This document shows positions 1 through 64,000 of a stretch of DNA of 64,000 bases, in pieces. Each line of letters opens with the position of its first letter. The stretch's first letter is position 1. The position numbers and the translations under genes were made by a program. Source of the DNA: Rhodococcus sp. W8901. Its GTDB lineage: Bacteria; Actinomycetota; Actinomycetes; Mycobacteriales; Mycobacteriaceae. The stretch is taken from assembly GCF_013348805.1 (NCBI RefSeq), contig NZ_CP054690.1:3348001-3412000 (forward strand), written 5' to 3'. A model generated the notes under the pieces. It was not told where the DNA came from, made no database searches, and worked only from the letters and a program-made list of their open reading frames with translations.

Positions 1-452
1 GACATCCCGCTGACAATGTTCCACCAGTTGCTGGTGAACGTCGCTGCGGCGAGCAGCTCTCCACCGATATCGGACACCAGAGTCGGCCGAATCACTGTGG
101 CCGCGGCCGTGGCGACCACGACGACCACCGACACGGCCGGAATCAATCTACGTGCCCTGCGAACCCAGAAAGTACGCAGAGGAATGGTTCGTCGTTCCGA
201 GAACAACCCGTGCAACTGATCGGTAATCAGGTAGCCGCTGATCACGAAGAAGATGTCGACGCCGAGAAAGCCACCCGGAAGCCATGTCTCGTCGAGGTGG
301 TACACGAGCACCGCCAGCACCGCCCACGCCCGTACCCCGTCCATCCCCCGCCGGTACCGCCTCCCACCCGACTCGTCCAGACGCGCGGTCGGAATCTCGG
401 CGCCGCCACGACCGTCGACACGGCGGGCGAGCGTTGGTGGCGAAGAATCCAT
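1..452 (-). CDS. Acyltransferase 3 (OafA/YrhL-like) family protein, N-terminal part only
   Basis: The reading frame runs off the window start, so only about the first 150 residues are visible. After a hydrophilic N-terminus it reads VRAWAVLAVLVYH, then GGFLGVDIFFVISGYLIT, then FWVRRARRLIPA. This is the start of membrane acyltransferases that O-acylate surface glycans or lipids, with the His of the first helix and the R-x-R-R-L-x-P motif present. I chose the ATG at 450-452; no clear Shine-Dalgarno precedes it, so the start could differ. It lies about 100 bp downstream of the permease on the same strand and may be co-transcribed. Family certain; substrate unknown. Confidence 0.85.
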   Translation of the reverse strand, partial: MDSSPPTLARRVDGRGGAEIPTARLDESGGRRYRRGMDGVRAWAVLAVLVYHLDETWLPGGFLGVDIFFVISGYLITDQLHGLFSERRTIPLRTFWVRRARRLIPAVSVVVVVATAAATVIRPTLVSDIGGELLAAATFTSNWWNIVSGM

Positions 453-553
453 GAGCACAGAGTTCCGAAGCAGTGTCAGCACCAGATGCGGTCCGTGTCG
501 CAACCGCGTCACAGAACCACCGACCCGGGCACAGGACGGCGCGGCGGAGCAGG

Positions 554-2020
554 CTAGCCCTCCTCGCCGGTCTCTTCTCGGAAGGCTGCAGCGCGTGCCA
601 TTTGCGCGGGCCTGCGGCGCACGATCGCCCACGCCACACCCAGCACGGCGAACCACACCGGGGTGATCAGCAGCGCCTGCAGTGTGTCGTCCTTCTGGGT
701 GAATGCCCAGATCAGGAACAAGAAGAAGGCGAACACCGCGTAACACATGGGGACGCCGCCAGGCATCTTGTACGTGGAGGCCTGGTGCAGGTGCGGACGT
801 CGCTTGCGATAGACGAGGTAGCTGATCAGGATGATCGACCAGACGAACATGAAGCAGAGTGACGCGATGGTCGTGACGAGGGTGAAGGCCGCGATGATCG
901 AGCCACCGACCACGACCATCACGACACCGGCAAGCAGGAACACACCCGAGAGGTACAACGCGTTGGCCGGCACGCGCCGCCGGGTGAGCTTGCCGAACGC
1001 CGCGGGCGCGTCACCTTCCTGCGCGAGCCCGTACACCATCCGTGAGGTCGAGTAGATCCCCGAATTCGCCGAGGACGTCGCAGAGGTCAGCACGACGAAG
1101 TTGATCACCGAAGCGGCAATGCCGAGGCCGGCGAGGGAGAACATTGCCACGAACGGGCTGCGATCTGCGACGATCTCTCGCCACGGCGTAACCGAGATGA
1201 TCACGGTGAGCGCGACCACGTAGAACAGCATCATACGAACCGGGATCGAGTTGATGGCCTTCGGAAGGTTCTTCTCCGGGTCCTTGGCCTCGGCAGCGGT
1301 GGTGCCGACGAGTTCGATACCGACGAACGCGAAGGTCGCGATCTGGAATCCGGCAACGAAGCCCATGATGCCGGTCGGGAAGAAGCCACCGTCGTTCCAC
1401 AGATTGGCGAAGGACGCCTCGGCGCCGCCGGGGGCGATGAAATGAGTGAAGACCATTGCCAGTCCGACGACGATCAAACCGACGATGGCAATGATCTTGA
1501 TCAGCGCGAACCAGAACTCAGTTTCTCCGAATGCCTTGACGCTGGGCAGATTCAATCCGATGAGGAGGGCCACCGAGACGAGCGCCGGGATCCACAGCGG
1601 CAACGACCCCCACCAGTACGAGACGTAGCCCGCAATGGCGATGACATCCGCGATACCGGTGACGATCCAACAGAACCAGTAGGTCCACCCGGTGAAGAAG
1701 CCGGCCCACGGGCCGAGTAGATCGGAGGCAAAATCCGCGAACGATTTGTACGATGTGTTGGAGAGCAACAACTCCCCCATCGCGCGCATGACGAAGAACA
1801 GCATCGTGCCGATGATCGTGTACACGAAGATCACCGACGGACCCGCGAGGGAGATCGTCTTGCCGGACCCCATGAACAGGCCGGTGCCGATCGCCCCGCC
1901 GATCGCGATCAGCTGGATATGACGATTGGACAATTGCCGGGACAGTCCCGGCGGGTGTGACTCGTCGGCTGCGACAGCAACTGGCGTCGCAGCGACGCGG
2001 GGCTCGGTGTACTCGGACAC
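554..2020 (-). CDS. cycA: APC-family amino-acid permease, CycA-like (D-Ala/D-Ser/Gly importer)
   Basis: A 488-residue protein with about twelve hydrophobic segments and the APC N-terminal signature LSNRHIQLIAIGGAIGTGLF, followed by GSGKTISLAGPSVIF as in the CycA/AnsP group. These are cytoplasmic-membrane amino acid:H+ symporters. The GTG start at 2018-2020 is supported by AAGGAG six bases upstream (2026-2031); the frame stays open further upstream but without a ribosome site. It is divergent from a D-amino-acid dehydrogenase gene about 600 bp away, and near pucR and ridA-like genes. That context favours D-alanine, D-serine or glycine uptake. Substrate is inferred from family and neighbours. 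Confidence 0.85.
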   Translation of the reverse strand: MSEYTEPRVAATPVAVAADESHPPGLSRQLSNRHIQLIAIGGAIGTGLFMGSGKTISLAGPSVIFVYTIIGTMLFFVMRAMGELLLSNTSYKSFADFASDLLGPWAGFFTGWTYWFCWIVTGIADVIAIAGYVSYWWGSLPLWIPALVSVALLIGLNLPSVKAFGETEFWFALIKIIAIVGLIVVGLAMVFTHFIAPGGAEASFANLWNDGGFFPTGIMGFVAGFQIATFAFVGIELVGTTAAEAKDPEKNLPKAINSIPVRMMLFYVVALTVIISVTPWREIVADRSPFVAMFSLAGLGIAASVINFVVLTSATSSANSGIYSTSRMVYGLAQEGDAPAAFGKLTRRRVPANALYLSGVFLLAGVVMVVVGGSIIAAFTLVTTIASLCFMFVWSIILISYLVYRKRRPHLHQASTYKMPGGVPMCYAVFAFFLFLIWAFTQKDDTLQALLITPVWFAVLGVAWAIVRRRPAQMARAAAFREETGEEG

Positions 2021-2628
2021 AGGTACTCCTTGCTTCGGATGGATGCGGCACAACGACGATTGGTGGCCTGCGCATGGCACCCACACGGTTCGGTTCGACT
2101 GGGCGGGATCGATCGCGACCGGGATGTCGCACGAGCAAGAGGTGGGCTGCCCCAGCAGTCACATCGACGCTCCGAGCGCCCCAGCGCTGTGCCGCGGATC
2201 ACACTGTAAGGGTGGATGAGGCGCGGCGCAACGGTCACGCCTTCGCCGAGGGCACCGTGCCGCACCGCAACACCGCACCAACCATCCGACACCCGTGCGT
2301 CAAATGCACTGCACACCAGCGCTTCAAGATGCCCGTCGATTTCCGGGACCCGGGAGCGCAAGGCCATTCAGCGGTTCCCGTCGACATGCGCACCTGCCGA
2401 ACATTGCGACGACGATCAACTCCGAGCAGACAACCGCGGACACAGGGAACGTGCATGGAGCGCCAGCCCGCCACAACGGCCATCGACGGCATCGCCGCTG
2501 TTCAGGGCATCGATTGTGCTGTCAGCACTGGCTGCCGACGAAGTATTGGAGCGACAGCACGGTGACTCGCCGCCCTTTCACCCAGATGATCGTGTGACGG
2601 CAAACACGTTTCGAGAAGAGGTGCGTTC
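2021..2628. promoter_or_regulatory. Divergent intergenic region between the permease and dehydrogenase genes
   Basis: About 600 bp with no convincing gene on either strand; the short open frames here lack ribosome sites and recognisable sequence. It must carry the promoters of both divergent genes and is the likely binding region for the nearby PucR-type regulator. I could not define an operator by eye. A glycine riboswitch in front of the permease was considered but no characteristic core was seen. Confidence 0.4.
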
Positions 2629-3885
2629 ATGAGGCTCTGCCCAACGACTCCACAGCGGGTCTGCATCGTCGGTGCGGGGATGGTCGGGTTGTCCACGGCA
2701 TGGTTCCTGCAGGAACGGGGTGTCGAGGTTACAGTGCTCGACCGCAAGGGAATTGCGGCCGGGGCGTCGTGGGGTAACGCCGGGTGGATCACCCCCGGAA
2801 TCAGCACTCCATTGCCCGAGCCGGCGGTGCTGCGGTACGGGGTTCGTGCGGTGCTCAGCCCATCCTCGCCGGTGTACGTACCGCCGACATTGAACCCTCG
2901 TTTGATTCGTTTTCTCGCGTCATTCGCCCGGCACAGCACCGCGGCGCGGTGGCGTGTCGCGATGGAGGCCCTGGTCGGGATCAACCAAGGCGCACTGTCC
3001 GCGTTCGACGAACTAGCGGACGGCGGCGTACAGGCGAGGGCACACGAGGCGAAATCCTTTCTGGCAGCGTATCGGACACCGGCGGAGCGCACTGTCCTGC
3101 TCGAGGAAATCGAGCACATTCGTGCAGCCGGTCAGGGAATCGAGTTCGACGTCCTGTCGGGTGACGACGCACGCGGGGTGGAGCCGTCGTTGTCCGACGA
3201 AGTCGGCGCCGCGATCCGACTGCATGGTCAGCGGTTCATGAACCCCGGCGAGTTCGTGCACAGCCTCGCGGATGCGATCCGAGAGCGCGGGGGCACGATC
3301 TGTGAGGGCGTTGACGTCAACGGTGTCTTCGATGACGGTAGCGCCGTTCGGATTTCAGCCCCCACAGGTGATGTGGGACAGTTCGACGCCCTGGTACTCG
3401 CGACCGGAACATGGCTCGGCGACATTGCGCGCGACTTCGGCGTCCGCATACCCGTGCAGGCCGGTCGTGGATACAGCTTCAGTGTCGCGATCGACCACGT
3501 TCCTGCAGGCCCGGTCTACTTCCCGGCACAGCGGGTGGCATGTACGCCACTCGGAGATCGTTTGCGGGTGGCCGGGATGATGGAGTTCAAGACACCCGAC
3601 GCTGCACTGGATCGGCGGCGGATCGCGGCGATCGTGGAGGCCGCGCGACCTCTGTTGCGGGGCGCCGATCTCAACGCGCGTCGCGACGAATGGGTCGGTT
3701 CACGTCCGTGCACGCCGGATGGCCTGCCGGTGATCGGAGCAACCCGCTCGCCCCGCGTGTTCGCCGCAGGCGGTCACGGTATGTGGGGTATCACCCTCGG
3801 GCCGGCGACGGGACGTCTGCTCGCGGAGACGATCACCACCGGCCGAACAGCGACCGAGCTCGCACCGTTCGATCCGCTCCGGTGA
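2629..3885 (+). CDS. dadA: D-amino-acid dehydrogenase, FAD-dependent (DadA-like)
   Basis: A 418-residue protein of usual DadA length. The N-terminus has the Rossmann FAD motif VGAGMVGLSTAW (GxGxxG at residues 15-20) with an acidic residue ending the second strand (VTVLD). The substrate-binding DAO fold follows, and the C-terminus has PDGLPVIGA and GHGMWGITLGPATG, typical of DadA. The enzyme oxidises D-amino acids to 2-oxo acids and ammonia at the membrane, passing electrons to the respiratory chain. AGAGG lies a few bases before the ATG. The flanking permease, PucR regulator and RidA-type protein support D-amino-acid catabolism. Glycine or another secondary amine as substrate cannot be excluded. 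Confidence 0.85.
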   Translation: MRLCPTTPQRVCIVGAGMVGLSTAWFLQERGVEVTVLDRKGIAAGASWGNAGWITPGISTPLPEPAVLRYGVRAVLSPSSPVYVPPTLNPRLIRFLASFARHSTAARWRVAMEALVGINQGALSAFDELADGGVQARAHEAKSFLAAYRTPAERTVLLEEIEHIRAAGQGIEFDVLSGDDARGVEPSLSDEVGAAIRLHGQRFMNPGEFVHSLADAIRERGGTICEGVDVNGVFDDGSAVRISAPTGDVGQFDALVLATGTWLGDIARDFGVRIPVQAGRGYSFSVAIDHVPAGPVYFPAQRVACTPLGDRLRVAGMMEFKTPDAALDRRRIAAIVEAARPLLRGADLNARRDEWVGSRPCTPDGLPVIGATRSPRVFAAGGHGMWGITLGPATGRLLAETITTGRTATELAPFDPLR

Positions 3886-4000
3886 CCGGATCAGTTGTGG
3901 AGGTGGAGACTCCCCGGCGGCCCAGCGCATCGATCTCGGTCCGTCGATTCCCGACAAACGAGCGATACTGTGGAAGTGCGACTGCGCATGGCGGGTCCCA

Positions 4001-4025
4001 GGAGACTCGGCACGGCCGAGTCTCC
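4001..4025 (+). promoter_or_regulatory. Perfect 11-bp hairpin in front of the pucR-type gene
   Basis: GGAGACTCGGC (4001-4011) and its exact complement (4015-4025) enclose a 3-nt loop. There is no T-run, so it is not a standard intrinsic terminator. It ends about 20 bp before the start codon at 4046, just ahead of the ribosome site (CGAGGAG, about 4033-4039). It could end dadA transcription, act as an operator, or be a leader structure limiting translation of the regulator. Confidence 0.6.
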
Positions 4026-4045
4026 TCCGTCACCGAGGAGAACCG

Positions 4046-5689
4046 ATGATCAACGTCAGCGCCTTGATCGACTCGCTGGGCGGGGCCCTTCTTCGCCCGA
4101 TCGTCTCCGGTCAGCGCGATCAGATCCACGACGTCACCCTCGCCGATGCCGACGACACATCCTTCGACCACCCCGGCAGCCTCGTCCTGGGTTTCGGAGT
4201 CGACTGCGCGGCCGCCGCTGTCGAACTCATTGATCGAGCAGTCCGCGCCGAGGCCTGTGCCGTGGTCCTCAAGGCACCCTTGGCCGAGGACCCGGGCGTG
4301 GCCGGCCCGGCCGCCGAGCTCGGCGTCGGTCTGATCGAACTGCAACCGCAGGCCTCGTGGACGCATCTGGTGTGGTTGACACGCAGCATCCTCGATCACT
4401 CCACGACGCTCGCACGATCCGAGATCCAGCACGATCCCAGCAACTACGGTGAACTGTTCGCCTTCGCCGACGCCGCAGCGGCCACCATCTCCGCACCCGT
4501 CACCATCGAGGACGCCCATTCGCGGGTGCTCGCCTACTCCGAACTCCAGGACACCGCCGACCCTGCCCGCATCTCCACCATCGTCGGACGCCGCGTCCCG
4601 GAGCCAATCGTGCGGCACTTTCGGTCCCGAGGAGTGTTCCGACGACTGCAGTCATCCGACGAGCCGATCTGGGTCGACGCTGGTCCCGACGGCGTACTTC
4701 CGCGGTTGATCATCCCTATCCGCGCCGGACGAGAACTCCTCGGCTCCATCTGGGCCGTCGATCCCGGACCTCTCCCCGATGACCAGGTCCACGAACTGAC
4801 CCGTACCGCATCGGTGGTAGCGCTGCACCTCCTGCGTCTGCGCGCGCAGTCCGGCGCCGCACGCAGAATGACCGTCGACCGTCTCCGCGCGGGACTGCTC
4901 AGCCCAGACAACACAACGGACCTGCGGTTGCCGCCCGGCCCGTGGCGCGTCGTCGCATTTGCCGACGCTGCCACCGAAGCGCAACCGGAGTACCGGCTAC
5001 ACCTGTGGGAGTCGGTCATGACGCGCTACGGCTGGCCCCAACCACTGCTCACCTCAATCGAAGGCACTCCGATGGCCGTGGTCACCGACACGGGGTCTGC
5101 ACGCACCGCAGGGAGCTGGGCGTGGCTCCAGGCATTGGCCGACGACACGTACGCGTACGACAACACCGTGTCGATCCTCGCCGGGCGACCCGCACACACG
5201 ACACACGATCTTTCCCGATCATGCGCGGAGGCAACCGAACTCATTTCACTGGCCCGGAAAGGACGGGCCGCTACACCGTCGACGACGTATGAGGAATCCT
5301 GGCATGAAGTCGTAATCGCACGAACTCACGCGGCACTGCTCACGGAACCACCGCTCGGCGCAGGACCTATCCAGCCCTTGGTCGACCACGACGCTGAACG
5401 AGCAACCGATTACGTCACAACCCTGGCCGCGTTCCTCGTGCACTACGGCGAACCGAAGCGTGCCGCACAGTCGCTCCATATCCACCCGAACACGTTGCGC
5501 TACAGAATCAAGCAGATAACCGACCTCATCGGACTCGACTTGATGGACGCCAGGCTCCGCCTGGCCATCGCGGTCCATCTGACGTCCATCCTGGATGCCG
5601 CCGACAGCGCCGCCTCCGTTTCTCCTGAAGAGGCTGCCGTAGAACCACTTCCGGACGAACAGCCGACCAGCGACGATCGTCAGTGTTGA
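4046..5689 (+). CDS. PucR-family transcriptional regulator
   Basis: A 547-residue regulator. The last 70 residues hold the PucR C-terminal helix-turn-helix: YGEPKRAAQSLHIHPNTLRY followed by RIKQI. The N-terminal half contains a purine-catabolism/GAF-like sensing region (for example PVTIEDAHSRVLAYSE near residue 150). Members are usually one-component activators of neighbouring catabolic genes. The start is fixed by GAGGAG about 6 nt before the ATG. The gene follows dadA by about 160 bp and precedes ridA, so it probably controls the permease, dadA and ridA genes in response to a D-amino acid or its product. The effector is inferred. Confidence 0.88.
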   Translation: MINVSALIDSLGGALLRPIVSGQRDQIHDVTLADADDTSFDHPGSLVLGFGVDCAAAAVELIDRAVRAEACAVVLKAPLAEDPGVAGPAAELGVGLIELQPQASWTHLVWLTRSILDHSTTLARSEIQHDPSNYGELFAFADAAAATISAPVTIEDAHSRVLAYSELQDTADPARISTIVGRRVPEPIVRHFRSRGVFRRLQSSDEPIWVDAGPDGVLPRLIIPIRAGRELLGSIWAVDPGPLPDDQVHELTRTASVVALHLLRLRAQSGAARRMTVDRLRAGLLSPDNTTDLRLPPGPWRVVAFADAATEAQPEYRLHLWESVMTRYGWPQPLLTSIEGTPMAVVTDTGSARTAGSWAWLQALADDTYAYDNTVSILAGRPAHTTHDLSRSCAEATELISLARKGRAATPSTTYEESWHEVVIARTHAALLTEPPLGAGPIQPLVDHDAERATDYVTTLAAFLVHYGEPKRAAQSLHIHPNTLRYRIKQITDLIGLDLMDARLRLAIAVHLTSILDAADSAASVSPEEAAVEPLPDEQPTSDDRQC

Positions 5690-5763
5690 TCGGCTAGCCG
5701 GCATTTCCTATCTCTTTCCAACCATCACCAAGATCCGAATCCGACAACCCAGGGAGCGCAACT

Positions 5764-6291
5764 ATGTCCTCGACACCACCCACCGCAACCACGCCCGACG
5801 CGGGTTCGAACTCGGAATCGGACGCGGACCCGTCGATGTCGTGGGCGGACATCCTCACCGAGTTGGGGTACGCGTTACCGGCGACCACAGCACCGATAGG
5901 TGCGTATGTGCCGGCCGTTCGGACCGGCAACCTGGTGTACACGTCTGGCCAACTGCCTGTGGTAGACGGTGTGATCGAACGGACGGGCAAGGTCGGCCGC
6001 GACGTTTCAGTGGCGGACGCATCGAGCGCCGCTGAGATCTGCACGCTGAATGCGCTCGCTGCGATCGATGCTCTCGTCGGTCTCGACGCGGTCGTGCGAA
6101 TCGTCAAGGTGGTCGGATTTGTCGCGTCCGCAAACGATTTCGCCGGCCAGCCAGACGTCGTCAACGGGGCATCGAATCTGCTGGCAAATGTATTCGGCAA
6201 CGCCGGTGCACATGCTCGATCGGCAGTCGGCGTCGCGGAACTACCTTTGAATGCACCCGTCGAAGTTGAACTCGTCGTCGAGGTGGCCTGA
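5764..6291 (+). CDS. RidA/YjgF/UK114-family protein
   Basis: A 175-residue protein with a RidA-like chorismate-mutase fold: SWADILTELGYALP, then RTGNLVYTSGQLPVVDG and a C-terminal AHARSAVGVAELPLNAPVEV. The Arg in that last motif corresponds to the RidA residue that holds the carboxylate of an enamine/imine. Members hydrolyse reactive imines such as 2-aminoacrylate from amino-acid oxidation. It is about 20 residues longer at the N-terminus than this subgroup usually is; that extension is Ser/Thr/Asp-rich. GGGAG precedes the ATG. Position downstream of dadA fits removal of imines formed by the dehydrogenase. Confidence 0.88.
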   Translation: MSSTPPTATTPDAGSNSESDADPSMSWADILTELGYALPATTAPIGAYVPAVRTGNLVYTSGQLPVVDGVIERTGKVGRDVSVADASSAAEICTLNALAAIDALVGLDAVVRIVKVVGFVASANDFAGQPDVVNGASNLLANVFGNAGAHARSAVGVAELPLNAPVEVELVVEVA

Positions 6292-6360
6292 CCACGAATA
6301 CGGAAGGATGGCGGTGGTCGCGACAGTCGTCAGTCTGACACATACCCCCGAAACGACAAC

Positions 6361-6394
6361 AGCCCCGAGCCGACCCGAGTTTCAGGTCGGGGCT
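6361..6394 (+). terminator. Hairpin downstream of the ridA-like gene
   Basis: AGCCCCGA (6361-6368) pairs with TCGGGGCT (6387-6394); an alternative inner pairing CCGACC/GGTCGG (6370-6375/6385-6390) overlaps it. The structure starts 70 bp after the stop codon and is GC-rich without a long T-run. It may end the dadA-pucR-ridA transcription region. Confidence 0.45.
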
Positions 6395-6731
6395 TGATCC
6401 CATCGGAGAGTGACTCGCGATGGACATCGGACGTAGAACCCTTGTCGCAGCGGTCGGCCCGATTGTGTCGTCCTGCCTGGGCGGGGCGCTGGCGCCGGAG
6501 GGCCCCTGCCTGGGCAGCCACACCGGCTACGGGGCGACTGTACGAACACGACAGCCTCGGCCTGTGGCAGCATCCGTCGGCAGTCGAAGCGGTACTCGCC
6601 GAATGTGTTGCTCTGCGGGTGCGGAGACACAGTTCGTTTCTGCTCGCGGGCCTGTATCGCCGTAGTGTCCTGTCCATACCGTTCAGAAGGTGATCACGCG
6701 GCCCTGCCCAATCCGGATCCGGAGGCTCACC

Positions 6732-7286
6732 ATGACCCATCCGACGTCGACCAAGACGGCGACACGACGTATGACAGAGACGCGGCGCAGTCCCTGCCGC
6801 AGCTGCGGCTGAGTCTCCCCGCGGTCCAGCACAACGTCGATCTCATGGCGGCGTGGTGCCGCGACCGCGGCGTCGAGCTGTGCCCGCGCATCAAGACGAC
6901 GATGACCCGGCCCATCGTCCAGAGACAGCTGGACGCCGGCGCGTGGGGCGTCACGGTCGCCACGGTTCGTCAAGCCTCCATTGCCCTCGAATGGGGGCGC
7001 TGCCAATCCACTGAGGGTCCTCGTCGACGTCGGGACCCCGGGCGGGCGAACCGGAGTCCGGGACGCCCCGGCGGCGCTGGGCCTCGCCCGGGAGTGTGAG
7101 AACGCGCCGGGAATCGCCCTCGCGGGCGTCGCGGGGTACGAGGGCGTTCGCCCCAACCGGCGGGACGCGGACATCGTCGCGCAGGTCGATGCGCATTGCC
7201 GGGAGACGGTGGACGCCTTCCGCGCGGTGTCGCCGTGGATCCAGACCGACAGCGCCCTACGGGGGGAACTTCGGATCATCGCGTGA
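6732..7286 (+). pseudogene. Decayed D-threonine aldolase / D-serine dehydratase-like gene
   Basis: Two adjacent frames together resemble the alanine-racemase-N fold of D-threonine aldolase/D-serine dehydratase. The first (to about 6990) reads LRLSLPAVQHNVDLMAAWC then CPRIKTTMTRPIVQRQLDAG, where the Lys of the IKT motif is the expected PLP lysine. The second (about 7003-7286) reads PLRVLVDVGTPGGRTGV and GLARECENAPGIALAGVAGY. About 50 residues normally between these blocks are missing, the frame shifts, and the protein stops at less than half the family length (about 370). It was probably the D-amino-acid lyase of this locus. The N-terminal limit is uncertain. Confidence 0.75.
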
Positions 7287-7875
7287 TGCGCATAGTGATC
7301 AGCGAGTTGTGTTGAAGGCAAGCTGATTTCGACATGCTGGGCAACCGCTCGGTCGGTTCGGTGGCGCGCTGCTTGGCTGCGATCGCAGCCCGCAGTCGTC
7401 CATGCCGTCGTCGGAGACGTAGCGTCGAGTGACTCGCCGCTCGTCGTGTTGTTCGATGACAATGACTGTCACCAATGGAGGACGCGGCCGTGGGGAAAGA
7501 TCTCCACGACGTCGGCTCTGAGTTGATCTCCTTGGACGGCAAACTCTGCGGCGCCGACCCCTCCCGCATCGTGGGATCATCCGTTTCTGAAATTCACTTC
7601 TTGCAGATTCGCCTGCCGAATCCTGACATCTTGCGACTTTCGGATCGCAAGTGCTCGTCGACACCTTCAATATGGTCGGTCGTTCGTTTGCAATTTCTTC
7701 TGATTTATGAAGACCTGCAACAGAGTTCGCAAACGAAAGTGACCGCCAGCGCCCGCTGTCCTATCCTTTCCAGGTCGCCCTCCCCCGGGGTGACGTTCGT
7801 GGCTCCATTCCCCCAGCGTGGTGTCACATGGGTGGCGCTTCTCGCTTCCGAGAGTGCAGGCACCACCCTTCTATC

Positions 7876-7920
7876 GACTGATCGCCCTGCCACCGGCGTG
7901 ACCAGGCGGGGCGATCAGTC
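7876..7920. repeat. Long stem-loop, 16-bp stem
   Basis: The arms at 7876-7891 (GACTGATCGCCCTGCC) and 7905-7920 are complementary with a single G-T pair and enclose a 13-nt loop. No T-run follows on either strand. No gene is close upstream; the small membrane-protein gene starts 140 bp later. It could be an old terminator, a leader structure or a mobile-element end. Confidence 0.6.
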
Positions 7921-8061
7921 CACAAGGGCCGCCCCTGGCTGCCGTTGGCGTCCCGTCCAGCGAGCTGTGCCGCATAGGACTGCTTGCAACACAGGGCGAA
8001 GCGGGCGGTTGCGCAAGTATCGACCCGATCCACCCGATCTGAACCCGAGAGGCGGACCGAA

Positions 8062-8211
8062 GTGTTCACGACAGTCGTCGTCCTGGCTGCTCTCGTCCTG
8101 GCTGTCGGCGGTGTCGTCATGGTGGTGATCGCTGCACCCCGCAACCGGAGCCCAGGTCCACGTTCAGCAAGACGAACCGGAGACGAATCTCCCGAGATCG
8201 ACGACAGGTAG
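8062..8211 (+). CDS. Small single-pass membrane protein, unknown function
   Basis: A 49-residue frame starting with GTG at 8062, preceded by GAGAGGCGG. The first 25 residues form one hydrophobic helix (VVVLAALVLAVGGVVMVVIA), followed by a short basic and then acidic tail. I do not recognise a family. The hydrophobic stretch plus the ribosome site favour a real gene over chance, but it stands alone inside decayed DNA and could be a gene fragment. Confidence 0.4.
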   Translation: MFTTVVVLAALVLAVGGVVMVVIAAPRNRSPGPRSARRTGDESPEIDDR

Positions 8212-8488
8212 TAGCTCGCGCCGGGTCGTCGAAGGCGGTCAAGAGCTCGGGCCCAGACCAGGATAGGTATACAAACAGGTAATAGTGCCGTAGTCCCTGA
8301 GCCGCCGATAGGTCAAGCTGAGGTAGTCCTGATCAGCCCGACTTCGACGAGGGTGAGGAACGATGAACGGCGGACTCGAGGCATTCTTGACCTTGGTCGT
8401 CTGCAAGTGGCGCTTCGCCTCGATCGGCCGAGGTCGTAGGCAGTCAATCCTTTGGGCCCCACTGCCGCATCGACCGGAAAGGCGGCTG

Positions 8489-8513
8489 TACGAGTATGAC
8501 AGCCTCGGCTTGT
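8489..8513. repeat. Diverged repeat of the segment at 6541-6565
   Basis: The 25 bases here match 6541-6565 at all but a few positions, and the differences fall mostly at third codon positions of a plus-strand frame reading LYE(Y/H)DSLGL. Both copies lie in non-coding debris, so they look like remnants of the same gene or mobile element. The parent element was not identified. A 50-residue plus-strand frame (8363-8515) with a GAGGAA site ends in this motif; I do not call it a gene. Confidence 0.4.
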
Positions 8514-8689
8514 AGCGGCGCCTCACGATGCCCGCGTGACGAACTTCTCGACGTATCAGATGTTACGTGCCGATTGAGACCCGCCTTTTGCTGACCCAGC
8601 CTGTCGGGAGCGTGGATGATGTTGTGCTTCGGCCTCCAAAGCGTTTGTGAGGACAGCCTGCTGGTCCGATCGGCGCCCGCGCCGCCTCG

Positions 8690-8785
8690 GCGCGCCAAGT
8701 TGGTCTAGTTCGGCGCAGACCGCACGCAGGGACCATCGGTAGGCCCAGGCGTTGTCGGTGATCAGCCGACCCCGCTGACGCTACC
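8690..8785 (-). pseudogene. Relic of an IS481-family transposase
   Basis: The minus strand reads RLITDNAWAYRWSLRAVCAE then LD. This matches the integrase-core segment around the second catalytic Asp (TDN-x-W-A-Y) of IS481-type transposases. The frame continues into unrelated sequence and lacks both the N-terminal helix-turn-helix and the catalytic Glu region. Confidence 0.6.
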
Positions 8786-9318
8786 GATATTCCATAGCTG
8801 TCGCAGGACCGCTCTCACCACAATTGTGTCGAACATTTGATTCACAGACCGGACTGAAGGTCGGGAACCTGGCGTCAGCTGGATGTTCCTGAAACTCGAC
8901 GCGCAGACCGGGCATCACGCGGTGTTGGCCACGGACCCACGCGAATGTCCACTGGCCAGAGTCCAACGCAATGATCGTCATCCTGCACGGAGCGGGCTGC
9001 CGCGTGCGCGGCGTCTCTTGGATTGGCCGAAGGGCCACGACCGTGCCCTTCTTCGATGGGTTCCAGGTGGCGTGCAGGTCGGCTACTGGTTGCAGGTTCT
9101 CGCCAGGCATCTAGGTCGCTCCCTGAGGTGGGCTGTTCGAGCAGATCCACCCTGTCGCACCCGGACAGAAAACCGCACCGGTAGAAATACCTGGTTAGGT
9201 ACCTATATCGGCACTCGACGCAATGAGTCCGCGTCGGGTACCAACAGTGTTGCGACGGCCCCTTGAAACCGCCTGCTTCGGGGAGAGGCGTTTCGTCGTT
9301 CTCGGGTCACTGCGTCGG

Positions 9319-9485
9319 GTGCAAACCGAATGGGCCTACCGGCAGGTCTTCACCACCAACGCCGAACGCGCCGCGGCACTTGCACCCTAGCTCAAGCGCG
9401 GCAACACTCGACGACGCCACAGCGCACTCGGAGGCCTTCCTCCAATCAGCCGCCTGGCACCAACCTGGTGGCCGGGTACAGCTAG
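9319..9485 (+). pseudogene. Relic of an IS481-family transposase C-terminus
   Basis: The plus strand reads VQTEWAYRQVFTTNAERAAA, then a TAG in place of a Trp codon, then RRRHSALGGLPPISRL. A one-base shift is needed to reach the typical ending TNLVAGYS and stop. This is the C-terminal signature of IS481 transposases. The stop plus frameshift show it is dead. It is on the opposite strand from the other IS481 relic 600 bp away. Confidence 0.75.
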
Positions 9486-9511
9486 TACCGCAACCACAGT
9501 TTGTGATGTCG
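9482..9511. repeat. Relic of an IS701-type terminal repeat
   Basis: CTAGTACCGCAACCACAG followed by TTTGTGATGTCG matches, with two differences, the left end of the complete element at 27776 including the CTAG target (27772 onward). No transposase gene or matching right end is found nearby, so this is probably the trace of a deleted copy. Confidence 0.6.
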
Positions 9512-9881
9512 GCCCGTCGCCGATAACGCTCGTCGTCGCGGAAGCGGCCGACGCGTGCCAGTGGGACGGCACCCCGTAGCACCCTTCGGGGTGATCGCCC
9601 ATCTCCGGCGCCCAGACCTCGGTAGGTCAATGAATCCCGCACAGGCACAGCAGTTCTCGCTGGTGCCGAATTTCTCGCGTCACAGCCGTGGCGGTCGTCG
9701 ACTGCGCCGGGCCGTTGGGTTCGTTTCGCCGTGGGCGCGCCCATCAGCTTCAGGGTCTCTGTACAGCAGAGCGGTGTTGCCATCTGAGGAAAACTTGCCT
9801 ACGTTATGAGCGCAACGGGTGTGATCGGCGTCTCATCTTGCATCACTCGTGAAGTGCATTAGTTGTCGCGTAGGAGGTTCA

Positions 9882-11225
9882 ATGTCCATCGACGTCCTCG
9901 GAATCGTCGTTCTCGCACTCATATTCGCGCTCGGGACATGGCGGTCGGTCAATCTCGGTGCGCTGGCGCTGATCGGAGCGGTGGCGGTCGGCACGCTGGT
10001 TGCAGGAGTTGGACTCGACGAGATCTACGAAGGGTTCCCGGCCGATATCTTCGTGCTTCTGGTGGGAATGACCTTCCTGTTCGGCGTCGCCACGGCCAAC
10101 GGCACCGTCGAATGGGTCGTAGACCGAGCTGCCCACCGCGTAGGAGACCATGCGAAGGTGCTGCCCTGGGTGCTCTTCGCAGTCGCTGCGGTGCCGACTA
10201 CGGCCGGAGCGCTGGGGCCGGCCGGCGTCGCCATCCTCGCTCCTCTGGGTCTTCGACTCTCACAGCGGTACAACATCAATCCGGTCCTGACCAGTTTGAT
10301 GATCGTTCACGGTTCCGCGGTCGGGAACTTCTCGCCGGTCAATGTCCTCGGGGCTATCGTCAACCAGACGATGGAACGAGAAGGCCTGTCGTCGAATCCG
10401 CTGCTGTTGTTCGCCGGCAACCTGGCATTCAACGTCATGCTCGGCGGAGTGATCTACTGGATCTACGGCGGCGCGCTTCGCCGCCGCGGCGCTGATCGCT
10501 CGGACACCACTTCCGGGTTGCCGGACCCGACCGGCGGCGACGTCGCGCAGGTGCCGGATGGTTCCGGCGCCGTTGCGGTGCAGGGAGCGGCGGCCACGAC
10601 GATCGCACCTTCCCGAAGCCTGCCCACACTCACGTCCCCGCAGATCGTCACCATCGGAGCCGTCCTGGTCGTGGTCGCGGGCGCCATGATCTTCGGGTTG
10701 GACATCGGCGTGTTGGCATTGACCGCCGCGGTGGTGTTGCGGCTGGTCACGCCGAAATCGAGTGAAGGAGCAGAGAAATCGATCTCGTGGAACGTTGTGC
10801 TCTTGATGTGCGGAATCATCACCTATGTCGCGCTGCTGCAGCACATCGGGACGATAGGTCGGATCGGTCACGCCGTCGCCGGCTTGAGTCTGCCTCTCCT
10901 CGCCGCATTCATCATCTGCCTCATCGCCGCAACGGTTTCCGCGTTCGCGTCCAGTGCGGGCACACTCGGAGCCTTGATTCCACTCTCCGTTCCGCTGTTG
11001 GCACAGGGGGAAGTTCCCGTGCTCGGATTGATCATCGCGCTGGCGGTGTCCGCCACGGCCGTCGACGCGACCCCCTTCTCCACCGTGGGCGCATTGACGG
11101 TCGCCAACGCCCCGGTCTCTCAGCAGCAACGCATCTTCAGTGGCATTCTGCGATGGGGTCTGTCGATGATCATCGTCGCACCGGTCGCCGCATGGCTGAT
11201 GTTCGTGCTCGTCCCGAGCCTGTGA
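9882..11225 (+). CDS. MatC-like dicarboxylate/malonate carrier
   Basis: A 447-residue integral membrane protein with about 11-12 hydrophobic segments. The N-terminus (SVNLGALALIGAVAVGTLVA, then GFPADIFVLLVGMTFLFGVA) is the MatC N-terminal domain of the DASS/ion-transporter superfamily. A second transport half after residue 250 is separated by a Gly/Ala/Asp-rich cytoplasmic loop. MatC proteins import malonate or related dicarboxylates. The ATG at 9882 follows AGGAGG at optimal spacing, so I prefer it to an upstream ATG in the same frame. It has no co-oriented metabolic partner, so the substrate is open. Confidence 0.8.
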   Translation: MSIDVLGIVVLALIFALGTWRSVNLGALALIGAVAVGTLVAGVGLDEIYEGFPADIFVLLVGMTFLFGVATANGTVEWVVDRAAHRVGDHAKVLPWVLFAVAAVPTTAGALGPAGVAILAPLGLRLSQRYNINPVLTSLMIVHGSAVGNFSPVNVLGAIVNQTMEREGLSSNPLLLFAGNLAFNVMLGGVIYWIYGGALRRRGADRSDTTSGLPDPTGGDVAQVPDGSGAVAVQGAAATTIAPSRSLPTLTSPQIVTIGAVLVVVAGAMIFGLDIGVLALTAAVVLRLVTPKSSEGAEKSISWNVVLLMCGIITYVALLQHIGTIGRIGHAVAGLSLPLLAAFIICLIAATVSAFASSAGTLGALIPLSVPLLAQGEVPVLGLIIALAVSATAVDATPFSTVGALTVANAPVSQQQRIFSGILRWGLSMIIVAPVAAWLMFVLVPSL

Positions 11226-11384
11226 TCCTGCGTTAGTGTTCTGAGTCAGGAATTGCATTCACAATTGCCGAATGGGCGAATGGCGCGTACCGGGTGGCCG
11301 AAGGCCGAGTTGACACAACGCGGTCCCGTGCGACACCACGCCCACTGGATACCGCACTCGAAGCAGCCAGGGGGCGAGTCTGAC

Positions 11385-11506
11385 GGTTTCTCGTTCCACG
11401 AGTCCATCACCGTGTTGTGGTAGCGGTTGCCTTTGCATGACATCGACTGCGTCGCACCGGCATCGGCCAGCAACCGTCGCCAGGACCGATGCTGATACTG
11501 GGCGGA
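11385..11506 (-). pseudogene. Relic of an IS3-family transposase (OrfB)
   Basis: The minus strand reads QYQHRSWRRLLADAGATQSM followed by SCKGNRYHNTVMDSW. This resembles the IS3 integrase segment SMSRKGNCYDNAVMESW around the catalytic Glu, which is Asp here. No other part of the transposase is present and the flanking sequence is unrelated. Confidence 0.65.
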
Positions 11507-11546
11507 TTCAACCGGTGGTCGCAACACCTTGATGACGGAGGTGTTG

Positions 11547-11790
11547 ATGGGCAGGCCAGCGGGATGGATGAAGGATCTCACGGGCCGGTCGCCGATGAGG
11601 TCGCCTGGCGCACCGTCGCATCGACGGGAGGAGGAGATTGTGCTACTGAAGGCCCAGGGAGCTGGGGTGCGTGAGATCGCCCGGGCGGTGGGACGGGATC
11701 CGTCGACCATCTCACGGGAGCTGCGTCGCAACGCGGCAACCGCGGCGGCAAACTGGACTACCGGGCTACGGTGGCGCAGTCCACGACAGT
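11547..11790 (+). pseudogene. Truncated IS30-family transposase
   Basis: The frame starts MGRPAGWMKDLTGRSPMRSP, GAPSHRREEE, then jumps to LLKAQGAGVREIARAVGRDP and STISRELRRNAA. This is the N-terminal helix-turn-helix region of IS30 transposases with an internal deletion of about 45 residues. After RRNAA a frameshift is needed to follow the family (RGGKLDYRATVAQ). The catalytic domain is absent. Confidence 0.75.
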
Positions 11791-11824
11791 CAGGACAACA
11801 CGAAGCCCCGTCATCCTTGACTAC

Positions 11825-11864
11825 CTGCTCCGGTCCGTCGACGGGTGCCGACGGACCGAAGCAG
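11825..11864 (-). terminator. Stem-loop downstream of the glycosyltransferase operon
   Basis: CTGCTCCGGTCCGTCG (11825-11840) pairs with 11849-11864 over 16 bp with one mismatch and an 8-nt loop. It lies 28 bp past the stop codon of the minus-strand glycosyltransferase, the right place for a transcription terminator, although no T-run follows. Confidence 0.55.
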
Positions 11865-11891
11865 GTGATCGCAGCGGTGCGCGTACGCGCC

Positions 11892-14045
11892 CTACCTCGC
11901 TCCTGTCAGGGGCGCGGTCAGGTCGTACATCGGCATCCCGTCGACAGTGGTCGACGCGAAGTTCTGCTTCACCCATTCGGTGATCTGTGCGCCTGTGCCG
12001 ACGCCGCCGGGTCCTATCCCGGCCATTTCCATGCCGTCGCCGATGAAGTAGTGGATCCGGCCCTCGGCCACGTACCGCTGGAACTGCGCGAGGGTCGGCG
12101 AGGGATCGGTACCGTTGAACCCGCCGATCGGCATCACAGGGCGGCCGGTGGCCAGCTGGTAGCCGGCGGCGCTGTTCGAGCCGGTCGTAGCGGCCGCCCA
12201 GGTGTACCGGTCTGCGTCATGTTCGAGCAGTTTGGTCATCTCAGCGCTGGGCTCGCTGCCGTGCAGCAACCCGCCGCCGGGGCCACCCCCAATCTGATCT
12301 AGCCCGACTGGCTGGCTTCCCGCAGGTGCTGCCGGCTGGTTCCCGGCGGGGCCGCCCGGCGCGGACCCCGGGCCGGGGGCCCCGGTGGCAGGGCCGGGCG
12401 ACGGGATCACCACCGCCCCGCCTGGGCCGACGACAATCAAGCCCGCGCCGGAATACTCGGCAAGGTCGAATGGCAGGGCCGAGTCGCTGGGCCCTGCGGT
12501 GGGTATCGCGCCCCCGTGTGGGGTCCTGATGGTGTCGGCCGCGTACGCGGCCGGGCCCGCCAGCCCGGTGAGCACCGCCGCCGCCGCGGTCGCCGCTGCC
12601 AGCCGCCCGCTCAGGCGCGGCCACAGCAGTGCCACCGCCGCGAGTATCCCGACCACCAGCACCACCCAGCGCAGCCAGGGCAGGAAGGATTCGCTGCGCC
12701 CGAGCAACTCCCACGACCATACGGCGGTCGCGGCAAGGGCGCCCGCCAGCACGACGCGGACCCGCCAGTCGGTGCGCCGCCGCCAGGCCAGTACCGCACC
12801 CGCGCCGACCAGAGCGCCGACCTGCGGGGCCATCGCGATTGTGTAGTACGAGTGGAAGATTCCGGCCATGAAGCTGAACACCAGTCCGGTGACAAGCAGC
12901 CAGGACCCGAACAGCACGAACGCCGCCCGTCCGGGATCGATACGGGCACTCCTGCCGCACAACACGATTCCGATCACGCCGAGGATGAGCGCGGCTGGTA
13001 TCAGCCAGGAGATCTGACCGCCCTGCTCGAGGTCGAACATCCGGGTGATCCCGGTACTCCCCCACGTCCCGCCGGGGCCACCGGCCGGCAGTTCACCCAA
13101 TGGGGGCACACCGGCGGCCGCGCCCGGTCCACCGACCGGCAGTTCACCCGATGGGGGCATCCCGGCGGTCTCTGCGCCCGTTCCCAAGTTCATGAGGGCG
13201 CTGCCGAGTTCGTTGCCGTTCAGGCGGCCGAGGCCGTTGTAGCCGAGGGTCAGCTCCAGGATCGAGTTGTTTTGTGAGCCGCCGATCCAAGGCCTGGACT
13301 CGGCGGGCCACAGCTCGACCGTCAGCAGCCACCAGCCGGCGGCGACGACCATCGCGGCCAGTGCCGCGAACAGTTGCGCGATCCGGGCGCCGAGGCGGGG
13401 CGGCCCGAACAGCAGGTAGGTCAGCGCGAGTGGCGGCACCACCAGCATCACCTGCAGCTGTTTGGTGAGGAAGCCCAGCCCCACCAGCGCGCCGGTCAGG
13501 ACCAGCCAACGGGTGCGGCCGTCCTGCACCGCCCGCAGCAGCGCCCAGGCCGAGGCCGTCATGAGCAGCACCAGCAGCGCGTCAGGGTTGTTGAACCGGA
13601 ACATCAGCACGGCCACCGGTGTCAATGCCAGCACCAGCCCGGCGAGCAGTCCTGCGGCTGCGCCGAAGAACCGCCGCACCGTCGCCCACAAGAGCGCGAC
13701 TGTGGCGACGCCCATCAGTGCCTGCGGCACCAGGATCGCCCACGAGCTGAGCCCGAACAGCCGCACCGACAGCGCCATCACCCACAGCGAGGCGGGCGGC
13801 TTGTCCACGGTGATCGAGTTCGCGGCGTCCGACGAGCCGAAGAAGAAGGCCTTCCAGGACTCCGAACCCGCCTGCACCGCAGCGGAATAGAACGAGTTGG
13901 CCCAGCCGGAGGCGCCGAGTCCCCACATGTAGGCCACCGCGGTCCCGATCAGCAGCGCCGCCAGCAGCCACGGCTCGGGGTTGCGGCGACGCGGGGTCGG
14001 CTCGGGCGCCGCGGCCTGCATCGACGTGGCTTCGACGGTGGTCAC
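11892..14045 (-). CDS. GT39/ArnT-like membrane glycosyltransferase
   Basis: A 717-residue protein. After a short cytoplasmic N-terminus it reads YMWGLGASGWANSFYSAAVQ then KAFFFGSSDAANSITVDKPP, typical of ArnT/PMT-type transferases with the acidic/DKPP loop. About ten or more membrane helices follow, then a Gly/Pro-rich segment and a globular C-terminal domain (from about residue 590) facing outside. These enzymes move mannose or other sugars from polyprenyl carriers to lipids or proteins. GTG 14043-14045 follows GAAGGAG; the upstream open frame is discarded. Its start overlaps the preceding gene's stop (GTGA), indicating translational coupling with the GT2-GtrA enzyme that probably makes its lipid-linked donor. 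Confidence 0.85.
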   Translation of the reverse strand: MTTVEATSMQAAAPEPTPRRRNPEPWLLAALLIGTAVAYMWGLGASGWANSFYSAAVQAGSESWKAFFFGSSDAANSITVDKPPASLWVMALSVRLFGLSSWAILVPQALMGVATVALLWATVRRFFGAAAGLLAGLVLALTPVAVLMFRFNNPDALLVLLMTASAWALLRAVQDGRTRWLVLTGALVGLGFLTKQLQVMLVVPPLALTYLLFGPPRLGARIAQLFAALAAMVVAAGWWLLTVELWPAESRPWIGGSQNNSILELTLGYNGLGRLNGNELGSALMNLGTGAETAGMPPSGELPVGGPGAAAGVPPLGELPAGGPGGTWGSTGITRMFDLEQGGQISWLIPAALILGVIGIVLCGRSARIDPGRAAFVLFGSWLLVTGLVFSFMAGIFHSYYTIAMAPQVGALVGAGAVLAWRRRTDWRVRVVLAGALAATAVWSWELLGRSESFLPWLRWVVLVVGILAAVALLWPRLSGRLAAATAAAAVLTGLAGPAAYAADTIRTPHGGAIPTAGPSDSALPFDLAEYSGAGLIVVGPGGAVVIPSPGPATGAPGPGSAPGGPAGNQPAAPAGSQPVGLDQIGGGPGGGLLHGSEPSAEMTKLLEHDADRYTWAAATTGSNSAAGYQLATGRPVMPIGGFNGTDPSPTLAQFQRYVAEGRIHYFIGDGMEMAGIGPGGVGTGAQITEWVKQNFASTTVDGMPMYDLTAPLTGAR

Positions 14046-15277
14046 CGGGCGGCTCCTTCGAGGTGGTTTCGGAACACCCGACGCAGGGCGACGAAACGAG
14101 TGAGAGTGGCAATCAGATTCGCGGCCACCAGCACCGCCAACTCGAGATGCTTGGAGGCGTCGGGCAGCCAGTGGTGCAGGGCAAACAGGGATCCGCTGGT
14201 CAGAGCCAGGCCGACCGCGAACACCGCGAGGCCCTGGGCCTGGTGTTTGGCGGCATCCGCGCGGCCGCGCACTCCGAAGGTGAACGCCCGGTTGGCTGCG
14301 GTGTTGAGCACCGCGGTGATCAGCAGCGCGACGAGATTCGCCGCCTGGGCACCGATCACGGGATGCAGTGCCAGGTAGAGCACCGCGTACGCGACGGTCG
14401 AGGCGGCCCCGACCGCGGCGAACCGGACCAGCTGCCCGACCATGCCGTGCGGCACCCCCGGCACCAGCGGCTCGCGGCCGAGGCTGGTGCGTAACGCGGC
14501 GACCGGCAGAGCGCCGGTGGCCAGTGCCCGGCCGACCCGGAGCACGCCCTTCAAGTCGGCGACCGCGGTCGAGACGATGTCGACGGTGCTGTCGGGGTCG
14601 TCGACCCAGTCCACCGGCACCTCGTGGATGCGGAGCCCCACCCGCTCGGCGAGCACCAGCAGCTCGGTGTCGAAGAACCAGCCGGTGTCCTCCACCAGCG
14701 GCAGCAGCTGTCGGGCGACGTCGGTGCGCATCGCCTTGAATCCGCACTGGGCGTCGGAAAACTTCGCCCGTAGCGCACCGCGCAGGATCAGGTTGTAACA
14801 GCGCGAGATCGCCTCACGCTTCGGCCCACGCACCACACGGGAGGAGCGCGTGAGCCGCGAGCCGATCGCGACGTCGGAGTGTCCCGACACCAGCGGCGCC
14901 ACCAGCGGAAGCAGCGCGTTGAGATCGGTGGACAGGTCTACGTCCATGTAGGCGACGACCTCCGAGTCGGAGGCGCTCCACACGGTGCGCAGTGCTCGGC
15001 CGCGGCCCTTCTCGTCGAGGTGCACCACACGGACGGAGTCGAACTCCTCCGCCAGCCGGTTCGCCACCGCGAGCGTCGCGTCGGTGCTGGCGTTGTCCGC
15101 CACCGTGATCCGGCTCGGATATGGGACGGATCCGTCCAAGTACGCGCGCAGCCTGCGCACGCAGGGCTCGAGGTCGCGTTCCTCGTTGTAGACAGGGATC
15201 ACCAGGTCGAGAGTGACGGTGTCCGTACGGTCGGGCGGCGGCCGATCTCGTTGGTGGAAAATCGATTTCGTCGTCAT
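14042..15277 (-). CDS. GT2 polyprenyl-phosphate sugar synthase fused to a GtrA domain
   Basis: A 411-residue two-domain protein. The first 240 residues are a GT2 (DPM1/GtrB-like) domain: LDLVIPVYNEERDLEPCV, ADNASTDAT and the metal site YMDVDLSTDL. From about residue 280 four hydrophobic helices form a GtrA-like domain (LVRFAAVGAASTVAYAVLYL). Together they should make a polyprenyl-phosphate hexose and help flip it. The start MTTKSIFHQ lacks a strong ribosome site; longer versions are possible but compositionally unlikely. It is directly coupled to the GT39-like gene, and 160 bp downstream of the histidine kinase gene. Confidence 0.85.
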   Translation of the reverse strand: MTTKSIFHQRDRPPPDRTDTVTLDLVIPVYNEERDLEPCVRRLRAYLDGSVPYPSRITVADNASTDATLAVANRLAEEFDSVRVVHLDEKGRGRALRTVWSASDSEVVAYMDVDLSTDLNALLPLVAPLVSGHSDVAIGSRLTRSSRVVRGPKREAISRCYNLILRGALRAKFSDAQCGFKAMRTDVARQLLPLVEDTGWFFDTELLVLAERVGLRIHEVPVDWVDDPDSTVDIVSTAVADLKGVLRVGRALATGALPVAALRTSLGREPLVPGVPHGMVGQLVRFAAVGAASTVAYAVLYLALHPVIGAQAANLVALLITAVLNTAANRAFTFGVRGRADAAKHQAQGLAVFAVGLALTSGSLFALHHWLPDASKHLELAVLVAANLIATLTRFVALRRVFRNHLEGAAR

Positions 15278-15437
15278 GGCCGCAATGGTGCTGAACGAAC
15301 CTGTGATGGCTCTGGACTGCGGCTGGCAGCTTCCTGTGCGCGCTCGCCGCGCTGGGTGGTACGGCGTAGGCGGGAGTATGGCTCCGAGAACCCGCTGCGC
15401 GAGCGTGGTCACGGAGCCACTGCCCCCGATGGAGCGT

Positions 15438-16868
15438 TCAGTCTTGCCGCTCGATCCGCGGCAGCAGCACCCGGAACACCGCGCCCTCCCCCTCGGCGGA
15501 CTCCAGGGTGACGGTGCCACCGTGCGCGGACACCAGCGCCGCGACGATGGACAGGCCCAGCCCGCTACCGCCGCTGCTCCGGTTTCGTGAGGCGTCGACC
15601 CGGTAGAACCGCTCGAACACCCGCTCGGCCGCTTCCGGGCCCAGTCCTGGACCGGTGTCGGCGACCTCGAGCACCGCGTTCGGCCCCTCCGTGCCGACCC
15701 GCACCATCACCTCGGCGTCCTCCGGTGTGTGGCTCAGGGCGTTGCCGACCAGGTTGCCGAGTACCTGACGCAGCCGCGCCACGTCACCGAGGACCTCGGC
15801 CAGCCCTGGGCCGCCGAGCACCTCGAGGCCGATCCGCCGCCCGGGAGCCACGGCCCGCGCGTCGTGGACCGCGTCCGAGGCCACCGCGAGCAGATCCACC
15901 GGGGCCCGCTCGATCGGGCGCTCGGCGTCGAGGCGTGCGAGCATCAGCAGGTCCTCGACCAGCAGACCCATCCGGGCGGCCTGCCCTTCGATCCGTGCCA
16001 TCACCACCGCGGTGTCGGTCATCGCGCCCTGCCGGTACAGTTCGGCGAATCCGCGGATCGTGGTCAGCGGGGTACGCAGCTCGTGACTGGCGTCGGCGAC
16101 GAACCGGCGCATCTTCTCCTCCGACCGGCGCGCCGAGTCCTCAGACGCCGCGGTGGCCGCGAACGCGGTTTGGATCTGCGCCAGCATCCCGTTGAGCGCG
16201 GCCGACAGCCGCCCCACCTCGGTCCCGGCGCCGCGGTGGTCGGGGACCCGGCGGTCCAAGTCGCCCGCCGCGATAGCTGCGGCAGTGTGCTCGACCTCGA
16301 CGAGCGGACGCAGGCTCCGCCGCACAACGAAATAGCCGAGCACCCCCAGGACCAGCAGCACCACGGCCCCGATCACGACCTGGAGGATCACCAGTCGCTG
16401 CACGGTGTCGTCGACGTCGGACAGACTCACCGCCACCGTCACCTTGCCCATCGGCGAGGAGTTGGCCAGCGCCCGCCAGCGCTGCCCGGGGTCACCGACA
16501 GAGCCGACCGTGACCGGCTCCGGCCCCAGGTCCTGCGGTAGATCTGGTTGTTTGAAGTCGTCGTTGATGACCAACTGGGTCTGGCCGGCGGGGGCCTGGG
16601 TGAGGACGAAGAAGGGGGTCGGTGGCCGGTCGGGCGCGGGCAGCGGTAGCGGCAGTGTCATCGGCGGCAGCGGCGACAGAGCCTCGGGTTTCGCCCACCC
16701 GTGCGCCGCGTCGCGCAGCGTCGCGTCGGTGCGGGCGATCAACGAGTTCTCCAGCGACGAGGTAACCGCCACCCCCGACGCGAACAACCCGAGACCCGCG
16801 AGGAGCACGAGTGCGGCCATCAGCATGAACCGCAATGGGATCTGACGGACCCGGCGCCCCACCACCAT
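15438..16868 (-). CDS. Sensor histidine kinase
   Basis: A 476-residue kinase with a transmembrane helix near residues 13-35, an extracellular loop rich in Pro/Leu, a second helix near 165-185, HAMP, then HisKA with ASHELRTPLTTIRGFAEL (phospho-His) and a HATPase domain with N-box LGNLVGNALSHT, DTGPGLG and GSGLGLSIV. It autophosphorylates in response to an envelope signal and passes phosphate to the response regulator encoded 2 bp upstream. The extracellular loop has no recognised sensor domain. Genes downstream encode glycosyltransferases that it may control. Confidence 0.93.
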   Translation of the reverse strand: MVVGRRVRQIPLRFMLMAALVLLAGLGLFASGVAVTSSLENSLIARTDATLRDAAHGWAKPEALSPLPPMTLPLPLPAPDRPPTPFFVLTQAPAGQTQLVINDDFKQPDLPQDLGPEPVTVGSVGDPGQRWRALANSSPMGKVTVAVSLSDVDDTVQRLVILQVVIGAVVLLVLGVLGYFVVRRSLRPLVEVEHTAAAIAAGDLDRRVPDHRGAGTEVGRLSAALNGMLAQIQTAFAATAASEDSARRSEEKMRRFVADASHELRTPLTTIRGFAELYRQGAMTDTAVVMARIEGQAARMGLLVEDLLMLARLDAERPIERAPVDLLAVASDAVHDARAVAPGRRIGLEVLGGPGLAEVLGDVARLRQVLGNLVGNALSHTPEDAEVMVRVGTEGPNAVLEVADTGPGLGPEAAERVFERFYRVDASRNRSSGGSGLGLSIVAALVSAHGGTVTLESAEGEGAVFRVLLPRIERQD

Positions 16869-16870
16869 GC

Positions 16871-17572
16871 CTACCGCTGCTCGCGCATGACGTAGCCGAC
16901 GCCGCGCAACGTGTGGATCAACCGTTTCTCCCCGGTGTCGATCTTTCGGCGCAGGTACGACACGTACGTCTCGACCACCCCGACCTCACCGCCGAAGTCG
17001 TAGTGCCACACGTGGTCGAGGATCCGCTGCTTGCTCAGCACCACACCGGCGTTGACCATGAAGTACCGCAGAAGGGTGAATTCAGTCGGGGACAACGAGG
17101 CCGTCTCGCCCGCCTTCCACACCTCATGTGTTTCGTCGTCGAGTTCGAGGTCGGCAAAGCGGATCCGCGCGGGATCGACCTGCTCGTCACGCGAAGCCCG
17201 CCGCAGGATCACCCGTAGTCGGGCGACCACCTCCTCCAGGCTGAATGGCTTGGTCACATAGTCGTCGGCGCCCAGAGCGAGGCCGGCGAGCTTGTCGTCG
17301 ACAGTAACGCGGGCGGTCAGGAACAACACCGGGGCGTCCACACCGTCGGCGCGCAGTCGACGCAGCAGTCCGAAGCCATCCATGCCCGGCATCGTCACGT
17401 CGACGATCAGCGCGTCCGGCCGGAACGCGCGCGCCCGGTCGAGCCCCTCACATCCGTTGGCGGCCGTCTCCACCTCGAAGCTCTGAAACCGTAGGCTCAC
17501 GGACAGCAACTCGACGATGGTCGGCTCATCGTCGACGATCAATACCCGGGCCGCGGGCTTGGTAACACTCAC
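16871..17572 (-). CDS. OmpR-family response regulator
   Basis: A 233-residue protein: receiver domain with DDE near the N-terminus, phospho-acceptor in LIVDVTMPGMDG and TKPF Lys, then an OmpR-type winged helix (LSPTEFTLLRYFMVNAG, VVETYVSYLRRKID). I chose the GTG at 17570-17572 (VSVTKPAARVLIVDDE); the longer open frame upstream is compositionally non-coding. The sequence belongs to the TrcR/PrrA/TcrX type. It and the kinase form an operon (2-bp gap). It is divergent from a PadR gene. Confidence 0.93.
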   Translation of the reverse strand: MSVTKPAARVLIVDDEPTIVELLSVSLRFQSFEVETAANGCEGLDRARAFRPDALIVDVTMPGMDGFGLLRRLRADGVDAPVLFLTARVTVDDKLAGLALGADDYVTKPFSLEEVVARLRVILRRASRDEQVDPARIRFADLELDDETHEVWKAGETASLSPTEFTLLRYFMVNAGVVLSKQRILDHVWHYDFGGEVGVVETYVSYLRRKIDTGEKRLIHTLRGVGYVMREQR

Positions 17573-17660
17573 CCGGCCATCATCGGCGCAGCTCCTGGCC
17601 ACAGCCTGGACGTTCGCTGTGAACTTCCTGTGAGCCGCCCAGGGATCCGCTCCGACGCCA

Positions 17661-17711
17661 CATGCACTGTAGATGCATGGTGATGACAAATGCGCATCTC
17701 TATGTATAGAG
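17661..17711 (+). promoter_or_regulatory. Dyads in front of the padR-type gene
   Basis: Two inverted repeats lie in the 146-bp divergent region: CATGCA (17661-17666) with TGCATG (17674-17679), and CTCTAT (17698-17703) with ATAGAG (17706-17711). The second overlaps a likely -10 element (TATAGA, 17705-17710) only about 8 bp before the ATG at 17719. It is therefore a good candidate for a PadR autoregulatory operator, and the mRNA may be leaderless. Confidence 0.5.
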
Positions 17712-17718
17712 TTAGGCC

Positions 17719-18027
17719 ATGAGTACGCGATTACGTAGGACGCCGGCAACGCTCGCCGTTCTCGCTGAACTGTCGAGTTCCGCCGGTCCGATATGGGGAT
17801 TGCAGATAGTGCGCGAGACGGGACGTCCTGCTGGAAGCGTCTATCCGATCCTCGCCCGCCTCGAAGAGGCAGGGTGGGTGGAGTCCGCGTGGGAGACCGA
17901 TCAGGCTCACTCAGGACCACGGCGGCGCTACTACACCCTCACCCACGACGGCCGGGCACGCGCGACGGCGATGCTCGCGCCGGCGACTCCCGCACCGGCT
18001 GCGATCTATCGAGCGAGGTTGGCATGA
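17719..18027 (+). CDS. PadR-family transcriptional regulator
   Basis: A 102-residue winged-helix protein: TLAVLAELSSSAGPIWGLQI then GSVYPILARLEEAGWVESAW and GPRRRYYTLTHDGRARA, the PadR wing. It is short, with only the DNA-binding domain and a brief tail (PadR subfamily 2). Such regulators repress their own operon. No good ribosome site precedes the ATG, in line with a leaderless transcript. It overlaps the next gene by ATGA, so the two proteins are made together. Confidence 0.9.
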   Translation: MSTRLRRTPATLAVLAELSSSAGPIWGLQIVRETGRPAGSVYPILARLEEAGWVESAWETDQAHSGPRRRYYTLTHDGRARATAMLAPATPAPAAIYRARLA

Positions 18028-18617
18028 GAGCGGCTCGGTGGATGGTCCGGACCTGCGCGCGGTTGACCCCTGCCGCCCGCAGGGATCGCTACCGCGAAGA
18101 GTGGCTGGCCGACCTCGGGCACTGCTCCGAGATCGGGGTTCGAACCGCCACAGTTGTTTTCGGAGTTCTATCGATGACCATCCAATCGCAGAAGGCGAGG
18201 TTCCACATGACCGATTCGATGAACGCCGTGTCGACCGTCAAGGCGATCGGGCTGCAGATCGTATGCGTGGCGCTGGTACTCGGGGGCGTGCAAGGCTCGT
18301 ATGCCTGGTGGTCCTACGCCCTGTGGGGTGTCGGATTGGCGGGCTCGGTGTGGATCGCCGTAGCCGCTGCACACGCGGCTGTTCGCGCACCAGCAGCGTC
18401 CCGCGCCCGCAGAGCGGCGAGCGCCGCAATCACCGCCTGTATCGCAGTGCTTATCGCGGCGGTCGTCGAGATCAATCTGCACTTCGAAGCGGTAGATGCC
18501 GGTTCACCAAACCGTCCGCTCGTAGTGATCATGGTCGCTACCGGATTCGCCGGTGTCGCCGCCTTGCTCACCCTCGCCGGAGCCAGCGTGGCCGCCCTGC
18601 AACAGCGGTCGCGCTGA
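18024..18617 (+). CDS. Membrane protein coupled to PadR
   Basis: A 197-residue protein. Its N-terminal 40 residues (TPAARRDRYREEWLADLGHC) resemble the cytoplasmic start of proteins commonly encoded beside PadR regulators. Four hydrophobic segments follow (about 75-95, 97-115, 133-152, 168-190). The ATG overlaps the PadR stop codon. Biochemical role unknown; it may transmit an envelope signal to the regulator or be its sole target. Confidence 0.75.
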   Translation: MRAARWMVRTCARLTPAARRDRYREEWLADLGHCSEIGVRTATVVFGVLSMTIQSQKARFHMTDSMNAVSTVKAIGLQIVCVALVLGGVQGSYAWWSYALWGVGLAGSVWIAVAAAHAAVRAPAASRARRAASAAITACIAVLIAAVVEINLHFEAVDAGSPNRPLVVIMVATGFAGVAALLTLAGASVAALQQRSR

Positions 18618-18627
18618 TCAGCCGGGG

Positions 18628-18844
18628 TCAGTCGGGTCGATCGCGGCCTCTCCCGCCCGCGGTCCGCGACACAGACCCTTGATCGCCCTCGGGCTCGTCC
18701 TCGATGATGCGACCCGTCTGCAGATCGATGTCGACTTCGCGGTGGACACCCTCGAGATCGATGAAATCCACCATCACGGTGGGCCGACCACCCTCCTCGT
18801 CCAGCTCGACACCGAGGATCCCCGGCGTCGGCGGAGGCTGCTAG
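18628..18844 (-). pseudogene. C-terminal fragment of a PepSY-domain-like protein
   Basis: The minus strand reads GILGVELDEEGGRPTVMVDF then IDLEGVHREVDIDLQTGRII, a PepSY-type beta hairpin with the xDIDxxTGxI ending, then stops. The fragment begins exactly at the IS701-type insertion. In the reconstructed pre-insertion sequence an in-frame TAG would come just before it, so the rest of the gene was lost by deletion rather than simply displaced. Confidence 0.55.
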
Positions 18845-20193
18845 TACTGCAACGGCACTTATAGCGGGTGTCCGCGGGTTCGGTAGTGGCAGGTGCGGGC
18901 CTGGTGTTGTCGGCGTCGTCGCCAGCGTGACCAGGACCAGGCGTGGCCATCGGGGTGGGCGTGTCGGAGGATGAGATGCATGAGCAGGCGGCGGATCTCG
19001 GGTACCGTATACGCGATCATGCCCTGATCGTGTGTTCCGGTTCCCCTTTTGCTGCTTCGGTTTTCGTTCCGGCAAGCCAAGCGAGGGCGAGCATCGACAG
19101 GGTGGTGTGGGCGTACCAGGCGCGGTAGGTGCGAACCTGGTACTGGTCGAGGCCGGCCTCGTTTTTGGCTTGTTGGAAGCATTCCTCGACCCGCCACCGG
19201 GACCCGGCGACGGCGGCGAGTTCAGTGAGCGTGGTGCGGCGCGGCCCGGCACAGATGTAGTACGCGATCTGGGTCGGATCGGAGAGGGACCGGCGTGCGA
19301 GGAGCCAGTGCCCACGCCCGGGCGCCCGGGTGATCCGGATCGGGACCCGCGCCCAGGAATACTCGCGCGGCCCGTGGGCGCCGTTGCCGGCGGAGATACG
19401 GCGCCATTGCTTCGCGGGGACCTCCTCGATCAGGTGATCGGCGCGGCCGGTGCGGCCGTCGGTGGTGAACACGTCGTCGTTGCGGCGGGTGGCCAGCACA
19501 TACGACACGTCCCGTTCCTCGAGCCAGGCCCGCAGGTACTTCACCTGACCGTAGGCCTCGTCGGCGGTGACCCAGGAGAACGGAACCTGCGCGTCCAGGG
19601 CTCGTTCGATCATGTGCTGCGCCAGTGTGGGTTTGGTCGCGAACTCCACCTCGTCGTCGATTCCCGCGGCGCGGCACCGGGCCCGATCGCAAGTCCAGGA
19701 TTCGGGTAGGTAGAGCTCCCGGTCGATCAACGCGTGCCCCGCATCGGAGGCGTAGGCGAGGAACACCCCGATCTGGCAGTTCTCCACCCGCCCCGCGGTG
19801 CCCGAGTATTGGCGCTGCACCCCGGCCGAGCGGGTGCCCTTCTTCAGGAAACCGGTGTCGTCGACGATCAACACCCCCGAGCGGTCGCCGAGGCGCTCGA
19901 CCACGTAATCACGGACATCATCACGGACCCCGTCGACGTCCCAGTCCGCCCGCCGCAGCAACCGCTGCATCCCGTCCGGGCTCACCTCACCGGCGCGCTC
20001 GGCCAGCGTCCACCCGTTCTTCCGTTCCAGACCCGCAACCAAACCCGAGACATACTCACGCACCCGGCTGCGTGGCTCTGCCCGCGCAAACCGGCCAGAT
20101 ACCCGCTCATGCAACGTATCCAGCTCCGCAGCAACCACATCGACAACCACTCGACAAGTATCGATCACCTGTCAAGCAAGTGCCGTTGCAGTA
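18845..20193. mobile_element. IS701-family insertion sequence, complete copy
   Basis: A 1349-bp element with inverted termini TACTGCAACGGCACTT and a CTAG duplication on both sides (18841-18844 and 20194-20197), as expected for IS701, which targets YTAR. It carries one intact transposase gene. It is a different subtype from the copy at 27776: the termini share TACTGCAACG but differ further in. Confidence 0.92.
19017..20168 (-). CDS. IS701-family transposase
   Basis: A 383-residue intact DDE_5-type transposase. Catalytic residues are visible in VLIVDDTGFLKKG (first Asp), SWVTADEAYGQ (second Asp) and WRVEECFQQAKNEAGLDQY (Glu). The N-terminal domain has ERKNGWTLAERAGEVSPDGM. The stop is 170 bp from the element's left end and the start 25 bp from its right end. 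No frameshift, so it may be active. Confidence 0.95.
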   Translation of the reverse strand: MIDTCRVVVDVVAAELDTLHERVSGRFARAEPRSRVREYVSGLVAGLERKNGWTLAERAGEVSPDGMQRLLRRADWDVDGVRDDVRDYVVERLGDRSGVLIVDDTGFLKKGTRSAGVQRQYSGTAGRVENCQIGVFLAYASDAGHALIDRELYLPESWTCDRARCRAAGIDDEVEFATKPTLAQHMIERALDAQVPFSWVTADEAYGQVKYLRAWLEERDVSYVLATRRNDDVFTTDGRTGRADHLIEEVPAKQWRRISAGNGAHGPREYSWARVPIRITRAPGRGHWLLARRSLSDPTQIAYYICAGPRRTTLTELAAVAGSRWRVEECFQQAKNEAGLDQYQVRTYRAWYAHTTLSMLALAWLAGTKTEAAKGEPEHTIRA

Positions 20194-20262
20194 CTAGGAC
20201 GAAAGGCCGCGCCCTGACGGATATTGCGTCCTAGACCGACGCTTATACCGCGGGCTCGGTCC

Positions 20263-20898
20263 TCATTCACCAGTGACGGACCGCGCCGCGGCAAGCACGA
20301 AGTCGACCAACCGCTCCGCGTACGCATCGAGGTTGGCGAGTTGCAGTTCACGTAGGTGGCTAGGGACGGCCTGGACATGCATCATGGCGGCCCCGCACAA
20401 GGTGTCAAGCAGCAAGGTGGCCGAAGTATCCTGGGGCAGTTCGCCTCGTTCGATGGCGCGGGCCACGATGGCGCGGGCGGCGACGGTCTGAGACGAGTTC
20501 ACCTCGTCCCAATACTCTTTCAAACCGGGGACCAGGGGCGCCTCGAGCATCAGGCGCACCGTCGAGCGGCCGGAGTCCGCGACGTGCAGCCGCAACAGCT
20601 GGTTGGCCAAAGACAGGAGTTCGGTGCGCACGTCGTCGAATGCCCGGTCAGCGACCACCCTGACGCGGGAATGGACCGCGTCGATTAACAGGTCAGTGCT
20701 GTTTGGCCATCGCAGATAGATCGAAGCCCTGGCCACGCCCGCCTTCTTGGCCACAGCGACGACACTGAACCCCTTCCAGCCGAATTCACCGAAGACCTCC
20801 AGTGCAGCGTCGAAGACCCGGCGGTCCACATTGGGATCCCGAGGACGCCCTGCGCCCGATCCCGTGGGCTCCGTCAGTGCCCGTGAGGTAGTGGTCAT
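20263..20898 (-). CDS. TetR-family transcriptional regulator
   Basis: A 211-residue protein. The N-terminal helix-turn-helix reads VFDAALEVFGEFGWKGFSVV then AVAKKAGVARASIYLRWPNS, followed by a TetR_C-like ligand domain. I prefer the ATG at 20896-20898 (MTTTSRALTE); a start 24 codons upstream is possible. It is divergent from the acyl-CoA catabolic cluster (first recognisable codon 21011) and probably represses it with an acyl-CoA as inducer. Ligand unknown. Confidence 0.88.
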   Translation of the reverse strand: MTTTSRALTEPTGSGAGRPRDPNVDRRVFDAALEVFGEFGWKGFSVVAVAKKAGVARASIYLRWPNSTDLLIDAVHSRVRVVADRAFDDVRTELLSLANQLLRLHVADSGRSTVRLMLEAPLVPGLKEYWDEVNSSQTVAARAIVARAIERGELPQDTSATLLLDTLCGAAMMHVQAVPSHLRELQLANLDAYAERLVDFVLAAARSVTGE

Positions 20899-21010
20899 GA
20901 GGACCCAGTCTACGGCCGCCCGCCACCCATTGCCGAACAGTGAGTGTCTATGTATTGTGACGCTCGACATATCTAGTCATCCTCAGCTCAGTAAAGGGTG
21001 TGGATCGATT

Positions 21011-21700
21011 GTGAACCGTTCGGAAATCCAGGACCTCCAGACCAACGGCGCCGGTCTTCTCGCACGCCGGTGGGGTACTGCCACCTTCCGTCGACACCAG
21101 CGATCTCGATCAAATTTGGGCGGCCGCGGGCGGGGGCGGCTGGTTCGACTAGTAGGCACGCTCCGCGCTCATCGCAGCGGCCAGCGAACTCGGGAAGGCG
21201 GTCTTCCCACTCCCCCTCACCGACGGATTCATCGCCGCTCGACTGTGGGGCCCGGACAGTGTGGTCGCCGCCCACAGCACGGATGGTTCCTGGAAAGTCA
21301 CACTGGTCTCGACGGAGGCTCCGGACCGGCTCGTCGAGGCAGGCGAGGCCGCCACCCATTGACTTTTCCACTACTCGGAGTCCGGAACTGCGGCACTGCA
21401 TCTCACCACCGGCCGCACCGAGATCGACGGCCTCACCAAGCCGGACTGGTCGACTGTCAGCTACGACGAAGCCGAATCCCAGATCGCAGAAGGCTCAGAT
21501 TCCCTCAACGAGGCGATCGTCAAGCGATGCTCGACATCCTCGGACCCAACGCGGTCATGGGCCCGTCCGTCCGTTCCCGGCGCCCGCCGGGACGCACTCA
21601 AGAAATGTCTACGCCTGTCGATCATGTACGTCGTCGGCGGCGGTACCAACGAGATCCGGCGCGGCCTCATCCCCGCGGCCGCGGACTCCCCCGCTAATCC
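21011..21700 (+). pseudogene. Decayed acyl-CoA dehydrogenase
   Basis: Pieces of one acyl-CoA dehydrogenase lie in order across changing frames: VLPPSVDTSDLDQIWAAAGG near the start, ALIAAASELGKAVFPLPLTD, DGSWKVTLVSTEAPDRLVEA, TGRTEIDGLTKPDWSTVSYD, then MYVVGGGTNEIRRGLI (the C-terminal FAD-site motif). In-frame stops occur around 21150 and 21361, several frameshifts are needed, and most of the catalytic C-terminal half is deleted. It is the first gene of the catabolic cluster, so that step must be supplied elsewhere or the pathway is impaired. Confidence 0.8.
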
Positions 21701-21726
21701 GAAACACCCTTCAACCAGGAGCATTC

Positions 21727-23853
21727 ATGCCTACTGCGATTACGCCGGAGCGGCTCACGGCTCTTTTCCGGCCACGCAACGTCGCTCTCGTCGGAGCCTC
21801 GAACAAGTCCAACTTCTCACTCGTCGCATATCACAACCTTGTCCAATACGGATTCGGTGACCGCACATATTTGGTCAATAAGCGGGGCGCCGAGACCCAC
21901 GGTCAGCAGACCTACACCTCCTGCACCGAGATACCTGTCCCGGTGGATCTGGCGTACATGATGGTGCCGCAGGCTGGCACCCTGGACGCGCTGACCGATG
22001 CGCACGCCGCTGGCGTGCGCAACGCGGTGATCCTGTCGTCCGGCTACGCTGAAGCCGGCGCGGACGGGCGTAAGGCCGAGGCCGAACTCCTCGCCCATGC
22101 AGAGTCGCTGGACATGGCGCTGTTGGGCCCGAACATGCTCGGCTTCACCAACTTCGTCGACGGCGTCACGGCGACCTCCATTCCGGTCACGCAGCGATCG
22201 CCGGGGTCGATCGGGCTGCTGTCGCAGAGCGGTGCCAGTTCCTCGGCGATGGCCGACTTCGCAGCCATGATCGGCGCGGACCTGTCCTACATGGTCACCT
22301 TGGGCAACGAGGCGATGATCACCGTGGGCCACGTCCTCGACTTCCTCGTCGAGGACGAGTCGACCAAGGCGATCGCGATATTCATGGAGACGATCCGCGA
22401 TCCCGAGACATTCCGGCGTGCGGCGCTGAAGGCGGCCGCAAGGGGCAAGGCGATCGTGATCCTCAAGGCCGGCAGCAGCGAGCTGTCTGCCCGCACCGCG
22501 GCCGCACACACCGGCGCCCTCGTCGGCGACGACAAGGTCATCGACGCCTTGTTCCGCGAGTTCGGCGTCATCCGAGTCGACTCGATCGAAGACATGATGG
22601 TCACCGCCCAGGTCGCGGCTCATGTCGGACTGTTGGACCGACCCGGCATCGGTGTAGCGTCCATCTCTGGTGGCGCGTGCGACATCATTGCCGACCGCGC
22701 TCAGGATCGGGGCGCCCTCCTGCCGGAGCTTGCGCCCCAGACGCGGTCGACGATAGAAGAATTCTTCGCTGCCTACGGCACGATCCAGAACCCACTTGAT
22801 GTCACGGGCGCCGCTGTCATCGATCCGAGCATCTTCACCAAGTCCATCGTGGCATTGTCGAAGGATCCCTCGATCGGTGTGGTCGCTGTCGTCAGCTCGA
22901 TTCCGTGGGAAAACGACGGCCCTTCCCCAGCCGAGGCGTTGATCTCCAGCATTGGCAACGGCATCGCTCAGGCCGAGGTCCCCGCCGTGTTCGTGAACCA
23001 GGTTCTGCAGCCCAATACCGACTACACGCGCAAGATCATGACGGATGGCAATGTGCCGGTGGTAGTTCCGGGCATACAGGCCGGTGTCGTCGCGCTGCAG
23101 AACGTGGTGACCTGGTCGCATCGGGTTCAGGAGATCACCTCCTCTGCCTCCCACGCCCCTGCCGATGTCGCGGTCCCAGACAGCAGTGCCCGCCGGGGCA
23201 AGTGGTCGGAGTCGACCGCTCGCGGCTTGCTGGCCGACGCGGGTGTGCCGGTCGTTCCTGCAACGCTGGTAACCACTGCAGACGAGGCAGTTGTCGCGGC
23301 TGCCGCGGCCGGGGCGGCCGTAGTGCTCAAGATCGCCTCCCCGGACATCCTGCACAAAAGCGACATCGGCGGCGTCCGTTTGAACGTCTCCGGCGCCGAC
23401 GACGTCCGGGCAGCATTCGACGCCGTCCACGCCTCCGCGGCCGCAGTGCCGGGAGCCCGCGTGGAAGGTGTCCTCATCTCCCCGATGCGACCACCGGCAA
23501 CCGAACTGCTTGTTGGCGTCGTTCGGGATCCCCAGTGGGGTCCGATACTCGCGGTCGGGCTCGGTGGAATCTTCGTAGAGGTCCTCTCAGACTCCGTGCT
23601 TACTCCGCTGCCGGTGACTCCAGACCGGGCCCGGCAGCTGCTCGACCAACTGCGCGGCTCGACAGTCCTCGACGGCGTCCGCGGAGGAGCGGCCGCCAAC
23701 CGCGACCGTCTCGCCGAGGTCATCTCTCGTGTCGGCGACCTCGCAGTTGCCCTCGGACCTGACCTCGTCTCCCTCGAAATCAACCCCCTGCGCGTCAACG
23801 GCTCCGAGATCGAAGCACTCGACGCTGTTGTGGAATGGAAGGACCAGGCGTGA
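21727..23853 (+). CDS. ADP-forming acyl-CoA synthetase (acetyl-CoA synthetase alpha-beta fusion)
   Basis: A 708-residue fusion of usual length. Residues 10-140 are a CoA-binding domain (FRPRNVALVGASNKSNFSLV). Two ligase-CoA domains follow (GSIGLLSQSGASSSAMADF; AAAHTGALVGDDKVIDALF with the phospho-His). An ATP-grasp domain is from about residue 490 (VLKIASPDILHKSDIGGVRL). The family makes acyl-CoA from a carboxylic acid, CoA and ATP, releasing ADP and phosphate. AGGAG precedes the ATG. Its stop overlaps the next start (GTGA). It probably activates the acid degraded by this cluster. Confidence 0.87.
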   Translation: MPTAITPERLTALFRPRNVALVGASNKSNFSLVAYHNLVQYGFGDRTYLVNKRGAETHGQQTYTSCTEIPVPVDLAYMMVPQAGTLDALTDAHAAGVRNAVILSSGYAEAGADGRKAEAELLAHAESLDMALLGPNMLGFTNFVDGVTATSIPVTQRSPGSIGLLSQSGASSSAMADFAAMIGADLSYMVTLGNEAMITVGHVLDFLVEDESTKAIAIFMETIRDPETFRRAALKAAARGKAIVILKAGSSELSARTAAAHTGALVGDDKVIDALFREFGVIRVDSIEDMMVTAQVAAHVGLLDRPGIGVASISGGACDIIADRAQDRGALLPELAPQTRSTIEEFFAAYGTIQNPLDVTGAAVIDPSIFTKSIVALSKDPSIGVVAVVSSIPWENDGPSPAEALISSIGNGIAQAEVPAVFVNQVLQPNTDYTRKIMTDGNVPVVVPGIQAGVVALQNVVTWSHRVQEITSSASHAPADVAVPDSSARRGKWSESTARGLLADAGVPVVPATLVTTADEAVVAAAAAGAAVVLKIASPDILHKSDIGGVRLNVSGADDVRAAFDAVHASAAAVPGARVEGVLISPMRPPATELLVGVVRDPQWGPILAVGLGGIFVEVLSDSVLTPLPVTPDRARQLLDQLRGSTVLDGVRGGAAANRDRLAEVISRVGDLAVALGPDLVSLEINPLRVNGSEIEALDAVVEWKDQA

Positions 23854-26225
23854 GCACGCCTCACTCTCTCGACCCCCGTACCCCCGTCGTCGTCGGCGTC
23901 GGCCAGTTCACCGAGCGGGTTGACGCCCCCGAATACCGTGGCCTGTCGGCCGTCGACCTTGCTGCCGGCGCTGTTTCGGCTGCGCTCACCGACACCGGAG
24001 CCGACACCAACGCCGTTGCCGCCGCAATTGACACCGTGGCCGGAATCCGCCAGTTCGAAACGTCCACACCCGGTGCCCCCGCCCCGTTCGGGAAGTCGAA
24101 CAACTATCCCCGTTCTGTCGCCCATCGTGTCGCTGCCAACCCGTCGCGTGCGATCCTTGAAGTCTCCGGCGGTCAAGGGCCCCAGCATCTGGTGACCGAG
24201 CTGGCTCGCGCGATAGTGTCCGGTGACAGCTCTGTTGCAGTGGTTTTTGGGTCCGAGGCGATCTCGACCGTCCGACATCTAGCCAAGACTGAGAACAAGC
24301 CGGACTTCACTGAGACCGTCGACGGAGGCCTTGAGGACCGCGGGTACGGTCTCGAGGGACTGATGCCGATGTCCGCAGTCAACCACGGCCTGACCGACGC
24401 TCCGAGCCAGTACGCACTGTTCGAAAACGCCCGCCGCGCCCGACTCGGACAGACACGGGACGAGTACGCCTGCGGTATGGGCAAGCTGTTCGCACCGTTC
24501 ACCCGGGTCGCGGCGAGCAACCCGCACTCGGCGGCACCGACCGAACGCACCGCGGCCGAGCTGGTCACACCCACCGAACGCAACCGACCGATCGCCGACC
24601 CTTACACGCGGTTCGTCGTCGCGCGCGATCAGGTGAACCAGGGTGCCGCGGTGGTGCTCATGTCGGTTGCCGCCGCCCGGGAACTCGGTGTGCAGGAGGA
24701 TCGATGGGTGTTCCTGCACGGTCACGCCGACCTGCGCGAACGCGACCTGTTCGACCGGCAGGATCTCAGTCGCAGCCCGGCCGCCGTCATGGCGAGCACG
24801 CATGCGCTCGAGGTCGCGGGTATCGACGTCGCCGAGCTGGCCACGATCGACCTCTACAGCTGCTTCCCGATCGCGGTGTCCAACGTGGCCGACGGACTCG
24901 GCCTGTCCTCCGATGATCCGCGTGGGCTGACCCTGACCGGCGGCCTGCCGTTCTTCGGCGGCGCGGGAAACAACTACTCGATGCACGCGATCGCCGAAAC
25001 CGTCGACCGGTGCCGCAAGGAACCCGGCTCGTTCGGGTTCGTCGGCGCCAATGGCGGCCTCCTGTCGAAGTACTCGGTTGGGATCTACTCCACCCATCCC
25101 ACCGGGTGGCGCGAGGACCGCTCCACCGAACTTCAGGCCGAGATCGACGCCTGGCCGACCGTGCCGCTCACCAACCACGCCGACGGCTGGGCAACCATCG
25201 AGACCTGCACCGTCAAGTACGACCGCAACGGTGACCACACCGGCATCGCCATCGGAAGACTCGAGAGCACCGGGGAGCGGTTCATCGCCAGCGGCATCGA
25301 CGGTGACGACGGCATCCTCGCACTGCTGAATTCTCCGGAACCGATCGGACAGCGGTTCTACGTGCGCTCGTTCGGCTATGGCAACCGCGTCACCACCACC
25401 GAGATGCGGATGAATGAACTGCACCCACCCACAGTGCCAGTGTTGCGCGAGGGCTACGAACACGTCCTCGTCCACCGCGAAGGACACCGGCTCGAGATCA
25501 CCATCAACCGGCCTCAAGCCCGCAACGCCCTGTTCCCGCCCGCGCACGAGGAACTGTCCGAGATCTTCGACGCGTACTTCGCCGATCCGGATCTGTGGGT
25601 GGCGATCATCACCGGTGCCGGCGACCAGGCGTTCAGCGCCGGCAACGACCTGATCTACTCGGCGAGCGGGAAACCGAACTACGTGCCCAAGAGCGGGTTC
25701 GCCGGGCTGACCAGCCGCCGCGGCATGAACAAGCCGGTTATCGCCGCCGTCAACGGCTTCGCCATGGGCGGTGGACTCGAAACCGCCCTCGCCTGTCACC
25801 TCGTCGTAGTCGACGAGAGCGCGCAACTCGCCCTCAGCGAGGTCAAGGTCGGACTGTTCGCTGGCGCTGGCGGTGCAGTCCGCCTGCCCCGGATGCTTCC
25901 CCCCAAGCTGGCGAACGAGCTCATCCTCACCGGACGCCGGATGGGTGCCCAGGAAGCGCTCGGTCACGGCCTCGCCAACCGGGTCGCACCCGAGGGCAAG
26001 GCACTGGACGTCGCAAGGGAACTCGCCGAGGCGATCATCGTCAACTCCCCTACCTCCGTGCGACTTTCACTCGAGGTGATGGAGCAGGCCCAGGGCATCG
26101 CCGATGTGATCGACGCCGTGAACGCCCGCACCACAGCCGTCGACGACCTGATGACCAGCGAGGACATGCGCGAAGGCCTCACCGCTTTCGCGCAGAAGCG
26201 CCCACCGGAGTGGCGCAACCGCTAG
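23850..26225 (+). CDS. Fusion: thiolase-like domain plus enoyl-CoA hydratase/isomerase
   Basis: A 791-residue protein. Residues 1 to about 520 resemble the acetyl-CoA acetyltransferase-like group near SCP-x thiolases (TPVVVGVGQFTER, GGLPFFGGAGNNYSMHAIAE), including the extra C-terminal domain (TVKYDRNGDHTGIAIGRLES). From about residue 540 a crotonase domain follows: HRLEITINRPQARNALFPPA, AFSAGNDL, NGFAMGGGLETAL, EVKVGLFAGAGGAVRLPR. The thiolase part has GGQGPQHLV where a nucleophilic Cys is expected, and GANGGLLSKY where a second Cys-Gly would be. Start GTG overlaps the synthetase stop. It may hydrate an enoyl-CoA and act as aldolase or lyase rather than a true thiolase. Confidence 0.82.
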   Translation: MSTPHSLDPRTPVVVGVGQFTERVDAPEYRGLSAVDLAAGAVSAALTDTGADTNAVAAAIDTVAGIRQFETSTPGAPAPFGKSNNYPRSVAHRVAANPSRAILEVSGGQGPQHLVTELARAIVSGDSSVAVVFGSEAISTVRHLAKTENKPDFTETVDGGLEDRGYGLEGLMPMSAVNHGLTDAPSQYALFENARRARLGQTRDEYACGMGKLFAPFTRVAASNPHSAAPTERTAAELVTPTERNRPIADPYTRFVVARDQVNQGAAVVLMSVAAARELGVQEDRWVFLHGHADLRERDLFDRQDLSRSPAAVMASTHALEVAGIDVAELATIDLYSCFPIAVSNVADGLGLSSDDPRGLTLTGGLPFFGGAGNNYSMHAIAETVDRCRKEPGSFGFVGANGGLLSKYSVGIYSTHPTGWREDRSTELQAEIDAWPTVPLTNHADGWATIETCTVKYDRNGDHTGIAIGRLESTGERFIASGIDGDDGILALLNSPEPIGQRFYVRSFGYGNRVTTTEMRMNELHPPTVPVLREGYEHVLVHREGHRLEITINRPQARNALFPPAHEELSEIFDAYFADPDLWVAIITGAGDQAFSAGNDLIYSASGKPNYVPKSGFAGLTSRRGMNKPVIAAVNGFAMGGGLETALACHLVVVDESAQLALSEVKVGLFAGAGGAVRLPRMLPPKLANELILTGRRMGAQEALGHGLANRVAPEGKALDVARELAEAIIVNSPTSVRLSLEVMEQAQGIADVIDAVNARTTAVDDLMTSEDMREGLTAFAQKRPPEWRNR

Positions 26226-26261
26226 CTTCCCCAACTCCCCCAACAGAACTGGAGCACCGTC

Positions 26262-27389
26262 ATGAAGACCCCCATCTGCGAGCTTCTCGATATCGAGATC
26301 CCGCTGCTCGCGTTTAGCCACTGTCGCGACGTCGTCGCCGCCGTCACGAACGCTGGCGGCTTCGGTGTCCTTGGAGCCTCCTCACATACCCCAGAACAGC
26401 TCGAAGAAGAGCTGGCCTGGATCGACGACCATGTCAACGGCAAGCCTTACGGTGCCGACATCGTCGTTCCCGAGAAATTCGAAGGCAAGGGGCAGCACCT
26501 CGAGGCTGCAGATTTGCTGGCGCTCGTGCCCGATGAGCACACTGATTTCGTCACCAAATTGCTCACCGACCACGGTATCGAGGCGGCCCGCGAGCAGGTG
26601 GTCGCGATGATCTTCGCCCCGAATCAGGTCGAGGAGGGCGAGAAGCTTCTTGAGGTGGCACTGCGGCACCCGATCAAGCTGATCGCCAACGCACTTGGCG
26701 TGCCGCCCCAGTACATGATCGACCGCGCCAAGGAAGCTGGAATCCCCGTCGCCGCTCTGGTCGGCGCGAAGGAACACGCGATCCGTCAGGTTAAGGCAGG
26801 GGTCGACATCCTCATCGCCCAAGGAACCGAAGCTGGCGGGCACTGCGGCGAAGTCACGACCATGGTCCTGATCCCCGAGGTCATCGAGGCGATCAAACCG
26901 ATCCGGGAAGTGCCCGTCCTCGCCGCCGGTGGCATCGTCACCGGCCGTCAGATGGCTGCCGCAGTCGCACTCGGCGCTGCGGGCGCCTGGACAGGATCCG
27001 TCTGGCTCACCACCCCCGAGGCCGAAACCGCTCCCTACACGGTCGAGAAGATGATCGCGGCGTCCTCACGAGACACGGTCCGCTCGCGGGCGCGCACCGG
27101 GAAGCCGTCACGCCAGCTCAAGTCGGCATGGACGGAGGCCTGGTCGGCACCGGGGAGCCCAGATCCGCTGCCGATGCCGTTGCAGACCCTCCTCAGTGAG
27201 GGAAATCTGCGCCGGATCGACGGTCTGGCGGAGAAGGGCGACAAGGGTGCTCAGGATCTGGCGACATACTGGGTTGGCCAAGGCGTCGGGCTGATGAACA
27301 AGGTCAAGCCGACCCGTGAGGTGGTGCTCGATTTCGCGGAGGACTACCTCGAGGCGACCGAACGCCTGGCGAACTCGCTGGGGGACTGA
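26262..27389 (+). CDS. Nitronate monooxygenase-family FMN protein
   Basis: A 375-residue TIM-barrel flavoprotein. It shows the NMO/2-nitropropane-dioxygenase motifs GAGGF-like AVTNAGGFGVLGASSHTPEQ, IAQGTEAGGHCGEV with the His, and VLAAGGIVTGRQMAAAVALG for FMN phosphate. GGAG lies 10 nt before the ATG. In actinobacteria this fold also includes CoA-thioester enzymes such as IpdC of steroid-ring degradation. Location directly after an acyl-CoA synthetase and hydratase favours a redox step on a CoA ester over detoxification of nitroalkanes. This last point is inference. Confidence 0.85.
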   Translation: MKTPICELLDIEIPLLAFSHCRDVVAAVTNAGGFGVLGASSHTPEQLEEELAWIDDHVNGKPYGADIVVPEKFEGKGQHLEAADLLALVPDEHTDFVTKLLTDHGIEAAREQVVAMIFAPNQVEEGEKLLEVALRHPIKLIANALGVPPQYMIDRAKEAGIPVAALVGAKEHAIRQVKAGVDILIAQGTEAGGHCGEVTTMVLIPEVIEAIKPIREVPVLAAGGIVTGRQMAAAVALGAAGAWTGSVWLTTPEAETAPYTVEKMIAASSRDTVRSRARTGKPSRQLKSAWTEAWSAPGSPDPLPMPLQTLLSEGNLRRIDGLAEKGDKGAQDLATYWVGQGVGLMNKVKPTREVVLDFAEDYLEATERLANSLGD

Positions 27390-27405
27390 CAACAGCACGC
27401 GCTGC

Positions 27406-27446
27406 GGGCCCGGCTGAGAGCCAACACACGGCTCTCGGTTGGGCCC
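27406..27446 (+). terminator. Stem-loop after the NMO-family gene
   Basis: GGGCCC (27406-27411) and GAGAGCC (27416-27422) pair with GGCTCTC (27430-27436) and GGGCCC (27441-27446), leaving a 4-nt internal loop on each side and a 7-nt apical loop. It starts 16 bp after the stop codon and probably ends the catabolic operon; it also lies 40 bp before whiB. Confidence 0.6.
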
Positions 27447-27484
27447 ACCATGCTGCAAGCATCCAAACGTCCGATCGAGAGAGC

Positions 27485-27775
27485 ATGTTAGAACGACCCC
27501 TCCAGCTGCCCTCGCCGTCCGTCGCGCATTGGGATTGGCAGCTGACCGCCCGCTGCCGTGAAGTCGACGCCAGCATCTTCTACCGCGACGACTCAGACTC
27601 CGAAGCGACGGCAAAATCGCTGTGCAACTCGTGCCTGGTGCTCGACGAGTGCCGGGCCTACGCCGTCACAGCGAACGAACCGCACGGTATCTGGGGAGGA
27701 CTCAATCCCAATGAACGCAGTCGCCGGCGCTGGGAGTACGCGCCACGATCGCGAACTGAGACCATCGAGGTCTAG
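27485..27775 (+). CDS. WhiB-family iron-sulfur regulator
   Basis: A 96-residue Wbl protein with the four cluster ligands Cys24, Cys47, Cys50 and Cys56 (C-x22-C-x2-C-x5-C) and the signature GIWGG at 68-72, followed by a basic tail (NERSRRRW). These proteins bind a [4Fe-4S] cluster and act with the principal sigma factor. Subclass is not assigned. GAGAG precedes the ATG. Its TAG stop lies in the CTAG where the next insertion element sits; the original sequence would have used the same stop, so the protein is intact. Confidence 0.92.
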   Translation: MLERPLQLPSPSVAHWDWQLTARCREVDASIFYRDDSDSEATAKSLCNSCLVLDECRAYAVTANEPHGIWGGLNPNERSRRRWEYAPRSRTETIEV

Positions 27776-29132
27776 TACTGCAACGACAGTTTGTGATGTC
27801 GACGTTTGTAGTGACTGACACGGGCTCTGGCTTGGCTGACGCGGCGCCAAGTTCGACCAGTGCCATACGTGGATGAGAGTGTGTCGCACAGGACAAGCAA
27901 CACGATTGAAGAGGCGTCGAATCTCGTTGATCGTCAGAGGAATTAGCGTTCCGGGACCCGCTGGAGATCCTTTTGAGCGTCTCGGCGCAGGATCGTCAAG
28001 AACGCGGCCGCGGCTATCGACAAGGTGATGTGCCGGTACCAGGCCGGGTACCCGCGGACCTGGTAGTGGTCGAGCCCCGTCTCGTTCTTGGCGGCCTGGA
28101 AGCACTCCTCGATCGCCCAGCGACTGCCGGCCACCCGCACCAGTTCGGCGGCGGGGTGTCGGCGGGGCCGTAGCAGATGTAGTAGGCGATCTCGTCCGGG
28201 TTGCCGATCGAGCGGCGGGCCAACAGCCAATGGCCGCGGCCGGCCTCGCGCAACGGCCGGATGTCCACCACCGCCCGGTCGTAGAGCCTGGGGCCATGGG
28301 CGCCGTCGCCGCAGTTGATCCGCTGCCATGCGGTCTCCGGTAGTTCCGCGACAACGGCATGGGCGCGGCGCTGCCGCAGCTCCATCGAGATCACCATCTG
28401 CGACTTCGGTACAGCGAGAACATGTGCCACACCACGGGATTCGAGCCACAGCCGGATTTTGCCAACCTGCCCGTAGGCCTCGTCGCCGGTCAGCCACCCG
28501 AACGGCACCCCGGAGTCGAGGGCGCGCTCGATCATCGACTGCGCCAGTTCGGGTTTGGTCGCGAATTCCACGTCGTCGCCGATCCCGGCGGCGCGACACC
28601 GCTCCCGATCCTCGGTCCAGGCCTTCGGCAGGTACAACTCCCGATCGATCAACGCACGACCCCGGTCGGAGGCATAGGCGAGGAACACCCCGACCTGTGA
28701 GTTCTCGATCCGCCCCGCCGTGCCCGAGTACTGCCGCGCCACCCCGGCAGAACGAGTTCCCTTCTTCAAGAAGCCTGTTTCATCGACGATCAACACGCCG
28801 GCGTCGGCGTCGCCGATCGTCTCGACCACGACCTCACGCACGTCATCGCGCAACCCGTCACAGTCCCAGGAGTAGAAATTCAGCAACCGCTGCATGCCCT
28901 CCGGGCCGCTGTCACCGGCAGCCTCGGCCAAAGTCCAGCCATTCTTCCGCTCGATCTCACCGAGCAATCCGCGCACGTACGCACCCATCCGCCGCCGCGA
29001 CTCCACCCGACTAAACCGGGACGCGAACCGCGCACAGAACGCCGTGAACCCCGCCGACCACTCCAGTACCTCAGATTGCACCACGATCAATTACCACAGG
29101 AACACCATTGGTCACAAAATGTCGTTGCAGTA
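27776..29132. mobile_element. IS701-family insertion sequence, second copy
   Basis: A 1357-bp element with inverted termini TACTGCAACGACA, extending imperfectly through TTTGTGA, and CTAG on both sides (27772-27775 and 29133-29136). Its transposase gene carries one frameshift. A short relic of the same terminus lies at 9482. Confidence 0.9.
27943..29090 (-). pseudogene. IS701-family transposase with one frameshift
   Basis: The first 310 residues or so (from 29090) are intact, with GVLIVDETGFLKKG and GWLTGDEAYGQ. After YICYGPADTP (about 28155) the frame must change to give AAELVRVAGSRWAIEECFQA, which holds the catalytic Glu. The combined length is 1148 bp, one base short of 383 codons, matching the 383-residue enzyme of the other copy. 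It is most simply a one-base loss in a CGG-rich run. A sequencing error or translational frameshifting is possible. Confidence 0.85.
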
Positions 29133-30424
29133 CTAGGCGTCGACGAGACGGTTCGATCCCGGCGGACGGCACATTTCGGAAAACCCACCATCTCCGTCCA
29201 TTCCGGATCTCCGCGGCCCACACCGGTCACGCATCACCACCGAGTCGGGATGCGTGGCCGGGGCGTGGACCTCGGACACGACGATCGACCGCGCACCGGC
29301 GTCGCGCAGGGCGCGCTCGAGTCGACTCGCATCGAGGGCCCGGACCAGGACGGTGACCAGGCGGTAGCGGTCACCCGGGTCGGTCTGAGCGATCCTGGTC
29401 GGTGTCGGCGGCGGTTCGTCGACTGCGCCCGAGGCGAGTCCCGCACCCACCACGAAAGACGGCGCGAACTGGTAGGCGTCCATCCCCTGGCGTCGTCGGT
29501 CGAGCCCGAACTCCTCGTCCGGCGGGAGTCGCAGCCCGACGGTCTTCTCCGCGGCGAACGCGATCAGCAACGTGACGACGAACGAGAACGCGACGACTGC
29601 CACGACGCCAGTGCCTGATTGCCGAGCAGCGAGAAGCCACCGCCGAAGAACACGCCGTCGGAGCCGATCGTGTTGACGGCCTTCTTCGCGAACAGGCCCA
29701 GCAGCAGCGAGCCCAGCACACCACCCACGAAGTGCACCGCGACGACGTCGAGCGCGTCGCCGAAGCGGAACCACACCTTGAGCCGCAGCGCGAGCTGGCA
29801 GGCCAGGCCCGCCACCGCGCCGGTGGCCGCGCCGAGCACGGTGGCCCTGCCTTGCCGGAACCACTCGAGAATCAGCCAGATGACCAGCCCGGCGGCCGCG
29901 GCGACATGGGTGTTCAACAACGCCTGAGGCGCGACACCGTTCGCCTGCAGACCGTCCCCCGCATTGAACCCGAACCAGCCGAACCACAGGATTCCCGCGC
30001 CGACGATCGTCAGAGGCACCGAGTGCGGCACCGTCTCGCTGTCCGGCCATCCCGCCCTCCGGCCGACCACGACGAGGATGGCCAACGCCGCGGCACCGGC
30101 AGACGCGTGGACCACCATGCCACCGGCCCAGTCCTGCGCTCCCCTACTCGCGAGCCAGCCCTCGGGGTTGAACAGCCCGGCATCACGGTTGAACGCGATG
30201 CTGTGTCCGATGAGGATCCAGACAACGGTCACCACCCCGAGCGGACGATGTTCTGCTGAAGCATCACAAGGGTGTTGCGGCTCTTGACCATTCCGGCATA
30301 GAAGAACGCCAGCCCCGGAACCATGAACAGCACGAGGGCGGCACAGATCAGGACCCAGGCAGTGTCACCGGCGTCGAAGCGGCGTCGTCGTGTCAGGACC
30401 CCAGCCGATCCCGCTCCGTTGTGC
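29133..30424 (-). pseudogene. amt: Ammonium transporter gene (amt) with frameshifts
   Basis: Three frames together give an Amt/MEP protein: GDTAWVLICAALVLFMVPGL, YAGMVKSRNTLVMLQQNIV, then after a shift near 30235 VTVVWILIGHSIAF, DWAGGMVVHASAGAAALAI, ALLNTHVAAAAGLVIWLILE, and after a second shift near 29605 VVAVVAFSFVVTLLIAFAAE. The pore His residues (VHAS and AVHFVGG) are present. No ATG/GTG start is evident in the first frame. The C-terminal 80 residues are unusual and include a segment resembling the start of a P-II protein. The stop lies in the CTAG where the element is inserted. Confidence 0.8.
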
Positions 30425-30460
30425 GACCCGCACAGGCGCGGGAGCAGTACCGGCTCTCGG

Positions 30461-31036
30461 TCAGACGCCGTAGTACCGTGCGACGTCGATCCGGGACAGC
30501 GGTATCCAGTCCGACGACGAACCCTCGGCGGAACGTGCGGCGGTCGCGGATCGGCGTTCCCGCAGGGCGACCGCGAGAGCGGGCTCCTCGTCGATCCGTT
30601 GCACCAATTGGTAGATGGCCGCGAGATGGTGGAGGCACGGCTTCCGGCGCCCCGTGCACGCGCAGGTACCGGCGTGATCGGCGACATCGCCGGTCAACGA
30701 GATGCCCTTGTCGACCAACTCGGCGACCAGACCGTCGGGCAGTTCCCCCGCCGCGACCCGGCGGTCGTCGGCGCCGGCGCGAGCGACCGTGGCGCGAACA
30801 GTGGCGGACTCGCGCCTGTCCCACAGCGGTACGTCGATCCCGACCGGGAAGGCCTTGCCGCGGACGGTCACGTCCGCGCGGATCCGGCCGGCCTCGGCGA
30901 CAGTGAGAACGACGGAGCCGTTACCGGACAACATACGGGCCCGCGGCAGCAGCGAGTTCGGCGACGCCGCGGTGGTCGACTCGATGGTGCGGAGCCACGC
31001 GCGGCCCCACGCGGTGACACCGAGCTTGATGGCCAT
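30461..31036 (-). CDS. SWIM zinc-finger protein
   Basis: A 191-residue protein with a SWIM finger (CACTGRRKPCLHHLAAIY; CxCx6CxH) near residues 135-155. It pairs with the SNF2 helicase whose stop overlaps its start (TGATG), as found widely in actinobacteria, and presumably delivers that motor to DNA or protein partners. The protein is otherwise featureless with a basic N-terminus (MAIKLGVTAWGRAWLRTIES). Confidence 0.85.
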   Translation of the reverse strand: MAIKLGVTAWGRAWLRTIESTTAASPNSLLPRARMLSGNGSVVLTVAEAGRIRADVTVRGKAFPVGIDVPLWDRRESATVRATVARAGADDRRVAAGELPDGLVAELVDKGISLTGDVADHAGTCACTGRRKPCLHHLAAIYQLVQRIDEEPALAVALRERRSATAARSAEGSSSDWIPLSRIDVARYYGV

Positions 31037-32907
31037 CAGTTCACTCCGAGCGTATCGAGGTCCAGCAGGGCGCGCAGTTCGGCGTCGGGCAGCTTGGCGA
31101 GCACCGCCTCCGGGTTCCCCGAAACAGATTCGGCGACGGCTCGTTTCGAGTGATGCATCGCGGCGATGTGGTCCTCGATCGTCCCCCCGGTGACGAGGGT
31201 ATGCACATTGACGGTGCGGCGCTGCCCGATCCGGTGCGCCCGGTCGGTGGCCTGGTCCTCCACGGCGGGGTTCCACCAGCGGTCATAGTGCAGCACATGA
31301 CTGGCCCGGGTGAGATTGAGTCCGAACCCGGCGGCGCGGAGACTGAGAATCAGAATCGGCGGCCCGTCGGGCGAGGACTGGAAGGTCTTGACGAGTTCGT
31401 CGCGGCGCTCCGCGCCGAGGCCCCCGTGCAGGAACGGCACCGTGCCCAGGCCGAGTTCCGAGCTCAGGTGCGCGGACAGCAACTCACCCATCGTCCGGTA
31501 CTGCGTGAACACCAGTGCCCGGTCGCCGTCCGCGACGATCTCGGCGAGCATTTCGGTTGCCCGATCGAACTTTCCGGAACGCCCCACCAGGTCCCGGTCG
31601 TCCGCTCCGGTCAGCTGCGCGGGGTGATTGCACACCTGTTTGAGCCTGGTGAGCAGCGCGAGCACGTTGCCGTGGCGCGCGATGCCGCTGCCCAGGCCGT
31701 CGGCGAACGCACTCTCGACGGCGGCGCGATAGAGCCGGGACTGCTCGTCGGTCAACGTGCACGCGACCGTCGAGTACTGCTTCGGCGGCAGGTCGGTCGC
31801 GACCTGCGCCTTGGTACGGCGCAGAACGTACGGGGCGATCACGGCGTTGAGCCGTTGCGCGGCGGTCCGCGACCGGCCGGACTCGATCGGGGTCGCGAAC
31901 CGCTGACGGAACCGAGCCCGGGTCCCGAGGACCCCCGGATTGGTGACGTGGAGCAGCGACCACAGCTCCTCGAGCCGGTTCTCGACCGGAGTGCCGGTCA
32001 TCGCCACCTTCAGCGTCGCCGGCAGCCGAGCCGCGGCCTTGGCTGCCTGCGCGGCCGGATTCTTGATCTGCTGGGCTTCGTCGAAAACCACCGAGTCCCA
32101 GGCGACGTCGGACAACGCGTCGGCGTCGGACCGCAGGACGGTGTAGCTGGTCAGCATCACCGTTCTGTTCGGGAGCGTCACCGGCAGTGCGCGGTTCGCA
32201 CCGTGGAAGACCACCACCGGCAGGTCCGGTACGAAGCGACCCAGTTCACGACGCCAGTTGCCGATCACCGATGTCGGGCACACCACCAGATGCGGGCCCG
32301 CGTCCGCACGCATCGCGAGCAGGGCGACGGCCTGCAGCGTCTTGCCGAGGCCCATCTCGTCCGCGAGGATCCCGCCGCCCTCGCCCGCCAACGCCCGGAG
32401 CCAGCCCACACCGTGAATCTGATAGGGGCGCAGGGTCGCCTGGATCCCGGCCGTCTCCAGATCGCCGACGAGCGCGGCGGCGTCGAGGAACTGACGGAGC
32501 GACACCGCCGCCGACGGGACAGCCGACTCCCCCGCGTCGAGGGTCGCGTGTGCGGCCACCGGCATCGCGTCGGCCAGTTCGGTACAGGCCGCATCGCCCC
32601 GTCCGGACAACCGGGCGGCCTCGCGCCACACCGACACCGACACGCCGAGCCCTTCGTGTTCGGGCCGCAACCCGCGGAGGGCGGGCAACACGGCCGGCAG
32701 GTCCACCGCCCGCGCCTCCACCGTGCGTGGTTCCACCCTCGTGCCGTCGACGGGCACCGCGAGCCGGCACGTCGTGGGCCGCCCCGCCGGTAGTCCGTTG
32801 TCCGCCAGCGCCGCCTCGACGTCGTCGACACCCCACCACACGAGCGTCCCGAGCGCGGGATCGAAGGTGGCCTGCAGCCGTCCGGGATTCACGCTCGACT
32901 CGTCCAT
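31036..32907 (-). CDS. SNF2-family DEAD/DEAH-box helicase
   Basis: About 623 residues from the ATG at 32905-32907; another ATG at 32946 is equally possible. Motif I is DEMGLGKTLQAVALLA, motif II FDEAQQIKNP, motif III MTGTPVENRLEELW, and the C-terminal half has RAAGFGLNLTRASHVLHYDR and RAHRIGQRRTVNVHTLV. These are ATP-driven double-strand DNA translocases of the bacterial RapA/HepA-like SNF2 type. It is divergent from glgX and translationally coupled to the SWIM gene. Role, possibly chromosome maintenance, is unknown. Confidence 0.92.
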   Translation of the reverse strand: MDESSVNPGRLQATFDPALGTLVWWGVDDVEAALADNGLPAGRPTTCRLAVPVDGTRVEPRTVEARAVDLPAVLPALRGLRPEHEGLGVSVSVWREAARLSGRGDAACTELADAMPVAAHATLDAGESAVPSAAVSLRQFLDAAALVGDLETAGIQATLRPYQIHGVGWLRALAGEGGGILADEMGLGKTLQAVALLAMRADAGPHLVVCPTSVIGNWRRELGRFVPDLPVVVFHGANRALPVTLPNRTVMLTSYTVLRSDADALSDVAWDSVVFDEAQQIKNPAAQAAKAAARLPATLKVAMTGTPVENRLEELWSLLHVTNPGVLGTRARFRQRFATPIESGRSRTAAQRLNAVIAPYVLRRTKAQVATDLPPKQYSTVACTLTDEQSRLYRAAVESAFADGLGSGIARHGNVLALLTRLKQVCNHPAQLTGADDRDLVGRSGKFDRATEMLAEIVADGDRALVFTQYRTMGELLSAHLSSELGLGTVPFLHGGLGAERRDELVKTFQSSPDGPPILILSLRAAGFGLNLTRASHVLHYDRWWNPAVEDQATDRAHRIGQRRTVNVHTLVTGGTIEDHIAAMHHSKRAVAESVSGNPEAVLAKLPDAELRALLDLDTLGVN

Positions 32908-33047
32908 GTCCGCCGAGACTAGCGCCGCAGGGGCCTCCGCCGCCATCGGAATCGGCCCGGAAGTTCGCAGTTCAGGTGTGGTTTTCCCAACATTGACGGC
33001 CGCAGGTTTGCGGTGCCTCGAGGCCGTTCCGGCTAGGGTTCTGCAGC

Positions 33048-35156
33048 ATGGAACGCAGCGACGCCTCGTTGGACGTGTGGCCGGGCAGTGCGTATCCACT
33101 GGGCGCGACCTACGACGGTGGCGGCACCAACTTCTCGCTCTTCTCCGAGGTGGCCGACGCGGTCGAACTGTGCCTGATTGCGCGAGACGGGACCGAGACC
33201 CGCATCCCGCTCGACGAGGTTGACGGGTACGTGTGGCACGCGTACCTGCCCACGGTCACCCCCGGTCAGCGCTACGGCTTCCGGGTCCACGGGCCACACG
33301 ACCCGGCGGCGGGTCTGCGGTGCGATCCGTCGAAGCTGCTGCTGGACCCGTACGGCAAGGCGTTCGACGGAGCCTTCGACGGAGATTCGTCGCTGTACAC
33401 GTTCGGCGAGGACACGTTGGGGCACACCATGACCACCGTCGTGATCAACCCGTACTTCGACTGGGCCGCGGACCGGCCGCCGCGGACGCCGTATCACGAG
33501 ACCCTCATCTACGAGACCCACGTCAAGGGGATGACCGCGACGCACCCGGAGGTGCCGGAGGAACTGCGCGGCACGTACGCCGGGCTGGCCCATCCGGCGG
33601 TCATCGAGCACTTGCGCTCGTTGGGAGTCACCGCGGTCGAGCTGATGCCGGTCCACCAGTTCATGCACGACCAGATCCTGCTGGACCAGGGCCTGCGGAA
33701 CTACTGGGGCTACAACACCTTCGGGTTCCTCGCCCCGCACGCCGAGTATTCGTCGGTGACGAAGCCGAGCGGTGTCGTCACCGAGTTCAAGGCGATGGTG
33801 CGCACCTTCCACGAGGCAGGCATCGAGGTCATCCTCGACGTCGTCTACAACCACACCGCGGAGGGTGATCACCGCGGGCCCACCATCGCGTTCCGCGGCA
33901 TCGACAACGCCGCCTACTACCGGCTCGACGACGAGGACCCCGAACTCTACAAGGACTACACCGGCACCGGGAACAGTCTGGGTGCCCGGCATCCGCACAC
34001 CCTGCAGCTGATCATGGATTCGCTGCGGTACTGGGTCACCGAGATGCACGTCGACGGCTTCCGGTTCGACCTCGCGTCCACCCTCGCCCGCGAGTTGCAC
34101 GACGTGGACCGGCTTTCCGCGTTCTTCGACCTCGTCCAGCAGGATCCGGTGGTGAGTCAGGTCAAGCTGATCGCCGAGCCGTGGGACGTGGGCGAGGGCG
34201 GCTACCAGGTCGGCAACTTCCCCGGCCTGTGGACCGAGTGGAACGGCAAGTACCGCGACACCGTGCGCGACTACTGGCGCGGTCAGCCGTCGACACTCGG
34301 TGAGTTCGCCTCGCGCCTGACCGGGTCGTCGGACCTGTACGAGGCAACCGGGCGGCGCCCCGGGGCGAGCATCAATTTCGTGACCGCCCACGACGGCTTC
34401 ACGCTCGCCGACCTGGTGTCCTACGACGAGAAGCACAACGCGGCCAACGGCGAGGACAACCGGGACGGCGAGAGCCACAACCGGTCCTGGAACTGCGGCG
34501 TCGAGGGCCCCACCGACGACCCCGGAATCCTCGCCCTGCGCGCCCGCCAGCGCCGGAACATCCTCGCCACGCTCCTGCTCAGCCAGGGCACACCGATGCT
34601 CGCCCACGGCGACGAGATGGGGCGCACCCAACAGGGCAACAACAACGTCTACTGCCAGGACTCGACGCTGTCGTGGATGGACTGGACGCTCCTCGACGCC
34701 AACGCGGACCTGGTCGAGTTCACCCGACGGGTCAGCGCCCTGCGATCGACGCACCCCGTGTTCCGCCGGCGGCGGTTCTTCGCGGGCCGCCCGGTACGCG
34801 ACGCCGAGCACAGCCGCGACATCGCGTGGTTGACTCCGTCGGGACGCGAGATGACCACCGCGGACTGGGACAGCGCGTTCGGCAAGGGCCTGGCGGTCTA
34901 TCTCGGCGGAGACGCGATACCGGAACCCGACCAGCGCGGCCGTCGGGTGGTCGACGACTCCTTCCTGTTGCTGTTCAACGCCCACGACGACGCCCTCGAG
35001 TTCACCGTGCCGCACGGCGAGGTCGACTCCCCATGGACCGGCGAACTGGACACCACCGCACCCACGGGGGGCACCGATGTCGTTGTCGCGCCGGGTGACT
35101 CCATCGCCGTCCCGTCCCGCTCCCTGCTGGTACTGCGCCGGGACCGAATGCCATGA
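33048..35156 (+). CDS. glgX: Glycogen debranching enzyme GlgX/TreX
   Basis: A 702-residue GH13 isoamylase with an N-terminal CBM48 ([20 protein letters not shown]) and the catalytic barrel: nucleophile Asp in DGFRFDLAS (about residue 340), acid/base Glu in LIAEPWD (about 375) and Asp in TAHDG (about 447). It cleaves alpha-1,6 branches of glycogen to give linear maltodextrins for TreY. It overlaps treY (ATGA), so production is coupled. Divergent from the helicase with a 140-bp gap. Confidence 0.93.
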
Positions 35157-37531
35157 GGCCGATCACCGCCACCTACCGGCTCCAGTTGCGCGGTGACGCG
35201 TTCACCCTCGACGACGCCCGGCGCCTGGCCGACTACCTGGACCGGCTCGGCGTCTCCCACCTGTATCTCTCGCCCATCCTCACCGCCACCGCCGGATCGA
35301 CGCACGGGTACGACGTCATCGACCCGACCACGGTCTCGGCCGAAATCGGGGGGCGGGCGGCACTGGTCGCACTGTCCGCGGAACTCGCCGAACGCGACAT
35401 GGGGCTGATCGTCGATCTGGTGCCCAATCACGTCGGCGTCGGCCGGCCACGGGAGAACCGTTGGTGGTGGGACGTGCTGACCAACGGCCGACGGTCGCCG
35501 TTCGCCCGGTTCTTCGACGTCGACTGGCGCGAGGACAACGGGGCGGACGGGCGAATCGCACTGCCCGTCCTGGCCGATGAATCCGACCTCGGCGGTTTGA
35601 GTTTCGACCACGACCGGGGCACCCCGATGCTCGCGCTCGGCGACCAGCGGTTCCCCATCGCTCCCGGCACCGAGGACGGCAACCCCCGCGAGGTCCACGA
35701 CCGGCAGGCGTATCGGCTCGTCGGCTGGCGCGACGGGGCGGTGGGATATCGGAGGTTCTTCGCGATCAACGACCTCGCCGCGCTCCGACAGGAGGATCAG
35801 CGGGTGTTCGACACGACGCACCACCAGTTCGCGTCGTGGGTGCGCGACGAACTGGTCGACGGCGTCCGCGTCGACCACCCGGACGGCCTGAGCGATCCGT
35901 CCCGCTACCTGCGCACCCTGCGGGAGGTGATCGGCACCGACCGTTGGCTGCTCGCCGAGAAGGTCCTCGCGGCCGGGGAACCGCTCGACCCGACGCTGCC
36001 GATCGACGGAACCACCGGATACGACGCCCTCGCCGAGTACGGCGGCGTGTTCGTCGACCCCGCCGGTGAGGCGACGCTGACAGCGCTGGCCGACCGTGCG
36101 GGGGCACCCGGCGATGCGGCCTGGCTGCGCGACAACGGAATCGAACTCCGACGGCGTGCCGCGCGCACCGAGTTGGCGCCCGAGGTGCGGCGCCTGGTGC
36201 GGGCGGTACTGCGCGACTCGCCGACCTTCTGCAACCCGGACCAGTTGCGCGATGCGCTCGTCGAGGTACTCGTCCACATGCCGGTCTATCGCGCCGACTA
36301 CGCACCACTGGCGGGCACGATCCCCCGGATGATCGGGGAGACACTCGATCGGCACCCCGAGTGGGCCGCCGCGCTGACGACCCTGGCCGGCGCGCTCACG
36401 GATGCGGCCAGCGAAGCGAGCACCCGCTTCCATCAGGTGTGCGGCGCACTGACCGCCAAGGCGGTCGAGGACTGCCTGTTCTACCGCACCTCCCGGCTCG
36501 TCTCACTGCTGGAGGTCGGCGGCGATCCCGGCCGGTTCGGCTGCTCCCCCGCTGAGTTCCACCTCCGCGCCGCCGAACGCGCCCGGCTGTGGCCGAGGAC
36601 GATGACGACACTGTCGACGCACGACACCAAACGCGGCGAGGACGTCCGCGCGCGCATCGGGGTGCTGTCGCAGGTTCCGGAACTGTGGGCTCGCTGCGTC
36701 GCCGACTGGGAGATGTCCACCCCGAGCCCCGACGGCACCACCGGACTCTTCCTGTGGCAGAACATGTTCGGAGTGTGGCCGGCGGACGGATCGGTCCCGA
36801 CATCCGCCCTGCGGGGACGACTCCACCAGTATGCGGAGAAGGCCACCCGCGAGGCCGGACTACGCACCGCCTGGACGGACATCGACCAGCACTTCGAGAC
36901 CGCGCTGCACACCTGGCTCGACAGGGTCGCCGACGGACCGGTCGGCCGCAGCATCGGCCGGATCGCGCAGCAACTCGCCCCGCACGGATGGTCCGACGCG
37001 TTGGGACAGAAGCTGCTGCAACTGTGCGGACCGGGCGTCCCGGACGTCTACCAGGGCACAGAGTTGTGGGAGGACTCGCTGGTCGATCCGGACAACCGGC
37101 GGCCGGTGGACTATCGGCCTCGCCGGAGGCTGCTGCAGTCGATGGACACCCCCGGCGTCGAGACGCCGCCCCTCGACGGATCGGGTGCCGCGAAGTTGCA
37201 CGTCACCCGCACCGCGCTGCGACTGCGCCGCGAACGCCCGGACAGCTTCGTCGGAGGCCACTACCGCCCCATGTTCGGCGTCGGACCCGCCCACGATCAT
37301 CTCGTCGGCTTTGCTCGCGGCCCGGCCGGTCAGGCGTCGGACGTCATCGTCCTCGCCACGCGGCACAGCGTGCGACTCAACGAAACCGGTTGGGGCAGTT
37401 CCAGCATCGCACTACCGAACGGAAGCTGGTTCGACCGGCTCACCGGCGAACTGTATGCCGGGGCTGCTCCGCTGACGAAGATGTTCGACCGACTGCCCGT
37501 GGCACTGCTGGTGCGACTGGACCGGCCGTGA
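35153..37531 (+). CDS. treY: Malto-oligosyltrehalose synthase TreY
   Basis: A 792-residue GH13_26 enzyme. It starts [20 protein letters not shown] and contains [26 protein letters not shown] (nucleophile Asp), LLAEKVL (Glu) and [16 protein letters not shown]. It isomerises the terminal alpha-1,4 bond of maltodextrin into the alpha,alpha-1,1 bond of trehalose; TreZ then releases trehalose. ATG overlaps the glgX stop. TreZ is not next but about 4.3 kb away. The 170 bp downstream contain only short inverted repeats (GCCCC/GGGGC at 37641-37656) and the small minus-strand gene. Confidence 0.95.
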
Positions 37532-37697
37532 CGAGTCGAGTCTTGCCCGCTTCGCGTGCGCGCCCGACGCCGTCGCAGCACTGAAGGCCGCTGCCGTACC
37601 CGACCAGCCGGGTGTGGCAACGACCTTCAGCAACCCCTACGCCCCAAGGATGGGGCGCGCTACTACTTCAACACCAGACGTGAAGTCGGACCTTTTC

Positions 37698-37826
37698 TCA
37701 GCTGAAGGTGGCGAGCGCACCGATCAGGCTGAGCAGTGCGCCGACGCCCGCGAGTACGCCGCCGATACCACTCACGACAGGCTGAATCTGCTTGATCAAC
37801 GCGAGGTCTGCATCAGAAGAACCCAT
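37698..37826 (-). CDS. Small hydrophobic peptide, 42 residues, unknown function
   Basis: The ORF reads MGSSDADLALIKQIQPVV, then a Gly/Ala/Leu-rich hydrophobic helix (GIGGVLAGVGALLSLIGALA) and ends TFS. AGGAG lies 6 nt before the ATG, an unusually good ribosome site, and a promoter-like region with a dyad precedes it. It has no signal peptide. Size and amphipathic/hydrophobic character recall the short PorA/PorH-type mycomembrane peptides of corynebacteria, but no sequence match is claimed. It could also be a toxin-like or regulatory membrane peptide. Confidence 0.65.
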   Translation of the reverse strand: MGSSDADLALIKQIQPVVSGIGGVLAGVGALLSLIGALATFS

Positions 37827-37874
37827 AACCACTCCTCATCCGAATGTCGTTGCGCGGTTGCGCAAGCAAAAATG

Positions 37875-37891
37875 TACTACAGCACGTAGTA
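37875..37891 (-). promoter_or_regulatory. Dyad overlapping the putative promoter of the 42-residue peptide gene
   Basis: TACTAC (37875-37880) and GTAGTA (37886-37891) are separated by 5 nt. In minus orientation the dyad is followed by TACATT (37873-37878), a plausible -10 about 45 bp before the start codon. A repressor bound here would block the promoter. Confidence 0.4.
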
Positions 37892-37914
37892 GCCGCGCTA
37901 CGCGTGAGAGGAGC

Positions 37915-38928
37915 TCACTCGGAGCCATCGAGCCCGACAGACGTTTGATCGCTGATAGCGTACCGTCCGCCCTGCCGACCACCCCCGCCGGCTGGCGGAC
38001 GGGTACGCCGGCAGCGGCGGGATGTGTGCGCGCCCACGTCACCCGGGGCTTCTCCGCTCGGGTCGAGGGCTGCGGGCGCTCTCGCGCCGCCGCGTTGCGC
38101 ACCGATCCCCGCGGCCACGACGAAGCCGATGCCGAGTACGGCCAGGGGATTCGGGATCTGCCGTAGCGCCACGAGTCCGATGAGAGCCGCGATCGCAGGT
38201 TCGAGGCTCATCAGTGTGCCGAACGTCCCCGCGTCGAGGCGGCGCAGCGCAACCAACTCCAGCGCATAGGGCACCACCGGGAGCAGCACCGCAAGCCCGA
38301 GGCCGAGGAGTACGAGCTGCGGTGTCAGGCGCGCGAAGACGTCCGGCGCTGCTACCAACGTCGTGACAACCCCGGCGACCGGCATCGAGATGGACAGGCC
38401 GGCAAGGCCGCCCACCTCGTCACCGACCTTCTGCGTGAGCAAGATGTATGCCGCCCAACACACGGCAGCGCCCAGCGCGAAACCCGCACCCGTCGGATCG
38501 ACGTGGCCGCTCCAGGGTTGCGTCAGCAGCACGACACCGCCGCCGGCGACCAGCGCCCACAGCCGGCCGACTCCGCGGGTTCGGGTCACCGCGATCCCCA
38601 GGGGTCCGAGAAACTCCAGTGCACTCGCAGTTCCGAGAGGGATCCGCGACGCGGCGGCCATGAACAGCATCGTCATGCCGGCAGTGGCCACACCCAGTGC
38701 CGCCGCGGAACGAAATGCGCGGCGAGTGAACTGCTCTGGACGTGGTCGAACGATCGCGACGAGGAGCAGACCGGCCCAGGCGAGCCGTAGCCAGGCGGCA
38801 CCGGCTACACCCACCTGGTCGATGAGCGCAACCGAGGCCGCGAGACCCAGCTGCACGCACAGCATCGCAGAGAGCGCCATCCCGGCTCCGGCCCGCGATG
38901 CACTTCGGGCCTCGATCGTCGTCATCAC
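37915..38928 (-). CDS. EamA/DMT-family exporter, RhtA-like
   Basis: A 337-residue protein with ten hydrophobic segments in two EamA repeats (SRIPLGTASALEFLGPLGIA and PYALELVALRRLDAGTFGTL). This matches RhtA-type threonine/homoserine exporters. The C-terminal 45 residues are hydrophilic and Arg/Gly-rich, beyond the usual end. Start at 38928 or the next ATG at 38925. Divergent from a LysR gene 79 bp away, the typical exporter-regulator layout, so an amino acid probably induces it. Confidence 0.85.
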   Translation of the reverse strand: MMTTIEARSASRAGAGMALSAMLCVQLGLAASVALIDQVGVAGAAWLRLAWAGLLLVAIVRPRPEQFTRRAFRSAAALGVATAGMTMLFMAAASRIPLGTASALEFLGPLGIAVTRTRGVGRLWALVAGGGVVLLTQPWSGHVDPTGAGFALGAAVCWAAYILLTQKVGDEVGGLAGLSISMPVAGVVTTLVAAPDVFARLTPQLVLLGLGLAVLLPVVPYALELVALRRLDAGTFGTLMSLEPAIAALIGLVALRQIPNPLAVLGIGFVVAAGIGAQRGGARAPAALDPSGEAPGDVGAHTSRRCRRTRPPAGGGGRQGGRYAISDQTSVGLDGSE

Positions 38929-38981
38929 GTCAGTGAACCGAACTCATCCGTCAAACTCCACGCGAATAAAGTGGACTGATC

Positions 38982-38998
38982 GTTCACGAATCCTGAAC
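38982..38998. promoter_or_regulatory. LysR-type operator candidate
   Basis: GTTCA (38982-38986) and TGAAC (38994-38998) form a dyad containing the T-N11-A pattern used by LysR-type regulators. It sits in the short divergent region between the exporter and the LysR gene, ten bases before the latter's ATG. Confidence 0.5.
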
Positions 38999-39007
38999 AA
39001 TGCCTGC

Positions 39008-39880
39008 ATGGACCTGCACCGACTCCGCATCCTTCTCGAACTGTCCCGGTGGGGTTCGATGCGCGAGGTCGCCGACGAGCTCGGAATGACCACTTCTTCT
39101 GTCTCCCAACATATTGCGGCGCTGGCCCGAAGGATCGGCACGCCGCTGACAGAACCCGACGGTCGACGGGTGCGCCTGACCCCGGCGGGCCGGCGACTCG
39201 CCGAGCACGCGGTGACGATCCTGGCCGCGGTCGATGCCGCGATAGTGGATCTCGACGTGGACGCAGCGCCGGCCGGTACGGTGCGTGTAGCGGGCTTCGC
39301 GTCCGCCATTCGGCGCTCGCTGTTGCCGACCATCGCTCGGCTCGGGGCGGCTCAATCGGCGGTGACGGTCATGATCGCCGAGCAGGAGCCGTTCGAGGCT
39401 CTCGAACGGCTCGCCCGCGACGACGTCGACATCGCGCTCACGTACGACTACAACCTCGCTCCGGCGACACTTCGCAACGACTTCAGCGCGACCGCACTCT
39501 GGACGATGAAATGGGGCCTCGGCACACATGCGGCCCAGCGCCCCGGCCCGCTGTCCTCATACGCAGGCAGCAACTGGATCGTCAACTCGCGCAACACTGC
39601 AGACGAAGAGGTCCTACGCATCCTCGCCTCCATGGCCGGCTTCACTCCCCGGATTACCCACCACATCGACAGCCTCGAGCTCATCGACGATCTCATCGCC
39701 GCGGGCCACGGCGTCGGTTTGCTCCCCCTCGAGCGCACCCGCCAGCACTCCGAGGTACGGGTCAGGAGCCTCGACGATCTCGAGGTGATCATGCGAACCT
39801 ATGCCGTCATTCGCCGCGGTCGCGAACAATGGTCGCCGCTGCGGCTCGTACTGGACGAATTGAACGCCGAGGAGCCCTGA
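39008..39880 (+). CDS. LysR-family transcriptional regulator
   Basis: A 290-residue protein. The N-terminal winged helix reads MDLHRLRILLELSRWGSMRE then VADELGMTTSSVSQHIAALA, followed by the LysR substrate-binding fold (GTVRVAGFASAIRRSLLPTI). The ATG at 39008 places the helix-turn-helix at the usual distance; a longer frame upstream crosses the exporter's promoter and is rejected. It probably controls the divergent RhtA-like exporter in response to an amino acid. Confidence 0.9.
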   Translation: MDLHRLRILLELSRWGSMREVADELGMTTSSVSQHIAALARRIGTPLTEPDGRRVRLTPAGRRLAEHAVTILAAVDAAIVDLDVDAAPAGTVRVAGFASAIRRSLLPTIARLGAAQSAVTVMIAEQEPFEALERLARDDVDIALTYDYNLAPATLRNDFSATALWTMKWGLGTHAAQRPGPLSSYAGSNWIVNSRNTADEEVLRILASMAGFTPRITHHIDSLELIDDLIAAGHGVGLLPLERTRQHSEVRVRSLDDLEVIMRTYAVIRRGREQWSPLRLVLDELNAEEP

Positions 39881-39988
39881 TCCAGGAACAAGACTGCGAA
39901 CGCGTCCGCACAACCGCGTCCACCCCATCACCGGTAGCGGCACCGGCGAGCATTTTTCGATGCGACCGCTGCCGTCCGCCCCGCGATC

Positions 39989-40834
39989 TCACTTCCTCAC
40001 GGCCGACACCAACCACCGGTTTCCCGGCCGCAACTGCTTCAGCACCGAGTGTTCGGGCAGCACACGCCCGTACCGCCGCGCGAGGTCGTCGACGATCACA
40101 GCGGTGGCACGCCAACCGTACGAGTCGAACCAGGCCTCCGGATCCGCGGGACCGTTCGAGTGCAACAGGGCGAGCCAGTCGCGCCGACTGAGGGGGCTAC
40201 CCCGGAACAGCGGTGCGTCGTCCATCGCCGCCGTGAAGTCGACGTTGGTTATGGTGGCGCCGATCGCACTTCCCGCTCCCGACAACTCCCCCACGTGCCG
40301 CATCAGGGCGTCCACGCCGTCCTCGGGTAGATACGCCAGCAGACCCTCGAGGATCCAGGCTGTGGGGACGTCGGGACCGAACCCGGCTCCGCGCAGGGCC
40401 GCGGGCCAGTCGTCGCGCAGGTCGATCGGCACCGTGACGCGGGCCGCCTGCGCGGACGAGACACCGTCCAGGACGGCGTCCTTGAACTGCACCATCTCGG
40501 CGGTATCGAGTTCGTAGACGGTCACCGGCTGCGGCCAGGGCAGCCGGAAAGCGCGCGTGTCCAGGCCGGCGCCGAGGAGGACGAGCTGCCGACAGCCCGC
40601 CGCAACGGCGTCCAACACGAAGTCGTCGAGGAACTTCGTCCGCACCGCGACCCACGTCGTCAGCTCCTCGCGGCTGCCGTCGTCCATCTGATCGGTCGGC
40701 GGATTCCAGCCGGATGCTCTGACGAATTCACCGGCCCACGGGTCGTCGAACAATCTGTCGGCGCGACCGCTCTCCATCGCGCGGGCCGCTGCGACGAACA
40801 CCGCGGTCACTCCGACGCCTCGAGGTTGATTCAC
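39989..40834 (-). CDS. TIGR00027-type SAM-dependent methyltransferase
   Basis: A 281-residue protein of the LCM/PPM family expanded in mycobacteria and rhodococci. It has VGVTAVFVAAARAMES, DDPWAGEFV, LVLLGAGLDTRAFRL (SAM motif I, E/D-x-GxGLDTRAFR) and VTVYELDTAEMVQFKDAVL. Substrate is unknown; family members methylate small molecules. It is transcribed on its own, convergent with the LysR gene. Confidence 0.88.
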   Translation of the reverse strand: MNQPRGVGVTAVFVAAARAMESGRADRLFDDPWAGEFVRASGWNPPTDQMDDGSREELTTWVAVRTKFLDDFVLDAVAAGCRQLVLLGAGLDTRAFRLPWPQPVTVYELDTAEMVQFKDAVLDGVSSAQAARVTVPIDLRDDWPAALRGAGFGPDVPTAWILEGLLAYLPEDGVDALMRHVGELSGAGSAIGATITNVDFTAAMDDAPLFRGSPLSRRDWLALLHSNGPADPEAWFDSYGWRATAVIVDDLARRYGRVLPEHSVLKQLRPGNRWLVSAVRK

Positions 40835-40955
40835 GGCGGCACCTCCTCGGTCTACCGTCGATTGTGCTCCCGGTCACCGAGAATGCACGTCCGCGCACCC
40901 CGTCGGCCGAATATGGTCCAGGTCACATGACCGTCAAGGACTGGAGGACATACCC

Positions 40956-41768
40956 ATGAGCGCGAACCGTTTCGTCGGCAAGGTCGCTTTCATCACCGGA
41001 GCCGCCCGCGGCCAGGGTCGCGCCGAGGCGGTCCGGCTCGCGTCCGAGGGTGCCGACATCATTGCGCTCGACGCGTGCGCGGATTTCGACTCCACCGCCT
41101 ACGACGGCGCGACCGAGGCCGATCTCGCCGAGACCGTCGCCCTCGTCGAAGGTCTGGGCCGCAAGATCGTCGCCACCAAGACCGATGTCCGGGACTTCGA
41201 CGCGCTCGCGGCCGCCCTCGCCGACGGCATCGGCACCCTCGGTCGCCTCGACGTCGTGGTCGCGAACGCCGGCATCTGCTCGGGCGCCATGTCGTGGGAG
41301 ATCACCCCCGAGCAGTGGCAGGAGACCCTCGACGTCAACCTCACCGGCGTCTTCTACACCGTCAAGGCCGCGATCCCGCACCTCATCGAGCAGGGCGAGG
41401 GCGGCTCCATCGTCATCACGAGTTCGGTCGCCGGCCTGCGCGGCCTGCCGTTCCTCGGGCACTACGTCGCCAGCAAGCACGGCGTCACCGGACTCGCGAA
41501 GACCCTCGCGGTGGAACTGGGCGCACACAACATCCGCGTCAACACCGTCCATCCCAACGGTGTCGAGACCGGCATGCAGGTCAACGACATGCACGCGCTC
41601 GTCCAGGAGTACAGCACCACCCTGGCCCCGATCTTCATGGGCAGCCTGCCGGACCAGATCAGCCAGCCCGAGGACATCGCCAACGCCGTCGCATGGCTGG
41701 CGTCCGACGAGGCCCGGCACGTCACCGGCATCCAGCTGCCGGTCGATCTCGGCACGCTGATTCGCTGA
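40956..41768 (+). CDS. Mycofactocin-type SDR oxidoreductase
   Basis: A 270-residue classical SDR with FITGAARGQGRAEAVRLA, NAG in VVANAGICSG, Ser in ITSSVAG and the Y-x3-K pair in HYVASKHGVTGL. It has the insertion after the second strand (LDACADFDSTAYDGATEADL) that marks the TIGR03971 group, which keeps NAD bound and passes electrons to mycofactocin. It probably oxidises an alcohol or carveol-like substrate. GGAGG lies shortly before the ATG. Nearest neighbours give no substrate hint. Confidence 0.88.
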   Translation: MSANRFVGKVAFITGAARGQGRAEAVRLASEGADIIALDACADFDSTAYDGATEADLAETVALVEGLGRKIVATKTDVRDFDALAAALADGIGTLGRLDVVVANAGICSGAMSWEITPEQWQETLDVNLTGVFYTVKAAIPHLIEQGEGGSIVITSSVAGLRGLPFLGHYVASKHGVTGLAKTLAVELGAHNIRVNTVHPNGVETGMQVNDMHALVQEYSTTLAPIFMGSLPDQISQPEDIANAVAWLASDEARHVTGIQLPVDLGTLIR

Positions 41769-41788
41769 CGCCACCCCCGGACGGCTGC

Positions 41789-41828
41789 GGTGTGCACGTG
41801 ATCGGTGCATTCTGATCACGTGCACACC
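41789..41828 (+). repeat. Perfect 15-bp inverted repeat across the treZ start codon
   Basis: GGTGTGCACGTGATC (41789-41803) and its exact complement (41814-41828) enclose a 10-nt spacer. Each arm contains CACGTG. The right arm contains the GTG start of treZ (41820-41822), and a second in-frame GTG (41805) is in the loop. It begins 20 bp after the SDR stop. As RNA the hairpin would hide the start; as DNA it is a strong dyad for a regulator. It could also terminate the SDR transcript. Confidence 0.75.
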
Positions 41829-43559
41829 TTCGAGGTCTGGGCCCCCCTTCCGAGTTCGGTGCGCGTCGAGGTCGACGGGTACGCGCACGAGATGACCCGC
41901 TCCCCCGACGGCTGGTGGCGCGCCGACGTCGCCGCCGAACCGGGCGCGCGGTACGGATTCGTGCTCGACGGCACGCCGCCGGTGCTGCCCGATCCACGCT
42001 CGCGACGGCAGCCGGACGGGGTCCACCTGCCGTCGCAACTGCATCGGCTCGATCCCGCAGGCTGGACCGACTCGGCGTGGACGGGCCGCCAACTGGCGGG
42101 CAGCGTCGTCTACGAACTGCACGTCGGCACCTTCACGGCGGAGGGCACGTTCGACGCCGCGATCGCCCGGCTCGATCACCTCGTCGATCTCGGCGTCGGA
42201 TTCGTCGAACTGATGCCGGTCGCCGCCTTCAACGGCACCCACAACTGGGGCTACGACGGCGTGCTCTGGTACGCGGTGCACGAGGGCTACGGCGGCCCGG
42301 ACGGCTTGCAGCGCTTCGTCGACGCCTGCCATCGGCGCGGACTGGCGGTGATCCTCGACGTCGTCTACAACCACTTCGGCCCGTCCGGCAACTACCTGGA
42401 CCGGTTCGGCCCGTATCTCGCGGACGGCGCCAACTCGTGGGGTCGCGAGGTGAACCTGTGCGGCCCGCACAGCCACGAGGTGCGTCGCTACATCATCGAG
42501 AACGCGCTGAGCTGGTTCCGCGACTTCCACATCGATGCGCTGCGCCTCGACGCCGTCCACGCGCTCGTCGACAACACCGCCGTGCACCTGCTCGAGGATC
42601 TCGCGGTGGAGGTGCACCGACTGTCGGCGCACCTGCGACGGCCACTGACCCTGATCGCGGAGAGCGACCTCAACGACCCCAAGATCATCTCGGCTCGGGC
42701 CGCCGGTGGCTACGGCCTCGACGCGCAGTGGGACGACGACGTCCACCACGCCATCCATGCCGCAGTGTCCGGCGAGAGGCAGGGATACTATGGCGATTTC
42801 GGCTCCCTGCAGGCGTTGTCGCACACGCTCACGCACGGCTACTTCCACGCCGGCACCTTCTCGACGTTCCGGGGCCGCAACCACGGCCGCCCCATCGACA
42901 TCCGCAGGATTCCCGCCGACGCCCTGCTCGCGTACACCTGCACCCACGACCAGATCGGCAACCGCGCCACGGGCGACCGACCCGGTTCGTACCTCACCGC
43001 GGGTCAACTCGCGATCAAGGCCGCCCTGGTCCTGTGCTCCCCGTACACACCGATGCTGTTCATGGGCGAGGAATGGGGTGCGCGAACACCCTTCCAGTAC
43101 TTCACGTCTCACCCCGAACCCGAACTCGCGAAGGCGACCGCGGAGGGTCGCCGCCGCGAGTTCGCGGAACACGGCTGGGACAGCGCCGACATCCCGGATC
43201 CGCAGGATCCTCGAACGTTCCAGCGATCGAAACTCGATTGGGGCGAGACGGCGATCGCGGCGCACGCACGGTTGCTCGAGTGCTATCGGGAACTGATCGC
43301 GTTGCGGCACAGCCGCGCCGATCTGACCGACCCGTGGCTCGAGCACCTCAAGGTCGAATACGACGAGAACGAACGCTGGCTCGCACTCATTCGCGGCGAC
43401 CTGCGGATCGCCTGCAATCTGGGCACCGACCCGGTGACCGTGCCCATCGGCGGGATTCCCCTCCTGTGGTGGGAGGAGCCGACGGTGGACGAGACGGCGT
43501 CGGCGATCGTTCTGCCCGGGCACTCGTTCGCGGTTCTCGACGCCGGCCGGATCGGATAG
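41820..43559 (+). CDS. treZ: Malto-oligosyltrehalose trehalohydrolase TreZ
   Basis: A 579-residue GH13 enzyme from the GTG at 41820 (VHTFEVWAPLPSSVRVEVDG, an N-terminal beta-sandwich). Catalytic residues lie in FHIDALRLDAVHAL (Asp about 243), LIAESDLND (Glu about 280) and CTHDQIGNR (Asp about 375). It hydrolyses the bond next to the terminal trehalose made by TreY, freeing trehalose. No clear ribosome site precedes either candidate GTG; both lie in the inverted repeat. Separated from glgX-treY by unrelated genes. Confidence 0.93.
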   Translation: MHTFEVWAPLPSSVRVEVDGYAHEMTRSPDGWWRADVAAEPGARYGFVLDGTPPVLPDPRSRRQPDGVHLPSQLHRLDPAGWTDSAWTGRQLAGSVVYELHVGTFTAEGTFDAAIARLDHLVDLGVGFVELMPVAAFNGTHNWGYDGVLWYAVHEGYGGPDGLQRFVDACHRRGLAVILDVVYNHFGPSGNYLDRFGPYLADGANSWGREVNLCGPHSHEVRRYIIENALSWFRDFHIDALRLDAVHALVDNTAVHLLEDLAVEVHRLSAHLRRPLTLIAESDLNDPKIISARAAGGYGLDAQWDDDVHHAIHAAVSGERQGYYGDFGSLQALSHTLTHGYFHAGTFSTFRGRNHGRPIDIRRIPADALLAYTCTHDQIGNRATGDRPGSYLTAGQLAIKAALVLCSPYTPMLFMGEEWGARTPFQYFTSHPEPELAKATAEGRRREFAEHGWDSADIPDPQDPRTFQRSKLDWGETAIAAHARLLECYRELIALRHSRADLTDPWLEHLKVEYDENERWLALIRGDLRIACNLGTDPVTVPIGGIPLLWWEEPTVDETASAIVLPGHSFAVLDAGRIG

Positions 43560-43580
43560 CCCGGAACAGGACGGCGCAGC

Positions 43581-43733
43581 CTATACGGTGACGTCCGAGT
43601 AGGGCATGTGCTCGGACACCCAGGGAAATACCACTTCCATGAGCAGCAGCACGAGCGCGACAACGAGGACGATCAGGAGTAGCGCCTTCACCGGCCGGGG
43701 GCCGGGGAGTGCGTGCCAGAGGTAGCCGTACAT
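43581..43733 (-). CDS. Small conserved-type membrane protein beside the sortase
   Basis: A 50-residue protein: MYGYLWHALPGPRPVKALL, one transmembrane helix of Leu/Val, then FPWVSEHMPYSDVTV. This matches a short actinobacterial family commonly encoded next to class E sortases, with the same P-G-P start and (D/N)VTV end. Its ATG at 43731-43733 immediately follows the sortase stop, so the two are translated together. Probable cell-envelope role; function unknown. It ends 21 bp from the convergent treZ stop. Confidence 0.8.
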   Translation of the reverse strand: MYGYLWHALPGPRPVKALLLIVLVVALVLLLMEVVFPWVSEHMPYSDVTV

Positions 43734-44546
43734 TCATCGCTCCTGCAACGCCGCGGGACCGTGGCCCGAGGACTTGGGGATTGTTTCGACGAGCATGGCA
43801 TGCACGATCATGCGCTCGGTGTTCGAGAACAGCGGATGGCACGTGGTCAGCGTCAGCATGCTTTCCAGCCCGGGGGCTGCCTCCACCCAAGCGGCGCCGG
43901 GCAGCGGGTTGACGACCTCGACGTCGGTGGGCACGGTGATGTGCCGCCCCAGGACGTGGGCGTAGTCGCCGTCCGAGACGCGATCGGTCTGCTCGGGGCT
44001 CAGACAGGCTTCCGCCGCCGCACGCCTTTCGGGCGAGGCCGCCTCGAGTGGGAGCAGCCGGTAGGTCATCCATTGGAACTCGGTCTCCACGACGACGGCA
44101 TCGCACGACTCGAGCCGATCCAGGTGCTGGAACACCGCACCGGTACCGATGCGATGCCCGGCGAGCGCGAAGTTTCCTGCCTCGCCGGGCATCTGCGTCT
44201 CGGGGTAGTGGCCGGGGCCGGCCCGCAGGTCCTCGTTGCGGGTGCCCTCGACGACGGCGTACACGGTGTCGAGGGCGGGGAGGTGCACCCGCGCGAACCC
44301 CTCGCCGAGCGCCGGGGGCAGCGGGGCAACCGGCTCATCACCGGCCGCCCCGGAGTCGTTGCCCCAGGACTGCTCCAGGTGGGCGTTGACATCGTCCTGC
44401 AGCCGCCCCGAGACGATATTGGTCCAGAACGCCTCATAGATGACGAAAAGCAGGACGAGGACCCCGGCCGTGAGGAGCAGTTCGCCGAGAATCTGCCCTG
44501 CGCCCGGCCGCGGCCGATGCGGGCCCGGAACCTTGCTGTCACTCAC
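43734..44546 (-). CDS. srtE: Class E sortase
   Basis: A 270-residue transpeptidase with one N-terminal membrane anchor (about residues 20-38) and the catalytic set His131 (LAGHRIGTG), Cys236 (LTLTTCHPLF) and Arg245 (SNTER). Class E enzymes attach LPxTG/LAxTG proteins to peptidoglycan in actinobacteria. Start GTG 44544-44546 follows GGAAGGGG. It is the third gene after the LPVTG adhesin and the 47-residue peptide, which makes that adhesin its likely substrate. Confidence 0.9.
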   Translation of the reverse strand: MSDSKVPGPHRPRPGAGQILGELLLTAGVLVLLFVIYEAFWTNIVSGRLQDDVNAHLEQSWGNDSGAAGDEPVAPLPPALGEGFARVHLPALDTVYAVVEGTRNEDLRAGPGHYPETQMPGEAGNFALAGHRIGTGAVFQHLDRLESCDAVVVETEFQWMTYRLLPLEAASPERRAAAEACLSPEQTDRVSDGDYAHVLGRHITVPTDVEVVNPLPGAAWVEAAPGLESMLTLTTCHPLFSNTERMIVHAMLVETIPKSSGHGPAALQER

Positions 44547-44577
44547 GGACCGGGGCCCCTTCCACAGATGTGTTGAC

Positions 44578-44721
44578 CTAGCTGCCCGCGTTGATCATGA
44601 CGCTTCCGGTGCCGCCGAGAAGATCATAGAGAAGCACGGACAGGCGACCGAGCCCGTCGATCGCGGCGGAACCGGTGGTCTGGATGTCGCCGATGACAAT
44701 CGGGAACGGGAGGAAGAGCAC
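44578..44721 (-). CDS. 47-residue hydrophobic peptide between adhesin and sortase genes
   Basis: A GTG-started frame (VLFLPFPIVIGDIQTTGSAA then IDGLGRLSVLLYDLLGGTG and VMINAGS) with GAAGGAG 7 nt before the start, an excellent ribosome site. It has a hydrophobic N-terminus and a likely amphipathic helix in the middle; no classical signal peptide or charged tail. It is in a small operon, 31 bp before the sortase gene. I recognise no family. It might be a surface or mycomembrane peptide made with the adhesin. Confidence 0.65.
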   Translation of the reverse strand: MLFLPFPIVIGDIQTTGSAAIDGLGRLSVLLYDLLGGTGSVMINAGS

Positions 44722-44805
44722 GAGAATTCTCCTTCGAAGGGCGGCCGAGTGGACGGCCGCGAGACAGATGTTCGGCTGGTGCGTGGTATTCGATCGGTGT
44801 GGCGG

Positions 44806-44848
44806 AGCGGGGCGGGTGCGACCAGGTGTAGGTCGCACCCGCCCCGCT
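44806..44848 (-). terminator. Perfect 18-bp stem-loop after the LPVTG adhesin gene
   Basis: The 18-nt arms at 44806-44823 and 44831-44848 (AGCGGGGCGGGTGCGACC and complement) enclose a 7-nt loop. It starts 20 bp past the adhesin stop and 84 bp before the 47-residue gene. No T-run follows in the minus direction. It probably stops or attenuates transcription so that the sortase genes are expressed less than the adhesin, or protects the adhesin mRNA 3' end. Confidence 0.75.
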
Positions 44849-44867
44849 ACCGTGTGCCGGCTGGGGG

Positions 44868-47800
44868 TTATCCCTCGCCGGACACCCGCCTGCGGTTGCG
44901 CAGGGTCAGCCATGCGCCGCCGACGATCAACGCCAGCCCCACACCGGCGAGCCAGATGACGTTCGCACCCGTCACGGGCAGGGACGGCGACTGGTCCGGC
45001 TGGGTCGGAGCCGGCTTACCCGGAGCACCGTTGTGTCCGGAGTCGCCCGGCTTGGACGGCTGCTCCGGCGAACCAGGTCCGCCCGGCTGGTTGGAGACCG
45101 GAGGGGTCGGCCACTCGGAGCCAGATCCCGGCGGGATCAGCGATCCGTCCCACGGCAGGATCGGGATGGGGAGCGGAATGATGATCAGCCCGTTGCTGCT
45201 GGTCTTGTTCTCGAGTCCCAGCACCACCGATCCCTCCGCGTCACCGGCGAGGGTGACGGAGACTCCGGTCGGCTTGCCGTCGATCGTGACGACGTCCGCA
45301 CTTCCCTCGTTGACGCCCCACACCACGTCGCCCCACTTGACGTTGGTCACGTCAGTGTGGGCGCCGGTCTCGACGAAGGTGATCTCGGTGTCGAGCGGGA
45401 ACTGGACCCGGCCGTCGATGACGGCGGCGTCGCACTGGGCGGTCGGGGTGACCGATGCGCCCGGCTTGACGGCGAGGATGCAGGTACGCGCCTCGTCGTC
45501 GACGTCCGTCCATGTCGCCGTGACCTGGAACGTCGTAGACGGGTCCTTCGTGACCTGGTTGCCCTTGGGGCCGGTCACGATCTTCTCGATATCCACATCC
45601 GTGGTCGGGATCGGGCGGTTGTGGATCTCCACCTTCGCCTCGTCTCCGGGCACGATTGCGACGGTGTTGCGGTAGTCCGCGTCGCCGGCGTCCTCAGCCA
45701 CCCAGTAATACGGCCGCGCCCAAGCGATGCCGGGCAGGGGGTTGGGATCGACCTCGGAGAAGGTGACCATGGTGTTCCGCGGCAGCACGTCGCCGGACTT
45801 CCAGCTGAAGCCGTTTCCTGCGTTGAGGGTGATGGTCTCGCCCACTGCCGGGAAATCGGTGCCCGCGGGGAGCGCCGGATCGATGCCGTCGATCCGAACC
45901 TGGAACTCCGCGCCTGAGGGCAGGTCAGCTTCGGTGGCGGGGATGGGGTCGTCGCCGTCGAGGATGTACTTCGTGAACTCGACCGAGCCGAAGGCCCACA
46001 GGGCCTCGTTCGTCAGCGTGATCAGACGCCCCTCGGTGGGATCGTCGGACACGATGCCCGTCACCGAGCCATTGCCGTTGTCCTTGAGCCAGGACTCACC
46101 GTTGGGGTCGGTGCCCCACTGGATCGTGCCCCACTCGACGCCGGCAACATCCGGGCGGCCAACCTCGGTGAAGGTCACCTCGGTGCCGACGGGAAGCTTG
46201 GCGTTCAGCGGCGTGGCCACGCCCTTCTTGACGGTCAGCGTCTCCTTGGCGTAGTTGACACCGTCCTTCCAGCTGGCCTCGACCGTGAACTCCACGTCGT
46301 CGCCGATCTCGCCGGCGGCCTCGCCCTCAACCTGCTTGAGGATGCGCAGGGTGCCGTCGTTCTTGTCGACGAAGTTGACGACCTCGACCTTGCGCAGGTC
46401 CTTGCCGATGGTCACCACGCCGGACTCACCGATCGTGACATCCCCTGTGTATGCGGGCACGCCATAGGCGAGACCATTGCCGTTGGCCGGAACCGTCTCG
46501 GTCAGCGTGATCTTGGTGCCGCCGGGCAGGTTCTCACCGAACGGAACCGCGGTGCCGTCGGACGGGAGCGTCAGCGTCTTGGACTGCGGAACGTTGTTCG
46601 CGTCGGTCCATGTGGCGACCACGTCGAAGGTCTTCGGCACCTCCTTGTTGAACGCCTCCGGACCCGTGAGCTTCTTGCTCAGCTCGAAGGTGCCCTGCGT
46701 GATCTTCGCCTCGTTGGTGACGGAGACCGTGTTCGCTGCCGCATCGGTGCCGATGATGAGCGTCTTCGGTTCGATGACGGGCGCCGACCACGTCACACGG
46801 TCGGTGTCCGTCGGCTGAACCTCGGTGAAGGTGACCTTCGCTCCGATGGGCAGGTTCTTCAGATCGAAGACCCCGCCGTGCGTCAGCGTGAAGGGGCGGA
46901 TCTCGTTACCGGAACCGTCACCGAGGTCGATCTCCGCATTGACGACGAAGGCCTCGTTGCCGGTGAGTGCGCCGAGCGCCTCACCGATGACGGTCTTGGT
47001 GATCTTCGCCGAGCCCAGGACGGCCTTGTTGACCAGCTTGACCTCGACGTTGCTCTTCGGCGTGATGGTCACCAGCGCCTGGGTGCGGTCCGCGTTGAGC
47101 GTCACGCCATCTGCCGGGCGAAACGTCCCCTGCTCGAAGTAGACGCCGTCGACCGTGGGCAGGTCGATCTCGGACAGGCGGATCTGCCAGCCGGTGCCGC
47201 GGGGGTAGAAGCCACTGACCGGCGTGCCGTCAGCCTTCACCTTGACGTTGTAGGTCGCCGACGGCTTGTCCATCTCCGGGTTCTTCCCGGGGGCGAACTC
47301 CTCGACCTTCACGGTGAACTCGGTGCCCTCCGGGAACTTCTCGGAGGAGGAATCGATCTGCTTCAGCAGCGAGAACGAGCCTCGCGCCACACCTTGGCCG
47401 GTGCCGCCACCGCCCCATTCCTGCTTGACGCCGTGCGAAAGATTCGGGCCGCCTTCGTAGGCGAGCGTGTTGCTGTACTCCGTGCCGCGCTGGTCCAGTC
47501 CGCCGCTCGTGGTGCAGAGGGTGTAGTCGATGTAGTACCGCGTCTCACGGCTGTAGTCATTCGCCTCCTTCGGGAGGGTGAAATCGATCCCGTCGGCGGT
47601 ACGTGTGACCGTGGTGCCGGCAGTCAGGTCACGCTCCGCGTTGACTCCGCTGTGGCCGAGGAAGTCCTTCGCGATGACCTTCAGATTGAGGTTCTTCTTG
47701 AGATCACCGCTGACCTCACACACCGTCATGGTCTCGGAGAACGTGTCGGTGATGACCGCGGGATCGTTGCGGCCCTCGAGATGGCGTCCGGGGATTTCCA

Positions 47801-49613
47801 CGTGCCAGTCCATGGTGGTGCCGGCCGACTGCTTCTCGCCGGCGACCTCCCGCGGATCGGTGTTGATCTTGCCGTTCTTCTTGCCGTTGAAGTCGGGACC
47901 CTTCACCGAACCCTTGACCGGCGTGCCGTTGACGGTCGCCGTGTTGGTGAACACATCTCCGGAGTCCGGCACTTTGTCCTCGGTGAGGCAGGTCCGGTAC
48001 GTCACGTAGTAGTACTGCTTCGGGTCGACCTTGCCGGCGTCCTTCGGCGTGATCGTCACGGAGATGTCTTTGGCACCAGCCGCGGCGGTGGAAACGATGT
48101 CGAACTCGCCGGTGACGTCGGTGCGTTTGGGCCCTGAGCCGTCCGGCCCGGGCAGACGGTCGGCGCGCCAAACCTTGAGCCCAAGGCCCTCCTCACAGAC
48201 GGCATGATTGCCACCGAGAGTGTCCGCAATGGTGACTACCTTGCCGGGGCTGGTTTCGATGAAGCTGCCCGGGACCGTGATGGTCCACTCGGCCGCCTTG
48301 TACCGCTCACCATGCAGGAGATTGCCGGACTTCTCTGGCCCAGTCTTCGGACGCCAGTCCTGCCCGACACCGGGCGCGCTCACCGTCGTGCCGCCGATCC
48401 TCACGGAGTTGTCGTAGACGGCTTGCAGGCCGTCCTCCCCGGGGAGATCCACCTCGCCGCTGGTCGTGCACGAGGTGTACTCGACGCGGTAGAGCTTGCC
48501 CTTCTCGAAGGGTGCGCCGTTAGTGATCGTGATGCCGACCGCACCCGCGCCGCCAGGCTGGGTGACGGCGACGCCGCCGGGGACGTTCTTGAGATCGCCC
48601 GGGCGACCGGACAGCAACTTCGCGTTGAGCACTGCGTCCTCGCACAGCTTCATGTTGCTCGAGAGCGTGTCGCTCAGGGTCACCGAACCGTTGCCAGCTG
48701 TGTCCAGAGCGGCCAGGTCGGCGCCGGGGATGTCAATGGTCCAACGCACAGACTGTTTGTTGTCCTGGAGCTTGCCGGACTTCGTGGCCTCGCCGATCAC
48801 GCGGCCATCGCTGATGCCGCCCTCGCCGGGCAGATCGACCGGCACGACCTTCTCGTTGATCTCGAAGTCGATCGTCTCGGACGTGGTGTACTCGACCGCC
48901 TTCGTGAAGACCTCGAAGTCGCCGAACACTTCTTCGGGGCGATCCGTCACGGCGTCGGTGAGCACACAGGTCATGACATTGGTGGCGGCCACCAGATTGC
49001 AGGTGCCCCAGGCCGTCCCGTCGTCGCCCTCGAGGACGAACGCGGGGTTGGTCCCGAGCTTCAATTCGGCAGGGAACTTGATCGTGAACTCGTCGCCCGA
49101 CTGCGGGTCCGCCTTGCTCGCGTCCCAGGTGCCCTTCACAGTGACGGAGTCGCCGACCGTGATCTGCTGGCCGTTCTTCCCCTCGACCTGGACGTCGGTG
49201 ATCTGTACATCGATCTTGGGATTGAGTCCGCGCGGGGTGACCGCCGCGCTTCGCTTCGCCGTCGTCGGGGCCACGCTGGTCGTGCTCGCGGGCGACTTCG
49301 ACGTGGACGCGGACGGCGCCTTCGTCGTGGTCGCGGGCGACTCCGATGCGGGCGCCGTCGTCGTGGTTGCAGGAGCCTTCGTCGTGGTCGCGGTCGACTC
49401 AGACGTGGACGACTCCGGCGTGGACGCGGGCGGCGCCTTCGTCGTCGAGGTGGCCGGAGTGGTGGTCGCGGTCTCGCTTGGGTCCGCCGAGGCAACCGGG
49501 GCGAGCGAGAACGACGTCAAGACCAGGGTCAGGGCCATGAACATCAACCCCAGCGCCGTCCACCGAGACACCACCCCCTCTCCGGCACGGCGAAGGAAGG
49601 AACGGTTACGCAT
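44868..49613 (-). CDS. LPVTG-anchored surface protein with DUF5979-type repeats
   Basis: 1581 residues. A signal peptide (about 1-43, ending PVASA) is followed by a Ser/Thr/Ala/Pro-rich stalk (44-125), a region of about 550 residues with adhesin-like domains carrying Cys residues in pairs (for example GTCNLVAATNVMTCVL), then six or so tandem beta-sandwich repeats in which motifs like KVTFTEVQP, ITLTETVPANG and VTFTEVGRP recur. A Pro/Gly-rich wall-spanning segment precedes LPVTG (1545-1549), a hydrophobic helix and RNRRR. It is exported and joined to peptidoglycan by a sortase. Weak GAAAGG ribosome site. Binding target unknown. Confidence 0.9.
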   Translation of the reverse strand: MRNRSFLRRAGEGVVSRWTALGLMFMALTLVLTSFSLAPVASADPSETATTTPATSTTKAPPASTPESSTSESTATTTKAPATTTTAPASESPATTTKAPSASTSKSPASTTSVAPTTAKRSAAVTPRGLNPKIDVQITDVQVEGKNGQQITVGDSVTVKGTWDASKADPQSGDEFTIKFPAELKLGTNPAFVLEGDDGTAWGTCNLVAATNVMTCVLTDAVTDRPEEVFGDFEVFTKAVEYTTSETIDFEINEKVVPVDLPGEGGISDGRVIGEATKSGKLQDNKQSVRWTIDIPGADLAALDTAGNGSVTLSDTLSSNMKLCEDAVLNAKLLSGRPGDLKNVPGGVAVTQPGGAGAVGITITNGAPFEKGKLYRVEYTSCTTSGEVDLPGEDGLQAVYDNSVRIGGTTVSAPGVGQDWRPKTGPEKSGNLLHGERYKAAEWTITVPGSFIETSPGKVVTIADTLGGNHAVCEEGLGLKVWRADRLPGPDGSGPKRTDVTGEFDIVSTAAAGAKDISVTITPKDAGKVDPKQYYYVTYRTCLTEDKVPDSGDVFTNTATVNGTPVKGSVKGPDFNGKKNGKINTDPREVAGEKQSAGTTMDWHVEIPGRHLEGRNDPAVITDTFSETMTVCEVSGDLKKNLNLKVIAKDFLGHSGVNAERDLTAGTTVTRTADGIDFTLPKEANDYSRETRYYIDYTLCTTSGGLDQRGTEYSNTLAYEGGPNLSHGVKQEWGGGGTGQGVARGSFSLLKQIDSSSEKFPEGTEFTVKVEEFAPGKNPEMDKPSATYNVKVKADGTPVSGFYPRGTGWQIRLSEIDLPTVDGVYFEQGTFRPADGVTLNADRTQALVTITPKSNVEVKLVNKAVLGSAKITKTVIGEALGALTGNEAFVVNAEIDLGDGSGNEIRPFTLTHGGVFDLKNLPIGAKVTFTEVQPTDTDRVTWSAPVIEPKTLIIGTDAAANTVSVTNEAKITQGTFELSKKLTGPEAFNKEVPKTFDVVATWTDANNVPQSKTLTLPSDGTAVPFGENLPGGTKITLTETVPANGNGLAYGVPAYTGDVTIGESGVVTIGKDLRKVEVVNFVDKNDGTLRILKQVEGEAAGEIGDDVEFTVEASWKDGVNYAKETLTVKKGVATPLNAKLPVGTEVTFTEVGRPDVAGVEWGTIQWGTDPNGESWLKDNGNGSVTGIVSDDPTEGRLITLTNEALWAFGSVEFTKYILDGDDPIPATEADLPSGAEFQVRIDGIDPALPAGTDFPAVGETITLNAGNGFSWKSGDVLPRNTMVTFSEVDPNPLPGIAWARPYYWVAEDAGDADYRNTVAIVPGDEAKVEIHNRPIPTTDVDIEKIVTGPKGNQVTKDPSTTFQVTATWTDVDDEARTCILAVKPGASVTPTAQCDAAVIDGRVQFPLDTEITFVETGAHTDVTNVKWGDVVWGVNEGSADVVTIDGKPTGVSVTLAGDAEGSVVLGLENKTSSNGLIIIPLPIPILPWDGSLIPPGSGSEWPTPPVSNQPGGPGSPEQPSKPGDSGHNGAPGKPAPTQPDQSPSLPVTGANVIWLAGVGLALIVGGAWLTLRNRRRVSGEG

Positions 49614-50225
49614 GGGTTATACCTTTCGTTACACACACAAATTTTCTATCGACCTGCCGGAGGCTGCCGACCTGGCACACGGGATTCTCAGATCGGCCCT
49701 GCCCCACTCCAGCGGCCTACCCGAGGACCGGGAACGACTTGCAACTACCCCCGGGCGGCGCCACCAAAGTGCGCGCAAGTTCGGATGTCGACGCTGCGAC
49801 CGGCGAGCAGTCTTCGGGCCGCGCGTGACGCGGCCACAAGGCTTGCCATTCGACCCCTTCCACTGAACGGCACAAGTTGGACAACTATCCATATATACGA
49901 TCGGGGGACACACGCGCTGAGCCGAACCAACGTTTGATTCCGGGCCTTCGGACCACAGACGAGCGCCGGTACGTAGCGAAACCTGTTGCGCTACAGGGTG
50001 ATTGAGTCGCTACCCAGCGAGAGCGGAGCGAACCATGGAGCAGTCGCGGCCGAGCGGAAACTTCACCCCCGGAATCACCCTCATCTACTGGTCGCCCGTC
50101 CAACTCCGTTGGTCATTCGTTTGGCGGAGGCGCCCGCTTTCGCGACGGCGGGGTGGCTGCGGACTGCAGTGTCGGCGCACACTCCACCGCGTGTGAGTGA
50201 TGTACACCACTGTCCCGCAAGGGAT
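49614..50225. other. Upstream region of the LPVTG adhesin gene
   Basis: About 600 bp without a gene I can support. The part next to the adhesin is AT-rich for this genome (TTTGTGTGTG and ATATATAC at about 49892) and should hold its promoter. The rest is weakly coding-like in several frames but shows no recognisable family; it merges into IS3 debris at about 50226. Confidence 0.45.
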
Positions 50226-50700
50226 CTGATGCGATGGCGGGACGAGCTGGTGAGGATCTCGCGGGAAGCGATGTTCACGGGTCACGTACCCACAAAGTCG
50301 TTCAAGACCGAGCGCAAGGTCGAAGCATCCCATCGGGTGATCGATTCGGGCCGGACGATCGCCGCCGGATCGAGGCGGCCGCCGCCCAGGGTGATCAACC
50401 CCTCGACGGTGCCGAGTGCGCCGAGTTGCTGCGGTTGCGCAAGCAGGTCGCCGAGTAGAGGCCCGGATGACTGACCTGCTCGAGGCATCGCCCTCCGGAC
50501 ACTACGAATACTGCACGCGTTCTGCAGCAACAGGATTGATTCTTCGGATGAAGCGGCGGGCAGAGTTGGCGGTCAAGATCGCCGAATGTCACCGAGCCTC
50601 GGGTGGAGTGTACGGGTCGCCGAAGATCATGGCCGAACACGGGATCGTCGGGATCAGTTCACGCACGAGTACTACTACCGGTATACCTTCATTGAGCAGT
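50226..50700 (+). pseudogene. Relic of an IS3-family transposase
   Basis: The plus strand in shifting frames reads DELVRISREAMFTGHVPTKS then KTERKVEASHRVIDSGRTIA, AECAELLRLRKQVAE and, later, AELAVKIAECHRASGGVYGS PK. These are the ends of OrfA and the start of OrfB of an IS3-type element. Stops and frameshifts separate the parts, and the integrase core is missing. Confidence 0.65.
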
Positions 50701-50788
50701 AATTCACCGCGATCGTCCCGGATCGGGTCGGTGTTGCACAACCCCGCGTCCACCGTTCTGGGGGAACCTCGCGGCGACCACTACCGGA

Positions 50789-51526
50789 TCAGAACGGGAC
50801 GGCGGTCACCACCACGTTCTCCAGATACGTCCCGCGCCCCTGCGCATCCTTCACGATCTCCCCACCACACGTCACGATATGCAACTCACGCGGACCACCA
50901 GCACCCTGGAACACCCACTCCGGCAACACCTGCTTGACGAACCGCTCCATCCGCGTCACCTTCCACCGGGTGACCACCCCGTCCTTCGTCAGATACACAG
51001 CATCACCCGGATACAACGTGTGCATCCAATACAACGCACCCTCACCCTGATTCGCGTTGTCCACATGACCGGCCACCAGAATCCCGCCATCCGGCGCCTC
51101 GATCGGCGCCGACCCGGTCCAGTACGTCACCGCACTCACATCCCGAGGCAGCAACAAACTCCCGTCCGCCGCCAACCCCAACGGATCGAGCGCCGTCTCC
51201 ACCCCGATCGCCGGAACCACCACGCTGTCGTCCGGCAACGGACCGAACGGAATCTGCGGCCGGTCCGCTGGATTCGCCGCCGCCGGACCCGGCTTACGCG
51301 CCTTCCCGCCGTCGCCGATCACGGGCGCCGGCCCAGCAACGGGGTCGTGGACTCCGTCCGGCGACAAGTCGAACGTCGACTCGGGCACCGGCGCCGCGGA
51401 CGCCGACTCCGGTTGCAGGCCACGGAAGACCAGAAGACCACCACCCGCGAGCAGCACCAACGCCATGACTACCAGCAGAATCGTCCCGCTCCGACCCGAC
51501 CCACGCTTGGCCGCATGCTTCCCCAC
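50789..51526 (-). CDS. srtF: Class F sortase
   Basis: A 245-residue sortase with one membrane helix (about 16-33), a Pro/Asp-rich spacer and the class F core: ILVAGHVDNAN with His154, LHIVTCGG with Cys220 and GRGTYLENVVV with Arg231. Class F enzymes in actinobacteria attach a limited set of surface proteins. It follows the 1304-residue repeat protein on the same strand after a strong hairpin, so that protein is its probable substrate. Confidence 0.9.
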   Translation of the reverse strand: MGKHAAKRGSGRSGTILLVVMALVLLAGGGLLVFRGLQPESASAAPVPESTFDLSPDGVHDPVAGPAPVIGDGGKARKPGPAAANPADRPQIPFGPLPDDSVVVPAIGVETALDPLGLAADGSLLLPRDVSAVTYWTGSAPIEAPDGGILVAGHVDNANQGEGALYWMHTLYPGDAVYLTKDGVVTRWKVTRMERFVKQVLPEWVFQGAGGPRELHIVTCGGEIVKDAQGRGTYLENVVVTAVPF

Positions 51527-51562
51527 GCTTCACAACCCTCTCCATCACCCCCGACGTGAACG

Positions 51563-51599
51563 CGGGTGGCCCGAGACGGTTCTCGTCTCGGGCCACCCG
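51563..51599 (-). terminator. 16-bp perfect stem-loop between the repeat protein and the class F sortase
   Basis: Arms 51563-51578 and 51584-51599 (CGGGTGGCCCGAGACG and complement) with a 5-nt loop. It lies 18 bp past the repeat-protein stop and 36 bp before the sortase start. As in the other module, no T-run follows. Probable attenuation of the sortase or mRNA 3'-end stabilisation. Confidence 0.75.
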
Positions 51600-51617
51600 G
51601 TCAATCATCAGCGGTCA

Positions 51618-54600
51618 TCACAGATCTGTGACGTCACCTTCCGCAGCCTTGCGCCTGCGCAGTGCCATGAACAGGACACCAGCCGCAGCGACCAGCAGCG
51701 CCAGTCCACCGGCGACGAGGCCCGTGTTCAGACCGCCGTCACCGTCGGCGCCCAGACCCGAATCGATCAGCGCACCCTTCTCGGTGTCGGAGTTGCCGGC
51801 GGCTCCACCATTTCCGGCATTCCCGTTCCCGGAGTTGCCCGCGTTGCCGGGAGTACCCGGGTCACCGGGCGTACCGGGGTTGGCGGGAGTACCGGGATTG
51901 CCACCGGGCGTACCGGGGTTACCACCGGGAGTACCGGGGTTACCGGAACCCGATCCGGCCGAACCCGAGTTCTCCTGCGAACCAGCAGAACCCGACGAGC
52001 CGGCCGAACCCGCGTTCTCCTGCGAGCCGGAGTTCTCCAGCGAACCCGCTGCGAGAGATCCGGCCGCGAGCGAACCTGCCGCCAGAGAGCCCGCCGCCAG
52101 CGAACCGCTGCCGAGGGAACCCGCCCCGAGGGAGCCGAGCGAACCGAGGCCCAGCGAGCCGAGCGAACCCGTTCCGCCGGGCTGTTCCCCAGCGGTGACC
52201 GTCGCGTCCGACGGATTCGATTCGATCGGAGCCTTCGACGGCGGGGTGCCGGTTGCCGTGGCGACGTTGTCGATCGAGCCGGCCTTCATGTCCTCATCCG
52301 TGAACGTGTAGGTGGCCTCGCAGGTCACCGACTCGCCGGGATCCAGCGAGTTGTCCGGGCACGTGATGTCCGACAGCGTTCCGGTGCCGGAGAACTCGTT
52401 CTCCTTGACCTTCACCTCGGTGAGGGTCTGATCACCGGTGTTCGTGATCGCGAACTTGTAGGTGACGGTGTCACCCACCTGGACGTTCTCGCGCGGCTCC
52501 GCGGTCTTCTCGAGCGTCAACCCCGACTTCGGATCCCCTGCCAGGTTCTCCTCGTCCTGGGGCGACTCGATCGGAGTCTCGGTGCCCGGAGGCGTACCCG
52601 TGGCGATCGCGACGTTGTCGAGCTTGCCGGCGTTGACATCGTCCTGCGTGATCGTGTACTTCGCCGAGCACGTCACCTTCGCGCCGGGCGCCATCGACTT
52701 CGCCTCTTCCGGGCAGGACAGGTCGGTGATCTTTCCCGAGCCCGAGAACGCGCCCTCGGCCACCTTCACGTTCGACAGCGTCTGGTTACCCGTGTTGGTG
52801 ATGTCGAACGTGTACGTGATCTCCTGGCCGACCTTGAAGTCCTCGACACCCTTGGGCGACGCGGTCTTCACGATCTCGAGGGCAGGCTTCTGGTTGCCCG
52901 ACAGGTTCACGTCATCGGGTTCCGAGGTCACGTCCCCACCCGACGGCGGGGTACCGGTCGCGGTGGCGGTGTTATCGAGAGTGCCCCGATCGACGTCGGA
53001 CTGGGTCAGCTCATACGTGGCGGTGCACACCGTAGACGCGTTGGGTGCCAAAGGCTTCGACGCATCCGGGCAGACGAAGTCACTCAGTTTCGTCTTGTCA
53101 CCCGAGAAGGCGACCTCGTTCGGATGCACGTCCGTCAGCGTCACATTGCCGGTGTTGGTCATCGTGAAGCTGTAGGTGACGGTCTCACCCACCGCGAACT
53201 TGTCCGCCTCGGTCGGCGTGGCGGTCTTCTCCAGGCTGATCGCCGCCTTCGGCTCGCCCGACAGCGTCTTGTCCGACGGCTTCGACGTGACCGGCTCACC
53301 CGACGGAGGCGTCCCCGTCGCGGTCGCGGTGTTCTCCAGCTTGCCGGCATCGATGTCGGCCTGCGTCAGCGTGTACTTCGCCGTGCAGGTCGTCGACTCG
53401 CCCGGTGCCAGCGACTTCGCGCCCGCTGGGCAATCGAACGCCGACATGTCGCCGTCACCCGTGAACTTGGTCTCGTTCGGATGCACGTCCGTGAGCGTCA
53501 CTTCACCGGTGTTGGTGATCTTGAAGGTGTAGTCGATCTCCTGGCCGACCTTGTAGGACTCGGTCGTCGACGGCGATGCGTCCTTCACGATGGACAGCGA
53601 CTTCGCGGGATTGCCCTCGAGCGTCTCCGTGTCCGGCGGGGACGTGATCGGTTCACCCGTCGGAGGCTTGCCCGTCGCGGTCGCGGTGTTCTCGATGCGC
53701 CCGCTGTCGATGTCCGCCTGGGTCAGCGTGTACTCCGCGGTGCACGTCACCGTGCCGCCAGGGGCCACGGACTTCACCGGGCAGTCGACGGCCGACAGCT
53801 TGCCATTGCCGGTGAAATCACCCTCGTTGACCTTCAGATCGTTCAACGTCACGTTGCCGGTGTTGCTGATCTTGAAGGTGTACTTGATGGTCTGGCCGAG
53901 CTTGTAGGCCTCGGCTTCCTTCGGCGACGCGATCTTGTCGAGCGTGATGCCGGGAGTGGCCGGACCGCCGACGAGAGGGACGCTCGACTCGTTCGAGTTG
54001 ACCGGCTTGCCACCCGGATCGGTTCCGGTCGCGGTCGCGGTGTTGTCGAGCTTGCCGCGGTCGATGTCCTCCTGCTGGAGGACGTACGTCGCGGTGCACG
54101 TCACAGATGCCTTGGGCGCCAACGACTTAGCACCATCGGGACAGGTGAAGCCCGACATGTCCGCCTTGCCGGTGAACGTCTTCTCGACCGGCTTGACGTC
54201 CTTGAGAGTCACGGCGCCGGTGTTCGTCATCTTGAAGCTGTAAGTGACGGTCTTGCCGACGACGAAGTCTGCAGCCGTGTTCGGCGACGCCGACTTCACC
54301 AACTCCAGGCCGGGCTTCTTCGCCGCGTTGGTGAACGTGCAACTGGTGCTCTTGCCGCTCTGACCAGCCGGAATCTCTACGGTGATGGTCGTGCCTTCAC
54401 CGGACTTCTTCGTCTGGGTCTTGGCGTCGACGCACTCCCACGTGGTGACGTAGTTGTCGAGGCTTGCGCCGCCCTGGGCGGTCTCCGTGAGGGTGTAGGT
54501 CTTGCCCGCAAGTCCGAGGACCGGGCCGGCAGCCTGGTCCTGGATCCCCGTCTTGGTGCCCGTCGTGGTCGCCGTGTTGCCCTCGCTCAGGCCACCACCG

Positions 54601-55532
54601 GAGATCTCAAGGCCGAACTGATCGTCCTTCCCGACGCGACCGTCGGGCAGGTTCTTGCGCAACTCGATCGTGTTCGGATCATTGCAGGAACCCATATCGG
54701 TCATGGACGAACTGGTCAGGTTGGCAGGGACTGCGTTGCCCGTACCCGGATCGACCTTGAGGAGGCTTCCGCCGCCACCGACGAACAGGTAGCCGTTCGG
54801 CCCGAAAGCAATCGAATTGCTCTTCTTGAAGGCCGTCGATTCATCCGTGATCGCCTTGCCCGTCAGAGTCTTCTCGGAAGACGTCGGCATCGGCCCCTGG
54901 ACCGAATAGATGCGGCCGTTATTGTCCCCGGCCGCGACGATGAACAGGTTGCCCTGTGCGTCGAAAGCCATGTCGCCGTTGCCGCCCGGGACCGTAGTCT
55001 TCTTGTCGAACTTCACCTTGAGGACGACACCGAGGGACGCGTTGTTGGCAGGGTCGTACGCCCCGAACGTGAACGAATCGGCGCCATCGTCCTTGCCGCC
55101 GTAGTAGTACAGGCCGTTCGCGGGGTTGATCGCACCGTGTGTGTTCTTGACCTTGGCCTTGTCCGACTCGCTGGTCGTCTTGCCGGACGCGGCGTCGTAC
55201 TCGTAGATCCTCCGGTTATCGCCATCATCTTCCGAGGATGTGTAGATCGCGTAGGTCCCGCTGGGACCAATACCGAGCTGGTTATGCCGGTAGCCCTTGC
55301 CGCTCGGCTCAACCGGAAACGCGTCGGTGACGGCCCCGGTGTTCGGGTCGATCCGCTTCGCGACACTCGAACCGTTGTCGACTGAATACAGCACATCACA
55401 TCTCAGGTTTTCCGCCGCTGCTGCGGTCCCTGCGCCGACCGTTACGGTCGACACTGTGGCCACGCCGGCGAACATCGCCATGACCACAGTTCGAATGACG
55501 CCCTTACGCAGGGCGCCGCCTAACCCCCCCAT
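51618..55532 (-). CDS. DUF11/DUF7507-type repeat surface protein with non-canonical C-terminal signal
   Basis: 1304 residues. The signal peptide (about 1-40, ending TAAAA) is followed by a 270-residue beta-propeller-like domain (GKGYRHNQLGIGPSG, GNGDMAFDAQGNLFIVAAGD, NSIAFGPNGYLFVGGG), one prealbumin-like domain, then six repeats of about 110 residues. Each repeat starts like LELVKSASPNTAADF, continues VTYSFKMTNTG and has GKLDNTATATG. A Ser/Gly/Ala segment with GSLAA units and an NPGTPGG stretch follow. The end (LNTG at 1268-1271, a hydrophobic helix, RRRK) resembles a sortase signal but has no LPxTG. Likely wall-attached adhesin or stalk. Confidence 0.87.
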   Translation of the reverse strand: MGGLGGALRKGVIRTVVMAMFAGVATVSTVTVGAGTAAAAENLRCDVLYSVDNGSSVAKRIDPNTGAVTDAFPVEPSGKGYRHNQLGIGPSGTYAIYTSSEDDGDNRRIYEYDAASGKTTSESDKAKVKNTHGAINPANGLYYYGGKDDGADSFTFGAYDPANNASLGVVLKVKFDKKTTVPGGNGDMAFDAQGNLFIVAAGDNNGRIYSVQGPMPTSSEKTLTGKAITDESTAFKKSNSIAFGPNGYLFVGGGGSLLKVDPGTGNAVPANLTSSSMTDMGSCNDPNTIELRKNLPDGRVGKDDQFGLEISGGGLSEGNTATTTGTKTGIQDQAAGPVLGLAGKTYTLTETAQGGASLDNYVTTWECVDAKTQTKKSGEGTTITVEIPAGQSGKSTSCTFTNAAKKPGLELVKSASPNTAADFVVGKTVTYSFKMTNTGAVTLKDVKPVEKTFTGKADMSGFTCPDGAKSLAPKASVTCTATYVLQQEDIDRGKLDNTATATGTDPGGKPVNSNESSVPLVGGPATPGITLDKIASPKEAEAYKLGQTIKYTFKISNTGNVTLNDLKVNEGDFTGNGKLSAVDCPVKSVAPGGTVTCTAEYTLTQADIDSGRIENTATATGKPPTGEPITSPPDTETLEGNPAKSLSIVKDASPSTTESYKVGQEIDYTFKITNTGEVTLTDVHPNETKFTGDGDMSAFDCPAGAKSLAPGESTTCTAKYTLTQADIDAGKLENTATATGTPPSGEPVTSKPSDKTLSGEPKAAISLEKTATPTEADKFAVGETVTYSFTMTNTGNVTLTDVHPNEVAFSGDKTKLSDFVCPDASKPLAPNASTVCTATYELTQSDVDRGTLDNTATATGTPPSGGDVTSEPDDVNLSGNQKPALEIVKTASPKGVEDFKVGQEITYTFDITNTGNQTLSNVKVAEGAFSGSGKITDLSCPEEAKSMAPGAKVTCSAKYTITQDDVNAGKLDNVAIATGTPPGTETPIESPQDEENLAGDPKSGLTLEKTAEPRENVQVGDTVTYKFAITNTGDQTLTEVKVKENEFSGTGTLSDITCPDNSLDPGESVTCEATYTFTDEDMKAGSIDNVATATGTPPSKAPIESNPSDATVTAGEQPGGTGSLGSLGLGSLGSLGAGSLGSGSLAAGSLAAGSLAAGSLAAGSLENSGSQENAGSAGSSGSAGSQENSGSAGSGSGNPGTPGGNPGTPGGNPGTPANPGTPGDPGTPGNAGNSGNGNAGNGGAAGNSDTEKGALIDSGLGADGDGGLNTGLVAGGLALLVAAAGVLFMALRRRKAAEGDVTDL

Positions 55533-55897
55533 TTGAGGCCCTTCTTATGAACGCCCGGCCAGACCTGGCCACGGCGAAATGGATGATGAATGGAAAATCA
55601 CCCCGACGCCGGACATACAAACACAAACGTCGATACAGCCCGCACCACCCGAATCGACGCGCCTCACCCCCGAACGGATGGGGAATTCGAATGAAATACC
55701 CTGTTCAACAACATGATTCGATAGATTGTACTGAAGTGCAAAACGCATATCGAAGGCCGGAGGTGAGGCGGCAAATCACCCTCAGTTTCACCCGTTGAAA
55801 GTTGAACCAAAAGTCCCGAGCCGGACAGCCCCCTACCGGGCACTGGGCATAGCAGTTGCGGCACACGGCATCCGAGGCGTTGCCACTCGGACACGAA
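55533..55897. other. Upstream region of the repeat protein gene
   Basis: About 365 bp between the repeat protein and the MFS terminator. No gene is supported. An AT-rich segment at 55690-55750 (around ACATGATTCGATAGATTGTA) is the best place for the surface-protein promoter, implying a long 5' leader. Confidence 0.4.
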
Positions 55898-55933
55898 AGC
55901 GGCCGGTCCGATCTGCAGATCGGACCGGCCGCT
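55898..55933 (-). terminator. 36-bp perfect palindrome, MFS gene terminator
   Basis: AGCGGCCGGTCCGATCTG and its complement meet with no spacer; as RNA it would form a long stem with a short TGCA loop, followed by TTTCG in the minus direction. It lies 25 bp past the MFS stop codon. Probable intrinsic terminator. Confidence 0.7.
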
Positions 55934-55958
55934 CGAGCCGTTACACGTCAACCACAGG

Positions 55959-57473
55959 TCAACGCCGGCGCAGCATCCGCGCCACCAGGATCGCGGTCGC
56001 GATCAGGATGACCGCGGTTGCTCCGGCAGCGATGTGCATGCCGTCGACGAAGGCCGCTTGGGCCGAGTCGACTAACGCGGCCGCCTGCTCCACCGGCATC
56101 GACTTCGACACCTCCACCGCGCCCCCGAGCGTGCCCTGCGCGATGTGCGCCTGATCCGCGTCCAGCGCCGAGACGTCCAGGCCGCGACGGAAGATCGCGA
56201 GCACCACACTGCCGAGCACGGCGACACCCAGCGCCACTCCCAGTTCGTACGCGGTCTCGGAGACCGCCGACGCGGCACCCGCACGTTCCGGCTCGACCGC
56301 GCTGACCACCAGGTCGGAGGTGAGCGTCAACGCCACGCCGACTCCGGCGCCGGCCAGGATGAATCCGACGACGAACGCCTCCGGCCCACTGTCCGGCCCC
56401 AGCGCGATCATCACCGCCGCACCGAGGGCGGCGATCACGAGTCCGACGCTCAGTACCCGACTGGGCTCCCAGCGACGCACGAGCCATGCCGCCGCGAGCG
56501 ACGCGGCCGCGCTGACGAGCGTGCCGGGCAGCATCAGCAGACCCGCCTCCAGTGGGCTGTAGCCGAGCACCAGCTGCAGGTACTGCGATCCGAAGAACAG
56601 CACGCCGGCGAGCGCGAAGATCGACAGCAGGTTCGTCACGACCGCCGTCGAGAACGCCGGCCGCGCAAACAACGACAGATCGATCATCGGGTCGGCGATG
56701 GACCGCTGCCTGCGGATGAACACCCAACCGGCGAGGGCGCCGACGAGACCGACTCCGGTGAGAATCCACGACGGGCCGTGCACGACGGACTCCTTGACCG
56801 CGTAGACCATCGGGATCATTGCCACGATCGACAATCCGGCGCTGGCGAGGTCGAAGCGCCCCGGCTCCGGGTTCTTCGACTCCGGAATCACCAGCGGGCC
56901 GAGGGCGATGAGCGCGATCATCACCGGAATGTTGATGAGGAACACCGAACCCCACCAGTAGTGCTCGAGCAGCCAGCCGCCGACCAGCGGTCCGGCCGCG
57001 GCGCCGCCGCCGGCCATCGCGCCCCACACGCCGATCGCGGTGGTGCGCTGACGCGGGTTGACGAACATGGTCCGGATCAGGCCCAGTGTCGCAGGCATCA
57101 GCGTTGCACCCGAGACGCCCTGCAGGACACGGGCGGCGATCAGCATCTCGGGGCTGGCCGACCATGCGGCGATCAACGACGCCAGGCCGAACCCGGCCGC
57201 ACCGATGAGAAGCAGCTTCCGGCGCCCGATCCGGTCGCCGAGCGTGCCCATCGTGACCAGCAGGCCGGCGAGTACGAACGAATAGACGTCGATGATCCAC
57301 AGCAGCTGCGTGCTGCTCGGCGCCAAGTCCTCACTGATGAACGGCAGCGCCAGGTCCAGCACTGTCGCGTCGACAGAGATGAGAAGGACCGCGAAGGCGA
57401 GCACGACCAGCCCGAGCCAGTCCTTCCGGCCGGCCCGAACGTCGTGCGGATCCCGCACCGTACCCAGAGACAT
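55959..57473 (-). CDS. DHA2-type MFS drug/proton antiporter
   Basis: A 504-residue EmrB/QacA-type transporter with 14 predicted helices. Motif A is GTLGDRIGRRKLLLIG, motif C GVWGAMAGGGAAAGPLVGGW, and motif D1 LLISVDATVLDLALPFI. It exports cationic or amphipathic compounds using the proton gradient. ATG 57471-57473 follows GGGAGTAGAG. Divergent from a TetR gene; both share a 118-bp control region with repeated operators, so it is induced when the TetR ligand binds. Confidence 0.9.
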   Translation of the reverse strand: MSLGTVRDPHDVRAGRKDWLGLVVLAFAVLLISVDATVLDLALPFISEDLAPSSTQLLWIIDVYSFVLAGLLVTMGTLGDRIGRRKLLLIGAAGFGLASLIAAWSASPEMLIAARVLQGVSGATLMPATLGLIRTMFVNPRQRTTAIGVWGAMAGGGAAAGPLVGGWLLEHYWWGSVFLINIPVMIALIALGPLVIPESKNPEPGRFDLASAGLSIVAMIPMVYAVKESVVHGPSWILTGVGLVGALAGWVFIRRQRSIADPMIDLSLFARPAFSTAVVTNLLSIFALAGVLFFGSQYLQLVLGYSPLEAGLLMLPGTLVSAAASLAAAWLVRRWEPSRVLSVGLVIAALGAAVMIALGPDSGPEAFVVGFILAGAGVGVALTLTSDLVVSAVEPERAGAASAVSETAYELGVALGVAVLGSVVLAIFRRGLDVSALDADQAHIAQGTLGGAVEVSKSMPVEQAAALVDSAQAAFVDGMHIAAGATAVILIATAILVARMLRRR

Positions 57474-57507
57474 CTCTACTCCCACGAAACTTCTTCGATG
57501 AACGAAA

Positions 57508-57584
57508 ACCGACCAGAAGGTGAACCGTCCAGCCGGTACAGTGCCCAACCCAGGGTAGCAGTTCACCGTCCAGCCGGTACAGTG
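57508..57584. promoter_or_regulatory. Repeated TetR operators in the MFS-tetR control region
   Basis: ACCGTCCAGCCGGTACAGTG occurs exactly twice (57524-57543 and 57565-57584), 41 bp apart, about four helical turns. A third, imperfect site ACCGACCAGAAGGT lies at 57508-57521. Each holds the dyad ACCG-N6-(C/A)GGT, a common TetR-type operator. The last copy is 6 bp from the tetR start codon. Confidence 0.75.
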
Positions 57585-57590
57585 ATTTTC

Positions 57591-58145
57591 ATGGCCTCCG
57601 ACACACGCGATCGCATCCTCGACGCCCTCGAACGCCTGCTGCACGACGTCGGCGTCGCCCACGTGACGCTCGAGGCGGTCGCCACCGCGGCAGGCGTCTC
57701 CAAGGGCGGTCTGCTCTACCACTTCCCCAGCAAGGAAGCGCTGCTCGCGTCGATGGTCCGCCGTCTCGGCGACCGGTCCGACCAACAGCTCGCCGACGCC
57801 GTCGCCGGCGGGCGGACCGTGTCCGAGATCTACCTGCAGTACCCCGGCGCCGACTCGGCGGACGAGATGGCGCTGTACCGTTCGATGCTCGCCGCGATGC
57901 GCAGTGCCGACGGGCAGCACGACGAGGTGCAGCAGGCCGTCGCGGACGTCATGCGATCGTGGGACGACGGGCTGCTCGCCGAGATCGACGATCCGGTCCA
58001 GGCCGAGATCGTGCGCCTGGTCGGCGACGGCATCTACCTCGCCGCCCTGCTCGGCCTACCCGAGCCCGACCCGGAACTCCACCGCCGGGTGGTGAACCGA
58101 CTGCTCGGCCCCACCGCGGCGGCGGAGGACGACTCCGCTACGTGA
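57591..58145 (+). CDS. TetR-family regulator of the MFS pump
   Basis: A 184-residue TetR protein: ASDTRDRILDALERLLHDVG, then VTLEAVATAAGVSKGGLLYH (helix-turn-helix) and FPSKEALLASMVRRL. It starts at an ATG directly after the second operator copy and is therefore almost certainly autoregulated and represses the divergent pump. Its last codons overlap the 3' end of the convergent ilvA by 8 bp. Confidence 0.92.
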   Translation: MASDTRDRILDALERLLHDVGVAHVTLEAVATAAGVSKGGLLYHFPSKEALLASMVRRLGDRSDQQLADAVAGGRTVSEIYLQYPGADSADEMALYRSMLAAMRSADGQHDEVQQAVADVMRSWDDGLLAEIDDPVQAEIVRLVGDGIYLAALLGLPEPDPELHRRVVNRLLGPTAAAEDDSAT

Positions 58146-59490
58146 GGTAGCGGTACGCCGGGGACCCGGGCTCGAGCTGTTCCACCTGGAGGCGCGAGGC
58201 ACGCATCCGGTCGAGCAGGTCGGTCAACCCGTCCGCCGAACCGAGCTCGACGCCGACCAGCGCGGCACCCGTCTCCCGGTTGTTGCGCTTGACGTACTCG
58301 AACAGGGTGATGTCGTCGTCCGGCCCGAGCACCTCGTCGAGGAATCGACGCAGCGCACCCGGCTCCTGCGGGAAGTCCACCAGGAAGTAGTGCTTGAGAC
58401 CGAGGTGGACAAGCGAGCGCTCGAGGATCTCGCCGTACCGGGACACGTCGTTGTTGCCACCCGAGATCAGGCACACCACGGTGCTCCCCGGCTCGACATC
58501 GAGATGACCGAGCGCGGTCACCGACAACGCACCGGCAGGCTCGGCGATGATGCCCTCGTTCTGGTACAGCTCCAGCATCGCGGTGCAGATCGCGCCCTCG
58601 TCGACCTGGGTCATCGCGAACTTCTCCGAGCCGTGCCCCGTGCGGGTGCCCGCCACCAACGGCAGCGACGCGTGCGAGACGACGCTCGCGCCGAGCTCGG
58701 AGACCACCGCGTAGGGCAGGTCGCCGACCCGCTTGACCGCGGCACCGTCGACGAACGGGTCGACCTCGGGCAGCGTCACCGGGCCACCGGCGACGAGGGC
58801 CGCCGTCATCGACGCCGCCCCCACCGGCTCGACACCAACGATCGTGGTCTGCGGCGCGCGCTCGTGCAGGTACGTGGCGATGCCGGCGATGCAACCGCCG
58901 CCGCCGACCGGGACAATCACGCTGTCCGGCGCCTGACCCAGCTGCTCGAGGATCTCCGCCGCGATGGTGCCCTGGCCCGCCGCGGTGCGGGCGTCGTCGA
59001 ACGGCGGCACCATGGTGGCGCCCGTCCGCTCGACGTCGGCGGCCGCGGCGGCCGCGGCGGCGTCGTAGGTCTCCCCCGTCGGGATCAGTTCGACGAAGCC
59101 ACCGCCGTGGACCATGATCCGGTCGCGCTTCTGCTTGGGCGTGTTGGCCGGAACGTAGATGCGCCCGCGGATCTCCATCGCCCGGCACGCGAACGCCACA
59201 CCCTGCGCATGGTTGCCGGCGCTGGCCGTGACCACACCCGCGGCGCGCTCGGCGTCGTTCAACTGCATGATCAGGTTGTAGGCGCCGCGCAGCTTGTAGG
59301 AGCGGACCACCTGAAGATCTTCACGCTTGAGGTACACCCGAGCGCCGGTCAGCGCCGACAGTCGATCACTGAGCTGCAGGGGTGTCGCGTCGATAATGTG
59401 CGCAATTCGCTCGGCAGCAGCATCGATCTCGTCCGCGGTGAGAGCGGGCGAGGTGACCTTCAGTTCTGCGAGTTTCGGCGAATTTGACAC
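58138..59490 (-). CDS. ilvA: Threonine dehydratase (biosynthetic), IlvA
   Basis: A 450-residue PLP enzyme from the GTG at 59488-59490 (VSNSPKLAELKVTSPALTAD). Lys of RSYKLRGAYNL binds PLP; ASAGNHAQGVAF and VPVGGGGCIAG hold the substrate and phosphate. The C-terminal 90 residues (KHYFLVDFPQEPGALRRFLD) are an ACT-like regulatory domain, as in the isoleucine-sensitive form. It makes 2-oxobutanoate for isoleucine. It is transcribed with poxB upstream (62-bp gap) on the minus strand and is convergent with tetR. Confidence 0.93.
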   Translation of the reverse strand: MSNSPKLAELKVTSPALTADEIDAAAERIAHIIDATPLQLSDRLSALTGARVYLKREDLQVVRSYKLRGAYNLIMQLNDAERAAGVVTASAGNHAQGVAFACRAMEIRGRIYVPANTPKQKRDRIMVHGGGFVELIPTGETYDAAAAAAAADVERTGATMVPPFDDARTAAGQGTIAAEILEQLGQAPDSVIVPVGGGGCIAGIATYLHERAPQTTIVGVEPVGAASMTAALVAGGPVTLPEVDPFVDGAAVKRVGDLPYAVVSELGASVVSHASLPLVAGTRTGHGSEKFAMTQVDEGAICTAMLELYQNEGIIAEPAGALSVTALGHLDVEPGSTVVCLISGGNNDVSRYGEILERSLVHLGLKHYFLVDFPQEPGALRRFLDEVLGPDDDITLFEYVKRNNRETGAALVGVELGSADGLTDLLDRMRASRLQVEQLEPGSPAYRYLT

Positions 59491-59552
59491 CCAACCATGT
59501 TCCCACTGCGCACCCGGTCGCGCGCAACCGCCCCGGCATCGACGGACGGGCG

Positions 59553-61328
59553 TCAATCCTTCCGCGAGAACTGCGACGGCCGCGGCACATTCCGCAGATT
59601 GGACTTCGCCATCTGAACAGCTTCTCCCACACCGCCGTTCATCACCATCCGCGACATCGCCAGCGCGAAGCCACGCACCTGCTCGCCGGTGATGGTGGGG
59701 GGCAACGACAGCGCGTTCGGATCGGTGACGATGTCGACCAGCGCCGGACCGTCGTGGTCGAGCGCCGACCGCAATCCCGACTCCAGATCGGCCGGATTCT
59801 CGATCCTTCGGGAGTAGATCCCCAGCGCCGCAGCAACAGCCGCATAGTCGACGGACGGGACATCGACACCGAAATCGGGCAGGCCGTCGACCAACATCTC
59901 GAGCTTGACCATGCCGAGCGTCGAGTTGTCGAACACGACGATCTTGACCGGCAGCTTGTACATCGCGACGGTGACGAGATCGCCCAGCAGCATCGACAGC
60001 CCGCCGTCACCCGACATCGCCACCACCTGACGGTCCGGCCGCGCGAACTGCGCGCCGATCGCGTGCGGCAGCGCGTTCGCCATCGAACCGTGCAGGGCCG
60101 ACGACAGGAACCGGCGTCGGCCGTTGGGATTGAGGTAGCGGGCGGTCCACACATTGCACATGCCGGTGTCCGCGGTGAAGATCGCGTTGTCGGCGGCGAG
60201 GTCGTCGAGGATCGACGCCGCGAACTCGGGATGGATCGGGACCCGCTGCTTGGCCGCCTCGGTGTAGGCCCCGACGACCTTCGTCATGAGCTTCTCGTGC
60301 CGGTCGAGGGTCCGGTCGAGGAAGCCGCGATCGGACTTGCGGTCGACGAGCGGCGCGAGCGCCCGCAGCACCGACCGCGTGTCGCCGTGCACCGCGAGGT
60401 CGACGCCCGTGCGCCGGCCGAGTTTCTCCGCCGCGATGTCGATCTGCGCGGTGCGCACGTCGTCGGGCAGGAACTGGTCGTACGGGAAGTCGGTCCCGAC
60501 CAGCAGCAGCAGATCCGCGCCGTGGATGCCGTCGTGCGCCGCGCCGTAGCCGAGCAGACCGGTCATGCCGACGTCGAACGGGTTGTCGTACTGGATCCAC
60601 TCCTTGCCCCGCAGGGAATGTCCGACCGGGGCACCGATCGCGTCCGCGAGGGCGAGCAGTTCGTCGCGGGCGCCGCGGACACCGGCACCGGCGAAGATCG
60701 CCACCGCCGACGCGGTGTTGATCGCGTCGGCGAGCGCCCGGACGTCGTCCTCCGCCGGCACCACCGACGGGGTGCCGGTCCGCACGAGCGGGGGCGCCGA
60801 GCCCTCCGCCGGCTGATCGGCGACATCGCCCGGCAGCGTGATCACGGCGACCCCGGACTGCGCGATCGCGTGCTGCATCGCGCTCTGCACGATCCGCGGC
60901 GCCTGCACGGGGACGCTGATCATCTCGTTGTACCGGGAGCACTCGACGAACAGCCGGTCGGGATGCGTTTCCTGGAAGTATCCGGTCCCGATCTGCGCGC
61001 TCGGAATGTGGGACGCGATCGCAAGCACCGGCGCGCCCGAGCGGTTCGCGTCGTACAGGCCGTTGATCAGATGCAGGTTCCCGGGGCCGCACGAGCCCGC
61101 GCACACCGCGAGCCTGCCGGTGATCTGTGCCTCGGCCGCGGCCGCGAAGGCCGCGACTTCCTCGTGCCGGACGTGGACCCAGTCGATGCCACCGGATGCC
61201 GATCCGCCCGTGCGCCGCACCGCGTCCACGACCGGATTGAGACTGTCTCCGACGATGCCGTAGATACGCTGCACGCCCGCATCCACCAATTGGGAAACGA
61301 GTTGATCCGCAACAGTTTTCGCCGCCAT
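59553..61328 (-). CDS. poxB: Pyruvate dehydrogenase (quinone), PoxB-like
   Basis: A 591-residue ThDP- and FAD-dependent enzyme. The catalytic Glu is in VHVRHEEVAAFAAAAEA; the FAD region has GKEWIQYDNPFDVGMTGLLG; the ThDP-Mg motif is AMSGDGGLSMLLGDLVT through FDNSTLG. It oxidises pyruvate to acetate and CO2 with electrons to menaquinone at the membrane. The C-terminus lacks a long amphipathic extension. Acetolactate synthase is the nearest alternative but lacks the GMTGLLG segment. Confidence 0.9.
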   Translation of the reverse strand: MAAKTVADQLVSQLVDAGVQRIYGIVGDSLNPVVDAVRRTGGSASGGIDWVHVRHEEVAAFAAAAEAQITGRLAVCAGSCGPGNLHLINGLYDANRSGAPVLAIASHIPSAQIGTGYFQETHPDRLFVECSRYNEMISVPVQAPRIVQSAMQHAIAQSGVAVITLPGDVADQPAEGSAPPLVRTGTPSVVPAEDDVRALADAINTASAVAIFAGAGVRGARDELLALADAIGAPVGHSLRGKEWIQYDNPFDVGMTGLLGYGAAHDGIHGADLLLLVGTDFPYDQFLPDDVRTAQIDIAAEKLGRRTGVDLAVHGDTRSVLRALAPLVDRKSDRGFLDRTLDRHEKLMTKVVGAYTEAAKQRVPIHPEFAASILDDLAADNAIFTADTGMCNVWTARYLNPNGRRRFLSSALHGSMANALPHAIGAQFARPDRQVVAMSGDGGLSMLLGDLVTVAMYKLPVKIVVFDNSTLGMVKLEMLVDGLPDFGVDVPSVDYAAVAAALGIYSRRIENPADLESGLRSALDHDGPALVDIVTDPNALSLPPTITGEQVRGFALAMSRMVMNGGVGEAVQMAKSNLRNVPRPSQFSRKD

Positions 61329-61427
61329 ATCCGCCTCCGCCCGAACGGTCCGGAATCGAGAGCTTGCTTCTCGCAGGCTACCCGGGTCCGCCCCGTTCGG
61401 CGCAGAGACGACGACTGTCCCGGCGAG

Positions 61428-61865
61428 CTAGTCCTGCGGGGACAACACGAAGACCGGAATCTGACGCTCGGTCTTGGTCTGGTAGTCGGCATAGGGCGGC
61501 CACGCCTCGACCGCACGCTTCCACCACTCGGCCTTCTCGTCGCCGGTGACCTCGCGCGCGATCATGTCCTGCTTGACCGGACCGTCCTGCAACTCGACGT
61601 GCGGGTCGGCGACCACGTTGTGGTACCAGACCGGGTGCTGCGGGGCGCCGCCGAGCGACGCGACCACCGCGTACTGCCCGTCGTGCTCGACGCGCATGAG
61701 CGGCGTCTTGCGCAGCTTGCCGGACTTGGCGCCCTTGGTGGTCAGGACGACGACGGGCTTGCCCTCCATCGTCGTTCCCTCGGTGCCGCCGGAGCGCTCG
61801 TACAGATCGACCTGGTCCGCGGCCCACGAGCTGGGGCTGGGTTCGTATTCACCGGTGAGAGGCAT
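61428..61865 (-). CDS. Deazaflavin (F420)-dependent nitroreductase-family protein
   Basis: A 145-residue split-barrel protein of the Ddn family: [40 protein letters not shown] and [19 protein letters not shown], the F420 phosphate/lactate-binding signature. The start [11 protein letters not shown] (ATG 61863-61865) is of family length; a longer upstream frame overlaps the divergent gene and is rejected. Substrate unknown; quinone or F420-linked reductions are usual. Confidence 0.9.
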
Positions 61866-62017
61866 GTATCCAGTGAACACCGCGCACATGATCTTGACCA
61901 CCCGAATGCCCGGACGCTGGGAGTTTCGTCCGCCTCCTCCAATTGTTCGCTGGACCGAACTTCGAAGTATGCGTACTCTGAACTCACCGGAGGAACGGAC
62001 CGAAACCAGGAGACGAG

Positions 62018-62260
62018 GTGATCGCGATGACGACCGCAGCGCCGTCACGCCACACACGTCACCGGTCGAGTCTCACCGTCGACATCGCCGGCACCGCCTG
62101 GCCGCTCTACAAGATCGAGGCTCTGGTCGCCGCGCTCGGCGTGTTCCTCCTCGTCCTGGCGATCGCACAGGTCCTGCAGACCGCGGTCCTCACCGCCGCC
62201 GCCGTGGCGGTCGTCGTCTGGTGGACCCGGCGCGCCATGCTCGCGCACCGGCGCGACTGA
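62018..62260 (+). CDS. Small membrane protein with one or two helices
   Basis: An 80-residue protein from GTG 62018, which sits 5 nt after AGGAG; an ATG nine bases on is possible. A basic N-terminal tail ([12 protein letters not shown]), then two adjacent hydrophobic segments ([20 protein letters not shown] and [14 protein letters not shown]) and a basic end. No family recognised. Confidence 0.65.
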
Positions 62261-62327
62261 CCGGATCCCCGGTCAGGGCCCGAGCGGACCTGTAATTCTC
62301 TGCGAGCAACGGCCGGCTTGCGGAATG

Positions 62328-62999
62328 TCATGACTGTGCCGTCGTGGCAGTTGCAGCGCCGTCCTCGGTCGTCAGTCGCACCGGGACCCCGGCGGGGTCC
62401 AGCAGAACATCCACCGTGGTGTGACCGTCGGCGGAGACGGCCTCCACCGCGTAGCGGGTGCCGTCGCCGGGGGCGACGACCATGCCGACGTCGCCGGAAT
62501 GCGACCGTAAGTCGACCTCGGCGCGCGTGTCGGTGACCGTCAGGTCCCCGGAGCGGGTGTCGGCCCGGACGACACTGCCGTAGGGCACCTCGATCTCGTA
62601 GTGGGCGATGCATGTGGGGTGCCCGACCGCGAAGCGATCGGGACATCGCGTGGTGATCGTCAGGCCGCCCCACTCCTGTTCGATGGTCTCCTCCGGCTTG
62701 TCGCCGTCGGTGTACTCGAAGGTCCGGCGAACCTGGATGTCGTGGCGGTCGGCGCCGACGATGTGAGCGTTGAGAGCGGCGGTGGTGAAGCCGATCTGCT
62801 TCGCGCCCGAATCATCGAACTGCAGTACGACGGTGGCGATGTCGCCGGCGTAGGTGTCGCTGCGCGACTCCTGGCTCGTCGTTCCGCTGGTGCAGGCGGT
62901 GAGCGTGACGGCGGCAAGTGTCATCGCCGCGACACCGCTGCCGCGCCGACACCATCGGAGACCCCGGGTACGAGGTGTGACGGATTCAGCGACGGACAT
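62328..62999 (-). CDS. Secreted lipoprotein, beta-rich, unknown function
   Basis: A 223-residue lipoprotein: basic N-terminus, hydrophobic core and lipobox LTAC with Cys36. The mature part (residues 50-220) has beta-strand patterns (ADTRSGDLTVTDTRAEVDLR, SHSGDVGMVV) like DUF4097 adhesin-type repeats. The start codon overlaps the end of the upstream permease-like gene by 14 bp, so the two probably work together at the membrane. Confidence 0.7.
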   Translation of the reverse strand: MSVAESVTPRTRGLRWCRRGSGVAAMTLAAVTLTACTSGTTSQESRSDTYAGDIATVVLQFDDSGAKQIGFTTAALNAHIVGADRHDIQVRRTFEYTDGDKPEETIEQEWGGLTITTRCPDRFAVGHPTCIAHYEIEVPYGSVVRADTRSGDLTVTDTRAEVDLRSHSGDVGMVVAPGDGTRYAVEAVSADGHTTVDVLLDPAGVPVRLTTEDGAATATTAQS

Positions 63000-64000
63000 G
63001 ACGAACCTCCTGAACGAGCAACGCGGCGGCGATCAGCACGACGCCGACGGCGAGAGAGAAGACGGGCGAAGGACCGGCGAGCCGACCGTCGTCGCGGAGT
63101 GCACCCATGACGTCGACGGCGGCCACGCCGTTGAGGACCGCGTACCAGAGCACCAGGTAGACGGCCTGGAACACGCGAGGACTGCGGACGATCGAGCCGA
63201 TCAGGAGTGCGAGCGCGGGAATCAGGGCCGCGCCGGTGACCCACGCGGCAATGCCGCTCACATCCGCTGCCGCCAGCATCCGCAGCAGCGGTCCGGCACC
63301 GGCCAGGACCGCGATGAGCACGCCGGCACCCCACTGGGCGACGAGTCGCGTGCGGAACGACACGCCACACTCCACGAGAGGATCGACGCCCTGTTCGAGG
63401 GCGTGCGTGCCCAGACGCGACCAGATCAGCACCGGCAGCAGCCACGCGAAGAGCAGCGCGGTGTCGACGCCGTCGGCCGGGACCACCAGTGCCGCACCCG
63501 TCACGATCGCAAGCGCGAGCCACCACCACCGCGACACGCCTCCGAGGTGGATGCGCACCTCGCCGACGAGAAGCCCCCAGAACGGGTTTCCGCGGGCGAC
63601 CGGAGACAACGTTCGTGCGGTCCCGGCGAAGGCGGTCGACGCGCGCGCGACAGGCGATTCGACAGAAGTGGTCGCCGACGAGCTCCTGGCACCGATGCGC
63701 CGGGAAAGGCGGCCGCGGCGTGACGGGTCGAACCGACTGAACCACAGGGCCGGCAGTGCCGCGACGACCGTCGAGGCCACCGCCAGTCCCACCCCCGCGA
63801 CGACGAGAGACAACGCGATATCCATACCGGACCACGCGAACTGCCCGAGCGCACCGGGTTCCGCTGTGAGACCGATGGAGATCTCGTCGTTCGCTCCGGG
63901 GTACTGGGCGGCCAGGTCGGCTTGGAACCCTGCGGTCGTCTCGGCGTAGATCAGGGGAAGGCCGGCAAGGAACATCGCGGGATACGCGAAGAACCACACG
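62986..64000 (-). CDS. Multi-pass membrane protein (ABC-exporter permease-like), partial
   Basis: At least 337 residues; the N-terminal part lies beyond the window end. About eight hydrophobic segments are visible, with a long loop rich in Arg/Ser in the middle. The sequence (FAYPAMFLAGLPLIYAET; SPVARGNPFWGLLVGEVRIH; LAVGVVLIAAALLVQEV) resembles permease subunits of ABC-2-type exporters without a clear family signature. The overlapping lipoprotein gene follows it. Confidence 0.6.
   Translation of the reverse strand, partial: VWFFAYPAMFLAGLPLIYAETTAGFQADLAAQYPGANDEISIGLTAEPGALGQFAWSGMDIALSLVVAGVGLAVASTVVAALPALWFSRFDPSRRGRLSRRIGARSSSATTSVESPVARASTAFAGTARTLSPVARGNPFWGLLVGEVRIHLGGVSRWWWLALAIVTGAALVVPADGVDTALLFAWLLPVLIWSRLGTHALEQGVDPLVECGVSFRTRLVAQWGAGVLIAVLAGAGPLLRMLAAADVSGIAAWVTGAALIPALALLIGSIVRSPRVFQAVYLVLWYAVLNGVAAVDVMGALRDDGRLAGPSPVFSLAVGVVLIAAALLVQEVRHVRR

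Follow-up and report, generated by a model that had tools for sequence, protein, structure and literature searches.

The genome of Rhodococcus sp. W8901 (5.71 Mb; G000) encodes two sortases of different class at one site, each beside a protein with a C-terminal sorting-type tail, and a 47-residue peptide between them. This arrangement raises the question of whether the site serves two separate routes of surface display or a single surface structure, and of what the peptide contributes. We addressed this question in a stretch of 64,000 nucleotides (the window) and in related genomes. Reading of open reading frames, together with family profile searches, confirmed six genes, all on the minus strand; these are the six that the initial annotation had listed. 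We consider it probable that the site carries two independent substrate-sortase pairs, and that the peptide serves one of the substrates, an adhesin, likely at the mycomembrane.

The first pair in the direction of transcription begins with a surface protein of 1304 aa (51618..55532, minus strand), defined by its open reading frame, profile matches and predicted structure. It has a signal peptide (recognized by eye), a propeller-like N-domain at residues ~34-290, a SpaA_3 domain, six DUF7507/DUF11 repeats and a sorting-type tail, and is here called the propeller-stalk protein. A model of the N-domain based on 6 sequences (pLDDT 80.6) matches beta-propellers such as TolB, with a best E-value of 1.7e-07 and TMq values of 0.35-0.52. 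The tail, which the initial annotation did not mention, is not of the LPXTG type: by tail comparison, KGALIDSGLGAD (51744..51779, minus strand) is a candidate class F sorting signal, with a membrane segment and RRR behind it.

The adjacent sortase gene (50789..51526, minus strand) was assigned by using Pfam and NCBIfam profiles. Its product scores 39.1 on Pfam Sortase, over the cut-off of 26.6; its sole NCBIfam match at an E-value of 0.1 is NF033748, where its 73.3 bits lie below the cut-off of 166. What had been called a class F sortase is therefore better described as a sortase nearest to class F, which may work similarly. A PDB search with this protein gave no match. Close orthologues occur in 7 of 14 genomes of the genus, a sample that includes P. 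equi DSM 20307 (G011), R. hoagii AcN21-7 (G013), Rhodococcus sp. OK519 (G010) and two P. defluvii strains (G009 and G001).

The tail recurs with this enzyme. All eight partners that were read beside the genus's close copies of the class F-type sortase (window, L036-L040, L070 and L071) have an LIDSG-type tail, and in the DUF11-type partners it takes the form [KT]G[AG][LK]IDSGLGADx[DE]GG[LM]N[TAS]G, followed by a membrane segment and RRR. One of the eight lies elsewhere in the W8901 genome (L070, 8115-11666), at a locus not mentioned in the initial annotation, where a second copy of the sortase, 82% identical to that of the window, is found beside an 898-aa MSCRAMM-like protein. The domains of this protein are Big_8, SdrD_B and DUF5979, of which Big_8 and DUF5979 recall the LPVTG adhesin described below rather than the propeller-stalk protein; with the latter, it aligns well only over 76 C-terminal columns, at 68% identity. 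Related tails (RIDAG, LIDSG, SIDTG, AIDGG and GVEAG) accompany more distant class F sortases of the family, and in a crude read-out of 15 further class F loci, such a tail was present in 8 and absent in 7.

Two other class F loci are recorded as observations. At L043 (2298-6419), a third class F sortase of W8901 lies beside a 1145-aa open reading frame of LDLGSL-type repeats that ends in VPVGGVEAGDKG and has no match in Pfam. At L149, the partner reading frame stops immediately behind PQGGVATGGGGLVR and thus lacks a membrane segment.

Class F tails were also surveyed more broadly, across Actinomycetes, at 80 hand-picked class F places in 57 genomes, the source list being the 65 of 118 genomes that were positive at an E-value of 1e-15. 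At 57 of the 80 loci, the protein encoded next to the sortase on its upstream side has a membrane tail; at the other 23, no such protein passed the filter used. An unsupervised search of these neighbor tails yielded the de novo motif PxGGVxTGxGG. A tail pattern, written after the tails had been seen, fits 53 of the 57 adjacent tails, whereas shuffled sets (n = 200) gave 18.4 fits on average and 26 at most; the pattern also fits 14 of 63 non-adjacent tails. The class F enzyme of P. acnes reads LPXTG. Among the 57 adjacent tails, strict LPXTG occurs in none and strict LAXTG in one.

NCBIfam already lists a model of this kind, GVDTG_CTERM (NF058571, cut-off 29 bits), so the signal in general is known to curators. 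When 10 class F partners were compared with it, 7 matched at an E-value of 0.05, one of them over the cut-off. The window tail shares with this family its C-terminal position, the membrane segment, the basic tail and the place of the protein beside a class F sortase. However, its LIDSG variant scores 8.7 bits, far below the cut-off and outside the membership that the model defines, as does the L036 tail at 15.2 bits, and the L038 tail gives no match. From its sequence, the window tail appears to be a diverged variant of the GVDTG signal. The weak GVDTG score would equally fit a tail that is a mere membrane anchor, with the class F sortase acting on other proteins. We regard this as improbable, because the second sortase copy also adjoins a protein that ends in an LIDSG-type tail but is otherwise built differently, and because related tails go with more distant class F sortases.

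A literature search for GVDTG found no related paper. In its available part, one source (PMC13251363) gives P. acnes as the first class F example and describes what these sortases do physiologically as unknown; it also reports that deletion of all four class F sortases of Actinoplanes left the phenotype unchanged, and that their substrates were sought through LPXTG-like motifs.

Between the two pairs lies a gap of 1175 nt (49614..50788) that had been described as IS3 debris. We keep this assignment as a possibility: one HTH_21 piece (~50557-50637, plus strand) reaches 17.5 bits, below the Pfam cut-off of 28.1, and further IS3-like pieces on the same strand were judged by eye.

The second pair begins with the LPVTG adhesin (44868..49613, minus strand; 1581 aa), identified by Big_8 matches, an LPXTG anchor and its predicted structure. 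A signal peptide, recognized by eye, is followed by tandem Ig-like, MSCRAMM-like domains, DUF5979 repeats and the LPVTG sorting motif (44967..44981, minus strand), the last seen in the translated reading frame and by profile. With its tandem Ig-like N-domains, supported by Big_8 and Foldseek, and an LPXTG wall anchor, the protein qualifies as MSCRAMM-like. A model of residues 125-790, based on 14 sequences (mean pLDDT 86.0, pTM 0.61), matches PrgB, antigen I/II, SdrC, SdrD, ClfB and Cna Ig-like domains in Foldseek with a best E-value of 2.3e-18; given TMq values of 0.15-0.20, these are matches of single domains and not of the whole length. The adhesin thus shares tandem Ig-like domains and a wall anchor with the MSCRAMM, antigen I/II and PrgB adhesins, but differs in its DUF5979 stalk and in low whole-length TM-scores. 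MSCRAMMs bind their ligands through a dock, lock and latch mechanism.

The sortase of this pair (43734..44546, minus strand) belongs to class E, with 242.7 bits on NCBIfam NF033747 (cut-off 160); its nearest solved relative is 5uus. The motifs LAGHR and TTCHP and a subsequent Arg, read by eye, supply the catalytic His, Cys and Arg. All seven genus adhesins that were read whole (the window and six others, leaving out the fragmented adhesin of G009) carry LPVTG. Two Dietzia-genus orthologues (G137 and G184) instead have LAVTG beside orthologous sortases, so Pro versus Ala is no hard divide in this group of sortases. In the accessible portions of the sources, the class E signal worked out in Streptomyces is LAXTG (PMC5148588), and a review has class E sortases reading LAXTG or LPXTG (PMC12445088). 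A tyrosine proposed to favor LAXTG in class E sortases is present in the window enzyme (GHY), although the neighboring substrate has LPVTG. We rejected this residue as proof of a choice between the two signals, since it is conserved and therefore decides nothing.

Directly downstream lies the gene for a 50-residue single-pass protein (43581..43733, minus strand), for which Pfam and NCBIfam gave no family. Known features of SafA are its small size, a single membrane pass, an FPW motif and a gene linked to that of a class E sortase; antagonism of signal peptidase is a further SafA trait. The window protein is single-pass (KD19 3.32), contains FPW and is linked to the class E sortase gene, and by these features it may be a SafA-like companion. 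SafA and its FPW motif were reportedly described with class E housekeeping sortases by Ramirez et al. in 2022. The third residue of the motif (W) differs in some relatives of the 50-residue protein.

Among 118 Actinomycetes genomes, the 50-residue family is present in 87, each of which has a class E sortase, and 87 of its 89 places are directly 3' of an over-threshold class E sortase; five genomes carry a class E sortase but lack the family. The class E module of the window resembles known class E/SafA systems in combining a class E domain with a directly downstream companion of ~50 aa that carries FP(W). Unlike them, it adjoins its own adhesin and the 47-residue peptide; at other loci of the family, a trpG-like gene, recognized by eye, is next in 6 of 9 that were read. 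Another region of W8901 (G000:C1, ~545-550 kb; L042 5219-6225 and 9330-9884) contains a second class E sortase, likewise accompanied by a 50-aa-type protein. An exosortase-like gene (PF09721, 23.8 bits versus a cut-off of 25.7) and a reading frame that ends in LAFTG and a membrane segment lie within a few kb of it.

Whether the two pairs belong together was assessed from their neighborhoods in relatives. The relatives that carry the locus are of the Prescottella/Rhodococcus equi type. In most genus genomes that have either pair, the site is flanked by MFS and amylase/SDR genes; in the window, neighborhood comparison identified these common flanks as an MFS transporter gene (55959..57920, minus strand) and an amylase-family gene (41805..43559, plus strand). 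The window order, propeller-stalk protein, class F-type sortase, adhesin, peptide, class E sortase and 50-residue protein, recurs in G002 and in G009, whose genes are fragmented, that is, in two others of the 14 genus genomes. G010, G011 and G013 have the same content in another order, with the class F-type sortase gene after that of the 50-residue protein. In G011 and G013, it starts 14-15 nt after the 50-residue gene, and in G010 (C1, 1346.9-1384.7 kb; L039, L072 and L076) ~38 kb lie between the two.

Each pair also occurs without the other. The propeller-stalk protein and its sortase stand alone in G003, and the module of adhesin, peptide, class E sortase and 50-residue protein stands alone in G001 and G008. 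The peptide accompanies the class E pair in 8 of 14 genus genomes; neither pair is present in five. Outside the genus, 6 of the 12 loci read have the class E pair without the class F pair: one in Tomitella (G025), three in a Rhodococcus-containing genus (G132, G252 and G284) and two in the Dietzia genus (G137 and G184). Over the 14 genomes, association of the two pairs is not significant (Fisher p 0.10), and because the genomes are related, the counts are not independent events.

These data bear on a composite fibre, in which the class F sortase joins or polymerizes both proteins and the class E sortase anchors the product, as in a pilus. The pairs share the same site in all six genus genomes that have both, including the one with ~38 kb inserted, and the position of the class F gene 14-15 nt 3' of the 50-residue gene in the two P. 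equi-type genomes would also fit a link between the pairs. Nevertheless, we judge such a fibre quite unlikely, since each pair also exists alone. Also weighing against it are the sortases found in W8901 with PF04203, which are the window class E enzyme, the second class E enzyme and one of class F; this list is not exhaustive, because the search overlooked the window class F-type sortase, which was found with a protein query.

The initial annotation had proposed two pathways in parallel, with a separate substrate for each, that might build one surface structure. The distinct tails, the separability of the pairs and the LIDSG-type tail beside the second class F-type copy support the two pathways at the level of sequence, and the joint structure is not required, because either pair can stand alone in relatives. 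We therefore favor two independent substrate-sortase pairs; the assignment of substrates to the two sortases, the role of the SafA-like protein and the peptide's site of action are inferred from sequence. In this mechanism, the class E sortase, held at the membrane with its SafA-like partner, would anchor the MSCRAMM-like adhesin at LPVTG, and the class F-type sortase would anchor the propeller-stalk protein at LIDSG, as a GVDTG-type signal.

The 47-residue peptide (44578..44721, minus strand) has a GTG start behind GAAGGAG. It is amphipathic (maximum 19-residue hydropathy 1.25, helical moment 0.46), and no signal peptide was seen. It matches no Pfam family, and its best PDB match is one chain at an E-value of 0.56. 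Its core in the genus is TTGSAxIDGLGRLSVLLYDLLGG; over 20 core codons in 11 genomes, pN/pS is 0.027, indicating strong purifying selection, and the ends are variable.

This conservation bears on the reading in which the peptide gene acts as a leader, or couples translation, and its product has no function as a protein. The short gap to the sortase gene and an upstream hairpin would suit such an element: the 146-nt gap between adhesin and peptide folds strongly (z -6.45, calculated for the window only) and holds an 18-bp hairpin found by folding (44806..44848, minus strand), a candidate terminator-like or expression-setting element that the initial annotation does not mention. Long hairpins were seen in this gap at all 13 loci folded, as judged by eye without a shuffle test, and an Rfam search over 40000-57000 gave no match. 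However, conservation at the amino-acid level, with the low core pN/pS and variable ends, makes a pure leader most improbable. Going by sequence, the hairpin could raise the level of the adhesin above that of the sortase.

The distribution of the peptide follows that of the adhesin in near-perfect pairing. Strong peptide matches (E-value of 8.5e-12 or better) were found in 17 of 351 family genomes, with weak matches in four more. The adhesin N-domain is present in 16 of the 351, all of which are among the 17 (Fisher 9.5e-27, for genomes that are not independent). The remaining one, Dietzia natronolimnaea (G162), has in the adhesin's place a 165-aa reading frame with an LANTG tail. Neither peptide nor adhesin was matched in 117 other genomes of the Actinomycetes class sample. 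A pattern scan of named genomes confirmed 11 peptide loci, all in Rhodococcus, Prescottella, Tomitella or Dietzia; it did not recover every peptide genome of the 351-genome search, for example, G352. In three Dietzia-type genomes with weak matches (G016, G194 and G230), the class E sortase is far away or on another contig. Two Dietzia-type genomes have diverged stand-alone relatives of the peptide (L124, 4386-4460; L126, 4303-4395), without an adhesin and near what appear by eye to be a BCCT-like transporter and a patatin-like gene.

If the peptide assisted the class E sortase as a cofactor, this would explain why its gene lies directly upstream of the sortase gene, at 27-66 nt in 10 of 12 loci and 125-159 nt in two. 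We consider this unlikely, because in G257 and G352 the peptide is kept beside the adhesin although no class E sortase gene adjoins them, because it stands beside the short LANTG frame in G162, and because, of the 92 Actinomycetes genomes in which a class E sortase scores over the threshold, 91 have no peptide match. G352 has a class E sortase elsewhere; none was matched in G257, an absence that counts for little because the assembly is 85% complete.

The genera that bear the peptide make mycolic acids. PorA and PorH, as described in the accessible text of one source, have 45 and 57 aa, are helical, lack a signal sequence and are O-mycoloylated (PMC12632848), and a second source, likewise in part, places O-mycoloylation sites in Ser/Gly/Ala-rich stretches (PMC11066868). 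The window peptide may be of the PorA and PorH kind: it is similarly short, no signal peptide was seen, and its helical moment would suit a helix. This is a likeness of kind that is not based on sequence, and the peptide differs in being paired with an adhesin. By this analogy, it may be a small mycomembrane protein that serves the adhesin. We therefore prefer a peptide whose partner would be the adhesin and not the sortase; its place of action would most likely be beyond the wall, within the mycomembrane or next to it. A more specific role as a dedicated mycomembrane partner of the sortase-anchored adhesin, whether as a collar, an anchor or a pore, is a tentative suggestion.

The fresh points of this analysis are the LIDSG tail variant, which the GVDTG_CTERM model does not recognize, and the adhesin-linked peptide. 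Either may already have been described in the literature. A tail that is tied to class F sortases and scored low by the existing model offers a route to listing and testing candidate substrates of these enzymes. A conserved peptide paired with a wall-anchored adhesin makes the crossing of a second membrane by a fibre, or its docking there, testable in a four-gene module. If the proposed role of the peptide is correct, wall-linked fibres of mycolic-acid bacteria would gain a way to pass the outer membrane of these cells or to dock there.
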